Of a DNA stretch of 64,000 bases, positions 1 through 64,000 are shown in pieces; position 1 is the stretch's first letter, and every line of letters starts with the position of its first letter. The DNA is taken from the NCBI RefSeq assembly GCF_030253575.1, contig NC_080560.1:12314001-12378000 (forward strand). Direction: 5' to 3'. Under the pieces are notes generated by a model. It did not search any database, was not told the DNA's origin, and saw only the letters and a program-made list of their open reading frames with translations. The DNA comes from Rhododendron vialii. Lineage: Eukaryota > Streptophyta > Magnoliopsida > Ericales > Ericaceae. A program made the position numbers and the translations under genes.

Positions 1-208
1 AAGGAAAAATTTCCTCGCCTATTCTGTAAACATTGTATTAGTCTAGTGAGGAAAAACTATAGCGAGGAAAAAATTCCTCGCTAATTGGATCAGAATAAGC
101 GAAGAAATTTTTTTCCTCACAAATTCTTTTTGCGAGGAAAACGGGTGAGGAAATTAGCTTTTTAGCGATGAAACTAAATCCTCGCTACAAGCCTCTCGTG
201 TTGTAGTG
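1..208. mobile_element. CACTA (En/Spm-type) transposon terminus, truncated by window edge
   Basis: The segment ends in TTGTAGTG (201-208), the reverse complement of the CACTACAA terminus of CACTA elements. Inside it lie repeated subterminal motifs of the type GCGAGGAAA/TTTCCTCGC in both orientations (around 15-20, 62-80, 131-140, 176-183), the arrangement that CACTA transposases bind. The other end lies outside the window, so length and autonomy are unknown. The 3-bp target duplication cannot be checked. Confidence 0.75.
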
Positions 209-1380
209 CTGTTATGGAGGTGGTGTCTTTATATAGGCATCTTAGGAGGAGTCTCATTGGGACTGAGACCTTTAGGTCTAATCCGTTTATAACGGACTTG
301 GATGAGCTTTGGAGTATCCTCTCTAGCTTAGGACTCTTTGATTCTTATCTAGACCAAGAGTCCTTGTGATATATGGGTTCTTCAGGATTATCCTTTGGGA
401 TCCGTAGGCCTTATCCCTTCGTGTGGGATAAGGCATTGGTTGTTTTGGGAGTCCTTTTGACTGTATGAGTTTCCTCCGTAAAGTACTTCATAATAATTGG
501 TTTCGGGTAGTTAGTTTATCATCCCCTTGGTGATCAAGCGCTTAGGCTGAGCTAGTTGTCATGTTTGCTGAGCTCACCTCGTGGGCTGAGCTCGATGTTC
601 TTATGAGCTGCGCTCATGAGTTTACCTCTCCCTTGGGCCGGTTAGTCGAGGCTAACTCTTATGGACTAAATTTAGTTGGGTCTAATCCCTGTGGGCTAGA
701 TTTCATGTTTATTGGGCCTTCTAGCTTGAGCCCTCTGGCCTGTGCCGGGCTCCTTGAGCTGAGCTAATTGGGAGGTTATTCTATCCCTATCATTAGCCAA
801 ATCGATCTCCCGCATGCATTGGCTCATGAGTCTCTTGCAATCACAAAACAGAGAACGCAAAGGATGATGAATATCCCCACTGACATTTATGAGATCAACA
901 GCCACACTAGCATTCATTTCGAATTGAAAGTGAAGAAAATTTCATAATGGTACTGGAGGCTTGGTTCTGGTATGCTGTTGGTGCTATTTTTGAGTTCTTT
1001 TGTCCATTTGCTTTCCGTGTGATGAGTCGGTATCTTGGGTGGCATACGATTGCCGGGGACGTGTGTCAATTTTGTTGGGATGCTCGTCCCCTTTTTCATG
1101 CCATTGTGCATGTCCTTGCTCGTTAAGAACTTACTTGAGAAAAAATAGCGGAGTATAGTAAGAATTTTATGTGTACATTTATTGATATGATTATGCCAAA
1201 AAAAAATTTCCCTGTTCAAGGCAAGAAATTATTCCAGTACTCTATCCTAAGAAATTTGGGATGGAATGAGTGAGGTTTGAGCCTTCACCAAATGCACGGG
1301 AATACAATGACTTACAAGTAAACAACCACTCCACTTGCATGATTACGTCAAAGTCAAATGTTATGAAAATTCATAAACAC
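209..1380. other. No gene recognised; possible LTR-like remnant
   Basis: No credible coding region is seen. The stretch 209-540 is moderately GC-rich, with a TATA-like TTTATATAGG near 228-237, and could be part of an old LTR. Around 541-760 GCTGAG-type words recur (GAGCTCA, GGGCTGAG). Open frames here are short and match nothing I know. Confidence 0.4.
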
Positions 1381-1382
1381 TA

Positions 1383-1615
1383 CTCCCTCCGTCCCAAATT
1401 GAATGTCAATTTTTGATATCCGTGCCAATTTCAATTCCTTATATCTTTCAATATGGATCTAAAAAAATATGCAATATGGATCTTGTTTGATAGTTCTCAA
1501 TTAGTTCTATTATACAAAATTTTCAAACTCATGAAAAACATTATAGATTAAAAGATATAAGCGACGAAAAATGACACGAGTTCAAAAATTGTCATCCATT
1601 TTGGGACGGAGAGAG
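1383..1615. mobile_element. Stowaway MITE (Tc1/mariner type)
   Basis: It begins CTCCCTCCGTCCC and ends GGGACGGAGAGAG, the Stowaway terminal inverted repeats, flanked on both sides by the TA target duplication (1381-1382, 1616-1617). At 233 bp and AT-rich it has no coding capacity and is the usual size for the family. Confidence 0.9.
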
Positions 1616-1870
1616 TATTAATACTTTGGTGATCACATTTTGTCAATGGAGTTAATCGAGTTGCACTACGAAACTCCCTTCATAAATGGTGTTCCACTTT
1701 CTTTCGTCTCTTAATACAGTATGATCCAAGCCATGTTCTATACTCTTTACTTTCTATTCCCAAGCAATAATTTTTTTTCCCCCCTTAGAACATTGCGATA
1801 ATTAAGTGACATTTATCACTTAACACTTCATCATTAAAACGATCGAAAAGTCTAAAAACAACAAACTAAT

Positions 1871-2091
1871 TGCAACCCTAAGGTTGGCCAAGTGATTTGA
1901 TTTTGGCTTGGAACTTAGGTGTTTGCTTCATCCTGAGATCTCAGGTTCGATTCTCTTTGTCAACAACTCCTCGGCCCACCTCACCCCTACGCGTAAATGT
2001 GTGAAACGACTGTGAGAGGAGCTATAGGGATTAGTCTGAAGTGCGCTAAAACTGCCTCGGAGCACCCTGCATTACCACACAAAAAAAAAAA
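1871..2091 (+). mobile_element. tRNA-derived SINE with A tail
   Basis: It shows an internal RNA polymerase III promoter: a box A-like TTGGCCAAGTGATT at about 1884-1897 and a box B GGTTCGATTC at 1944-1953, roughly 55 bp apart. The element closes in an A-run at 2080-2091. This is a SINE body of about 210 bp. A clear target duplication is not visible, so the exact 5' end is approximate. Confidence 0.75.
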
Positions 2092-2103
2092 TTTAATTAC
2101 ACA

Positions 2104-2190
2104 AACACTCATATAAATGTGTGGGCTCCACACACGTGGCATGCTGCACCACTAGTTTGTGTGGAGCCCACACACTTATGGGAGTGTGTT
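2104..2190. repeat. Foldback (palindromic) MITE-like repeat with GTGGGCTCCACA core
   Basis: Two arms (about 2104-2134 and 2158-2190) are near-perfect reverse complements, sharing GTGTGGGCTCCACACA and its complement around a loop near 2135-2157. A longer relative with the same core lies at 20418-20563. It would form a stable hairpin in RNA. Confidence 0.7.
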
Positions 2191-2201
2191 ATGTGTGTGC
2201 C

Positions 2202-2236
2202 TATATATATATATATATTTGTTTGTTTGTTTGTTT
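2202..2236. repeat. Simple repeats (TA)n then (TTTG)n
   Basis: A TA run (about 2202-2218) is followed directly by five GTTT units. The remaining DNA to 2559 holds no recognisable gene. Confidence 0.9.
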
Positions 2237-2568
2237 GAGTAATGTGTTTGTGATTGTAGAATGATTGTAAAACCATTCTTCTGTTTATTCGTCTGGTCCG
2301 CAAACTTGGGTTTCCTGTAATGTGGTGGGAATGTGGATTAGCCCAGCCCAATAGCCCATTGTATTTTGTTGTTAAAATAACCGAAACTTGTTTTTTGGAC
2401 GGCAAATAACCGAAACTTTAGTAAGCAAGCTTCTGGGTCTAATTTTTTACTGTAGAATATCGCAGTATCTCAAATTTAAAAACCACATCATTTTCAATGA
2501 ATATCATTTCTTGATCCCATTTCCTAATTTTTTTCGAGGTGACCTCGTAACATGGGACCCCTATAAAT

Positions 2569-3077
2569 GGGTAAATATCACTGACACCACCAAGGTTTTG
2601 AGTAAGTACTGATTCCCCCTCCATGTTTGGAAAAATGATTTTTTTAACACCTTGACGTTTGGTGATGCATTTCAACTAAACGCAATCATTTGAATTGGTT
2701 ACACTGAATTCTGTTGGATCCACCTCAGAATCCCACACAAATTATCAGAGTTATTTGATTTATTTAAAACATGTTTTCAAGGGCCATGCGAATTTGGAGA
2801 CAAAAAATATAACAAGTTGATCAAGTCTTTATCGATATTCGATTGGACAGATTTTAACGAGGGCTAGCTCTTAAAAACATTTTTTAAACAACTTAAATGG
2901 CTCCTATCGTTTGTTTGGGACTTGAAGATGGGTCCAATCCCGTATAAGCATTTTCGAATGATTGTGTGTAATCGAAATGCATCACCAAACCTCAAGGGGT
3001 TAAAAATCATTTTCCAAACCAAGGAAGGGGAATCTGTACTTAAGGAAAACCTTGGGGCATGTCATTGATATTTACCC
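2569..3077. mobile_element. Mutator-type MITE, long TIRs, 9-bp target duplication
   Basis: The element starts GGGTAAATATCAC and ends in the complement of it (GATATTTACCC). The terminal inverted repeats extend about 120 bp with modest divergence. The flanks carry an exact 9-bp duplication CCTATAAAT (2560-2568 and 3078-3086). Long TIRs plus a 9-bp duplication are diagnostic of Mutator-like elements. The 509-bp interior has no coding capacity, so it is non-autonomous. Confidence 0.9.
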
Positions 3078-3086
3078 CCTATAAAT

Positions 3087-3868
3087 TTATATTAAAAAAG
3101 AAAAATATGACACAATTATGAAAAAACATAATATATGTTTAAGTTGATTCACATTTAACTGTTATCATTCATTTATACGAAAAAAAAAATTAAAAAGCTT
3201 GAAAACATAAAGCAAAATTAGAAAATTTTCACTAAAGACAAAAAATGGTTCAAAAAAAAAAACAAAAGAAAGACAGTTTCTTTAGTACTGTCTTTATACC
3301 ATCGTAGTATATGAATTTTTTTCAACCTTTGTTTATAGTTTCCCTCGTCGTGAAGGATGATGTGATGTAAAAATATGGTTGAAAAAAAAAAAAGTAACTA
3401 ATTAAACAATACCGACTTTCATTGACAAAAAAATAAATTAATTCAATCCAAACTCAACCGAAATGAAAACTGTACTAGAGAAATGTCGAACTGCTTTCCA
3501 GCAAAGCCATGACTTCACATCAGATAACTACTCCCTTGTTTCTCTACAAGTCCCAGCCCAATGCCATGTTCTTCTTCAATTTCTTGAACATTTTAGAACC
3601 GGTCCTGAACTAAAGCAAAGTTGCGGTTATTTTAGGCTTTCAAAAAATTCTGAATGGTAAGGCTCCACGTATTTTTTTATCCCTTATTATAGTTCAATAA
3701 AAGATATCCTATTTTTAATTTTTGCTTTAAGCTCTCGAAAAGTCAAGGTCGGCTGTGTGTTTATAAATTCAACAATCCGCATTGAATTGATGACACATTC
3801 TCTCATCATAATTCTATACGCAATCTTATCCTAGTTACAGTAACAGTAATAAAAGTTGTCTGGGAAAA
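3087..3868 (+). promoter_or_regulatory. 5' flank of UGT copy 1, duplicated in front of UGT copy 2
   Basis: There is no gene. The segment at about 3463-3570 (including CAGCAAAGCCATGACTTCAC) is repeated at about 11040-11150 upstream of the second UGT copy, so the tandem duplication carried several hundred bases of promoter. The rest is AT-rich with A-runs. Confidence 0.6.
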
Positions 3869-3957
3869 ATGGAGGCCGCAGCGGCCACGGGGACAATGAC
3901 AATGGAGTTGGTGTTCATCGCTAACCTGTTAATGGGACACCAAGTGTCAACGGTTGA

Positions 3958-4487
3958 AAGGGGCGGAGTCAAGATTTCTTGATAGTGTGGTCAATTAGTT
4001 ACAACATAAAAAAATTTAAAACTTTCTTTTCATTTCTTTTTCATAAGTTTGAAATAAACCATAAGATTGGTGTATGTCAAGTCAATGCACAAGTTAAAAG
4101 AGTAACTAAAAAGTCAAATAAGCAAAACAGTATTGATGGGCATTGGTTCAATTTTCTTTAGTGAGAGCAATCCTGAGTTGCAAAGGGCAATGACGAGTAA
4201 TTTCTGCCAAACCTTTGGGCAAGAACATTCACTTTGTTTGGTTTAGATTTTAGAAAGTTATTTTTGAGAGTTGGAGTGGTAATGAGTGGAGAGAGATAGA
4301 GAGAAAGATTTATTGAAAACTGTGCCGAGAGTTGAGAGTTACTCTCAAAAAGTCCATCCAAGCAAAGTGATTAGAGTTTAATATACCTGGGGCAAGTTTC
4401 TCAAATTCCCCTAAAATATTACACTTGTCCAATGGGTAATTGCCAAGTCAGTGACCCCACTTGACCCTATATACCTCCGCCCATGAT
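3958..4487. mobile_element. Non-autonomous hAT element inserted in UGT copy 1
   Basis: The ends read AAGGGGCGGAG and CTCCGCCCATGAT, matching the common plant hAT terminal motif (C)AGGGGCGGAGCC. The flanks repeat CGGTTGA (3951-3957 and 4488-4494). The eighth base differs, consistent with an 8-bp hAT duplication carrying one later mutation. A nested segment at 4234-4320 belongs to the dispersed GTTTGGTTTA repeat seen elsewhere in the window. No transposase is encoded. Confidence 0.8.
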
Positions 4488-5516
4488 CGGTTGAGATGGC
4501 CAAGCAACTCGTCGGCCGAGACCGTCGGCTTTCCATCACGGTCCTCCTAATGAAAAAATCATTCGATAAATCCAAGGTTAGCTCATCCACACAATCGGTA
4601 CTACTCGCCGCAGAGCAGGATCGGTTAAAGTTCGTACACCTCCCTCACGACGAGACGGCGGTGGCGGAGCTCCAAGCCAAGTCCCGCGGCAACTTCTTGT
4701 TAGAGTACATCAAAATGAACAAGCAGCACGTGAGGGATCACGTGGCGAAGATGGTGTCCGCCGAGTCGACGCGGATCGCAGGGTTGGTCGTGGACCTGTT
4801 TTGCACCCCGATGATGGACGTGGCGGCCGAGTTCGGACTCCCGTCTTACGTTTTCTTCACCTCCAACGCCGCGGTCCTTGGCCTCATGTTCCATTTGGAG
4901 GCCCTCAGCCGGGACATTACTGAGTTCAAGGACTCGGATACTGAGTTGGAAATCCAAGGTTTCGTGAACCCGGTCCCAGCTAAGGTGTTGCCTTCTATGT
5001 TAGTGGACAAGCAAAGTGGGTCCGCCATCTTCATTAATATTGCCAAGAGACTGAGAGAAAGCAATGGCATTATCGTGAACACGTTTGCGAAGATGGAATC
5101 CAATGCGGTCAGGTCACTTGCGGAGGACAGTGACGTCCCACCAGTGTACCCTGTGGGACCCGTGATCCACCTCGTTAAAAACGAAAACGAGGAGGAAGCG
5201 ATGAAGATCATGAGGTGGTTGGATGATCAGCCACCGTCGTCAGTGGTTTTCTTGTGCTTCGGGAGCATGGGTAGTTTCGAAGAGGATCAGGTCAGTACAT
5301 AAATCCTCGGTGGTTTGGTTTTTAAGTTTTGAGAATTTTTTTTGATGTAATGATTGGAAAAAGATAAAAAAAAATTATTGAGAATAATGCAGAGAATAAA
5401 AAATATCTAAAAGCTTCAAAAAGAACAAAATTGTCAATAAGGCCCATTTATTTGAAAGCAATTAATCTGGAGTCGTAAAGTTAATCTATATTTTTCTGTA
5501 GAAAAGACTTTGAAAC

Positions 5517-5650
5517 AAGTGGAGTAGAATATAATTGGTGTCTTTTATATTCACATGTACATGGTAAGAGTTCGATTTTCGTAAGTATCCATCCCCCTTC
5601 CAAGATCTCTTAAGATAAAATAGATTAGGTTTAACGAATGATTTAAAAAA
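5517..5650 (+). mobile_element. SINE (family B) in the intron of UGT copy 1
   Basis: It starts AAGTGGAGTAG, contains a box B-like GAGTTCGATTTTC near 5568 and ends in an A-run. An exact 15-bp target duplication AAAAGACTTTGAAAC flanks it (5502-5516 and 5651-5665). A second copy with the same start and the same 3' part is at 57114-57250. It sits wholly in the intron, so it need not affect the mRNA. Confidence 0.85.
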
Positions 5651-5734
5651 AAAAGACTTTGAAACCACTTGCATTATCTTTTGCTGTTTTGTGAATCTTC
5701 TCCTCTTGTTCCGCCCTTCCACACTTGTATGTTT

Positions 5735-5845
5735 TGTTTGGTTTAATTTTTAAGAAAAAAAAATTATGAAAATAGTAAGAATAATAAATGGAGAGAGATA
5801 AAGAGAAAAATAATTGAAAATAAGAAGAATCTTTTGAAAACGTAA
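5735..5845. repeat. Dispersed GTTTGGTTTA repeat
   Basis: A GTTTGGTTTAATTTTTAAG start is followed by A-rich DNA and ATGGAGAGAGATAAAGAGA. Related copies occur at about 4234-4320, 8205-8405 (opposite strand) and 20880-20990. Boundaries are not sharp and the class is unknown. Confidence 0.55.
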
Positions 5846-6595
5846 AACAAACAAGGCAGTAGTCCGTAGAACAGGGGAGGAGGTTAGAGCACAAAGTACT
5901 TCACTTTTCGAAATACACTTTTTAAAAACTAAAAACTGTTTCAAATTGCTGTTATATATTAACGAGGATCTTTACATTCATTGCAGTTGAAGGAGATAGC
6001 ACAAGCCCTAGAGCGAAGTGGCCACCGGTTCTTGTGGTCAGTGCGGAAGACTCCACAAAAGGGAAAAACCGAGCTTCCAGGCAAGTACCAAGACCTCAAT
6101 CAAGTGCTACCGGAAGGGTTCATGGAACGTACGATGAAAATTGGGAAAGTGATTGGGTGGGCTCCACAGGTGGCGATACTCTTTCACAAGGCGGTGGGAG
6201 GGTTTGTGTCGCACTGTGGGTGGAACTCGACATTAGAGAGCTTGTGGTGCAGAGTGCCAATGGCTACGTGGCCGATGTATGCTGAACAACAAGTGAACGC
6301 ATTCGAGTTGGTGAGGGAATTAGGGCTGGCCGTCGAGATAAAGTTGGACTACAAGAAGGATTTTGGGTCAGACAATACCAAGGTTATGTTAGTGACAGCG
6401 GAGGAGATAGAGAATGGGATAAGGAAATTGATGGAGGGCAGGAATGAATGTGGGGAAGTTATAAAGCAGAGGGTGAAGAAGATGAGCGAGAAGAGCAAGA
6501 TTGCTGTGGTTGAAGGAGGGTCGTCCTATAATTCTATAGGACTATTGATCGAGGATGTCATGAACAACATGCATATGTACACATTCTGTGAGTGA

Positions 6596-7678
6596 CTAAC
6601 TATTTCGAGGACATACCTCAACATCTTTCACAATCATACATTCATATGGGGCTAACAAACTAGTTATATATGAATCTCATATGAATGTATACTCGTGGAG
6701 TAGATTGAGACAATAGTACTTGGCGGTGCTCGAGGAGCACCCAATAAGTTTTAACTAACTGGTGACGGGTTTAATTAGTACTCGAATAGTCGAATATTTG
6801 TACCATATCATGTTCTGCATGAGAAAATTAGGAGTTATATATGCTCATTAATTAATAACGTTTCAATTTTTAGGAATTGACAGAAACAATTTTTCATTCG
6901 TTGACCTTAAAAGGCCAAATGTTTGGGGGCCTTCAGTCACGGATCTTGCACGTACCATCCACTCAATCTCACCTTCATCGAGTAAAATGGTTGACAAATG
7001 GTGCAGAGCATAATTGTGTCAAATGAGAAATCGAACGAGATTGGATTGTCTTTGATCATGCTATAAACTTAAATAAACAGTATATATATCCCATCTCAAT
7101 AGTGAACTTTTATCACTTGTGAAATCTAAACCATAAAATTGGGAGTCCTCACATAAACTGGGAAAACTCCTATATTATCCGCCTTAGTCGGCCATTTCCA
7201 TCGTCTTGCGTTCTTCAGCGTGGTTCACCGGTGTTAAGGGAGATAATTAATGTTTTAGTTTTAATTGACGATGTAGTACGTGTAAAAGATAAGGATTACA
7301 ATTGAAACCTTCAAAAACTAAATATATTCTATCCTAAGCTACAGCTGACAACTTGAAAGAATGATAATTATCCTAAGCAACAACATTATTATCCTTATCC
7401 TTTACGGTACGCACTGTGACAGCCTCGATCCCAAAATCTGGCAACGGCATGAGATGGGAAGGGAAGGAAAGAAAAAAAGTGAGATCGAGGGACACGAATG
7501 AGGAAAGAGGCGAGACGTATGAGAGTATCCACATCAGGATTGCTACTCCACCCTTTAAAATATAATAACGAGTAAAACACCATAAATAGGGCTGCATCAT
7601 ACTTAGCTCTTGGGTCTTTTGCTACAGTCACTAGTTTAATTAAACTAGCCACTATTCACTCATTTCTTCATATTTTAT

Positions 7679-7680
<2 letters not shown>
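6596..7680. other. 3' flank of UGT copy 1; no other gene
   Basis: The first 200 bp resemble the 3' flank of UGT copy 2 (13130-13300), for example the shared words AGTACTCGAAT and TTTGTACCATA, so the tandem duplication includes the 3' side. The remainder to 7680 shows no gene or clear repeat boundary. Confidence 0.5.

Positions 7681-7722
<42 letters not shown>
7681..7722. repeat. (TC)n microsatellite
   Basis: About 20 TC units in an uninterrupted run. Confidence 0.95.
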
Positions 7723-7724
<2 letters not shown>

Positions 7725-7734
7725 GGATTTTATC

Positions 7735-8835
7735 CTAGTAGTGACGAGATGGATACTAAAAAAATAAAAAAATGCATTACAATATTAATAGTTATTGGCT
7801 CCAAAAAAAATTAAAATAACATAATAAAAACTATAATAAATGATGTTTTTCATTTGCACATGGAGTATGAAAAATAACTAATTTTAATTTTGGGTATCGA
7901 TAATGCCATTTCAACAACAACAATAGTAGAACTCATGTAGTCCCTAATCATTAGGGGTATGAGCAGGAGAGGATTGGAGACAGACCTAATTTTTGGCAAT
8001 ATGTACAAAGTGGTTGATCGATCTCAGAATACAACTTAAACAGTAGCCTCTTATACGTGTTTTACTGCGGAATCATGCCCCTAAATCAAAGCCAAATGAC
8101 ATCAGATAGGGCAGGTCTAGAGACCTAATTCAATTTATGTGCACATTACCATGTTTCCTTCATTGATAGTCCAAAACATCGGCATGCACAAAGATAATGG
8201 TCTTGTTCGTTTAGTATATTTACTTTGTTTTAACTTTATTTTCCAATCATTACCCTATATTTTTCTTCAATCATTATCATATTTCTCCAATTATTAATTT
8301 TATTTCTCTCTCTATCTCTCTATTCATTACACATCTCTCCAATCATTACCCTATTTCTCTCTCCACCCACTACCAAAACTAAAATACTCAAATGTGCTAA
8401 ATGAACAAGGCCAATATGTTACTTCCCAAATTTATAAAATCACTCTCTAGATACCTATATAGATTTTTCAAATTGATAACTGCACTCCCTTTTAGGAGTG
8501 ACATTATAAATTTGGGGAGTGACATTATAATTAAATTTCCTTAATTTTTTTGGTTACGTTATTTTAGGGTTAGAATTAATGTGGAGTTTTTTTTTCTTAA
8601 TTACACATCATCATTTATGTTATTTTACTTTGTCCCATTGAATTAAGTTTTAGAATACTTTTTTAGGTCTCCTTTCTTGAAAAAAATATAAGATTTATAA
8701 CTAGTATATAATAAGAAATAAGAAAAAAAATCTAGTAATAGTGGGACTATATAAGTTGGGGATAAATTTTTTTTTCATATATAATAATTGCGTTTTCTAA
8801 ATTACAATACTTATATACTACCAAGTGCCGGCAAA
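7735..8835. mobile_element. Degraded copy of the 14.2-14.8 kb hAT-like element, interrupted
   Basis: Segments 7735-7890 and about 8600-8830 align with 14275-14580 and 14560-14750 respectively (shared AAAAATGCATTRCAATAT, CATAATAAAAACTATA and AATAATT blocks). The intervening roughly 700 bp is extra and contains the dispersed GTTTGG-type repeat near 8205-8405. No open reading frame is present. Confidence 0.5.
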
Positions 8836-8878
8836 GCCGAGACATCACTTTCAATGAATAATCTGATTTCTTGGTATA

Positions 8879-9118
8879 CTCTTTCCGTCCGGATTTAATA
8901 GTCCTTTTTTGGAGTTCGTGTCATTTTTCAATCGATTATATCTTCCAATTTATAATGTTTTATGTAATTTCAAAAAATTTGTAGTATAGAACTAATCGAG
9001 ATCTATATATCAAACAAGATACATATTCGATATGAAATTTATTACGGATTCAAAGATATAACATATTTTTTAGCCGGTTAGAATAGAACTAGGGACAATT
9101 AAATCCGGACGGAGGGAG
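8879..9118. mobile_element. Stowaway MITE
   Basis: Its ends are CTCTTTCCGTCCGG and CCGGACGGAGGGAG with TA on both sides (8877-8878, 9119-9120). It is 240 bp and non-coding. Confidence 0.9.
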
Positions 9119-9259
9119 TACAAGTCCGTATCTTGACTTTTTCAAAGTGAACTTGCAACTTGGGAATCCTATAAATTTATATGGGAAAAGTAAAAAATAG
9201 TAACAAAAAACACACACGATATTATCTACATAATAAGGTAAAAGGGTTTTTGCATATTA

Positions 9260-9304
9260 TCTCTCTATAAATCCTAACTATTGGTTTGCTCCATAAATCC
9301 TACG

Positions 9305-9343
<39 letters not shown>

Positions 9344-9408
9344 CAATAGTAATTAATTAGATCTTACGTTCAAAATTCATATCTCACTTTCTCCTCCTCC
9401 TCCTCCTC

Positions 9409-9458
<50 letters not shown>

Positions 9459-9696
9459 CCACACACACACCCCTTCTTCTAGCTCTCCGCTCCTGAAGGC
9501 GACGTTCACCCTTGTGATTTTCTTTGAGATCGAACACACTTAGAGAACGAACACCGGCCCCTTTAGATTAATTTTGGTCACGAATCCAATCAATGACTCC
9601 TCCTCCTATCTCTCTATCATTTCAATAGTTTCGTAATTCATTTTAGTTGTGTTTAAAATGCATTGCGTCGTGCCTTCAGGCACGGACAAACCCTAG
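9260..9696 (+). mobile_element. Candidate non-autonomous Helitron
   Basis: The 3' part shows a perfect 16-nt hairpin CGTGCCTTCAGGCACG (9669-9684), eight bases, then CTAG (9693-9696) followed by T, the layout of Helitron 3' termini. A TCTCTCTATA start preceded by A at 9259 is a possible 5' end, but this is a guess. Two further hairpins of the same sequence lie at 55163-55178 and 55422-55437. The body contains the microsatellites at 9308-9340 and 9391-9470. Confidence 0.5.
9308..9470. repeat. Compound microsatellites (CT)n, (CTC)n(CT)n(AC)n
   Basis: A CT run lies at about 9308-9340. A CTC to CT to AC compound run lies at about 9391-9470. Confidence 0.9.
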
Positions 9697-10488
9697 TTAA
9701 ATTATATGGAATAAAAAAGGACGGTTTTTGAATTTCAGAAAAATCCGACCCTCTATTTCTAATTCCATGGCTAAGATACGAATAATTTTTTTTTTTAATA
9801 ATTCACTGCCATCATATTTTCTTATTGAATCAATCCAACGGCTATGATGATTTTTCTTGTTTTCAATCCCGATTAGTTTTTGTTTGGCTTTGTTTCCTCT
9901 CCCTCGGGATTACGTTTTGCATGACCTAACATAAAAAATCTTTTATTGGCTACCCAAAACAAATTATATACAAAATGATTTTGTATGGATTGAAAAAAAT
10001 TATTGGTAACCCAAAACAAACCCTCCAAAAGATTGTTGTCTAAGGTCACTAGGTTTCTAAATCTTTTCGAAGAATTTTTTTGAAACTTTATTTTAAAAAA
10101 TTAAGAGTTTTTTTTTTATATGTCAAGTGCCCCTAGAGACGGACAATTTCTAGTATATATGTATGTATTTATAATCCATTACAGAAAATCTCAAACCCCA
10201 TCGTACAAAATGGTCAATAAAGAGAAATGCTTGCTAGGAAAGACCCGAACAATAAAAAGAAATCCACGTATGGCTTCCGCAGGAAAACCTGAAGCACAGA
10301 ATATAGTTTGTCCTCTCTTTTATTAGAAGAGTCATTTATATTATCTACTATCACAATAAATTTCTTTAGAAAAAACAAAACAAAATTTAAAAAATCCATA
10401 TCAGCCAGATTTTTTCCTCTTCCCTCACTTTTCGTTACCTCACTCCAAAAACAAAAATCCTTCGTAATCGGCTGAGAAGTAAAGATGC
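9697..10488. other. No gene seen; 5' flank of UGT fragment 3
   Basis: AT-rich DNA with T and A runs. No open frame resembles a known protein. The final 60 bp before 10489 resemble the leader of UGT copy 2. Confidence 0.5.
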
Positions 10489-10678
10489 ATGGCAGTAGCG
10501 ACAGCGGAGCCGGTGTTCATCCCTTTCCCGGGGATGGGCCAACTAGTGTCCATAGTAGAGATGGCGAAACAGCTTGTCCGCCGATACCAGCCACCGGATT
10601 TCAATCACAGTCCTTATAATTGAAAAGCGGCTTGACAAATCCAAGGCCGGCTCCTTCACCCAATCGCAACTTCTCCTC
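10489..10678 (+). pseudogene. UGT71-like 5' fragment (copy 3)
   Basis: From ATG 10489 the reading gives the UGT N-terminus up to the MAKQLVRR motif, closely matching UGT copy 2. The catalytic His of the GH motif is replaced by Gln (GMGQLVS). The frame shifts near 10583 within the DHRLSI region. The homology stops abruptly near 10678, where CACTA-terminus sequence begins. The remaining 85% of the gene is absent, so this is a dead fragment. Confidence 0.85.
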
Positions 10679-10796
10679 CATCCACGAAATTTGGCAACAA
10701 AAATTATCGTCGCCAATAACCTTGGAGACGACATTTGACCCTTTGGAGACGAAAATAATTCGCTTTCACATACCCTTTTAACATTTTGTTGTAGTG
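10679..10796. mobile_element. CACTA-type terminus abutting UGT fragment 3
   Basis: The segment ends TTTTGTTGTAGTG (10784-10796), a CACTACAACAAA terminus read on the other strand. It contains short subterminal GACGA/GTCTCCAA-like words such as TTGGAGACGA, which occurs at about 10722 and 10743. Only one end is present; the partner end is missing. Confidence 0.55.
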
Positions 10797-11486
10797 TAAA
10801 ACTCGCAGCTCGAGTTTCGCGCACAAGGTAAGGTTTAATTGATGGGGGCAAGAAAGCATTTGTTTTCCTTTAGTACTAGCTGTAATTGTTTTTTTAATTA
10901 GTACTTTGAAACAGTGGAAAGCCATGTGCTCAAAACAATGGGAAGCATTCTTTAAGCTTAATTATAACCCAGGCACACCCTACCCCTTCAAGATTACGAT
11001 TTTGTACCACTACTCAACTAAATAGTACTAACGAAACTGAACTAGGGAAACGTTGGACTGCTACCAGCAAAGCCATGACTTCACCTTCCAATAAATTACT
11101 CCTACTGATTTCTTGTTCTGCAATTCCCATCACAGAAAAACTTATTTCCGGAGGCTTCGTAAACTAAATTTTATAGTGCCCAATATTAAACGTTTAAAGG
11201 TGTTTTGGACGATCCGGATATTAAAAAAACTCTCCTAGTTAAGAGTTATTTTAAAATCTAGATCATTGATTGTTAAGACGGACAGATAATATTGTGCGTT
11301 ACAACAAATAACTTATTTACGGAAGAGTCGTGAATATTTTATTCTCTTCCCATGCCATTACCTTAAGTTTTCTTCAATTTTTAAACCAACTTGCATACTT
11401 CCCCTGTATTAATAAGACCTGTCATCATCTCAATATACACAACCTTATCACTAGTAACAACAACCGGAAAAGTAATTGACTGAGAA
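10797..11486 (+). promoter_or_regulatory. 5' flank of UGT copy 2
   Basis: It holds a copy of the upstream module of UGT copy 1 (11040-11150 against 3463-3570). No other gene is seen. Confidence 0.55.
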
Positions 11487-13125
11487 ATGAAGACAGCAGC
11501 AGCGACGGCGGAGCTGGTGTTCATCCCTTTCCCGGCGACGGGCCACCTTGTGTCCACGGTAGAGATGGCGAAACAGCTTGTCCGCCGAGACCACCGGCTT
11601 TCAATCACTGTCCTTATTATCGAAATGCCGTTTGACAAATCCAAGGCCAGCTCCTCCACCCAATCGCAACTCCTTGCGGCAGCCGCGGAGGAGCGGTTGA
11701 AGTTCGTCTACCTCCCTCAAGACGAGGCTGCGCTGGCGGGGCTCGACCCTGGTAACTTCACCGGAATCATCGAAATGAACAAGCAACACGCGAGGGATCA
11801 CGTCACAAAGATGGTCTCTACCGGGTCGACTCGGATCGCCGGGTTCGTCATCGACTTGTTGTGCACCGCGATGATGGACGTGGCGGCCGAGCTCGGACTC
11901 CCGTCCTACATTTTCTCCACCTCCAATGCCGCGGTTCTCGGCCTCCTGTTTCACTTAGAGACCCTATCACGGGAACCCAACCGGGATATTACCGAGTTGA
12001 AGGACTCGGACGTTGAGTTGGCAGTCCCGGGTTTCGTGAACCCAGTCCCGGCGAAGGTGTTGCCGTCTGTGTTACTGGAAAAGGAAAGTGTCTTCATCAA
12101 CATTGCCAAGAGGATGAGAGAAAGTAAGGGCATTATGGTGAACACGTTCGCAGAGCTGGAATCCAATGCGGTCAGGTCGCTCGCGGAAGACGATGAGGTC
12201 CCGCCGGTGTACAGTGTGGGACCCGTGATCCACCTCGTTAAGGACAAAGACGAGGAAGCGATGGAGATCATGAGGTGGTTGGATAATCAGCCTCCGTCAT
12301 CAGTTGTATTCTTGTGTTTCGGGAGCATGGGTAGCTTCGAAGGAGATCAGGTTAGTAGTACATATATATACGGAGTAGTTCAATCCAATGCTCACATCCA
12401 ATTAAACACACAGCCCTAAGTTTGAGGTTACAACTAATTATATTCCACTTAATTTTTCAACTGTCATAAAAATCTAGAAGTGTATGAGAATTTCTGCTAT
12501 TAAGTAGTATCTACTTAATTCATTGCAGCTGAGGCAGATAGCGCAGGCCTTAGAGCAAAGTGGCCACCGGTTCTTGTGGTCAGTGCGGCAGCCTCCGCCA
12601 AAGGGTAAAAGAGAGATTCCAGGGGAGTACAGAGACTTGAATCGCGTGCTACCAGAAGGGTTTCTAGAACGTACAACGGAGATTGGGAAAGTGATTGGGT
12701 GGGCCCCGCAGGTGGCGGTGCTGACCCACACTGCAGTGAGAGGGTTCGTGTCGCACTGTGGGTAGAATTCGATATTGGAGAGTTTATGGTGCAGAGTGCC
12801 GGTGGCCACGTGGCCGATGTATGCCGAACAACAACTGAATGCATTCCAGTTGGTAAAGGAATTGGGGCTGGCTGTGGAAATAAAGTTGGATTACAATAAG
12901 GATTTTAGGCAAAATAGTACCGAGGTTATGTTAGTGACAGCTGAGGAAATAGAAATTGGGATAAAAAAACTGATGGAAAGTGGGAATGAGTGTGGGGAAA
13001 AAATAAAGCAAAGGGTGAAGGAGTTAAGCGAAAAGAGCAAGATTGCTGCGGTTGAAGGAGGCTCATCGTATCGTTCCATCGGACTATTAATCGAGGAGTT
13101 CATGAAAAACATACTCATCAGTTGA
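11487..13125 (+). pseudogene. UDP-glycosyltransferase (UGT71-like), copy 2, one nonsense codon in the PSPG box
   Basis: Exon 1 is 11487-12350 (288 codons, phase 0), the intron 12351-12528 has GT and AG ends, and exon 2 is 12529-13125, 486 codons in total, the normal length of a UGT. The catalytic His20 is in ATGHLVS. The acceptor-side region (VIDLLCTAMMDVAAELGLPS) and the C-terminal UDP-sugar domain follow. The PSPG box starts WAPQVAVL, but codon 367 (12763-12765) is TAG where copy 1 has TGG, at box position 22 (HCG-W-NS), a residue that lines the donor site. Position 14 is Arg instead of Gly. Downstream the frame is open to a normal stop. The intron position is identical to copy 1. Truncation removes about 120 residues, so no activity is expected unless the TAG is a sequence error. 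Confidence 0.88.
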
Positions 13126-14246
13126 GTAATCGATTATTTACTGCTTTTGTAGGGCATGTCCCCTAAAGTTCACAACCATACAATATTCAGACGGGAACTG
13201 ATAAACTTAGTTGCATGTGAGTCCCACACGAATAAGTTTCAATATTTTCATAATTAATTGATGACAGGTTCAGTACTCGAATTTTTGTACCATAACAAGA
13301 TGTAAGGACTGAGGATTTGCTGAAAATTTGGACGAAGTGCTAATTCGTCGATTTTTTTCAGAAATTCTGATCAAATGTACTTTCAAAGTTTGAATTTGCT
13401 CATAAAAATACTTAGTTTGCAGATAGTTTTCCCGCTTTTTATGCGGGGTCAATAATCCCTTTGAGTCTTGACACCAACTTGACAAATTCCAGCGCTGCAA
13501 ACTCTTCTTAGATCTTGAATTTGTAATAGAAGGGTAATCTAGTCATTTTATTGGATAGGGGTAATACGGTCATTGTAGTGAACATGGTAATATGGTCATT
13601 TTAGTGAACAAGGTAATTTGGTTATTTTTAATTTTAAAACATGTAATTGGGATAATGGGCGGGGAGGGTTTGATTGTCAATAAATGAGTCCGATTGGATA
13701 TGAAGATAATTGAGCTTATAGGTAATTGGATCAATGACTCATCAAATACTTAACCAGCCATTTACAACTCATTTAGATTGACCCAAACCCACCAATTTGA
13801 CACCCTTACTTCTGAGCAAGGGACCTTGCCAATCCATTGAACCCAAGTAGTGTTACATGTACCTTTACATGCATGAGCCGAGCTCATGCTACCCGATTTA
13901 TATCATGGCTTTGCGCGTACGTACATAGTCCATTTGCCAACAAATTTGACATTGCCTCTGTGTAGCATGCCTTAAGCCACCGATCCCCACAGAGTATGTA
14001 TGGCTAAACCTAAGCTCGTTTGGCATGTCATAGGTTGGTACACGAGGTCTTAATTAAGGTGGTACCTTGATAACCGATTCAGCCTAGGATTTTAGCCCAA
14101 GGGGTTGAGGGATAGGGTATAGCATGCATGTATGTGTCCAAAGCGCCTCTACCAATACAATAGTAATACAGAGTACTGGCATAAATACAAAACCGTCGAT
14201 GGGCTCGCAAACCCATATGTAGACTCTTAGATATCCCCACTGGATC
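13126..14246. other. 3' flank of UGT copy 2; no gene
   Basis: 13130-13300 resembles the 3' flank of UGT copy 1. The rest is non-coding, with a few near-repeats such as TAATATGGTCATTTTAGTGAAC around 13580-13620. Confidence 0.5.
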
Positions 14247-14772
14247 AGGGACGGAGCCAAGATTTTACTTTAGCAGTGACGAAATAAGAAGGATTGGAGG
14301 AAAGGTGCTTGACAGTGGTGCCGAGCGGCCGATCTGGCCATTCATCTTGGCTCGAATCTAATCTAAGTACATAAATGGCCGAATTGGCCGCTCAACACCA
14401 TTGCCAAGCACTCCTAGTTGACAGTATCTCCGGATCCGCAAAATGTACACGAAAAAAAAAAATGCATTGCAATATGAATAGTCATCGACTCTAAGAAAAA
14501 TTAAAGTAACATAATAAAAACTATAGTAAATAACGTTTGTCGTTTGCACATGTAGTATGAAAAAGACTAATATAGTTTTGGAATACTATTTTGGATATCC
14601 TTTCTTCAAAAAAAAAAAAAATAGAGGATTTAGAACTAGCTACTACTCTTATATAGCAAAAAATAAGGAAAAAATCTAACAGTGATGAATCTATATAAGT
14701 TGGAGACAACTTTTTTTTCTTTACATATAATAATTTCATTTTCTAAAATTTTTGCCATAGTGGCCGCCCCTA
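14247..14772. mobile_element. Non-autonomous hAT-like element
   Basis: The left end CAGGGACGGAGCCAAG and right end TGGCCGCCCCTA (TAGGGGCGGCCA on the other strand) resemble the plant hAT terminal motif. The interior aligns with 7735-8835. No matching target duplication was found and no open frame is present, so boundaries may be a few bases off. Confidence 0.55.
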
Positions 14773-15387
14773 CGTACTAGACTCTCCTGGCTCCATCATT
14801 GCATTTAGATGAGCCGTTTCCTTACTGACAGGAAGAAACAGCAACCGTGCTTAATTAAGCAGTCATTAATCTGTTTCTTAGAAAATTCAATCGATATCGG
14901 AGTGGATCGTTTTGCTAATTGCTACTATATATCAATTACTAACCAGCTCGGGTATTAGGAAAAATGTATCATAAAAATTCCCAGGCCCCTCCACAACTGA
15001 GTTCTTAATATTTGAGAAACTGCCACTATATAGCCACTGCTAATGGTCCATATCAAGCACAACACCTCAGTCCTTGTGCAACGCCCATTAACGAGTTACA
15101 AGCAAAATCATAGCTAGCTATAAATGGATAAAATTTCTTTTTTACCTTTACTTTTTTTAAATAAAGTAACTTTTCAAAAAAATTGAGGGGTAAATATCGA
15201 AAATTAAAATACTTTTGGGTGTAATTATTATGCTCTCTAAATTAGTTAGATTTCCAATATTTGAGAAACAATTTGTGACAGGAGAGTAGTAATACGTATA
15301 CAATGAGGCACTAAGGCTTATTAGCCCAAAACTAGTTAAACACTACACCAGTTCCACCGTTGTTGTCCAGTAGTATTTGGGTGAGAA
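14773..15387. other. No gene; 5' flank of UGT fragment 4
   Basis: Non-coding, AT-rich. I see no TE boundary or RNA gene. Confidence 0.4.
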
Positions 15388-15513
15388 ATGACGACGATAG
15401 CAATGGTGGAACTAGTGTTCATACCTTCCCCTGGGATGGGCCACCTGGTTTCAACGGTGGAGATGGCGAAATAGCTCGGCCGAGACAACCGGCTTTCCAT
15501 TACAGTCCTCATA
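15388..15513 (+). pseudogene. UGT71-like 5' fragment (copy 4)
   Basis: ATG 15388 opens a UGT N-terminus with the catalytic-His motif GMGHLVSTVEMAK, then a TAG stop (15472-15474) where the other copies have CAG (Gln). The frame after it still reads the LSITVLI strand. Homology ends near 15513. The rest of the gene is missing, so it is non-functional. Confidence 0.85.
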
Positions 15514-15908
15514 CAGTTTATGCGAACTTATAGCAAGCTATTGAATGAACAAGTATTTGTATCCGGTTCTTACAAAACACTGGACAAAGAGGGTTATGCA
15601 TTGTGGCATTTTCCAATGCACTTCCCACAAATGTGCTCTTCTTCACTGTGGACTTGTTATGATCCTTAACCCCTCCAATGAACTTGAAAGATCTTGTACA
15701 GGCCTTGCAACAATAACTCTCATGGGAGTTCTCGCCCATTCTTGCATTTCCGAGAATAGACCAAATAATTGCTAGAGAGAGAGAGAGGTATCGAAAGGGC
15801 CGGGCCGGCATGAGCATGGAATGTTTAGCGTCGGCATGACACGACACGGTATGGATGATCTCCAAGAACTTAGATATTTGAAAACAATATTATCGAGAGA
15901 AGTAACAA
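15514..15908. other. Unclassified segment that truncates UGT fragment 4
   Basis: A minus-strand open frame of 115 codons (15518-15865) is Cys-rich but matches no family I recognise. A short GGGCCGGGCCGGC stretch lies near 15800. It may be rearranged host DNA or an old transposon. Confidence 0.3.
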
Positions 15909-15920
15909 CATTGATTGACA

Positions 15921-16671
15921 GCTAGGGGTATTTTCACTATTAAGTCTGCTTGGGAAGCTATTCGGAAGAAATTCTCTATTCAGCCTCGGTTTAAGGTTAT
16001 TTGGGGTAGTCGTAATGTCCCTAGATGGTCTTTTATACTTTGGTTGGCAGCTCTTCACAGACTGAGTACTAATGACAGATTGAGAAACTGGGGTATGGCT
16101 GTGGATGCTCTTTGCTGCCACTGCCAGGATGAGGATGAATCACATCATCACTTATTCTTTGATTGTTCATATTCTACACGTGTTTGGCAGTACTTGGTGT
16201 CAAAGAATAGAGTGGCTAGCATTCCTAATAATATGGGAGATGTCCTTGATTGGTTGCAGGGCAATGTACGTATCTTGGGATAGTTTCAGATTTATTAGTT
16301 TGAAGTGTACATTGGCAGCTGTTGTTTATGGGCTTTGGCAAGAAAGAAACTCTTGTATTTTCTGTGCAAAGATGAAGGATCATACTTAGGTGGCAACATA
16401 TATAGCCAATGGGATTCGTGTTGTCCTGAACTCCAGAAGGAATGTAAAACAATCCTCGCAAAATCGGAGTATTTGTGAGATATGGGGCCTGCCTCATAAG
16501 ATCATGCAATCTGTATAGTTTTTTTACAGTGTGTTTTTTGATTTTGTTTTCTTGTTTAGAGCTGTTAAGTATGACTGTCTATATTGTTGTTTCTTGTTAG
16601 GGGATTCTATCCCTTGTACTTTGTTTTTTGGTTTGAGCCTAATAAAATTTTGTGCACTTATCAAAAAAAAT
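15921..16671 (+). mobile_element. 5'-truncated L1-type LINE with exact target duplication
   Basis: The coding remnant is the C-terminal zinc-binding region of a plant LINE reverse transcriptase. It has a WGSRNVPRWSFILWLA-type segment, the Cys/His cluster CCHCQDEDESHHHLFFDC, then a frameshifted tail ending VVYGLWQERNS. The 3' end has AATAAAATTTTG and an A-run. A 12-bp duplication CATTGATTGACA flanks it exactly (15909-15920 and 16672-16683). The 751-bp insert is a typical dead-on-arrival copy made by target-primed reverse transcription. Confidence 0.92.
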
Positions 16672-16683
16672 CATTGATTGACA

Positions 16684-17404
16684 TCCTTGTTTTATGAGTT
16701 CTTATTGGAAAAATGGGTGTTTTCAAATGGCATGGGTTGCTTATCTTATTAAAATTTTGTTGACTACATGGTTTATATTCACTTGAGCAAAGATGAATTT
16801 TCTAAGTTGAAGTCTATGAAATTTACCTTTGAACTACCATTTCACAAGAGAGATTGAGTATATTAGCTATGATCTAATCTTAAGTGAAAATCATGAGTAC
16901 TTGGATTTAAAATACGAAGACTTAATTAAAAAATTTGGTTCAGAAAATGCAAGGAGAAGTTATTTTTTTTAAATCGAATATTGCTAACCATAAAGCACTA
17001 TAATGGGGGTTACATTTTGAATTTTTTTTTATGTAATTCAAGCTAAAAGCACAGTGTTAACCTTGAAATTTTTTTTTTTTTTTGACTTGTATGTTTATAT
17101 ATTTGAAATTTCTACATTGCTACTCCAATCAATCGACAAGCAAAAGTAAGGAATTGAATCAAAAAATAAAAACTCATAACCAAAAGCCTAAAATAGTTCA
17201 TGTAAAATGGAAAAGTTTGAAAACTATCTTTTTTTGTTCTTAGTGTCGTTTTATATGAACTTTTTTCTACTTCATTCTATATAATTATACGTTTCTGATT
17301 CTTCTCGTCAAGACAAATGTTCAATCCTAATAATTAGGACAAAAAGCTAACATTAAATTTCGAAACATAAATAATATCTAAAAAATACCAAAGCAATATT
17401 ACCC
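16684..17404. other. No gene seen
   Basis: AT-rich with several poly-T and poly-A runs (for example near 17029 and 17070). No coding or RNA signal. Confidence 0.4.
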
Positions 17405-17633
17405 CTTAGCTAGAGTTCTGTTGCTGATCTTCGCCTTCCTACAAGGCTTAAAGAGCTGATTGTGGGCCTCCGTGCTCCTAGGCTCATTCAATTAATGTTG
17501 AATGTAATCTTTTTCCTTTTCTTTCTTATGGAGGCCTATTATGACACCTCACTCTCTGCGGTCCGTAATTGGTCTCCCCTCGATGTACCTTTTGTCGAGA
17601 GTTTTAATAAAATTTTGTTGTCTATCAAAAAAA
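17405..17633 (+). mobile_element. LINE 3' fragment
   Basis: It ends TTTTAATAAAATTTTGTTG then TATCAAAAAAAA, the same 3' signature as the LINE at 15921-16671 and the short insert at 55777-55890. No coding part is left. Its 5' end and target duplication are unclear. Confidence 0.6.
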
Positions 17634-18064
17634 ATAATAATAATTTCGAAAGAATGGGGAGCTGAGAACAAGACAACATTTTTATTTTTCCTTAGTAAAG
17701 CAACAATACATAGCTTCTTTTATTATTTCAACGAACGACAGAAACATAGGCTCGACCCTATAGCAAATTCAATAATGATAATGATACTAATATTAATTAA
17801 GATAAAAGGCTGTGGAGGAGTAACTATTCAAAAATCCTGGAGCACTTCAGAACATCCCAGCACCACACATTTATGAGATCCATACACTTAGTCGTTGACT
17901 CCACAAGAATGTGTGGTATTAAAATGTCCAAGAGTTCTACTTGGCCGTACTTCAGGAGCACTGACTAATTAGACCTTGAGGAGACAGAGAGGTAGCCTCC
18001 ATTATTCAGAACTAATATGACCCCAAGTTTTCCAAACCCACAAATAGATTTATGGTGGATTTAG
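17634..18064. other. 3' flank of the SABATH gene; no gene
   Basis: Non-coding; it presumably includes the SABATH 3' UTR on the minus strand. Confidence 0.4.
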
Positions 18065-18493
18065 CTAAATATTGCCTTTGCGTTTTAAAAGGGCAAAATG
18101 GTATACATCTTGTCGGACTACCTTGTCGTAGAGCTGTCGATTCTATTGCAAATTTTGCCCCCAGAGATGAAAGAGTTGGTCCATATTTTCACTCCCGAAA
18201 TGATCCTGCATGAGGTTCTAGCTCGTTGATAGCCCTTATGTCTGCACAAGTCCTTTCGATATCCAAGGGCCTCGAGTGATAATTGGAGGGGTGGCTCAAA
18301 GCACAAATTTTCTCGATTGTAAAACACTTGTTCATTTCAACGACCATCTTCACCTCCTCAATGCTTGGCAAATACAGAGCTAAGTTGAACGAGTCCAATT
18401 TTTCTTCAGTTATGACTCCCTGTATATCAAATAAATCAAATAACACCGAGCTAAATATTCATACCAAAAAAAAAAAATTTGAGCTAAATATTA

Positions 18494-18694
18494 CTCCCTC
18501 CATCCCTGTTTGTCAGTCAACAAACATATTTGAGCAAATTGTGACAATTGTACGCTTTTACCCTTCTATTTGCATATTGAATTAATTGATTGAAGGGTAC
18601 ACTTGGGAAGACAAGAATTGTACAAAGCAATTATGATGTTTCCTTAAAAAGTTGGACACCCCAAAATAAACTTAACGATCATGGACAGAGGGAG
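18494..18694. mobile_element. Stowaway MITE in SABATH intron 2
   Basis: It begins CTCCCTCCATCCC and ends GGACAGAGGGAG, with TA on each side (18492-18493, 18695-18696). At 201 bp it lies fully inside the intron. Confidence 0.85.
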
Positions 18695-20041
18695 TATTTA
18701 ACAAAGTGACTTCAATTGTGTGTGTGTACCATGTGTCCCTTAGGCTTGTTTATTTGCCCGGATTGGAGCATAAGATTGGACTATAGCTCAGTCACATTAA
18801 TGTAATTCAAATAATTGGTTCTATTGTATTAATTTTTTTATGTACTGAGGTGAGCTTAGGACCTTTGCACGTTAAATATTCTCGGGGTAAATTTCAAATA
18901 TAGTCCCTATAGTTTGTCAATTTCAACCCTTAGTCGACTAAATTACGTACCCTCTTGCTGACGATATTATTGGAGTACTGACGAAACTCACAGGCAAAAT
19001 TAATAGTTCCCTCCCACAGGGATGAATTGAAGCTGAGACAAAATGCAAACTTTATACACAAACTAGTTTGCATTTTGTTTCAATTCCGTCCCTCTAGGAG
19101 CGAGATGTTGATTTTGCCCATGAGTTTGGTTCTAATTAATAACACCATCAGCGAGAGGGACCGAAGTGATTATGAGATGTAACATAAACTATAGGGTCAC
19201 GTACAATTAAATGGCACAATAAATACTAGAGAGACGAAATTGAGATTTCACAAATTTTACCCATGTTCTTACCATCTTCACCTTGTCAGCTAAACTATCT
19301 CCCAAGAATTCGCAATTTAGGCCGCCACCAATCTGAGATGGAAGGACCTTAGAGTTGGGAACACCAGGGATTTGAACCACCACCAACCCTCCCTCAACAA
19401 GCTCTTGAGCCCTAGCTTTTAGAAAGGCATCCATGTCTGCCTTAAACTGAGCAAAGTAAGCCTTGGTGACCTCTTTCTCGTTCCCTGCATAATAAATCTT
19501 ACCCTTGTTCCATGCTGGTGAGCCTTTGTCCATAACTTGTGGAGGAACCTTGGAGAGCCAGTGAAGAGCGTAAGACGAGTGTGCGATGTGGAGAGAGGCT
19601 TCCGGAAGGAACTGACAATGGAAAGAACCCGGCACGCCGACGGCAAAGTACGGTCGGTTCAGAGGCAAGGTCTTGAAGAGGGTGTTGAAATCGTTGTCGA
19701 CCTGATCGTTGAAGGAGACGTGGAATTCCGGGGTGTTTTTTTGGAGATTGGTTTCTAGAGTGGATTGGTGCTTAAGCATTACGGCTTCTATAATGTTTTT
19801 CATGGCAAAGAATGTGTTAGGTCCGGTAGAACATCCAAAGTCAGCTATTCGAAATGTTTTTGGTAAGTTCATGTCAAGCTTCTCGGGAATTGTTTCGAAA
19901 ATTACACCTTTTGAACCTTCTACTACTCCTCTCTGCATTAAGTTCCAAGTATGATCACTTGTGCATTAGTACAGCATGAACAATGTAGACTATGTGCACA
20001 AAGAACAAAACCAAAACAATGAATAAACCAAGAAAAGGAAG

Positions 20042-20043
<2 letters not shown>

Positions 20044-20091
<48 letters not shown>
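20044..20091. repeat. (GA)n microsatellite at the 5' end of SABATH intron 1
   Basis: About 24 units. On the coding strand it is a CT run starting a few bases after the exon 1 donor, so length changes could influence splicing. Confidence 0.95.
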
Positions 20092-20094
<3 letters not shown>

Positions 20095-20417
20095 CCTGAT
20101 AAGAGGAATTTTGAAAATAGCTATTGTCTCCATCTCCAGCATTCACGGGACGTAAGTCCGGAATTTCCTTTGTAGCTATTGTTGTTGGACCCATAATCTC
20201 CTCACTCTGTGTGTGTGTGAATGTGTGTGAGGGAGAAGGTGATGGAGGTGGGAGCAGAGAGGCATGCATGGTGGGCTTTATAGGCCTGGCTAGAGCCCGA
20301 CTCAATAATACGGTAGAATAATATGATTATTTTGCTACTCCGGAATTTCCTTACCGATAGTTGCACCGGCCCATTGTGGGTCCTACCGAGCATGTCTTGT
20401 AATAATTCGACAAAAAT

Positions 20418-20563
20418 GATACTCACACAACAATCCAAACACAACAACTTACACAACCTCTCACATGCATGTGGGCTCCACACACACTACTATGTGTGGG
20501 CTCCACATATATGTGAGTGGTTGTGTAAGTTGTTGTGTTTGAATTGTTGTGTGAGTAGCATCT
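20418..20563. mobile_element. Foldback MITE with about 50-bp arms upstream of SABATH
   Basis: Arms starting GATACTCACACAACAA and ending TTGTTGTGTGAGTAGCATC are almost perfect reverse complements, meeting near two GTGGGCTCCACA motifs. The same core occurs in the shorter foldback at 2104-2190. It lies about 220 bp upstream of the SABATH start, in the likely promoter. Confidence 0.75.
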
Positions 20564-21133
20564 TTGATAATTCGAACCGTTTATCTTATAGGGCCAGTAA
20601 AAAGTCAGCTTAATAGAACATCAATAGCTATGTCTAAAACTGAATTTTGGCTTATAAAATGCACGGCTTGATTCTGTCACTTGTATTTTAAGTTAAACTG
20701 TCCATAACCGTCGATTTTATAAAAGAAAATATAAATTTTGATATAGGTTTGATCAAATTGATTTTTACATGGACATAAAACTTTTTGGGCCTTACAAGAT
20801 GAACGGTTCAAATTAATGCACTGAATGCTCAGTAAGGCCCACAACGGGTGGTGGAAACCATAAGGAAATAATTTATGCTATGTTAATTGGATTTGGATTT
20901 GAAATTTTTTTTGAAAAATAGTAGAGGTAATAAGTGGAAAGAGATAGGGAGAGAAATGTTGAAAGTATGAAAAATTTAGGGGGTATTTTTTGAAAAATAT
21001 TTTTTGAAAAATAAAAAGAAAAAAAGATCTCTCTCTGTTCTAATCGTCTTGGAATTTACAAGAGTCATTTACTAACCAACTGGAAACAGGCGTCACCTTA
21101 AATTATGTATGTTAAAATAGGCTGCTGATTTTG
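20564..21133. other. No gene; contains a GTTTGG-type dispersed repeat
   Basis: 20880-20990 is a copy of the dispersed repeat at 5735-5845. Otherwise non-coding. Confidence 0.4.
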
Positions 21134-21850
21134 TCACTTTTTTTTTGTTAACGCCACTTTCCTGTAAGTGTATTTTTGGTGCATAATCACATTTGCACTT
21201 TGCCAAACTTCCAAAACTTGAGCATAATTTTCGGTATCTTCATCCGGAGGTAAATCGGTAAGAACATAAGAGATTTTAGAAAAATCTAAGACGGCCAAAA
21301 TCTTTTGTTTCCACCTCTTAAAATTATTTCCATCAAAAGGCTCAATTTTGGAAGCATCAGGAAGTATCTCAGTCGCGGCTAGAATTTGTGCATCCATTTA
21401 GATCAACCTTTAAGATTGTTGAAAAAATTAGTAGTATAATGCATAATTTCTAGCAAATTAAAATATCCAATAAAGTAAATCAAAGAACAATCCCACCGAG
21501 CTATAGAGCACGCCGATGGCGTTGTCTTTAAAGGTTGATTCGCACCCTCTCGGAGTCAATGACTCGGTGCGTAGGGCTCACGGCACGCATCCTCCCAGGA
21601 TTTAACTATATAGCCTTCTCCTCCTAATTCGCACTAGTCGGAAGAGTATTGAACAACTCCTCTACGATGGTTCCTCTTTTTAGAACAAACAACACAAGAG
21701 CTTTGAAGAGAAGGAAAAGGATTTTGGTTGGGCGTGATCTGTTTTTTTTTTTTTCCCGGAGAGAGAATGTGAGAGTAGTAAAAACAGTTGGGGAGGAGGA
21801 AGACACGTGTATATATAGAGTTTTTGGGTTTGACCAAGTCTTCAAGTAGT
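21134..21850 (-). mobile_element. Ty1/copia retrotransposon remnant (gag start and leader)
   Basis: The minus-strand frame 21397-21134 (87 codons) matches the N-terminus of copia Gag: a FDGNNFKRWKQKI core, then VWQSANVIMHQKY. Upstream on the same strand is a leader and a TATA box TATATATAC near 21810-21818, as expected for the LTR promoter region. No primer binding site, protease or polymerase is seen, and LTR ends are not resolved. It is inactive. Confidence 0.7.
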
Positions 21851-22178
21851 CACTGTTAACAGCTAGAAACTGATGGTATTAACGGGCAAAAATGCCCAAC
21901 GGGAAAAGCAACGGGCAAATGTCCAACGGCTGGTAACAGTAAAAATTTTTTTGGGCTAAAACAATTTCTGGTGGGTTTGAGTAAAAACAAAATTCAATTA
22001 CACATGGACCTAATTTTAAGAACATATATATTTACCCAAAGCCAAAATAAGAATATATGGCCCAAAAAGTGTTTTGAAATATTCTTGTACACTAATATAC
22101 AACAAAAGTTGCCTGCAAAATGTTTTAAGGCATTTCTTCCATAATATACCAACTCTATACCCAATGGTAAGTATGAGT

Positions 22179-23001
22179 TAGGATTGTTCACGGTTCGGTT
22201 TTGGACGGATAGGTTCGGTTTCTAGGCGGATTTGCATCTGTCAAATTGTTGTTTTCTCCGTCTGCAGCCGTTTGTGAGTGTTTCATGGTTCGGTCAGTTT
22301 GGCTTGCGGTTTAGGCAGTTTGGCTTGGTCAGTTTAGGCGGATTTGAAATAGCCTAAGTATTTCAAAAAAATCTAAAAAGCTTCCAAAATTTTGCATCCG
22401 TAAAAATGTTACATTACCCAAGTAACATTTTTTAAAATAAAGCACGTTTATATCTGCTTTAAAAAGCTCTTTGAAACCCAAAAATCAGAGAGCAAAACAC
22501 ACACATTCATACTTACCTCATCCACCACTCATCCGTGAGCATTGTGCGGTCGAATCAGTTTGGATGTGATTTGGGCGGATTTAAGCCTGTAATTTATTTT
22601 TTATAAATACCAAAAATTTAAAAAGTATAGTAACATAATAAAACATTATACCACTCCATATTGCCCCAATACTAGCCAATAATTTTTCGTATATATTGAC
22701 ATAACTTTGAAATTTCTATGTCAATAACAAGCAACATGGTATACGGAGTACTATCGAATTTACCTGTATTATTTTGGTGGGGCTAATAGTTTATTGTGAA
22801 GGGTTTAATTCTTTCTCATATTTTTTTGTTTTTTACTTTGGGCGGATTGGGCGGATACAATCCACATCCGATCTGCTCGCGACGGAATGTTGTTTTTTCC
22901 ATCCACATCCATCCATCACATACCTCAGTTTGGTTCACGAATGGATCGGTTTGGACGGATTGGTCGATTTGGCGGTTCGATTGATCCGCTGAGCAGCCCT
23001 A
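22179..23001. mobile_element. Non-autonomous hAT element
   Basis: The ends TAGGATTGTTCACGG and GCTGAGCAGCCCTA form imperfect inverted repeats (TAGGRYTGYTCA). The flanks GTATGAGT (22171-22178) and ATATGAGT (23002-23009) match at 7 of 8 positions, as for an aged 8-bp duplication. The interior is rich in GGTTCGG/GGCGGAT subterminal words and has no transposase. Confidence 0.8.
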
Positions 23002-23009
23002 ATATGAGT

Positions 23010-24793
23010 ATATATTGTGGTCATACATTATAATAAATGTGGCCTGCAGAAAAATCGTAAAACAACATTGTTTTTGTGAGTGATTTGAATCTAATGGTTG
23101 AGATTTATCTATTTTCAATCTAAAAATTTATATTTATGAGGACATCCATGCCGCAGTACCATTGTGGGGCATTACAGAAAAATTCGGTTTGTATAGAAAG
23201 GGAAATAGATTGACTTGACCATGTAGCAAACAAACCATGGAAAAGTTCAACTTCCACACGTACAAAGCACAGTCAGGAGTAATTTAAATTTGGTTTTAAG
23301 ACTTAGATTGGAGCACGCGGTTTGGAGATTTCGTAATTTATCTCTTCATTCATTACATCTTATCTTCAATTCGAGTGCTGCTACTGGTCCAACAGCAATG
23401 CGCGTTTGGGCCCATCTCGGGTCTAATAGAAATAAGCTCATTTTGTTCAATTATTATCTTAATTTCTCACTTCACTTGTTACCCGAAAATCAAACTACTA
23501 AAAAGTTTTTAAGTTGCTAACAGAACAAGGCAATTGCTTTTGATTATGTCATTGAAGATGTTCTAAGAGAGAGCTAACCCCGTCTCTCTCATCCTCCTCT
23601 CTATTTCACGATTTTTTTTGTTCTTATCTGAACATTCCCTTTCAGACTATTTCAAACTTGTTCCTCAGTTGAGGTCGAAAAGGTCATTTCCTCTTAACAT
23701 AAATGCAAGTAGAAATAAGTTTATGTTTTATTAAAAACAAAAACAAAAACATATTTGGTAATATTTGTGTTTCTAAAAAAAAAACTAGGGAAGATACATT
23801 TCTATAGTTTCCATAGTTTACAAAAACTTTAAAAAGGTTTATGAAAAACAAAAAAGTAGAAACTTGTTACCAAATAAGTTTTATTCATTAATTTTTAAAA
23901 AAGTAAAAACAAAAACTAGAAATTGAAAACAAAAATGTTACCAAACGCCCTCTACCTTTCTTTTATACTCAACTTAAATTTAACTTAAATCGGAAAATTT
24001 TGTCCTTATTTAAATTTTTTTCGCATTTGTTTGCACAAAACTTTTTTAGGGTATTGATTCGTCTCGACGAATGAAATCGAAAAAGTAAAATTTTGATACT
24101 TTTATTCAAGTATTTTAAAACATAATCACCTTTTAGCACAAAAAATATCAGATGCTCTAAGAGAGTGCTGACCCCGCCCTCTCCTCCTCCTCCTCCCCCT
24201 TTCCCCATTTTTTTTGTTCTTTATCTGAACATTCCCTTTCAGACTCTTTCAAACTTGGATTCAAACTTGTTCGTCAGCTGAGGTCGAAAAGGTGGTCTCT
24301 CCTTAACATAAATACAAGCCCAATAGCCCATCCATCTTCATCATCAGCGTTGAACAAACCAATAGCAACATCACCGACCAATTGATTGACGAATTTGATA
24401 GACAATTCCACTTTCCCCTGTTGCTCTGAACATCAAGACAATGTTAAAATTAATGCTTTATTATCTTTTTGTAATTGGACCAAGTGTTATGTTTGTGTTT
24501 GGACTATATTTTATATTTGTGATGGGCTAGTTTTCTTTGTTTTGTTATGGGTCCAATTGCTAGGTAAAGCCCAAGGCCCCAAGTCTATGTTATGTAATGA
24601 ACCTAGTTGAATGAGAAAGGCACAAGTATGCTGCCCTATTTTTCGTTTCTTTCCTCTGCTTTCCAGAGGAGCCCTCTTTCCTCCCCTGTTTTGCCGAGAA
24701 CAGTGACTGCATTTGAGCAGTCCATTTCCTCCCATTTTCTCTTGGTTCTTCCACTAAAATCAACAATAGCTTTTAGGGAAAAGCCAACAGACA
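23010..24793 (+). promoter_or_regulatory. ABCG 5' flank with a duplicated 150-170 bp module
   Basis: The module at about 23555-23712 recurs at about 24145-24318. The copies share CTAAGAGAG, TTATCTGAACATTCCCTTTC, GAGGTCGAAAAGG and CTTAACATAAATRCAAG, with small indels in the pyrimidine tract. Both face the ABCG start at 24794, so either may be part of its promoter or 5' UTR. No separate gene is seen. Confidence 0.6.
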
Positions 24794-27700
24794 ATGCCCC
24801 ATAACCACTGCCACTTGCACTACAACTATGCATTGGCCATTGCTGCTGTTCTCTTGAGTTTTTCTCTACAGTTGGCGCAGTGCCAAGTCGACGACGACTA
24901 CAACCCTACCTTACTCCCTCTCCTCACTCAGGCCGTCTACGGTCGACTCTCCAACCTCACCTCCACCATTCTCAGCGCTCCCTTCACTAAGAACGCTAGC
25001 TTCTGCATCAAGGATCCGTAAGTTCTTTAATACCACAATGTTGCGTACGTTTTGCATCGCGGCGTCAAGTTACGAATTTTAAGACTTCAATCCTTTTCTT
25101 TGTTTGGTTTCCCCACAAATTAAATGATACAGGTGTAGAATTTTTTTTTTCTTTTCATCATCGCCATCGGTGTTGAAAATTTGGACTTGCACTTCTTTTA
25201 AGTTCCCAATTGTTCTCGGATCAATTCCTATTCTCGTAGATAATTATTCGCGTTTTTTTACACTAGTTAAAAGTTCTAAGGGGCGCTAAACTAAATAGAC
25301 GGACTAAAGCACCTGTTTTTTTCGGATTTCTAGGCATTCTCTTCACATTCGATCAACTAAAATACCATTTAGCAGAAACAACTTCACTATGGCCGTTAGC
25401 ATGTAGTCCAATAATATAGTGGCATTAATGGACTATTTTTAGAATTAGAGAAAAGAGCTGACTATTGGGGAAGTAGGGAGAATTAATTATGGATCTATTC
25501 AAGTTACATACATCCCGAGATTATTTTTCAAAGATTTATAGAAATTAGATTATTTTATGTCTTCCCAGAAAGTATCTTTTTCCCCCCCCTTTGAAGTGAT
25601 TACTAAAAGTATCTATTTATCTAAGTTTGTGATAATTTCACCACATCTTGTGGTGGTGAATTGGTATGAGATTGTACACATTCTTAATGAATCTTTTGTT
25701 TTGTGTATATTCACCCATGTAGTAGGACAATTGCAACTTCTATGCTAGTTGAACTAATTCTATTGGGTTTGGACTTTTTGTGTAATGCTTATATTTTTTG
25801 AGTTCTGACTTTTCGAAGCTCTGTTGTCTTTCCAGGGAGGTTGAATGGGACCGAGCTTTCAATTACTCTTCTAATTTGACTTTTCTGAGTTCTTGCATTC
25901 AGAAAACTAATGGTACGAAGTGCATTGGGTCTTCACTCTTTTTGGTTTATGAGAAATGGGAAATTAACCTGTACTTGCAATGCACCAAAAGATAACTTCG
26001 CAAATTGAGCTTTTCATTTTCTTAAGGGTTTAGGCAGAATATAGTTTGCTATTAATTTCGGGTTTTAGTTTCCTCTTTGGACACAAGTTTGTTCTCAAAC
26101 AAAACGTAGTAGTCAAACTGAGCATTAAGTTCAAAAGATTTGCTTAGGATTCTCGGATATGCTATTCACTGTGTTTCTATTTCTACATGTTTTCTGAGGG
26201 TGGTGGTGTATCCATACATGATACGTCTTCAGCACATAGTTATAAGGCCATCCACTATATTCTTCAGCCAAATGAGCAGAACAGAATTGAAAGTGATAAA
26301 AAAAAAAAGAAAAGAAAGAAGGAAGGAAAGATCAGATTTCTAAGTCTATCTGTTCGATTTGTCTTGCCACTTCCATTATACCTTGTTCACAACGTCTTCA
26401 TAGTTGGAATTTGTTCAACAGGAGATATGTCACGACGCTTGTGTACTGCAGCAGAAGCAAAGTTCTACTTTAACAATTTTGTTGGAGGGGGATCAGGAGT
26501 TTTGCCTAACAAAAACTGCAATCTAACCTCTTGGGTTCCTGGTTGCGAGCCAGGTTGGGCATGTAGTGTTAACTCAACTGTGCAGGTTAGCCTCAACGAA
26601 TCCGAGGACATACCGTCTAGAACTCTTGATTGTCAGGCGTGTTGTGAAGGGTTTTTCTGCCCTAAGGGTCTTACATGCATGATACGTGAGTATTTGAAGA
26701 TCCTTACTTGCTTTTAAGCACTGGAAGAGACTTTATTTGCGTGGAACATTGAGTTGTCAATTTTAAGCTATTGAGCTGTAATTTGTCTGATTATTTTCTG
26801 GAATGCCACCTGAATTTTTCTTTGTGAAGCATGCCCATTGGGTTCCTATTGCCCGCTTGCAACGCTCAACAAAGCCACTGGCATGTGTGATCCGTAAGTT
26901 GATATTGTTGTTGTTCAGTTGTTAACCGCATTTCCTGCTATGCATGGGTCTATGGCGCAACATATTACAATTATGGCCGATGTGCTTCTGCAGATACCTT
27001 TACCAGCTACCTCCTGGACAGCCGAATCACACTTGTGGTGCCGCTAACATCTGGACAGATGTTGCTCGTAGTAGTGAAGTATTCTGTTCAGCAGGATCGT
27101 ATTGTCCTACAAGTATCCAACAAGTTTCATGCAGTAGCGGGTAATGATTTTTGTCCCCAGTCTTGCAGTACTTGCCTGTGTCTAACTTTATCAATTGTTG
27201 TATCCTGCTTTTGATAGAACAACGTTAATATTTTAGGGATTTGTAAGCAGTGTATATGGAATTACTGCATGTTGAGCTTTTAATTTTCTAACGCTGTCTA
27301 TTTCCTTTTGCAATTTCAGGCATTACTGCCGGATGGGTTCTATATATGAGAAACGTAAGCTTCTTGCTGAGTTGTGATTTACTGCATCATATATTGCACA
27401 CTCAACCAATCCTTTTGTCCACTGCATGGCTTTTGTACTTTTAAGCCCCTGTAGTGTTGGTTCTACAAACTGTCTGATAGTCATTAATGTCAAAATTTGC
27501 AGGGTGCTTCAAGTTGACGTCGTGTCATGCAGACACTGTGTATCAGAATATTCATGTGTATGGAATTATGTTGATAGTAAGTAGCACTAATAAACACTAA
27601 CTTGATGTACTTGCCTTTTGGCGGGTTTAAAGGCTAGGTACACTGTAAAACTGTACACCTTACGAAAATAAGATTAACTGTAGAGACAAAAGGAAGTATA

Positions 27701-30700
27701 GAGTTCGACTTTCCTATGGTATGATGTCTAAATGTGCGGTAGTTACTGGTGTCATCACCTTTATGATCGTGTCTTTGTTATGAGATTACATGCAAACAAT
27801 TAGCAGTTAGTGTTAATAGTCTCACTACCTGTACAATGATATAACTTTCATAAATAACGAGGAATACATCAGGGTTTTAGTTTTGCATTCTCTTGATACT
27901 GTAGGTATGATTAATCTGTTTACCTTTAGTACATTCATTTCGACTCTGTTTCTCTCTCTTTCCATCTATCCTCTGACCCCTCACTTGTAATGCAGGCAGC
28001 TTTAGCTACTATCCTGCTTATTATTTATAATTGTTCTGACCAAGTTCTCAGCACTCGGGAAAGAAGACATGCCAAATCCAGGGAAGTAGCAGCGAGAAGT
28101 GTGAGGCAGAAAACACAGGCACATGAGAGGTGGAAATCTGCGAAAAATGCTGCCATGAAGCATGTTAGAGGCTTCCATAGTCAGTTATCTCGTACATTTT
28201 CTCGTAGAAAAACACTGACATCTATTGAGGAACTCAGGATTTTCAGTCAAACTGACATTGAGATAGCTGATGATCTATGCCCGACTACGCATGCATTTAT
28301 TTTGAGTTCCTCAGAGCAGTCATCTGCTGCAATAGGAGGAAAGAAGAAAGAACCCAGTGACCTAATGACGGGGATACATGCAACTGAAGATGGTCCTGAT
28401 ATTTGCAATGATACCACTATTCAGGTAGAAGATAAAAATGTACAAAGGCCATTGCCAAAGAAAAAACAATTACATTCTGATAGTCAGATTTTCAAATATG
28501 CATATGGTCAACTAGAGATAGAAAAAGCTATGCAGCAACAAAACCTTACCTTCTCAGGAGTTATTTCAATGGCTACCAATCCTGAGATTAGGAAAAGGCC
28601 CATAATTGAGGTTTCCTTTAGAGACCTTACTCTTGCTCTGAAAGGGAACAACAAACATCTTTTAAGGTGTGTTACAGGGAAAATCGTGCCTGGCCGCATT
28701 GCTGCTGTCATGGGTCCTTCTGGGGCTGGGAAAACTACATTCCTTTCTGCTTTGGTGGGAAAAACAGTTGGATGCAAGATGACTGGTTCAATTCTGATAA
28801 ATGGAAAGAATGAATCAATCCGCTCGTACAGAAAAATTATTGGTTTTGTGCCACAGGATGATATTGTGCATGGAAATTTGACTGTGGAAGAGAATCTCTG
28901 GTTCAGTGCTAGGTGCAGGTATGTCGAAATGAGTTATATGGCAGATTCTAACAGCAATTTACTTTAACTGGTTCAGTGCTAGGTGCATTTTGTCATTTCA
29001 ACGAAATGTTATAGATCGAGATTGCAATCCTCATTGTAGCTAGGCTAATTCTACCACTATGACAATTGATACATGGACTCAACTTTAAGCATTATACCCA
29101 TCAACCAACCACTTTTTAAGATACAGATGGATTGGGACTCAGCAAAAAAAGGAGTAATTGCTTTATATTCTAGTCTATCCAGTTGGACAGAAAGGGTGTT
29201 TTCCCTAAAATTCAGTCAAAAAAGATACTTAATTTAAACCACTTTTTATAGAAGTTATTTAACACACATAATAATTGGCGAATTTGAAGTGTTGGACAGA
29301 CATGACATATCCCGCACCTTTTCTAGGTGTTAAGTCCTCCGGAGTACTGGATTAGTTTGAAGAGTCTAAGAAACATAGTCCTTTGGATATGCTTCTATCT
29401 GGCCCCTCATAAGTGTGTCCTTAAAAGGTGATTTTGAAAGATTATTTTTAAAATTGCCGAGCAAAAAAAAAAAAAAAAAAATTATTTTTAAAATTCATGC
29501 ACTGGTGTTATTTAATCACTCAGCTTCTCAATTTATCCATTTTCTAACCACTTTCACAACTATATTCGTACTTCTTCAATCTCTGCATGTGCATGTAAAT
29601 AATTATGGTATCTCATCAAACCTTCCTTAGAACCGGTTGGATGATGATTGATATAAGTTTCTAAATGTTCTTGGTAGATGTTCCTAATCTTACTTATCAT
29701 TCCATATGTTCCACCAAACCCATAGTTCGTCTGCAACTTAGATTTATTTGCTTTAGTAATTTTCAACTACGTTGTTCTTGCACTGAATTTCTGCTATTAT
29801 CCTTGCTTGTCTTCCTTTTCTATGCCATGCTCTAGGACCATAATATCTTGACATCTTGTCATACATATCCGTAGCACAATTACTTCTGATTGCTCTTCTT
29901 TTACCCATTTATTATGGAAGATTATCTGCAAACTTGCCGAAGGCGGATAAGGTTCTCATTGTTGAAAGAGTCATCGAGGAGTTGGGGTTGCAAGCAGTGC
30001 GGGATTCCTTGGTTGGAACAGTAGAGAAGCGAGGAATATCAGGAGGCCAAAGGAAGCGAGTAAATGTTGGCCTGGAATTGGTAATGGAACCATCACTTCT
30101 AATCTTAGATGAACCCACCTCGGGTTTGGATAGTTCGTCTTCCCTGCTACTTCTAAGAGCGCTTCGACGTGAAGCTCTTGTAGGGGTCAATATCTGCATG
30201 GTTGTCCACCAACCTAGGTAATGATATCTTACAGTAACTATATATATGGGACACTGTTCATTCTCTTTCTCTATACTTCTAGTTGTGTGACGAGACATAT
30301 GACTGGGACGGTTTCGACATTTCAATTTGAAAGCTCTTCGTCTGTGAGGATAACTTTGTTGAGAGCATATCAGCATGTTCTACTGAGAGATTCAAGAAAT
30401 TATTTCATGCATTAAGCTCACCATCTAGCCTCTACGGGGCCGCTATTTTAATAGTAAAAATTTCTGGGAGGCTGGGAGCAACCACTTTGTGCATGTATTG
30501 ACTAAGGTTAGGTGTACTGCAGTCCTCCCGTGGCAATACCCTCATCTAGGGATTACATAGGTACTGCTGTTATTGTTGTTAAGCTCACCATCCTAGTCAT
30601 TTGTGTCTTTGAATGCACATAAACTTCAGTAAGAAAGCATTTTTAAATCGTTTCATTCATAGCAACAGGACTGATATCATACAACAATCCGGATTGCGTG

Positions 30701-33700
30701 ATCTTTTAATTTTGGGCACTCGATAGGATGTTAGCAGGCAAGTAAGGTAGGTTTGGTTAATTCCCATAAGCTCAAACCATAAATTTTTTTGAAAAGCATA
30801 GGAGAAAAACCACTTTAGTTACGATCAAGTTCTAAACCCATGTTAATATTTCCACTACCAAACATGAAGGAAATAAGGAGTTCTACAATTACTACTTATG
30901 AGAATATAAACCAAACCTAACAGAACCGAGACTTTTTCTCTAGTGAGCTCTGCCAAGGGCAACTTATGAGAATATAATTATGCTATAAGTATGCGGGCAT
31001 TGAATTGCCAATGGCATGCATGGGAAGTGTTCAAAGTTCAAGACCTTTTTTAACTATGGGGCAAGATCGAATTACACATTTACAGAACACATGGCAGCAC
31101 GCCATGAACATTAGTCAAACAAGCAATTCACTGTGGACTAGCTAGGGAAGGTCCCACTGTCATTGAGCATGACAAAGAAGGACCACATAATTTTCATTTC
31201 ATATGATACAAAACTGTCTCTTGTATGTATAGCATAGACACCACAGAAGATCACCTAGATTATGTAAAAATGCTGAGATGGTAAACCTTGCACAACAAGA
31301 AGGTTTAAAAGTCCAACAACATAAATTAACAGAGTTCGAATTCAATTTCAATTTCGTCAAAAATATTTTGGTATTACGTTACTCTAGCTGGTCATGGAAT
31401 TAATTCTTTATCTTACTGGGTACTTGTTTCAGCTACACCTTGTTCAATATGTTTGATGATTTAATACTTCTAGCCAAAGGTGGCCTTACCGTGTATCATG
31501 GACCCGTGAAGAGAGTTGAAGAGTATTTTGCAGGCCTTGGAATCAATGTACCGGAGCGTGTGAATCCTCCCGACCATTTTATCGATGTATTGGAGGATAT
31601 AGTTAAGCCGTCTACAAGTTCAAGCATAAGTTCCAGAGAGCTTCCCGTACAATGGATGCTTCATAATGGTTATGTGGTGCCCCCAGATATGCAGCAAAAT
31701 TCAGCTGGAATTGCCATCCTCTCTTCACGAGTAACTCTACATAACCAAGTAGATAGTGATGCTACACTTGAGGAACAATCTTTTGCTAGAGAAGTATGGC
31801 AGGATATGAGACGTAATGTGGAGCTTCAGCGGGATATCATACGCCACAATTTCTTGAGGTCTAGGGACTTGTCCAATCGGAGAACCCCTGGTGTTCTTCT
31901 GCAGTACAAGTACTTTATTGGGAGGTAAGTATTCAAGAATCATTTTTATTATGCATCCATTTAAAACTTTTTTTAGGTTTCTTCGACGAGTGGAAATGAG
32001 AATGTTGAGATGGATGTGCGGTAAGACTTTGCAAGATAGAATTAGAAACGAAAACCTTCCTGTGATAGTAGGGGACCTAGCGGTAGCACCGATAGAAGAT
32101 ATGATGAGAGAGAATAGATTAAGGTGGTTTGGACATGTCTATCGTAGATCGGTTGCTACAGTAGTTACAAGGAGTAATAGGGTTAGGCAGATGGTACTAA
32201 CAAGGGTAGGGATAACCAAATTTGACTTTGAAGGCCGTAGTTTGAACAGACCTAGGTTTCTTGGATATCTTGGACCACGATGTCCTTTATAGAACTCAAT
32301 TGAGACAACAGATTCATGTAACTGTGTCCTTTATAGAACTCAATTGAGACTACAGATTCATGTAACCGACCCCAAGTGATACTTAAGGCTCAGTTTGGTT
32401 TGGTTTGGTTTTGGTTTATTCGATCAATGATATCATGTATACAAGTATTTCCTTTGTTGAGGAAATATGGGAGATTGTTTACTGATTCCCTGAGAAATAA
32501 TATAGCTGATTCTTTTGTGTGACTCTTCCCGAAGAGTATACATGCAAGAATGTAGCCTTAGTCATTATATAGAGCCAGTATATAAGAAAATATGACAGGG
32601 ATTTTCCCCTACCCCAATTGAATGGGATTTAAGGCTCGGTTTGGTTGATTATGACGGGGTTAATAAAGAGTTTTGGATGGCTGGTGTTTGGCATTTGTAA
32701 AAACTATGACCAGTCAAATTCCCTTTTTCTGTAATAGCAAAAAGTAGGTGTGAGTGTACCATTATGTACGGTACATTTTGTTTTGATTATATCGAATTGA
32801 GATATCGGTAGGAATGGAGATGTGTTTTGTTTGATATTTGAGTCTTTATGTTTAATTGGTTTCTGTTTTTTGACTTTCTGTGTGCCAAAAAAAATTGCAG
32901 GGTTGTCAAGCAGCGTTTACGAGAAGCTAGAATCCTTGCGGTGGATTTTCTGATATTGTTACTTGCCGGGGCCTGTTTAGGATCCCTGATTAAAGCAACA
33001 GATGCGACATTTGGAGCACCCGTTTATACCTATACCATTATTGCCGTCTGTAAGTAGCAAAATCTGGCCTCCCTGTTATAAAAATGCACAAGGCTGGTTT
33101 TTAATGCTCTGGCGGATAAAAAGATTCACAAGTATGGAAAAACCTTACTTGAATCTTGCCGCCTCTGTATTTATACCAAGGTTTTGAATACCGTACCGGC
33201 CAAAGTACCGTTTTAGTAAACTGGTATGGTACGTATCGGTACCGATATGTTACCGGGTACCGTTTCGGATTAATCGTTATTAATATTTATTCATCAAAAA
33301 TCATATTTTACTTATAAAATTTACTTTGCTTGTCATCACCCAACACTATCTTATGAACCAAAAAATCATAGACTACCGAATCGACAAATTAAATGTTCAA
33401 ATCTTAACCAAATACGGTAAAAAAATAACAGGAGAAGGGTTAAATGGGATTGAAGTAAACAGGAGTATTCTGGGGTTTGGTGTGTTGCATTACGCACAAT
33501 CTATTCTCCAAGGCTCAGTTCACTTGTCAAGAAATTGGTACAAGAAAAATGTTCTTGAGAAAATTTTAGTGAAGCGAAGTAAAGGAAAAGAAATGTCATT
33601 TTCCTAAATGTGTTCAAGTGATAAAGAAAGTTGTTGGAAAGTTAAAAAAGGTAATAGCTTAATTGTTTAGGAAACTAGTATAGAAACAAGATTCTTGCAA

Positions 33701-36586
33701 AATCTTGTGTTTTTTGCAGGATGAGTTTTGTGGGAAAACTAGTACTAATGGAAAAGTTATAGATGTGGATCCCACAACTTTCTTGCTAACTCCCCCAAAA
33801 ATCCAGAAAAGTCAGATATTCCCGTACTTTCTTTTCCTTGCAACTAAAGGGGGCCTAAAGGGGTTTCACTGTGCAATAACTTCACTACACGCCTTTTTGC
33901 TCAAATTCCTGAACGACATAAACAGGAAAATATAATAGGTGGGCATTTTCATCATTTGGGTTCTCAATTCTTCACCTTCCTTGTTGGTTTGATTGTCGCC
34001 AATCATGAATGATTGAATCTCTATCTTCTCTTCCCCTCTATTTTTGTTAGATTTCTTTCATTTCCTTCAATGACCGGTACATACTGCTGGTAAACACGGG
34101 AAAGACTGAAATTCTCCGAAAATATGTCCGGTACAACCAGTAAAAGCTGGAAACTTGGCCGGAATGAAACCAAAGATGGTTGTACAGTTTTTATTCTAAA
34201 ACAGGATGTACCTGCCGGCACTAGAACGAGATTAACAACCTTAACCCATACTATTTGTTTGGATTGTGAAATGAATAACATATCTTTCTAGCACAAGTGT
34301 AAATTGCTACAATAATAATGATTTCCGTGTTGGGAACAGTGGTAGTCTTAATGTTAATGTAACTAGTATTATGTATTGTCTCTGTCTGATTGCACAAGCT
34401 TACTTCCTTATTGCGTCTTATTTATTTATGTTTTGATCATGGCTTTAATTTCAGCTCTTCTGTGTACAATTTCGGCTTTAAGATCATTTTCTCTTGACAA
34501 GTTACAATATTGGAGAGAGAGTGCTTCTGGCATTAGCAGCTTGGCTCATTTTCTTTCCAAGGACACAATAGACCATCTTAATACAGTGATTAAGCCTGCG
34601 GTGTTTCTCTCAATGTTCTATTCCTTCACCAACCCTAGATCTTCTTTCTCAGATAATTACGTTGTACTTTTATGTCTGGTGTATTGTGTTACTGGGATCG
34701 GCTACACACTGTCCATCTTCCTTGAACCTGGCCCATCCCAATTGGTTAGCAATATATTTCAAAGCTTTTCTAACTTCTAAGTGGGATACAATATGTTTAT
34801 GATTTCTGCTGATCACATACTTCCGCTTTGTACAGTGTGCTGTGCTTCTTCCTGTGGTTTTGACTCTGATCTCAACTCAAACGGGAGATGGTACGTTTGT
34901 AAAGAACCTAGCAAACTTGTGCTACCCAAAATGGGCTTTGGAAGCATTCGTAGTTGCAAATGCCGAAAGGTAGAACACAATTACTCTTTATCTTAGTGGG
35001 CCAAACCTGGAAAGTCTGGATATTGAAACAAAATTTTAAAGCAAGAAAACCTAGATAAGAAATCCAAAAACTGTAGCATTGTATACTCTTTGCTACTATG
35101 AACTGGACATGGCAGCTTGGGAGGAATACAAATTCTTGGTTAATTGTGCTTTGGGCGTTGCATTGCAACTGGAGAACTAGTTTCCCAGTCCCTACTGTAG
35201 AATGGTAACAGAAATCGCTCAATAACACTGTAGCAGTGGAGCTTGTTTCATAGACATGATGTTAGAACATCAAGCACAACTGCAGGTGCAAACAAAGTGC
35301 ACTCTATTGCATGGCCTTGGGTAGAACTCATCTTGGGTGCATTAATGCATATACTGCACATTATTTGTGTACACAAATGTCACTGCAAGGGTTATGGTGA
35401 GAATTGCTCCGTTCTAGAAAATGTTGGGCACTGTTCAATAATGAGAAACAAGGGTGTGATTTGGTGTAGAGGACATAAATTAATTGCAAAGTTTTTGCTT
35501 GCAAATAAGTAGATAGGCAACTCCTTTGAGGCGTTGGATGCTAAGAGACAAGAGTAGCATCAACACTCTGCTGGAGGCGACGTACCGGTGTCGGACAAGG
35601 ACACGCGCCGGACACGCTCCTGACACGTGTCCGACACTTTTCTTGGAGTGTCCTGTTTTTTTTCCAATATTTGTGGTCCGACACTCTTCCAACACTTTAC
35701 AGACACTTTCAGGGCACTTTAGGGACACTTCGGGGGTAAAAATGCAATTATAAGAACATTTAAAATGGATCAAATACTTTGATCCGACACTTCTCCCGGA
35801 GTGTCCTGTTTTTTTTTTTCAATATTTGCGGTCCGACTCTCTTCCAACACTTTACAGACACTTTTAGGGCACTTTAGGGACACTTCAGGGGTAAAAATGC
35901 TATTATAAGAACGTTTAAAATGGATCAAAGTGTACACTTTAGGGACACTCTTTGTGTTTGAACGTGTTCTCTCTCTCTTTCTCTCTCTGTGATTAGATTT
36001 AGGGCCATCTAGTTATGATGTTATTAAACTTTTATCTTATTTGAATGTTATTATTATTATTATTTTTTGATATATATCATTTTCTGAAAATTTGCGTGTT
36101 GGGGTGTCCATGTCGTGTCGTGCCCGTGCTACATAGCACCCATGTTCTCATCTTTAACATGGAGATCCATTTAGGGAATTGATTTTCGCACTCTCCAAAT
36201 CTCTAACCGCTCTCCAAAAGGGGGTGCAAAAAGCTCTCCCCTTTTGGAGTGCCGTTAGTAATTTGGGGAGTGCGAAAATCACTGCCCGTCATTATGTTTA
36301 ATGACTAGGACTAGGTCTAGCATTATTGACCTATTGGTATATCTGGCAGAATTAACCTGTGTTGGTGTTCTGGTTTTTAAGTTTTGTATGTATTCAGTAT
36401 ATCATACTAATCATCTTTCATTTCAGGTACTCCGGAGTATGGATTATAACTCGTTGTGGTTTGCTCATGAAAATGGGCTATAGCCTTGCTGGTTGGGGCC
36501 GCTGTATATCCTTCCTCATCCTGGCAGGCGTTGTCACTCGTGCTATAGCTTTTGTTGGCATGCTCACCTTCAAAAGGAAACACTGA
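24794..36586 (+). CDS. ABC transporter G family, ABCG24/ABCG28-like (complete, 14 exons)
   Basis: Exons: 24794-25017, 25836-25912, 26422-26685, 26830-26893, 26994-27140, 27320-27354, 27503-27576, 27996-28918, 29921-30217, 31433-31924, 32901-33049, 34455-34744, 34836-34969, 36427-36586. All introns are GT-AG and every phase joins, giving 1109 residues. A signal peptide (residues 1-30) is followed by an extracellular Cys-rich region (to about 290). A first membrane helix ([11 protein letters not shown], about 296-306) leads to a long basic linker. The ATPase has Walker [10 protein letters not shown] (535-543), signature SGGQ (643-646), Walker B/D-loop LDEPTSGLD (665-673) and H-loop HQPS. The C-terminal membrane domain ends FKRKH. 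Length, Cys-rich N-terminus and the [18 protein letters not shown] segment fit the plant ABCG24/ABCG28 clade, half-size exporters linked in the family to lipidic or polyamine cargo. No lesion is seen; long introns 8-11 and 13 hold repeats. Confidence 0.95.
31960..32240 (+). mobile_element. RTE-type LINE 3' fragment in ABCG intron 10
   Basis: The translation contains [23 protein letters not shown] and [11 protein letters not shown], the conserved C-terminal end of plant RTE-like reverse transcriptases. No catalytic domain remains. It begins about 45 bp after the exon 10 donor. Confidence 0.8.
32281..32368. repeat. 44-bp tandem duplication in ABCG intron 10
   Basis: Two copies of a unit starting TGTCCTTTATAGAACTC at 32281 and 32325, differing at one visible base. 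It follows directly on the RTE fragment. Confidence 0.85.
33160..34300. other. ABCG intron 11 repeat-like DNA
   Basis: From about 33175 there are dense GTACCG/CGGTACC words (CCGTACCGGCC, TACCGGGTACCG), typical of a non-autonomous DNA transposon end, but I cannot place both termini. No exon is hidden here that the ABCG protein needs. Confidence 0.4.
35570..36135. repeat. TGTCCGACAC-type repeat with internal duplication, ABCG intron 13
   Basis: The block CGGAGTGTCCTG, TCCGACWCTCTTCCAACAC, TTTACAGACACTTT, GGGCACTTTAGGGACAC, AAAATGGATCAAA occurs twice (about 35630-35770 and 35790-35935). The segment is bounded by GTACCGGTGTCGGAC on the left and GTCGTGTCGTGCCCGTG on the right. It is likely a non-autonomous transposon with a partly duplicated interior. 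Confidence 0.6.
36181..36290. repeat. 110-bp foldback element, ABCG intron 13
   Basis: The arms begin GATTTTCGCACTCTCCAAAT and end ATTTGGGGAGTGCGAAAATC (one mismatch). An inner pair, CTCTCCAAAAGGGG and CCCCTTTTGGAG, extends the hairpin nearly to the centre. It lies 137 bp upstream of the last exon, so it would be a strong stem in the pre-mRNA. Confidence 0.75.
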
Positions 36587-38340
36587 GAATTCAAGCCACT
36601 AGTTATGTCATTCTATTTGAACCCTAAAAAGCTGAAACAAAACGCAAGTTTTGAGAATTTGAGAATCACATGCTATATACCCTGCAAAATGAAGATCATT
36701 ATGGGACCTTCCAATAGTTTTTTGTTTTTTATAACTGGGTGTCTAGGTTAGCTTATGTGCATCTCAACTAGGTCCTTCAGATAGTAAGATAAGGTACTGT
36801 CTTTTTTCTCTTTCTTTGTCCAAATCATTCTTTATAAACCCTTGGTGTATCATTGTGTTTAGGTATAAGGGAATCTTTGCTATTGAGACATTAACCTTGT
36901 GTCCAAAAACATTTGTTTTGTTGTATTGGAAAGTGGAATAGGTGTTGGGAGAGGAAGGAAGATGTTGTCACTCAGAGTGTGAAAAGTGTACTATTCAATA
37001 AGTTATGTCATATTTATTGTGCATAATGATTGAAATCAATGATTATCGTGTTTGGATTACTGGGGGATAGTACTGTGTTTGGATTTTAGACTTGTCTATG
37101 GGAAGGAAAGAAAAGAAAGGGAATATGACAAATTTTCTTTTGGTTGGAGTATGTACACTAGTTCTTTGCAAAAAAATGCTCATGAATATTGCACAATTTT
37201 TTGTCTAGCTTTTTTTTTTTTTTTTAACAACAAAGCAAAAAAATTTATTGATAAGGAAAGAAGATTACAAAACAAAACTCAAGTTGGCAAAAAATTAACA
37301 GAGCACCCAATAGGCTAATCCCAAATCACCATACATTGGTTCAGCTAATCATGTCTCTTTTATTACTTGAACAATCTATTTTATCTACTCTCTTAAAATA
37401 CTATTTTCCCCATTGCCTTTTCTGTTTTTTCCCCATTCCAAATTTGGGTTTTTCTTTCCCTCCCAGATTTCGATTTTAGAGCAAGTTTACCGGTCGGTAG
37501 GTATACTACCTTATGAATAATTCACAATTCTTATTTAGCCATCAACTTTTTCTTTTACAACTATACTAACACTATTTATTTTACCTAACATCAATTAAAA
37601 TATACATTTTTCCATTCCTTTCATCAAAATCCAGATTGCAAATTGGGAGAGAGAGAGGGGGGGAGGAAAAAGAATAGAATATTGGGAACATAGTGAACAG
37701 TTCTACTGTAAAAGTAACGACGTACTATTCAAGGATGTATTTTACCGTCCCTTTAAGCGAATCTGGTGCAGCTCCCTTTTAGGCCTTTTCCTAGTTAAAG
37801 TAGCTAATTTTGCATGTTTGCCTGTGCTCTGGTGTTGATGCTCTTACCTAGGGAGGAAAGAGAAACCATACTTGTTTAATATCTACCTAAGCTACAGTTC
37901 CTATGTAAAAATACCGAACTACTGTAGCAAATATAGTTTTTGCTATTCTGCTGCAGTTGACCTTTGTAGCTTTCATTCCCTACTAGAGGTCAGGACACAC
38001 ACAATACGTGTGCAAGTCAAATTTTGCATTTTTTAGCAAGTCATTATGTACAACAACTTCCCACTTATTTTTTGATTCAATTTTGACCCAAAAAAAAAAA
38101 TTTGACTTGAACACACATTGCGTGTGTCCGGCCTCTTGTTAAAAATTCTAAAGCCAAACTTAACCAAAAAGAAATTTGGAAAGAATTTCAGAATTTTGAC
38201 AAATGAAGACAAAGAAAGAGGGATTCGAGTTTGTAATGAAGACAACACATATTGGAGTTGGCAGTTTTCTTTTTGAACGACAAATGGGGTAGTGCCGGAG
38301 TGGTTTCTAATGCATGTACGCAACTGTTGTGTGAGCGTAC
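36587..38340. other. 3' flank of ABCG; no gene
   Basis: Non-coding. At about 37209-37330 the minus strand reads like a LINE 3' tail (TTATCAATAAATTTTTTTGC then an A-run), but no target duplication is evident. 37994-38120 contains ACGTGTGC/GTGTGTCC words related to the following tandem repeat. Confidence 0.4.
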
Positions 38341-38390
38341 AATTTTACCCTTGAGATTTAAACTACAAACTCAAGGGAATCAGTGGACAC

Positions 38391-38590
38391 ACTCGACGCG
38401 TGTACAAATTAAAATTTGATGATTTTTCTCTATGGTTGGTGTGGAATTTACATTTTTCTTCTTCGTATTTTATAGAGGCCGGACGCACTCGATGTGTGTG
38501 CAAATTAAATTTTGATGATGTTTCCCTACGATCGGTGTGGAATTTACAATGTTTTTCTTCATATTTTATGCGTGTGCAAACCAATTTTTT
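38391..38590. repeat. Imperfect tandem repeat, unit about 90 bp
   Basis: Two units share GGACRCACTCGAYGYGTGTRC, AATTTGATGAT-like DNA, GGTGTGGAATTTACA and TTTTTCTTC. Both GC-containing ends hold CGTGTGC words. Confidence 0.7.
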
Positions 38591-38903
38591 GTGATGCTTC
38601 CCTTCCGTCGAATTTTTCCTTTTTCCCGTCTTTTTAAATATTAGACTTGCAGCATGCACCTGGAGGGAGATAAAATCCCAAAGGGGCTCTTGCTCATTGT
38701 TTAGATGCTACATATGAATACATCGACATGTGGAAAAAATACATTGACATAGAAATCCAAAATAATACCTGTTCAACTTCTTCATCCATAGCAGTTATTA
38801 GATAGATGTAGAAGAGTGGAGGCGGTGGATTTTCCTTGAAGTGGAGTTAAACTGCCACAAATTGGAGCGGTGAATCCTTTTTTTTTCCTTCTCCAAACTA
38901 ACA

Positions 38904-38907
<4 letters not shown>

Positions 38908-38937
<30 letters not shown>
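38908..38937. repeat. (GA)n microsatellite
   Basis: About 15 units. Confidence 0.95.
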
Positions 38938-38940
<3 letters not shown>

Positions 38941-39049
38941 AAATATTGAAAGAGGGAAGGATAAGCCTTCATCTTCAAACTCCTTTGAGAAGACGCAGTT
39001 ATAGAGCAGCTATGCCATGTAATGAGAAAAAGGTTTACGGCAGTTACAA

Positions 39050-39240
39050 TGTTCAGAATATGGTGCTCAAGAAAATCGTTCGAACCGCAAAATCGGTCTG
39101 ATCTGGACCGAATCCGTCCCATTTGGTCCGGTTCTACAGTTTTACGATCAGGTTATGGTTCCAAAAAAATAACAACCGTTAATTTTGGTTCGATTACAGG
39201 TTCTCAATTAAAGAATCGTGTTTAAAACCGAACCGAACCG
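39050..39240. repeat. AACCG-rich dispersed repeat
   Basis: It contains CGAACCGCAAAATCGG, GGTCCGGTTCTACAG and ends AACCGAACCGAACCG. It resembles the AACCGG-rich repeat at 45010-45275 and 48613-49019, but boundaries are unclear. Confidence 0.45.
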
Positions 39241-42171
39241 TTTAAAACTAAGATAAATCTATACTACTCATTTTAAATGTATGAACATGTTTCCTCCTTT
39301 TTGCTTTCCACAAATGCCCTCAATACTTGCAACTAATACTAGTCCTGTCCTACACCTCTTCCCAACCGACACAATACATCCTACACCTCTTTCCAACCGA
39401 CACAATACAACCCAACACTTGCAACTATAAGAGTTTCTTGCTATTGGAAAGCGGCGGCCCACGGGCCGTTTCCTCCTAGCGAAACGCTACACCTGAAGCG
39501 GTGGCACGTAAACGCAAAAGATATTTGTCTTCTACAAAACAAACGGCTCCCCCAAACTATTTCTCTGATTATCTCCAACCGCTTCAATGCACATTCTCTC
39601 TGACTCCCTTCCATCTTCATCTCCAACCTTTGATGTCCGACTATTACACAGACCCTAACCCGCTGACATCCGGCGAACACTAACCCGCCGATCGACATTC
39701 CCCAGCACTGACCCGGGAACCGTACTCATTGCCTATGTTCCCGCTGCCAAAAAAAAAGTGCTTAGTAAGTTCAATCTTAAATTGTGTCTTCCCCCAGCTC
39801 CCAATATTCGAAGTTTGAAATTATTCTCTACGGACAGTATTTGTTACTTGCAAGTGGTGTACAATATCTTGCAAATCTGAGACCGGCAATAGGGAATCAT
39901 TACATATCTCTATTTTACTACAAACTGACCTGATTCCTTCTCCTGTTTCGTTGTTTTCCCTTTAGTAGTGGTTTCTTGCATAAGATATTTGTAGAAATGC
40001 CTCTTTGACTGGTCAATTAATACAGTTGGGGAGTTGTCAAGATTGTGCTCACAAACTGTTCGACGAACAAAACGGAATCACAACGAACTATAGTCTTGTT
40101 GCCAAAAACTATATTAGTAAATAGATTAAAAGTTAAAAGTATGGAGCCAATAACATATATTTTGATAACAAAGAAAACAATATGGACCATTTAGACAGGG
40201 GTTTGCGTAGAAGTAGGGGGTCATGGCACCCTCTATTCCGAATGCAATTACATTTATCCCATTGTTATTCAATCACATCTGCGATAAAAAAATTGTGCAC
40301 ACTATGCATGGCACCCCCAGTCTTTGTCATACAGTTTTCAAAGAAGAAATGGTGTTCAGATGTGTAAAATGAGGGCTCTTTTTATGATTTTTGTGTCAAT
40401 CTTTTTATGATTTTTGTGTCAATTTTATCTTACGTAAGTATCTGAGTTTGTTTGAATGAGTCTATATTCTATTAAAATGTCGTTATATTAAGGTGATAAC
40501 ACTTGGATAGGGTTCACTGATTTTGCAAAATTCTCAAATATATACCAAGTACTGAAAACTTGAGCAATACAATAATAAATTTGTAAAACATTTGAGTTTA
40601 CAGAGAGTAGAAAATGGCGGTTTACATTTGAAGAAGTTTACATTGCCTTTCAAGAGGACGTCATGGTTTCTTGGTAGTCCTGTTGAAGTCATTGTTTTGA
40701 TCTTATCAAAAGAGGAGATTATGATCAAAGGATTGGAGCATCGATGACCCCTCAATGTTGCACATTCTGGTTAAATTCTCCATAAAAATATGGATTGATG
40801 GTTGACTGTTGGACTCAATTCCAAATTCTTCTTGCCCTGCAGATTTAACTACTCTTTTAGACAGGCATCGCATCAGGATCAAAACTGTAATAAGAACTAC
40901 CAAGAGACATCGTGCTTTTAGGTCCAGTTCACCTAAATATTGAGATTTCCTATCATCTTTTATTGTCCTATTATTTTGCAATTGTTTTGAAAAAAGTAAG
41001 AAAAAGCTCTTGAAGTCTTCGTGCATTGTCCTCATTGTCATGTTGCAGAGTCGAGACCCTTTTATGACTGGATCAATTGGTAACTATGTTATGGGTTGCT
41101 TTCAAAATGGGAATACATTATTGTTTTTCCTTCTTCAAAATGTTTTGATTGAGAGATTGTGGGTCTAACCCACAACGTCCACATGGAGAAATTGGGGCAA
41201 AGTCATTTCGGCTTCAAAGGCCTTTGCTATGTGATATTCATCTCAATATATTTTTTTGGACATGTGGTATATTGGTTTCTTCTTATTTGTTTGGTTTTAA
41301 GTACGGCTTTAATTATTAATGCAGGTGATGGCATAGGTTGTATTGATGCAAAATGACCTTCTTACATGTTCTTCAAAGAATGTGCTACCAGTCTTACTTC
41401 CTTTTGGACAAGTCATGCACCTTGCAATATTTTAAATTGAATGTGGTTTCATATGATCGTGGATATGCTAAGAGCCTGAGGGAGGAGAAGAACAAATGAC
41501 AGGAGCACCCCAAAAAGATAATTTATCTTGCTCACTGCATAACATTCTTGTACTTCCATTTTCCTTTCTCCTTTCCAACCCCTGCACAACTTGCATATAC
41601 ATCTGATAACATTGTTCAGTCATGTCATTGAGAAGAACCTTTCTTCATATTTTGAGATTGCGTAAATTACGTGATTGGATGTTAGGTTAGACAGGCTTCT
41701 AATTTTATTCCTTTGAAGATATTTTTTTTTTGCTATTTTGGTCAAGTATTTCCTCAACTCCCTGTGAAATGAGCATATTACCTAACATTTTTGGTCTCGA
41801 ATTCACTTTCATGGCATGCCCTCAGGATGCATGTATCTTTTGTTTACATGATAGGATTTAGGATATTAGGTTAGATAGGCCTTTCATTTTTATTTTTTTT
41901 GATCCTTAGGCCTTTCATTTGTTCCTTTAAAGATATCTTCTTGGTCCGAGTGTTTCCTCAACTCCATGTAGAATACGCAAAATATTTGCACCTTTTTTGG
42001 CACGCCCTAAGAATTTATTTTTCTTTACGTGTATAACCAGTATCCTACTTAAGCCCATTTTTACACACTGGTGTGGCATACTCATGATGTATTTTGCAAG
42101 AGATTGAAAACCTATATTACTCTTCTATTACTAACACATCAGTATAAAGTGAAAGCATAAATTAAGAGTAT
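39241..42171. other. No recognised gene
   Basis: The longest notable frame is minus 41041-40706 (111 codons) with one hydrophobic segment (CLLVVLITVLILM) flanked by basic residues. I do not recognise it and cannot say it is expressed. Elsewhere there are only short frames, a small CCAACCGACACAATAC duplication at about 39360-39410, and a repeated TAGGTTAGATAGGC motif near 41680 and 41870. Confidence 0.35.
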
Positions 42172-42600
42172 CTCCAACCTTACCTTCAAATTTGGAGTGT
42201 CAAATGATTTTGAAGGCTTGCTCGCCAAATTGACATTTCGAAATTTAACATGTACAAATTCTCCCTCTCCAACCATAGCTTCAAATTGGAGTTGTCATTA
42301 TGTTTTTTGGATGATTTTGTTTTCAAATGGTTATTTTTCCGAACAAAAAATATTTGACATTGCCTTTAAAACTGGCATTAGTGAAGGCCAAATCAACATA
42401 CAGTTTGGCCTTTTCAAGTGGCAGCTGGTGTTGGTTTCAAAAGTGACCATTACTTCCCACGTGGAATTTGAAGACCCCAATGGGATATGCTGTACGGAAG
42501 TGGAACAAAAATGTTCCAACGTACTCTTAAAGGCAGCAAGGAGAGAGTTAATGGTTACGTCAGGTGTTGTGCATTTGGGAAGGTGCAAAGGCTAACAGAG
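42172..42600. other. Possible MITE
   Basis: It begins GAGTATCTCCAACCTTACC, a start common in plant non-autonomous transposons, and repeats CTCCAACCATAGCTTCAAATT internally. The far end was not identified. Confidence 0.35.
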
Positions 42601-42897
42601 GTTTTGATGGCTACTAATTTGGCCTGACTTTTGTCATATTGAGAAAATAGCTCATTAGTTTGGAATCAATTTCTTATCCTTGTAAAGTTCTAATTGTGGT
42701 AACTGACATGTACAGCAATGGACGTGTTGTCACAAAACATCTATTTCTCTGGATTAAGAACATTGGATTCATGTATAAAGTAAGGGGTCTTCCAAGCCGG
42801 CCCACTTTTGTAAGTGTGTACCCATCTAGGCCCACTTCGCATCAAACCCATTCTCCATAAACCTTGTTTTTAGTGAGGTACCTAGAATACTCCCACC

Positions 42898-43345
42898 TTT
42901 ATTAAATGCTGGAATATTCCACCGAAAATCGTCTGAGAAAACCTTACTCTCTCTCCACCTCCAAATATCCCATGGACAGACCGTCCAAAAGTTCGACGAT
43001 GCCACCTCCTCCTCGCTGTCTCCGCCTCCTCCGCCGTTACCACCGCCACGTCTCACCGTCAACTTTTCTACCCCCGATCCCCGTCGCTCCTCGAGACGAC
43101 GAGATTGACCTTTCCGCACATGCTGAGCTTATTGTCGTAGAGGGATTTCCTTTGCGGGTCGGATAAAACCGCCCAGGAATCGTCGGCGAGGCAGATCGCG
43201 GCGTCGGCAAAGGGGAATTCGTTCTTGTCGGGGTGGAGCAGCAGAGCGAGGCGGCGGTATTGCTTCTTTATGAGATCGGTGTCGTCGAAGCGCCGATCAA
43301 GCTACAAGACAGCGTACCCCAGTCGCGGTGGTTGTTGATCCACTG
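42898..43345 (-). pseudogene. Plant J-domain (DnaJ) protein fragment
   Basis: On the minus strand the J domain is clear: RFDDTDLIKKQYRRLALL, then the HPD motif in LHPDKN, then DSWAVLSDPQRKSLYDN. It is followed in a shifted frame by a glycine-rich linker and FWTVCP, the start of the zinc-like region typical of plant J proteins of this group. Lesions are a TAG just before LDRRFDD, a frameshift in that region and a stop/frameshift after the J domain. Both ends are missing. J proteins stimulate Hsp70 ATPase, but this copy cannot be functional. Confidence 0.85.
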
Positions 43346-43480
43346 AAGGAGCTCGAGAGCATCTGTAACCCGATCATCGCCAAGATGTACCAGGTGCAGG
43401 CAATGCCGACATGAGAGGTGCTGGTATGGATGATGATATTCCTTCTGCTGGTGGAAGCAGCGGTGATTTTTTATTTGCCG
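43342..43480 (+). pseudogene. Cytosolic Hsp70 C-terminal fragment
   Basis: Plus-strand reading gives LKELESICNPIIAKMYQ, the last helix of Hsp70. After a 1-base frameshift it gives MRGAGMDDDIPSAGGSSG, the flexible tail. The terminal EEVD is absent and nothing upstream of the last helix is present. The fragment meets the J-protein fragment head to head at about 43342-43345, with a few bases shared. Confidence 0.85.
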
Positions 43481-43640
43481 TTGATAGGCTTTCGAGGATA
43501 TTGGTAGTTGTTCAAAGCCAGTTTGGAATTAATGGCTTATGTTTTCTAATTTTAGTTTTCATTCACGTAAATTCCTTTTTGTTTCTTTTTCTTTTTGATG
43601 TTTTTGCTTGAATTATAAATTTTGTCAGGTGCTAAAATAT

Positions 43641-44594
43641 GTGTGAATTCTTCATTTAGGGATGCCTTTGTCTTTTTCAATGTGTGAATTCTTCATTTGA
43701 ATGTGAATTATTGTGAATTATGTCTTTTTCGAATGTGAATTCTGAATTTAGGGTGTGAATTGTGTAAGTTAGAGGGTGTGAATTTTTGCAAATTAGTGTA
43801 AATTTTTGAGATGTGAATTCTAAAAAAATGTGTGCATTCTTAGTGTGTGAATTCTGTAAAGGACTGAATTTTGAGGTGTGAATTCTTGAAAAGAGATGTG
43901 AATTTTGCAAGAATTGATAATGAAAACAACATGGAAATTTGAGATGGAGTACTTTGAATTCTGGGGGTGATTTTTTTTATTTCATTCAGATTAAGTGTTT
44001 GTTTGTTTGTGAATTATTTTAGAAGGGTATGAATTCTAAATTTAGGGTTGTGCATTGTGTAATTTGGATGAGTATGAATTCTGCAAAGGGCGTGAATTTC
44101 TAGATGTTGTAAAGGGGTGTGAATTTTGAAAAGGGATGTGAATTGTGCAAAAAAATGTGGATTCTGGGAAGAAGTGTACTGAGAAAAATTGTGAATTCTG
44201 CAAATTAGTGTGAATTTTGGAGGTTGTGAATTCTTGTAAAGGGGTGTGAATTTTATAACGGATGTGAATTTTGGGAGGTGTAAATTTTTGGGGGTGTGAA
44301 TTCTACAACGAATGTGAATTCTATGGGGTGTGAATTCTGCAAAATGATGTGAATTTCGAAGGTGTGAATTCTTGCGAAGGGGTGTGAATTCTGCAAATGA
44401 CTGTGAATTCTGGGGTATGAATAGTGCAGATGAGGTGTGAATTTTGCAAAAAAATATGTGAATTTTAAGGGTGTGAATTCCGTAAAGGTGTGAATTTTAC
44501 AAAGAGGTGTGAATTCTTGAGGGTGTGAATTCTGGGAGATGTGAATTCTGGGAAATGTGAATTATTGGGGGTGTGAATTCTGGGAGGTGTGAAA
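43641..44594. repeat. TGTGAATT(C/T) minisatellite, about 0.95 kb
   Basis: The word GTGAATT recurs roughly 36 times by eye, spaced about 15-35 bp, in a loose unit like GGGGTGTGAATTCTGCAAA. Many units contain GAATTC. Units differ in length and spacing, so it is an old, variable array. No open frame survives on either strand. Confidence 0.9.
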
Positions 44595-45009
44595 AGTGAT
44601 AGGGGCAAAATAGTAAAAGCATATTTAAAAAGGGTCTAGATGGAATAGCACTTTAAAAAGAGGTTTGCATGAAACTTCATGTAAAATTTGGGACCGGACA
44701 GAAATTTCCTCATAAAGTAAACGAAGAAGCCAGCCTTCATAAAATTACAAAAAACAAGCCCGCCACTTAACATATAGCCCAATATCTTCCCTACCCCCAA
44801 GACAAATTGAAACACGGTATAGTGCAAGTTTTTGATTGCCAGACACATGCAAACATCATCTAATTGTGCCTCATCCACGCTACATTCCACGTGTACATCA
44901 ACTAGTATAGAAAAACATATGTGTAATTAAATATGTATTTGGATTTGGTAGGTTAATCTTTTCCTTTACTAGACTTAATTTATTTAGAGATGAAATCTAA
45001 TTTGTTAGG
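44595..45009. other. No gene seen
   Basis: A minus frame at 44890-44636 has hydrophobic stretches but no recognisable family. Confidence 0.35.
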
Positions 45010-45275
45010 AAAGTTTTTATTTTCTTCCTTCCTTTACTATTTCATTCCAGCATATTACCTTCTTATTTCTTTAATTTTATGAGTTCATATTTTGTGAATA
45101 AGTGTTTGGATGCTAATTGGATAGAACCAAAACCAAACCGGTCTTGCAGTTTGGTTCTGTTAGATTCCATGCATATATTAGTTAGGTTCTGGTTCCTAAT
45201 TTTCTAGAACCGTTTAAAATGGTCCGGTTACTGTTTTTCTAGAGAACCGGATCAATCCGGACCGTGTGCACCTCT
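45010..45275. repeat. Dispersed AACCGG-rich repeat, copy without the hAT insertion
   Basis: It shares long blocks with 48613-49019, such as GAATAAGTGTTTGGATG, AATTGGATA, GCATATATTRGTTAGGTTCT and CCTAATTTTCTAGAACCGTTT. It then runs straight on through AGAACCGGATCAATCCGGACC, the equivalent of the hAT target in the other copy. Confidence 0.8.
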
Positions 45276-46134
45276 AGTTGAAATCGTATTTTGTTCTCAT
45301 ACACTAGGTGTTTTACTTTTTTGTCCACACGGTTAATCGTGAAACTTTTTTTTTAGGGACAATTTTGGGGAGAAAAATATGAGCCAGCCTCAAAAAGGTG
45401 TCCACAACAAAAGGTGTTCTCCCTTTATATATTAGAATAGATATATTAGAATAGATTTTACCTAATGCACTCAATATACCTATGCTGCTGTACATGCGCC
45501 TTCTCAAGTCATTGCTCAAACGGGGATATCAGCCTTAACTTAGGTAGCCTTCTCAAGTCATTACTCAAACAGGGATATCAACTCTAACTTTGCTACTTAC
45601 ACGCACACACGCGTATGTGTGGCTCACGCGCAAATGCGAGTGTGTGTGTGTGCAAGTGTGAGTGAGTTGTATGGTTTTAGCCACTTTATGTACCCTTGGT
45701 TCATTTGTAATGACACATATTCAAAGCAACTCGTACTGAAACACACGCGCGCACATTAACGCATTTAAAAAACTATAAACCACAGATAAACCAGAACAGG
45801 GACAATTGCCAAGCACAAGCGTTTAGTCTTGTATTTACAGAAGAAACCAGTACAAAATGAGAAAACAAGAGCACAAGAAGTCCACTTATTACAGAAGAAG
45901 ATACAACAAACAAACAGAGTGATTTCATATCACACACAGCCTGAAACCGGATTGCCTAAGGTTTTTGGTTCCTCTCCAGCAATTGTCTGAAATCTGGATA
46001 CCCAAAAACATGTCGAGAGAGGTTGTCTTTCCCACCCTAGCTAGTAGTCCCACATTAGCGGCCCCACAGCTCCCCTCACACATTTTGGAACTGCCCGAGA
46101 CAGTTACAGCAGAGCATCCATTACACATTCTATT
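45276..46134. other. 3' flank of the DNL gene
   Basis: There is a GYGTGTG/ACACACGCGC simple-sequence patch at about 45600-45670 and 45740-45760. It probably includes the DNL 3' UTR on the minus strand. Confidence 0.4.
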
Positions 46135-46842
46135 CTATCCATCTTTTTTGGTAAATTCCTTTCCAGCCAAATCTTCCACTGTTATTTTTAGGGTGTCAAC
46201 AGAACCTCTTCTCACTTCCTCCCCCCGAGCAGCCAGGACGTCCTCAATGCTCCCAGGTAGTCCAAACATCCCCAGATGATCTGCAATCAGGTGTAGATTG
46301 TTGCAACCACCACACCGAGCCACCGCCACGCCTTTCTCATACGATTCACGACACATAGTCTTGATTGATCTTGTTTCACAGACCTTGCAAGTAAAGACCA
46401 TCGCAAGATCGTGACGAGCGGATACCTTCAATTTGGAGGTGGCACTAAATTTCACAGCAGAATTGTCATTATTGATTTGGTTGGAGAGAGTTTTGGTGAG
46501 TTGGAATCCGGCCCATTGGTCATTATCGGTTGGATTGGAGAGAGGTTTTGATGAGCCAGAATCCGACCTCAAACTAGAAGCTTTATGGCTTTCCTCATCT
46601 TTGTCGGCTTGTTCACTCGATTCATGCAGAGTCTGAATTCTTCTTTTGCATAATTTATCTACGGTAAAGAAAGATTTTGCAGATGGAAAAAACTCCCACA
46701 AAGGTTCTGCAGCCAGTATATCCAAAATAAAATGTGAGAGGAGAAGGAGATGACGATGATGATGACGACAACCATGATGATGATGGTAACATATCCTACA
46801 TGGAATTGGATAAACTATCAGGGGTATGCGTCTACCTGTCAA
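46135..46842 (-). CDS. DNL-type zinc finger protein (Hep1/Zim17/Tim15-like), N-terminus uncertain
   Basis: The domain keeps organellar Hsp70 soluble (Hep1/Tim15 role in yeast). The C-terminal half matches the plant DNL proteins of the At1g68730 type: SARHDLAMVFTCKVCETRS, the second pair ARCGGCNNLHLIADHLG, then GSIEDVLAARGEE and VEDLAGKEF. Both CxxC pairs that bind zinc are present. The upstream part from KRRIQTLHESSEQADKDEES on looks genuine. The first about 45 residues of the open frame (His-rich HHHHGCRHHHRH) do not look like a transit peptide. A splice acceptor is likely near ACTGGCTGCAG (ending about 46704), with the real first exon further upstream and not found, or the gene is 5'-truncated. 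The domain is intact, so it may be functional. Confidence 0.75.
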   Translation of the reverse strand: MTGRRIPLIVYPIPCRICYHHHHGCRHHHRHLLLLSHFILDILAAEPLWEFFPSAKSFFTVDKLCKRRIQTLHESSEQADKDEESHKASSLRSDSGSSKPLSNPTDNDQWAGFQLTKTLSNQINNDNSAVKFSATSKLKVSARHDLAMVFTCKVCETRSIKTMCRESYEKGVAVARCGGCNNLHLIADHLGMFGLPGSIEDVLAARGEEVRRGSVDTLKITVEDLAGKEFTKKDG

Positions 46843-47624
46843 ACTCGTCTACTAATTCTTATGCCAAGGACAATGAAGTGCTGTAAATATTAACATACTT
46901 ATTTTATTTCCTAAGGTATATAGTGTTCAAAAGGTACTATAGATCATTTCATGCATAATATAAAAGGTCTATGCATAGTTATTATGCAGTTAACATTGGA
47001 TACTAAATGTGCTTTCCAGGCAAGTGTCCAATGACATTCAAGAACTATGAACTGTATACTCGTGTAGTTCTTATTAACTATGAATGGGGAACATTTTCAT
47101 TACTGCCATTCTTGAAAAACAATTTGAAGCTTTACTGAGGAAAATTATATGTTCTTCAGCCTCTAGCAAATAGTTTCCCTTCCAATTTTCTCCGGTAGAA
47201 ATTTGTTATGAAACTAAGAATATTTGTGCCTCATGCATCTCCTTTCAAGACTAATTGTAATTAAATCACTGAGTTTAAATAAAGATTACATGTAGAGGAA
47301 ACATTAGCATTTAGAGCACCACCCTGTCAAGACGGAAGCTGACAGTCCATTGGAACGTCCATGGATTTAATCATCAACTTGATGAATTAACTTTAAAACA
47401 TAGGACTTTCCTTGTGATAACAGGTTGTTCATTGAAAGGCGTTATTCGATAATGTCAGTCTAGCACAATAGAATGAACAGTACAGTGGCAACAAATGCAA
47501 GAATATTTACTTCCATAATCTTAGTTTTTTTTAGTTCACAATAACTCGGGATTTAATCCCATATAGTCCATGTTAGCATCTCCGTCTTACTCAATTCTTT
47601 ACCAAATTTCGAGTAAAAATTTAA
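46843..47624. other. No gene recognised; expected DNL first exon not found
   Basis: AT-rich. I looked on the minus strand for a start codon with a mitochondrial or plastid targeting-like sequence and saw none. Confidence 0.35.
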
Positions 47625-48045
47625 GTAAAAGCTTCATTTGGTATGAAGCACTTCAATGGGAAAGTTCCAATCTAAGCATAAATTTGAGTAGAATGTTCAT
47701 TAATGGCATAGTTGTAAATTTAAGAGGGAGAAAATGGCCTTCAAATTTTGAATAAGGAATTGAGTCTCCCTTTATTTGGTTAAATTTTTTTGAGTAAAAC
47801 CCAATTTGATTTGGGTTTGAGTCAAGGGCTCGGGCAAGATTTAAGAGATTTTAGTCAAATTTTGATTCTGAGTTCAAAATAGAGAAAGGGCTGGAGATGA
47901 TTAATTAGTCATATTTATACCCTAGTTTGAGTGAAAGCTTCATTCAATATGAACACTTCAATGGACAATCCCAAATGTAAGCACGAATTTAAGTAAAAAG
48001 CTCCATTAATGGCATGGTTGTAAATTTGGGAGGACAAAATAGCCT
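47625..48045. repeat. Imperfect direct duplication, unit about 115 bp
   Basis: 47625-47735 and 47929-48045 share AAAGCTTCATT, TATGAA, CACTTCAATGG, AAGCA(T/C)(A/G)AATTT and CATTAATGGCAT(A/G)GTTGTAAATTT. Between and after are AT-rich sequences without genes, to about 48612. Confidence 0.65.
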
Positions 48046-48612
48046 TTTGGGGCGGCTTCAGGATTAGAGTTCAGAGATTGTGACAAAATCGTATAAAAAA
48101 AATTTGTGGTATAAAACTCTATATAAATTAAAGTTTTTTTTTTTTTTACTATAGTTAGAAATTTATTGGGACTGGTTTGTGTTATCTGTTGAGCTATATT
48201 ACCTAATTATTCACAAATGTAACTCAATTTTATTCATTTTGACTTTGTACTCCTAATCCTAGTCTAAAGAAAAACGAAATTACATATCAAAAATTATAAA
48301 CAAAATTAGCACATTTTCTGACCCAGGAGGTTCGCTTGAACCCCTCACCACAACCCCTCAACTAATGGTGGAGCCGGCCATGAGGCCTTACAAAATTCGA
48401 GTAAAAATTTAAAGTTTCATGAGATCAAAACCACAGTACGGGGTTCCAAAGTACTACATCATCTGCTCTTTCATGTAGGCCAATAATTCCCAAAATATAG
48501 GTAAATCTCTCTGGGTTTTTCTAAAAATTTCAGTTGTTTCCACCAAAGCTCTATTGTACGACATAGGGGTTGAGAGAGAGAGAACAAAGTAAAGTATGAA
48601 AACGAACAAGGC

Positions 48613-49019
48613 CTTTATTTTCTTCCTTCCTTTCCTATTCTAGTAGATTACCTTCGTATTCTTTCAATTCTTTGCAACCTTATTTAACAGATTAGTCTTT
48701 ATAGTTTGGTAGGTTTTTGTCAATGTTTTTCGGTCAAGTGTCAAGTATTTCGTGAACCATATTGGGTTTTGATTCTTAATAAAATGTCAATTATTATTTT
48801 ATGAGTTATTTGATGCTTTAAATTTTTAATTTTATGAGTTTATATTTTGTGAATAAGTGTTTGGATGCCAATTGGATAAAACCGGAACCGAACTAAAACC
48901 AGACCGATTTAATGGTTTCGTTCCGGTTAGGTTCCACGCATATATTGGTTAGGTTCTATTCCTAATTTTCTAGAACCGTTTGAAATGATCCGATTACTGG
49001 TTTTCTGAAGAACCGGACA
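48613..49019. repeat. Dispersed AACCGG-rich repeat, copy hosting the hAT insertion
   Basis: This is the second copy of the repeat at 45010-45275. It is cut at ACCGGACA by the hAT element and resumes at 54473 with AATCCGGACCATGTACACC. Confidence 0.8.
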
Positions 49020-49664
49020 TAGGGATGGCATTCGGGGCAAACGGGGCGGATATTGGGTATTCCGTACCCGATACCCGAAACCGAAGTACCACCCATATCC
49101 GCCCCGATAACCGAACGGGGAGGGAATTGGGTAACCATAACCGAACCGAACCGATATCGGGTAGTAACCGAACCGAACGGATAACCGAAATCAAGCAAAA
49201 ATACTGATCATTTTAATGAAGAAAAAAAACTAATCCTACCAAGTTTATAGTGAATAACACCTTTAAATCAAGCAAAAATAACATTGTAAACAAATAATTG
49301 ACCTTTTCTTGACAAAAAACAAAAGACTAATACACCCTTGAACCATTTTATATCCCAGCATTCTCAATAGATAATAGCTACCAACATTCACAACAAAACA
49401 CCCACCACATGCTGCCAATCAGTTCACAAAACAACTACAAAGCAAAGTAAAACTAATACAAACTTCAATCAGTCCAGTGATTTCAGTCACTACATGCACA
49501 CCAATCAGTCCAGCCAAAGTTGAAATAATACAAAGTTCAGTCACCACATCGCACCACATCACAAATCTTGAAATAATACAAAGTTCCATTTGCAGAATTA
49601 AGAGATGGAAAAATAGAATCAATTTTGATTTCCATCTTGAAATGCCAACTTCCATTTGCTGAGT

Positions 49665-52065
49665 TCATATCTGTTAAATTGAAAGGCAAAAAAAGTGAAT
49701 TAATATCAACAAAAAAAGTTCAATTAATATGAGCAATATGTAATGTTAAAACCACGAGAGACGTAAGAGAAATGCCAATTACCTCACGAGTCACGCACGA
49801 ATCCCCCGTTTCCGCATCATCTAATATAGTGGCGTACCCTGATGTTGATTCACCTAACAAATATAAAGTAAAAAATTCATAAGTACTAGTTTTAGTTTAC
49901 TAAAGTAGAAAAATGCAAGATACTAAATTCATTACCTTTCATTTCAGCAGCCCACAACCAATTTTGAGCACACATCAAGGCTTCCATCGTATCGGGATGA
50001 AGTCTACTACGATGTGGACTCACCAACCTACCACTCGTGCTAAATGTGGACTCAGAAGAAACCGTCGATACCGGAATAGCTAACAGATCCCTAGCCATGG
50101 CTTGCAAAATTGGATACTTAGGTTGATGTGATTTCCACCAATTCAAGACATCAAATCCCACGGATTTTGGCAAGACATCTTCCGACAAATAATGATCCAA
50201 CTCCAATTTTGCAGTATCGATTGTCCTACTTCTCTTCGACTCCCTAAGCATGTAGACATCATACTTTGATAGTGACTCTTCATCAATGGAACTTGATTGG
50301 GAAGAAGAGTCACCAATACCCTCCATCATTGAACTAGGACATTGATACTCCTTAAGCAATTTATAACAAAGTGCACGAACTTTCTCAACTTCTTCTTTAT
50401 AACTTGTTGGAAACAATAATTTAAAGTAGAATTCCAACACGTTGATCTTATACCTAGGATCCAACATAGCAGAAACCCCCACAACACCATTTACCACAGA
50501 CCAATACTTGTCAAATTTTTCCACCATTCTTTTGGCCATTTCCCTAATCATCTGATTCTCAAAACGGAGCCAATCTCTTAATTCAAGTCTAATCTCACAT
50601 ATATTTGGAAAGCATTGATTAGTAGTGGGGTATTTAGTTCCAGAAAACAACTCTGTCACCTTAAAAAAAAATTTTAGCTTCTGACAAACATCTTTAGCAA
50701 ATCCCCACTCACGTTCACTCGGTAAGGAATTATATTGAGCATCCCGTTTGCTTAAGCGAATGAACACATCCTTATAAAGTAGGGCTGTTTGAAGCATCAA
50801 GAAAGTTGAATTCCACCTAGTTGCACAATCAAGTCCTAATTTCTTAGTACTAGTCACATTCAATTGGCGGACTGTTTCTTCAAATTTTTCGTCTCTTTTT
50901 TGTGATGCTGTCCAATAAGCTACGCTGTCCCGAATTTTCTCAATATCCACCTTGATAACATCCAACCCATCTTTAACAATAAGATTAAGAATGTGCGCAC
51001 AACAACGCATATGAAATAAATCCCCACCCAACATGAGCGACGCACTATCAAGTTTGTCCCACAAAAGATCAATCATGGCATCATTGGTAGAGCAATTATC
51101 AACCGTTATACTTGAAATCTTCCTATCAATGTTCCAATCCATCAAACAATTCAACAATTGGTCACATAGAACTTCTTTTGTATGTGGACATGGCACATAT
51201 TTGAACCTAACATGCAACATTTATATTTAGTTAAAAATAGAAAAATGAAGATTTACATTGCATAAAGGAATAAATATAGCGATATAAGTTAGAAATACCT
51301 CAAAATGCGACTTTGCAACGTCCAAGAATCATCAATAAAGTGTGCTGTGACAGCCATGAAGCCTTTCTTTTGATTACTTGAAGTCCACATGTCCGTTGTG
51401 ATACCTAATCTACTTGCATTACTCACCACCAAACTCATTGTCTTCCCCCTTTGGTACTCATAAATCTTAAATATTTCAGCTTTTATTGTGTTCCTACATG
51501 GCACCTTAAATAAAAGTTGAAGAGCATTTGAATACCTCTTAAATCCAACATGGTCCACAATTGAAAGGGGATACTCATGCATGATTATGGCACTTGCAAG
51601 TTCTTTCCGTGCTGTCTCATGATCAAAACTATATGAAGTTAGTAGTGGAGGACGGTCTTTGTTCATGAAATTATTTGTTAGAACTTGTTGCCTCATGTTA
51701 TCCTTCTTTTGGTGTTTCCTTAAATAGTGTTCTTTCAAATGTGAAGTTCCATTCCTTGTTTCTCCAGAAATTTTTGTTCCACAATACTTGCAAATGGCCT
51801 TGAAAATCCCGTTAATTTTGACCTTATTATAGTGAGCCCAATAAGGACTCCTTAACCTTTTTCCACCATCATCATCATCATCGGATTTTCCTGATACAAC
51901 TTCAACTTCATCAGTAGGATTGTCACTTGGATGAGTAGGATTGTCACTTGCATGGTTATCAAGAGGGGATGATGATGGTACGGGGCTACCACTTGGTTGT
52001 GATGGTCCAGAACCATCAACCGGATTTGTTGACTAAGCACTCGAACCGATAGGTGATTCAGACAT
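49665..52065 (-). CDS. hAT transposase (RICESLEEPER-like), 4 exons, nonsense codon at position 11
   Basis: Exons on the minus strand: 52065-51299, 51206-49936, 49853-49783, 49670-49665. All introns are GT-AG and the phases join (2, 1, 0), giving 705 codons with the stop. An acidic linker (five consecutive Asp) precedes a BED zinc finger (ICKYCGTK then HLKEHYLRKH). The catalytic core includes ITTDMW, ITVDNCSTND and RCCAHILNLIV. The C-terminal dimerisation domain has WWKSHQPKYPILQAMARDLL and PVSTVSSESTFSTSGR. The only visible lesion is TAG at codon 11 (52035-52033). The next in-frame Met is after the BED finger, so full-length protein needs readthrough, another start or a sequence error. A domesticated DAYSLEEPER-type gene is unlikely because TIRs and target duplication are fresh. 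Confidence 0.88.
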
Positions 52066-53610
52066 AATTAATCTAATCCTAAGAAAACACCAGCAGATTT
52101 AGACATGATTCAAGCTACAATTACAGATTTAAGCTACAATTATAATTCAAGCTACAATCAAATCACAAACTAGTTAAGCAGACTAGAGGGGCTATGCCGC
52201 CGCCTCGTTCTCAACACAATTCTATGGGGTTATGCCACCGCCACGTTATATAACTAAAAGCAATTAAAGGCAATTGATGCTCAATTTAGCTTCGTTACAC
52301 CTTAAGTCGAATTGGTGGCTCAGTTAGAGGTATCCGCTAAATTGAGCTCAATGTACGCAAAGGGAGCCATAATCAAACAAAGGGAGCACAAACAATGACT
52401 ATTCATTCTTTTATAAACTTAAGAAATCAAACTCCTACTACTATAGAAGCACAAACAATGACTATTCGTAAGAGAGAAAAAAATTATCTTGATTCATCAG
52501 AAGTTGAACAGGTAAGCGAATTTTGAGTCTTGAGCTGCGTATCGACGGGCGGTGAATATATGGTCCAAACAAGGGGTTACTTTTCGAGCATAAACTTAAT
52601 AAAAAATACTCACTATCCAATATAACGAGAACATGCATTCAAAAAAAATATAACGACAACAAAAAATATAATGAGAACAAAAAATGAATGCACTAGTATT
52701 TCTGTAGTTTTACTCGATCATTTATTACATTTTTATTTGTATAAATGGTAGCATTGTATGCGTTGGCTTTGTGGTACTACAACTATATAAGCTTAATTTT
52801 GATGGACAGTTCTTCAACCCTCATTAGCTGCAAGTTTAGAAAAAACTTTTTTTTCCACTTGAACTAGACATAGACCATTCAGGCTATAACCCAAGATCTT
52901 ACCACTTGAACTAGACATAGATCTTCTTATGTTTTGGGTAGTTCTATGTATATTACTTCTTTTTTGATTCACACACACACACAAAAACAAAACAAAAAAC
53001 CGCGATAATTTCAAGAGGGTCACGTGACCTCCTATACCAGCACCTTAGCTAAATATGCCCCTGCAATATACTTATACAGCCATACATAGAATGGCAGCCA
53101 CAAAACTATTCAGTTCCCAACCATCAACATAATGCACCGAAATAATCAGATGTGACCCTCTGGCTTTGACCCCTTCCTCTTCAATTCCATTTCCTCTTTG
53201 TCTCTAACAATAGGGATTGATTTTGGCACACTACTTTCGGAACGCCGACAGTAAACTTTGTAGTGCCAAAATCAAAAGCCTTAAGTTTATCATTATCCAA
53301 TGACCAACATGATGCACCAGGCCGGGTGAGGTCACTTTCATCTAAAGATTTCTCTCTCAACTCAAGACCCAAAATTAGCTCCAAGTTCCTCATATTTATG
53401 GAAATTAAGGGCTTAAAAATCTCAACCATTTGAGCCCATGGCCACATTTCAATCCCTTTAGCATTCTATATATTTCCTATTTTTATACAAACTTGCGGAA
53501 AGCTTAGCCAAAGCTTAGCCAAATCAGGATGTCAAGTTTAGTCGAAAATTAATGCCCACATGCAGCAAATTCAAGCACACAGATTTGAAGCAGATTATAT
53601 TTTCGGGCAC

Positions 53611-53613
<3 letters not shown>

Positions 53614-53655
<42 letters not shown>

Positions 53656-53990
53656 ACCAATGATAACAGTCGACTGAGTCAACTGGGCTCCGAACAGTGG
53701 CGACTGCGGAGTGCGGACTACCAGACTACTGCAATTGATTTCCTGAAAAAATCGAGAGATGAGAGACAAGATCGAGAGAGAGACAGAGAGACAGAGAGAG
53801 ACAGAGAGAGATCTCACGATCGAGTTACAGTCGACTGAGTCAATTGATCGTCGTAGCCTGCAAAAATAGAGTTACAGAGACATGAGAGTGTGCAATAGAG
53901 ATTAGAGAGTCTAGATTGAGAGAGAGACTAAGAGAGATTGAGAGAGAGACTAAGAGAGATCGAGCGAGAGAGAGAGATCTCACCGAGTAG
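53614..53990. repeat. (GA)n microsatellite and degenerate GA-rich tract in the hAT element
   Basis: A pure GA run lies at 53614-53652, with irregular GAGAGA-rich DNA at about 53755-53975. Confidence 0.9.
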
Positions 53991-54472
53991 TCGCTGCTTT
54001 GGAGCTGTGGAGTGGAGTCTGGTCTGGAAAGGTTCGAGAGGAATCAGGAGTGGCCGAGTGAATAGAGATTAGAGAGAGAGAGTCCAGATTGAGGGAGAGA
54101 CTAAGAGAGATCGAGATTCGAACAGAGCAGTCACTGCTGCTCTGGAGCTCTGGAGGTGGAGGCGACTCTGGACTCTGGAGTGGCCACTGCCCACTGGCCA
54201 AGACTGCCGAGTGAAATGAAAACCCTAAGTGGGTGTGGGAAGTGTGTATATATATATACAAGGGTATTTTTGTAAATACCCAGTTTCGGTTCGGTTCGGG
54301 GAACGGTTCGGTTATTAACTCCACCGTAACCGAACCGAACCCGTTCGGTTATCTTACAACCTCCACCATATCCGCACCAACGGGGAATTTTTCGGTTATG
54401 GTTCGGGGAAAAAAAACGGTTTCGGTTCGGGTACCCATCGGTTCGGCCGAGATTGCCATCCCTAACCGGACA

Positions 54473-54585
54473 AATCCGGACCATGTACACCCCTATGCGG
54501 AATGATGTTGATGGCATTAGCAGATTAAGATCCGTAGCTAGCAGTGGCTTTGGTGTTCAAGGCCTAGGCCTTCATTTTTAACCAA

Positions 54586-54636
<51 letters not shown>

Positions 54637-55150
54637 TTACTTGTGACTTGTGAACATAAACTTAGGTATCTTAAAATGATTTAACCCTTTTTTTCCGCTA
54701 TTCTTTTAGTATCCAAGAGTCCCTTAAAACTCGGAGAGAGGAACATAGTTTTATATATGTCAAAACTCAGAGAGAGGAATGTACAATGTAGTTTTATACA
54801 TGCCAAAAACCTTAGGGAGGTCATTATAGTTTCGGTTCTACCAGTGGAATCAGAAAAATATGCAAAAAAAATCACATTTTACAAAAAAATCAAATGGGAT
54901 GACACTAAAGATCGAAGATACCTATTTCAAATTTTTTTTGTCTTTAGTAAAAAGATTTTTACTTTTGGTCAATAAGTTTTTAACTTTTACACTCTTCTCA
55001 TCGAGATAAATCAATGGCCAATTGAAAAAATTTAACGTAAATCTAACGAAAATACAAGAAGTAATGGTACGACAATTTAATTTTTGTTTATTCACGGAAA
55101 CAAGAAGTTTTTTTAATTTAATTAAGAGTTAGGCCTAGCTTATAAGAGCA
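54473..55150. other. Remainder of the dispersed repeat, (GA)n, non-coding
   Basis: 54473-54500 is the continuation of the repeat split by the hAT. A GA microsatellite lies at 54589-54632. The sequence around 54720-54790 contains a short duplication of AACTCRGAGAGAGGAA. No gene. Confidence 0.5.
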
Positions 55151-55437
55151 CTAGTGCATACCCGTGCCTGAAGACACGATTTGAGCGATCAATTGCCCAA
55201 GCATACAAACAAAATCGACAACTCCAAATTAAAGTTTCAGAAAATCACTAAATCAACATAGTAGTAACATAATAGAAATCATCGTTCATGGGATAAGAAA
55301 ACCCTTGGTTTAGAGATGAAATACAAATCAAACCCGGCAACTCTCAATTAAAGTTCCATAAAATCTAAACACCCAATAAGAGAGTATGCTCAAAAAGTAA
55401 GAAGAAAATCTAGTAATTGCCCGTGCCTGAAGGCACG
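55151..55437 (-). mobile_element. Two Helitron-like 3' ends in tandem
   Basis: Read on the minus strand, each has a hairpin CGTGYCTTCAGGCACG (55178-55163 and 55437-55422), eight bases and CTAG (55154-55151 and 55413-55410). The hairpin at 55422-55437 is identical to that at 9669-9684. The first is followed by T as expected for Helitron insertion, the second by A. Element bodies would extend rightwards; 5' ends were not found. Confidence 0.5.
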
Positions 55438-55761
55438 ACGCAGTATATTCTGATTCAGTCTAAATCAATAATCCTTCCCTGATAATCATATTCCCCCACA
55501 CAACCAACTCCTCCCAAAGTCTGTTTTTTCAATGAAGTGACAAATACGGTCCATCTAATAAATTCCAACAAGCGAATTAAAGAAAAATACAATAAGATAC
55601 AGAAAATGAAACCAATACAGTACAATTCTAAGGCATTTCATATAACAAATGCATTACATTAGCAAAAGCTCCCTAAAAGAACAATCGTGGTAGGTTGTTT
55701 CTTTACATAAGTACAATAAGAGTCAAGACACATACGTGCGAGGGAGAGTCGACACCCTATT
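55438..55761. other. No gene seen
   Basis: AT-rich; perhaps Helitron body. Confidence 0.3.
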
Positions 55762-55776
55762 ATGTAGGTAATTGAC

Positions 55777-55890
55777 CTGGTTTAGACCTTAGGGGCTGGG
55801 CTTCGGTCCTTGCGGTGTTCTATCCAACTTTTTGTTGGATCTCTTATTCCCTCTCTCCGTTTTTAATAAATTTTTGCCTATCAAAAAAAA
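55777..55890 (+). mobile_element. 114-bp LINE 3'-end insertion with 15-bp target duplication
   Basis: It ends TTTTTAATAAATTTTTGCC then TATC and an A-run, the 3' signature of the LINEs at 16640-16671 and 17600-17633. An exact duplication ATGTAGGTAATTGAC flanks it (55762-55776 and 55891-55905). It is an extremely 5'-truncated copy. Confidence 0.9.
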
Positions 55891-56135
55891 ATGTAGGTAA
55901 TTGACAATTGTCTTACTTTTTTGAAAGAACCTTGTTGCACAATTGTTTATCCTTCCATGCCACGAAGTTGCTCAGGCCTTGTAAATTATCGTGCAACGAT
56001 ATGAAATACATTCAAAAGACACGCCCGTGCGTAAGGGATACTTGAATATGGATTCTCCTTGACATGTTGTAGCAAGAAAGTAGAGTACAAAATGATATTA
56101 TTTTGTGAATGGACCTCAAATTTCCAAGAAAAAAA

Positions 56136-56361
56136 TACAAAACATAGGACATGCCACCAAAATATGAAATAAAATGAGTAGAAGTTTTCCTTTAGAGTAA
56201 CTTATTCAAGTGTACATTCAATGCTGTCCAACCAAGTTCTCTCTTAAAAAATACAAAACATAGGACATGCCACCAAAATATGAAATAAAATGAGTAGAAG
56301 TCTTCCTTCAGAGTAACTTATTCAAGTGTACATTCATAGGTGTCCAACCAAGTTCTCTCTT
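56136..56361. repeat. 116-bp tandem duplication
   Basis: Two copies begin TACAAAACATAGGACATGCC (after the A-run) at 56136 and 56252 and end GTTCTCTCTT at 56245 and 56361. They differ at a handful of bases and have no indel. Confidence 0.9.
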
Positions 56362-57087
56362 CCCAAAGTCAGTATATAAAAAGCACAGTGTTCTCCACCT
56401 TAATTTATTTGTCTCCAATACTTGCTTTCGTCGCCAAACAAAGCACCCAAAAAAGAAAGAAAGACAGGGCACCTGATTATATCATAATCAAATGAAGACA
56501 AAATGGATACAGCTAGAGTCAAGTAATTGAAAAAAACAAAACAGTATCCACCCACATAATTCAATATTGGATGTGTCCTTAATGCTTACTATAGAGATGG
56601 CGCAAGAGCCTACGCTCTCATTTGTCTCGACGCCCAAGTACTGAAGCCTTTCTTCTATTAAAACATTGATCATTGCAAAACATTTTCAAACATACATAGC
56701 TTTAAATTAAGATCTTAATCGTGTTAATCTTTATATCCGTAGGCATGGGCAGTTCTTGAATCATATGAATAGTAAGTGCCAAAATTGTGAGAAGTGCATT
56801 TATGTATGAGCAATTTGCTAGTCTAACTAAAAAGAGGGTTAAAATTAGGAACTTAAAGTTATGAAATTAGCAGAACCAATCACGTTGCTTATGGTTAAAG
56901 ATTTATAGTGAGCAGATGTAATCATTTTTCGTTTCTAGTCTTTTAAAGTGGAAAAAATGCCAATTTGTCTTGTAGTTGAATGTGATTCACTTAATTGGTG
57001 TAAAATTCACTCGTCATGCATGTTTTTCATGCTTCAAAATTGATGTAAAAATCACAGGAAGAGTGGAATAGAAAAACTCTACGAAGT
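56362..57087. other. No gene seen
   Basis: Non-coding AT-rich DNA. A 61-codon minus frame at 56673-56488 is unrecognised. Confidence 0.35.
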
Positions 57088-57113
57088 GAAAAGGGGAATC
57101 ACTGGCAATTTAC

Positions 57114-57250
57114 AAGTGGAGTGGAGTGCAGTTGACGCCTCCCTTATACTCTCATGCACTTGGGCAGGATTTGATTCTCATAAGTACCCATCCCCCTCCC
57201 CAAATTTTCTAGGATAGAATAGACTAGGATTAACGAATGACAAAAAAAAT
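57114..57250 (+). mobile_element. SINE (family B), second copy
   Basis: It has the same AAGTGGAGTRG start and the same 3' part (ATCCCCCT, GATAGAATAGACTAGGATT, AACGAATGA, A-run) as 5517-5650. An imperfect direct repeat of about 25 bp flanks it (57088-57113 and 57253-57277, both containing GGAATCACT and GCAATT), consistent with an old target duplication. Box B is degenerate (GGATTTGATTCTC). Confidence 0.8.
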
Positions 57251-57277
57251 ATGAAAAAGGAATCACTAGCAATTCAC

Positions 57278-57685
57278 TTTAGTGATGATAATTGTGCATA
57301 GTCATCACCCAAATTAACAACAAACAAACAACCAATTAGTACAAGAATCAACATTACAAACTGATGAGGCAGCAGTAACTTACTTTATCTTTTGTTTATG
57401 CACTTGGCGATCGGGGAGAGAGCGAGGGAAATGGATGTGCAGATCTTCTAATGATCTAATCACCAAAAGAGGATCAAAGTCCTCAAAAAATAAACACCCA
57501 CAAAAGATATATTAGGGATTAGGAATATACCAAAATCACAAACAAATAAGATCTGTGAGAACCTGCGTTGATTCGGCAAAATCGGCAATGGTAGTCGATG
57601 TTTTCTTGAGATCCACATCACGGGCACCCATCCATCTCTTCATTCCACCACACCCCTGAGATTAGAATGTACACAAACTAAACCT
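57278..57685. other. No gene seen
   Basis: Non-coding between the SINE and the MITE. Confidence 0.35.
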
Positions 57686-57694
57686 ATAAGTTTT

Positions 57695-58070
57695 GGAAAA
57701 TTTATAGAAATGGTCCTTCTAGTTTCACGCGAGTCTCATTTTCGTCCTCCAAGTATCAATTGTAACTCTTTTGACCTCCAAGTTTGATTTTCGTACTAAG
57801 TTGGTCCAATTGATAACGTTTGTCAGCCAAATTGGACGGAAAAAATTAGATTGAGGGCAGACGTCATCAATTAGACCAACGTGGTACGAATTGCAACGTC
57901 CGAACTACCATCAATCTGATTTTGTCCGTTCAATTTGGCTCACAGAAGTTATCAATTGGACCAATTTGGTATAAAAACCAAATTTGAAGGTCAAAGGAGT
58001 TGCAATTGATACTTGGAGGACGAAAATGAGATTTGGATGAAACTAGGAGGATCATTTATATAAATTTCCC
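57695..58070. mobile_element. Mutator-type foldback MITE, TIRs about 165 bp, 9-bp target duplication
   Basis: The ends GGAAAATTTATAGAAATGG and the complement of ATCATTTATATAAATTTCCC open very long inverted repeats that nearly meet in the middle (near 57870-57890). An exact 9-bp duplication ATAAGTTTT flanks the element (57686-57694 and 58071-58079). It is 376 bp and non-coding. Confidence 0.9.
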
Positions 58071-58079
58071 ATAAGTTTT

Positions 58080-59791
58080 TAAGTTACACACAAAAAAAAA
58101 AAAATTACGGTCTCCTCTACCCATCTCTCCCTCAAGGTCGTCACCATGACAAATAGCTGCCCATTACTTTTTTTCTGAATGAAATAGAACTCGTGATATG
58201 ATTTTTTTCCCCTTCATATGGAGAAGATTATCCCACAAATAATGGAGCGAAAACTTTCTGTCAATCTTCACATCTACTTTCTCGTATAAGGATTTTTAAT
58301 TCAAATGAGATTGGGAGGGTTGTGATAAGTATTCAATTGGATGAACTAATAAACCAACATTGATATACCAGTAAGGAAAAGAAAATGTCAAAGAGAATCT
58401 AACAGAAAAGGAAGAATTTGATAACTGAGCATCTTTTTAAAAATGGAAGCCAATAGTATACAATTCGCATGCGAGAGTTCTCAGTTTGGAAAACCATCCC
58501 ACTGAAACTTTTTTGCCTTTTCGTTTCTCTCCATAAATCATGGATGATATATGTATCCATATTTCAATTTTAATAATGATTGGCACGGAACTATTATTTC
58601 TAAAATCAATAGAAAATACCTTTCCATTTTAGCAAAATCAGTGACCTAGACCTTCCCTTAACGATTTGCCTAAATCACCATCCATTCCTTTATCAGGGTA
58701 ATTGCTTGTTTTTCCTTTTTTTTTTTTAATCAGAGGACTGATAACTATTAGAAAAGTATCATTATTTCTAAATATATCGCTACCTCTACTACCCATAGAT
58801 CTTAGCCGTAGAAAAAATATGTACCGATCCTATGGTCCAAAATTTATGGATTTGAAAACCATCCTCCCATATTATATAGATTTGAAAACCACCCTCTCAT
58901 ATTATATAGATAACTTCCTTAATTATGGATTTCTGGAAAGGAAAGTTAGTACTCGGAAATTAGTCTCTAATTTCGAGAATGTTTTGTTTCCTTAATCAAA
59001 GGCATGGCTTTTTAATTTCAAAAAGAAGATATGTATAGAAAGGGATTTAAGGTGAAAATTACCAATCCAACGCTGGAAAATATAAATCACCCTCCCATAT
59101 TATATAGATTTGTATGGGAATCCAGTGAATGTGAACAATGTATGGGAGCACCTTGTTATGTCTTAAACCATGATATTGTCAATGGGAGTCCTAGTGCACG
59201 TCGGACATAGCATATGCGTTTGTAGTGGGATGTCCGTTTGTAAACATTTTCCGTTTGTTTCGGAAATATTGTCTAGTTTTTTTTTTAATTTTTCTATGGA
59301 AAAAAATTACAACTCTCTGTGGGTTCGACCTTGCTCTTGCATTACTATACTTCGATACGATTCGTGCGCTTGCAAGTCGAATAAAATTTCACAACACAAA
59401 ACGACACCGCGCCACAGCTCTCTACAGTAGGGTTTGTTTTGTCAATAATTCAATGATACTTTCCATTATCTTTTTAATAATGTGTTTGATTTTTCATTTA
59501 TTTACTCGATCCTCAATGTATTATTGAAAAAAAAAATAACGAATGGAAGATCCCAATCTCATCCTATATATGACCTTCATGAATACTATTTCGGAGTTTT
59601 TCGGCAAGCACTAACTAATAACCATTTGTCAGTCAAAATATTGCGAGTCCCCAACTTTACTTTTCAGTACCCACACCACACCACACCTTTCTTGCTTTTC
59701 TTTTTTTTATTTTGATATGTTTTCCCTTTATTTTCAGTATGCGATTTATAGAGACAAATATCTCTCAATCTTAAACAAATGGATCTACAAA
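58080..59791. other. No recognised gene
   Basis: AT-rich. A direct repeat CCTCCCATATTATATAGATTTG occurs at about 58863, 58892 and 59091 with small changes. Open frames up to 100 codons (58702-58995, 59225-59527) resemble nothing I know. Confidence 0.4.
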
Positions 59792-60610
59792 TCAATGCGC
59801 GTATAAGGGGACAGAGCACAAGGATTGGTGACACTCCATCTCAATGCGAGGGAAAAGAAAGGGAGGGTCAGAGACAGGTTTCCTACAAATCATATCCGTG
59901 GTGAACAGGGAAATGAAATGAGAGGTGAGGGTTTGTTGGATTAGATCAGCATCATAAAGCCATACACCAGTCGGGTCTTTAAGAGAGCAGATCTTATATT
60001 TGCGGCAGTGATTCACGGTAGTAAGATGAAAAAAAACCGAGTATAACGGTCACCGTCGCATAACCAGCTAATCCGTGATTTTAAAGCCCAAAAATCTTCT
60101 TCCATGATTGAAAATTTTTCCAACTCAGAAGTTAGATTTTTCTCCAAATCAGTTAAGTGTACGGCTGGGATTGGAATCAATGGCAATTTGAAGACTACAA
60201 GTCTAGCCAGAATGCGTCTTTTCTTCACGAAAAGATTACCAGAATGTTCTTTGTTCCAAATAGTGACCTTATTGGAGAAAACTTTGGTAGTATGCGCAAA
60301 AGAAGGGGATGTGGACCTCCAACTATCATTTACGACCGAATAAATGGACGGGTCCGAAAACCAAAACTGACTCAAACCGGAACGGTCCAGGGAAAATAGG
60401 GGAAGAGTTTGGGATGGTGGAAAGGAGAATGGGACTGTGATCGGAGTGGGTACGAGGGGGATGGGAAACATGGGCATCCGGGAAAAGTAAATTCCAACTC
60501 GAGTTCGACGAACATCTAACCAGTCTTTCTTTGATCAAGTTACCCGTGACGGCAATTGGAAAGTGCCGTTCATGCTGCAAGTTCGACCCGGTCTTCGGGT
60601 TCCACCGCAC
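59792..60610 (-). mobile_element. L1-type LINE fragment (endonuclease end to start of RT)
   Basis: On the minus strand, from 60610 down, the frames give the end of an L1 endonuclease (SDHSPILL), then, after a frameshift, the linker typical before reverse transcriptase (VTIWNKEHSGN, FWALKSRISWLCDGDRYTRFFF), and in a third frame ICSLKDPTGVWLYD. Frame changes at about 60400 and 60015 show it is dead. Neither the 3' tail nor the RT catalytic core is present. Confidence 0.8.
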
Positions 60611-61814
60611 GAAGTTACCGCTCAGCGAATTCTGGGTCGTCCCTTACCCTCAGCTTGGGCCGGGCGGAGCATCCAGAGTTGAGACGGCGGCTGGATTTGG
60701 ACATGAACTACACCCCCCCCCCCCCCCCCCCGCCCAAGAGAATGGCCGCCCGGGGTCCATTCTTCGGCCTCAAGTAAAGAGCTCTCGAGGCAATAACCAA
60801 GGGCCGCGCAGAGAAGCTCGTGATACACGGGATGAAAATATTATCCTGTTTGATTAAGACACGGGCGAGCCCGTCGTCTATCAACCTGTGGATAGTGGCA
60901 CGATAGGCCGAAGAGACAATGACGATATTCCTGGGCTTTCGGAGGGCGGCGGAGCGCGACGTCATGAGCGATACGGCCGACCTCCCCATCAACGGGCACG
61001 AATTATGGAGCCCGAGTTGCGCGGGGTAGTAACTCATCGGTAGTCGCCGACAGACGATACTAAACTTGGCAAGGCGAAGGCGTCCCCCTTCACCAACGCC
61101 ATATTAGCCGATCATCCACCTGCCTGGTTTACAATGCCGAAGATAAAGCCATATGAAGCAAAGGAAGGCGTAGTATTGTTCGTCACACACTTTCGACAGA
61201 TAATGTCTTTACACAATTTATCGGATGCGATAATGTGCAAAAAATTTCCTCTCGGCTTTACGCAGCCAATCATGATGTGGTATAATTAGTTAAAACCGTG
61301 ATCCATCGCGTGTTTTGACGAACTGGAGTTGGAATTTACCAAGAGATTTGTGACGAGCAATATTCAGCCAAAAACCCTTTTTATGCTCGTCAACACGCGT
61401 AGGAAACTGGCGGAAACCCTGCGAATGTATACAGAGCGATATTGGGAGGTTTACAATCTGATTCCAGATTGTAACCAAGCCGTGGCGGCGGAATCTTTCA
61501 TGAACGGGTTGGATCCTTCGTCTCCAATGTTCCGAGATCTTTCCAAGAATCCGCCACGGAATATGAGTGAGCTCATGACGATCATTGAGAAGGATTGCAT
61601 GTTCGAGGAGGCAGTCACCGAGCATGCCAAACCGACGGTGTTCGACTCCACGAAACCCCCGATTGGGCACTCCGCCGTAAAGAAACAAGTGGCTAACGTC
61701 AAAAGCGGTGTACAGGGAAGCGCTACCGATAAGCCTCCACCAATTCCACAACGGCCACAAGCGCGACATACATCACAACAGCAGCTACGGTCACAGACGC
61801 GAAGAGAGCCTCGG

Positions 61815-63332
61815 TGATACGCACACAAGATTGTAAGATCTTGGGTGCTCAAATCCTTCAATTTGCAACGTTTCTATGCTCATTTGATCGCTAAAGTCAA
61901 ATTTTGCACGTAAGGTGTTTTGCTGAGCCTTTCAGGTAAAACGAGCGATTAAGGCGGTTCTGCGTGCCAAAGGATGTTTGGATAGTACATTGGTGTCCAA
62001 CCACCCGAGTCCAAAGAAGTGGTGCCGCCAAATCCTTGGACCTTGCGACAAAGTCTTATATGAAGCTCAACCAGTTCAGCAAGCTAGATCTTCATTTCTG
62101 CACAATGTTATCGATTACTAGAGTAAAGTTATCGATAACATTGCCCCATTTCTGTTCTACAAGCACTCTTGACCCTGAGTTATCGATTACTCTATTCTAG
62201 TAATCGATACCTTTTCGCCATTTTGGTCCAGAATTTGTCCAGAAGCAAGATCGATAACTTTTGTTCAATGTTATCGATAACATTGTTGCCTTGGTGCCTA
62301 TTGGAGTAATGTTATCGATAACAATCCCAATGTTATCGATAACCTTTTGTCCGTGAAGATATTTTTCTTGCTTTTTCAGACTTTTCACTTATGGAAACTT
62401 TCTTTTTATGGGTTACTTTTTGGGGTTTTTCCTGACTTTTGAGGAGAGAGAAAGTCCTTTGTGTATAAATAGGACTATCCCTCTCCCTCTTACTTATCTA
62501 GCACATTACTACTTTTAGTTTTTCTCCATTAATGTCTTCTTAATCTTCCAAGTTGTAATTTCTCAAGAACAATTAAGGTATTTACGTTACGTTAATTTCT
62601 CGTGTATCAAAGTTGTTCGTATGCTTTGGATCCTTTATAAAATCAAGTTTATTTCCGTTTCTATTGGTTAAAAAATGTTTGTCAATTCTAGCATGCTTTC
62701 TAGTCTTGTTAATATGCATGAGTAGTTGATTAGGCTTGGCTACAGAGTGATTAATGTCATGTGACTTATGTTAATCTTACCTTTCTCAACTAAATACTTG
62801 AGGTTCGGTATGGAAAATGGGCGTGGTTCGCTTTTTATGTAACAAAATTTGTCGATGTTAACCTTCGATGATCATATGCTAGCATATATGGTTCCGTGAG
62901 CTATGTCTCGTCTCGTGTTTGCCAAAAGAATAAAAGAGCTCGCTTGTTCTTCATACTTAATTTCTAGTCTTTAATGGTTTCATAGCAAAATCTTCCGGTT
63001 GATAGCCTATGCCGTGTGATTCAACCGTGTTTTCGTTGAGAATGGTTAGTCGGCCTAAGTTGCGGGCGTTTTGAACTCCAACGCCTTGCTGCTTGTTTAA
63101 TCCAGTTAAAACTCATCTCTAGTCTTTTTCATAAAAGCATTTGTCACCATTCAAAGCAAAACCAAAAGTTGGCCGTCTAACGCCGCAAACCCTTACATCT
63201 AAAAATCCGAGCAAGCTATAAAGACCATCTCTGTGGGAACGATTCCGGACTTCCGGATATTATGCTGACAATGACCTAGCCCTACGCTCGAGGTAATTCA
63301 ACCTATTTCGACGGTTAGGTTGGGACGAAGCA
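61815..63332. mobile_element. Solo LTR (1518 bp) inserted in gypsy gag
   Basis: It begins TGATACGC and ends GACGAAGCA, giving the TG..CA ends of an LTR. An exact 5-bp duplication CTCGG flanks it (61810-61814 and 63333-63337). Removing it with one duplication rejoins the surrounding gag frame precisely. Inside is a TATA box GTATAAATAGGA near 62462-62473. No internal coding region is present, so the element recombined out. Confidence 0.9.
62104..62345. repeat. Cluster of ATCGAT palindromes in the solo LTR (putative U3 regulatory repeats)
   Basis: The word ATCGAT occurs about eight times in 240 bp, mostly within the perfect palindrome GTTATCGATAAC or as TTATCGATTAC paired with GTAATCGATA. The cluster lies 120-350 bp upstream of the LTR TATA box, where U3 enhancers sit. 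That it binds a regulator is an inference. Confidence 0.6.
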
Positions 63333-64000
63333 CTCGGCCTGACGAATATGTTGCTGAGATGACGGTGTTCATTGTGCCGATCTATCAACTTTTAAGCACG
63401 ATTGGACACTTTTCGTTCTTTCGCTGGCCGACTAAGCTATTGGGAACGGCCAATGCACGAACCGATCATTGCTCATTCCACAATGAGCGCGGACATTATA
63501 CCACGAGGTATGGGCCGTTCAAACGTTATCTTGAGGAACTTGCCGCCGCGGGACACTTGAATCAGTGGATTGACACTCATCATACTCCACTTCCACCCCC
63601 TCCCCCGGTGGAAGACAGGACGGTTGGAGTAATCCATGGGCTCGAATCCGAAACAAGTGCCGCCAGGATACAAAATCGAGATCGATAAAGCAATTGCCGA
63701 GCGAAAGGTATGTTCTGTAAACTCTTCATCAAAGCGAAAGTTCGAAGACCCGAATGATGATTGGGTCTTGACTTTCACTAAGGACGACTTCCGTGGCATA
63801 CAGTCACCCCACACGGATGCCTTGGTTGTTACTGTTTCGATCGACAGGTCCACCGTTCAACGTGTATTTCTAGATCAAGGCAGTTCAGCTGAGGTAATGT
63901 TCTACTCCACCTATAAACGTTTGGGGCTCGAGCCATACCAATTGCGCCCGGCCACCTCACCGCTCGTCAGTTTCACCGGCGCTCCTGTATGGCCCCTCGG

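Follow-up and report, generated by a model that had tools for sequence, protein, structure and literature searches.

In grapevine, the copies of the hAT family Hatvine-6 are described as sharing their transposase and TIRs, the rest being variable and often matching genic and non-genic host DNA, and the table of that study holds 17 copies with potentially functional ORFs (PMC2528002). In maize Ac/Ds, filler DNA has been reported in Ds2 and Ds-l4, where it sometimes comes from genes (PMC3260210). The pipeline described for Pack-TYPE elements treats transposase-bearing elements as autonomous and leaves them out of its counts of gene-carrying elements (PMC8903248), and a review from 2026 speaks of a possibly undiscovered mechanism by which DNA transposons capture unlinked genes (PMC13317346). 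Plant hAT elements are given the TIR pattern [T/C]AGNGNNG, and the key residues of hAT transposases are listed as D180, D248, R318, W319 and E572 of Hermes (PMC6027215). The locus studied here is a hAT copy with a stop codon of its own, in a family that includes open copies and whose leader blocks were probably captured from the host during gap repair.

The element at 49020-54464 of the window (the whole 64-kb stretch of DNA that was analysed) is an Ac-type hAT cut-and-paste transposon and one copy of its family. Its ends comprise:

49012-49019, no strand: left target site duplication (TSD) ACCGGACA
49020-49030, + strand: left 11-bp TIR TAGGGATGGCA
49031-49219, no strand: left subterminal repeat region; the first 200 bp contain 7 hexamers of the ACCGAA type
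54244-54261, - strand: TATA-like run, a candidate promoter near the right end, by motif only
54265-54453, no strand: right subterminal repeat region; the last 200 bp contain 8 hexamers
54454-54464, - strand: right 11-bp TIR TGCCATCCCTA
54465-54472, no strand: right target site duplication ACCGGACA

Exact TIRs and an exact duplication had been claimed in the first-pass annotation, and both were confirmed: the TIRs pair at 11/11 positions, and the two copies of the duplication, of the 8-bp length expected of hAT elements, are identical at 8/8. Each TIR string occurs once on the + strand of the window, and both ends carry TAGGGATG, in agreement with the plant hAT pattern. The subterminal clustering of ACCGAA/TTCGGT exceeds chance: 7 and 8 hexamers were observed, where 5000 mononucleotide shuffles averaged 0.13 and 0.10 and reached at most 2 and 4. 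A search of the window for a second copy or fragment gave nothing credible (two blastn matches with E 0.29, four tblastn matches with E >= 0.18), none of seven pattern matches in IMG/VR was confirmed as a relative, and among the literature matches listed for the TIR string no title concerned transposons.

Comparison with the source genome (532.6 Mb, 13 contigs) gave a set of 14 copies, the window copy and 13 others. Copies were chosen by long left-end matches and their ends refined within 3 bp, so that the set leans toward intact members. All 14 have exact 8-bp TSDs, at different sites, and all 14 have the transposase gene. The transposase frame is unbroken in at least five genomic copies (5/14 of the set), running from the start codon to the stop codon with GT..AG borders at each of the three introns. 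The view of the window copy as a near-autonomous hAT element with one visible lesion is thereby supported; the suggestion that the genome may hold an active copy stands as far as intact-looking copies with conserved splice sites go, and not as to activity itself. Nor do all other copies carry further lesions, which had been named as the case against it. We infer that the open-frame copies may be expressed and active. Among the five open copies and the window copy, dN/dS was 0.18-0.29 in the nine of 15 pairs with at least 20 synonymous differences; the eight broken copies gave 0.17-0.54 against L015 (a family copy, like L009 to L020 below), and changes at the tips showed clear constraint in none of the copies.

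The copies also differ in the leader upstream of the start codon. In the window copy this leader includes:

52066-54464, - strand: leader of 2399 bp, from the start codon out to and including the right element end
52523-53552, no strand: leader block of ~1.03 kb, common to L009
52572-53465, no strand: part of the block matching C1:2031496-2032339 at 89%
53457-53555, no strand: segment of the block with a gapped 78% match to C9 near 10347659-10347781

The first-pass annotation was silent on this block, which most copies lack. It is flanked on both sides by family sequence. Of the 13 other copies, L009 alone has it (7 differences over 1029 sites), and the leaders of the remaining 12 gave no blastn match to it of 60 bp or more. 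The C9 part is represented in L009 by pieces of 32 and 56 bp, at 97% and 100%. In the window block, 48 bp fall outside the assigned pieces. The stretch 52572-52859 also partly resembles at least 25 other places, at 69-87%. The locus matching the block adjoins a recognised frame and does not lie inside one, and none of seven leader frames matched a Pfam domain up to E 1.

The same holds across the family: leader blocks find no match between copies while both flanks align, and different copies bear different blocks near one place. For five different blocks, all within about 490 bp on the scale of L013, matches were located elsewhere in the genome. The clearest is that of L010, which matches at 99% over 755/755 bp a locus with frames matching ABC transporter domains, so that this copy would hold captured coding DNA between its TIRs. 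The L011/L012 block matches C13:33.5 Mb at 90%; that of L016/L018 matches two C13 loci 3.7 Mb apart at about 98%, with 8, 18 and 15 bp left unassigned where its pieces adjoin; and that of L015/L017 matches C4:37.7 Mb at 85% over 456/564 bp. Where identity is 85-90%, the matching locus may be a relative of the true source. Neither exact TIR string was found in seven matching loci of 2-9.5 kb each (L037-L040, L045, L046 and L050). Four pairs of copies, two of them with open frames, have a common block at different target sites, which suggests movement after capture; gene conversion between copies could also have produced common blocks. The leader insert of L020 measures about 2.1 kb.

Could these blocks be, for the most part, other transposable elements nested in this one and not captured host DNA? 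Three of the five traced blocks contain stretches with several matches in the genome (in the L016/L018 block, pieces match up to five; in that of L015/L017, several on C4), and repeats therefore contribute. However, if L013 represents the older state, some 340 and 316 bp have been lost where the window/L009 and L011 blocks stand, which argues for replacement and not for insertion alone. The L010 block, moreover, has no flanking duplication and covers the ABC transporter frame, and two blocks each unite two loci (C1 with C9 in window/L009, two C13 loci in L016/L018). We thus regard nested insertion as an unlikely main source of the blocks, although it retains some chance. A mechanism published for another superfamily of TIR transposons, in which two neighbouring Pack-CACTA elements lose their facing ends and the resulting hybrid encloses the DNA between them (PMC13317346), seems less probable again, because family sequence flanks the blocks within the leader, and the two loci united in a composite block are on different chromosomes or 3.7 Mb apart.

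Capture during gap repair is the explanation that we favor. Excision of the element would leave a gap, and during its repair the repairing end would switch to unrelated templates and then return to the element, so that a block enters; DNA would in this way have moved from the matching genome loci into the element. Lying upstream of the start codon, perhaps within a 5' intron, the blocks need not disturb the transposase. It is possible, if somewhat short of probable, that the region ahead of the transposase captures DNA repeatedly, and that a self-sufficient element may shuffle unlinked host DNA by template switching in gap repair. Among the matches listed in our search for literature on hAT filler DNA and gap-repair capture, no title was that of a hAT-family paper.

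The transposase itself is predicted on the - strand, its three introns (92, 82 and 112 nt) all being GT..AG; domain positions were converted to DNA by hand:

51299-52065, - strand: predicted exon 1, with the predicted start codon at 52065
52033-52035, - strand: TAG stop at codon 11, present in the window copy alone of 14
51709-51849, - strand: BED zinc finger (Pfam PF02892, profile match)
51391-51393, - strand: codon of the putative first catalytic Asp (TTDMWT)
49936-51206, - strand: predicted exon 2, rest of the catalytic core and dimerisation domain
51098-51100, - strand: codon of the putative second catalytic Asp (TVDNC)
50345-50644, - strand: stretch of the hAT-like RNase-H domain (Pfam PF14372, profile match)
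50051-50053, - strand: codon of the putative catalytic Glu (SSESTF)
49955-50203, - strand: hAT C-terminal dimerisation domain (Pfam PF05699, profile match)
49783-49853, - strand: predicted exon 3
49665-49670, - strand: predicted exon 4, a single sense codon plus the stop

The four-exon gene with BED finger, core and dimerisation domain in frame holds as a prediction, and Pfam finds all three domains (zf-BED, 8.1e-07; hAT-like_RNase-H, 1.3e-26; Dimer_Tnp_hAT, 6.7e-33), so that the hAT domain set is complete; a fourth family, at E 0.087 and under its own cut-off, was put down to chance. The candidate motifs TTDMWT, TVDNC, TRWNST and SSESTF are all present, TTDMWT, TRWNST and SSESTF aligning to Hermes and TVDNC being matched by eye. 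The four may be counterparts of the numbered key residues of Hermes, an animal element, which would make the two Asp and the Glu listed above catalytic.

In the frame, 10 codons precede the TAG and 693 lie between it and the terminal stop, from which it follows that the 705 codons given previously include the TAG and the final stop. This TAG is, as had been stated, the only premature in-frame stop. As every other copy examined lacks it, the window copy is most likely unable to produce full-length transposase and would rely on that of other copies. A single stop in an otherwise good hAT copy is ordinary. There is only a slim chance that the copy is functional nonetheless, the TAG being a sequence error, spliced out or bypassed from another translation start. 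A 3' splice-site candidate ends at 52079, 13 nt before the start codon, and makes a 5' intron plausible, and no Pfam domain lies ahead of the BED finger. However, the stop is missing in 13/13 other copies and the MSE start kept in 12/13, and the frame offers no further Met before codon 124, past the BED finger. The 12 private coding states of the window copy (8 non-synonymous, 3 synonymous, 1 nonsense) are, within such small numbers, compatible with no constraint. A domesticated host gene of the SLEEPER kind, whose proteins have the same hAT domains (PMC3499209), has practically no chance of being the explanation, as it is already refuted by the exact TIRs and TSD and the 14 copies at different sites; the broken frame also speaks against it.

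The exact ends had also been read as a sign of a young insertion, which our data do not support. Since the TSD is exact in every one of the 14 copies, even in three that are 9-11% divergent from the window copy outside 52.3-53.7 kb, perfect ends are no marker of youth. The window copy shows 60 differences from its nearest relative over 4016 sites, and a closer pair of other copies shows 16 over 5938, so that it is not among the closest pairs. Dating by the 38 TIR and TSD positions proved too weak, the upper 95% bound falling anywhere from 6 to 32 million years for assumed mutation rates of 1.3e-8 to 2.5e-9.

Among known systems, the Hermes transposase (PDB 6dww, 8edg) is a detectable but remote sequence relative (best E 2.9e-16) and is likewise described with a BED finger (PMC10368747). 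Maize Ac/Ds resembles the window family in its 11-bp TIRs, 8-bp TSD and binding hexamers within the terminal 200 bp (PMC3260210). Its TIR, (C/T)AGGGATGAAA, is identical to that of the window copy at 9/11 positions, which indicates a related type and not the same family, and its hexamers are AAACGG where ours are of ACCGAA type (PMC3260210). Maize filler, moreover, is described in Ds, which depends on Ac for its movement (PMC3260210). Pack-TYPE elements, including Pack-hAT, are likewise TIR transposons and carry captured pieces of host genes, but they are non-autonomous by definition (PMC8903248), whereas the transposase gene is present in 14/14 copies of this family, open in five and broken in the window copy. 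Because a transposase match leads to classification as autonomous in that scheme, copies such as these would go uncounted as Pack-TYPE (PMC8903248). With similar copies, five blocks at one place, matches of 85-99% and pairs that share blocks, the family is a small and tractable set that could show how cut-and-paste transposons gain unlinked host DNA. The nearest likeness is to Hatvine-6, also a hAT family with constant transposase and TIRs and variable DNA matching the host, although its TIRs are of 13 bp and its TSD of 9 bp, against 11 and 8 here, the two families being compared by description only (PMC2528002). By this analogy Hatvine-6 is a direct precedent, and blocks of host DNA in hAT copies are already a known kind.

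The feature of the hAT transposon at 49020-54464 that we find more interesting than its stop codon, and for which a clear precedent exists, lies in the leader of its transposase gene, the 2399 bp upstream of the start codon (52066-54464). The family was sampled by a genome search with the left 381 bp, which listed 42 matches; 40 of 228 candidates were scored, so that counts are lower bounds, and the set of 14 copies comprises the window copy and the 13 other places heading the match list (L009 to L021). Between about 52.5 and 53.55 kb, a block absent from the first-pass annotation, the window copy and L009 share 97-100% sliding identity, and the leaders of the 12 other copies gave no match as long as 60 bp, although with these copies the sequence on both sides aligns at 70-98%. 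If L013 is assumed to represent the older form, about 1.03 kb stands here in place of about 340 bp. Different blocks occur close to this position, at most about 490 bp away on the L013 scale, in L010, L011/L012, L015/L017 and L016/L018, and L020 carries a large insert of about 2.1 kb slightly farther out. About 118 bp of this insert resembles window 4232-4349 at 89%. The window block contains a strong hairpin (53211-53281; predicted -30 kcal/mol, ViennaRNA default), perhaps a small inverted-repeat element that the source already contained.

All five blocks match sequence elsewhere in the genome. The clearest case is L010, whose block matches C4:41693791-41694545 over 755/755 bp at 99%, among frames matching ABC transporter membrane and ATPase domains, with a second locus at 92% (C4:40143817-40144554). 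This block extends beyond the open frame into a probable intron, and was therefore probably copied from DNA. For the window/L009 block, which also holds a short C9 piece, 894 bp of query align at 89% with C1:2031496-2032339, and a frame carrying DUF4220 and DUF594 lies about 1.1 kb from that locus. The L016/L018 block is about 98% identical to two C13 loci 3.7 Mb apart, that of L011/L012 has a sole other match (C13:33541308-33542213, 90%), and that of L015/L017 matches C4:37690643-37691085 at 85% over 456/564 bp. Three of the five have multiple matches, so that repeats contribute to them: window 52572-52859 resembles in part at least 25 other places at 69-87% (from the 40 candidates scored out of 153); within the L016/L018 block, one piece has five matches at 92-98% and a second has one on C8 as well, at 95%; and several neighbouring C4 places match the L015/L017 block. 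Both exact TIR strings are absent from the seven matching loci that were retrieved, a set that leaves out the C4 locus at 37.7 Mb. For the ABC transporter block there is good support for transfer from host to element; for the C1 match this direction is likely, and for the remaining blocks it is assumed.

Repair of excision gaps with template switching may have brought such blocks into the leader. The borders of the pieces show blastn overlaps of 2 and 9 bp in the window copy, 9 bp in L009 (where its two sources meet), 0 and 1 bp in L010 and 3 bp on the left side of L011, and unassigned gaps of 48 bp in the window copy, 5 bp on the right side of L011 and 8, 18 and 15 bp in L016; for the borders in the window copy and L010, inspection by eye puts the true identity at 0 to 5 bp. 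Fusion of neighbouring elements, which would enclose the block DNA, fits less well than template-switching repair, since two blocks are composites of two loci each and family sequence lies on either side. Four blocks are each carried by two copies whose target sites differ, and these pairs therefore probably moved after capture, conversion between copies being another possible route to sharing. In L015 to L018, which carry such blocks, the frame is open as well.

The first-pass annotation correctly assigned the element to hAT, with exact 11-bp TIRs and an exact 8-bp target site duplication (TSD). Each TIR string occurs once within the window. ACCGAA/TTCGGT is present 7 times in the terminal 200 bp at the left end and 8 times at the right, where shuffled sequence gives about 0.1, and the CCGAA core is oriented 8:1 one way at the left end and 10:2 the opposite way at the right. 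In the passages of PMC3260210 that describe Ac, multiple transposase-bound hexamers lie within 200 bp of each end.

Exact TSDs were found in 14/14 copies (ends refined within 3 bp), and both TIRs are exact in 12/14, with one mismatch each in L012 and L021. The suggestion that intact-looking copies might exist in this genome was borne out: five copies (L014 to L018) have a predicted frame open from start to stop with GT..AG at all three introns, and each of the remaining nine is interrupted by stops, frameshifts or both. Seven stretches of a more distant group (L022 to L028), compared by blastn only and outside the 14-copy counts, have very different leaders, with 86-94% identity in exon 2; all except L025 contain both TIR strings, and flanking 8-mers are identical in L022 and L023, with one mismatch in L024, L026/L027 and L028. 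At six places in the same genome (G000), left-end and right-end matches lie within 0.87-1.01 kb, and these are probable short non-autonomous derivatives of the family:

G000 C6:16633578-16634460, short left/right-end span
G000 C1:15945652-15946521, short left/right-end span
G000 C13:32257842-32258797, short left/right-end span
G000 C2:14112480-14113473, short left/right-end span
G000 C4:42281200-42282119, short left/right-end span
G000 C10:17546209-17547218, short left/right-end span

In the window copy, the predicted four-exon minus-strand frame has TAG after its first 10 codons, followed by 693 further codons and the terminal stop. Pfam recognizes a BED finger, the hAT RNase-H core and the dimerisation domain, and Hermes accounts for four of the five sequences listed in a PDB search (best E 2.9e-16); the only other entry is a chance match to a xylanase (E 0.88). 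The codon-11 stop is found in this copy alone of the 14 and is ordinary decay. The first in-frame methionine past it is codon 124, downstream of the BED finger, which initiation there would therefore lose. Private coding states number 8 non-synonymous, 3 synonymous and 1 nonsense, against 7 non-synonymous and 6 synonymous in the open copy L014; the window copy is probably decaying, these tip counts alone being too small as proof. Among the 15 pairs obtained when the window copy is added to the five open ones, dN/dS is 0.18 to 0.29 in the nine with at least 20 synonymous differences, and 0.10 to 0.52, with one undefined, in the six with at most 8; eight broken copies (window excluded) give 0.17 to 0.54 against L015. 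We read this as coding constraint during the shared history of the copies.

The proposed youth of the insertion is weakly founded, because exact TSDs, common to copies up to 10.6% diverged from the window copy (measured outside 52.3-53.7 kb), give no date. The nearest relative, L009, differs at 60/4016 sites, and L016/L018 (16/5938) and L015/L017 (50/5197) are closer pairs. If substitutions accumulate at 7e-9 per site and year, the split between the window copy and L009 dates to roughly one million years ago, a figure good only to an order of magnitude.

Neighbouring features in the window are as follows; the zf-RVT frame is probably a retrotransposon remnant.

4487-6592, UDP-glycosyltransferase-like gene or fragment (Pfam match in 5963-6592, rest by resemblance)
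11484-13122, UDP-glycosyltransferase-like gene or fragment (resemblance only)
15915-16280, zf-RVT frame
19210-19965, SAM-dependent carboxyl methyltransferase (Methyltransf_7)
27930-34777, ABC transporter gene (frames with ABC_tran and ABC2_membrane_7 domains)
43683-44593, degenerate minisatellite, unit TGTGAATT

Filler DNA, sometimes genic, is described for maize Ds in a section of PMC3260210, where it is said to be rare in hATs, and a 2026 review states in one passage that DNA transposons may take up unlinked genes by a mechanism still to be discovered (PMC13317346). Nearly the same phenomenon is reported for Hatvine-6 of grapevine, in which, according to an extract of PMC2528002, the transposase and TIRs are common and the variable rest often matches host DNA, with potentially functional ORFs in 17 copies; this kind of element is therefore already known. 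Without claiming absence from print, we think that the present family may add to it block sources that have been traced, blocks of composite origin and a connection with sister copies whose frames are open.
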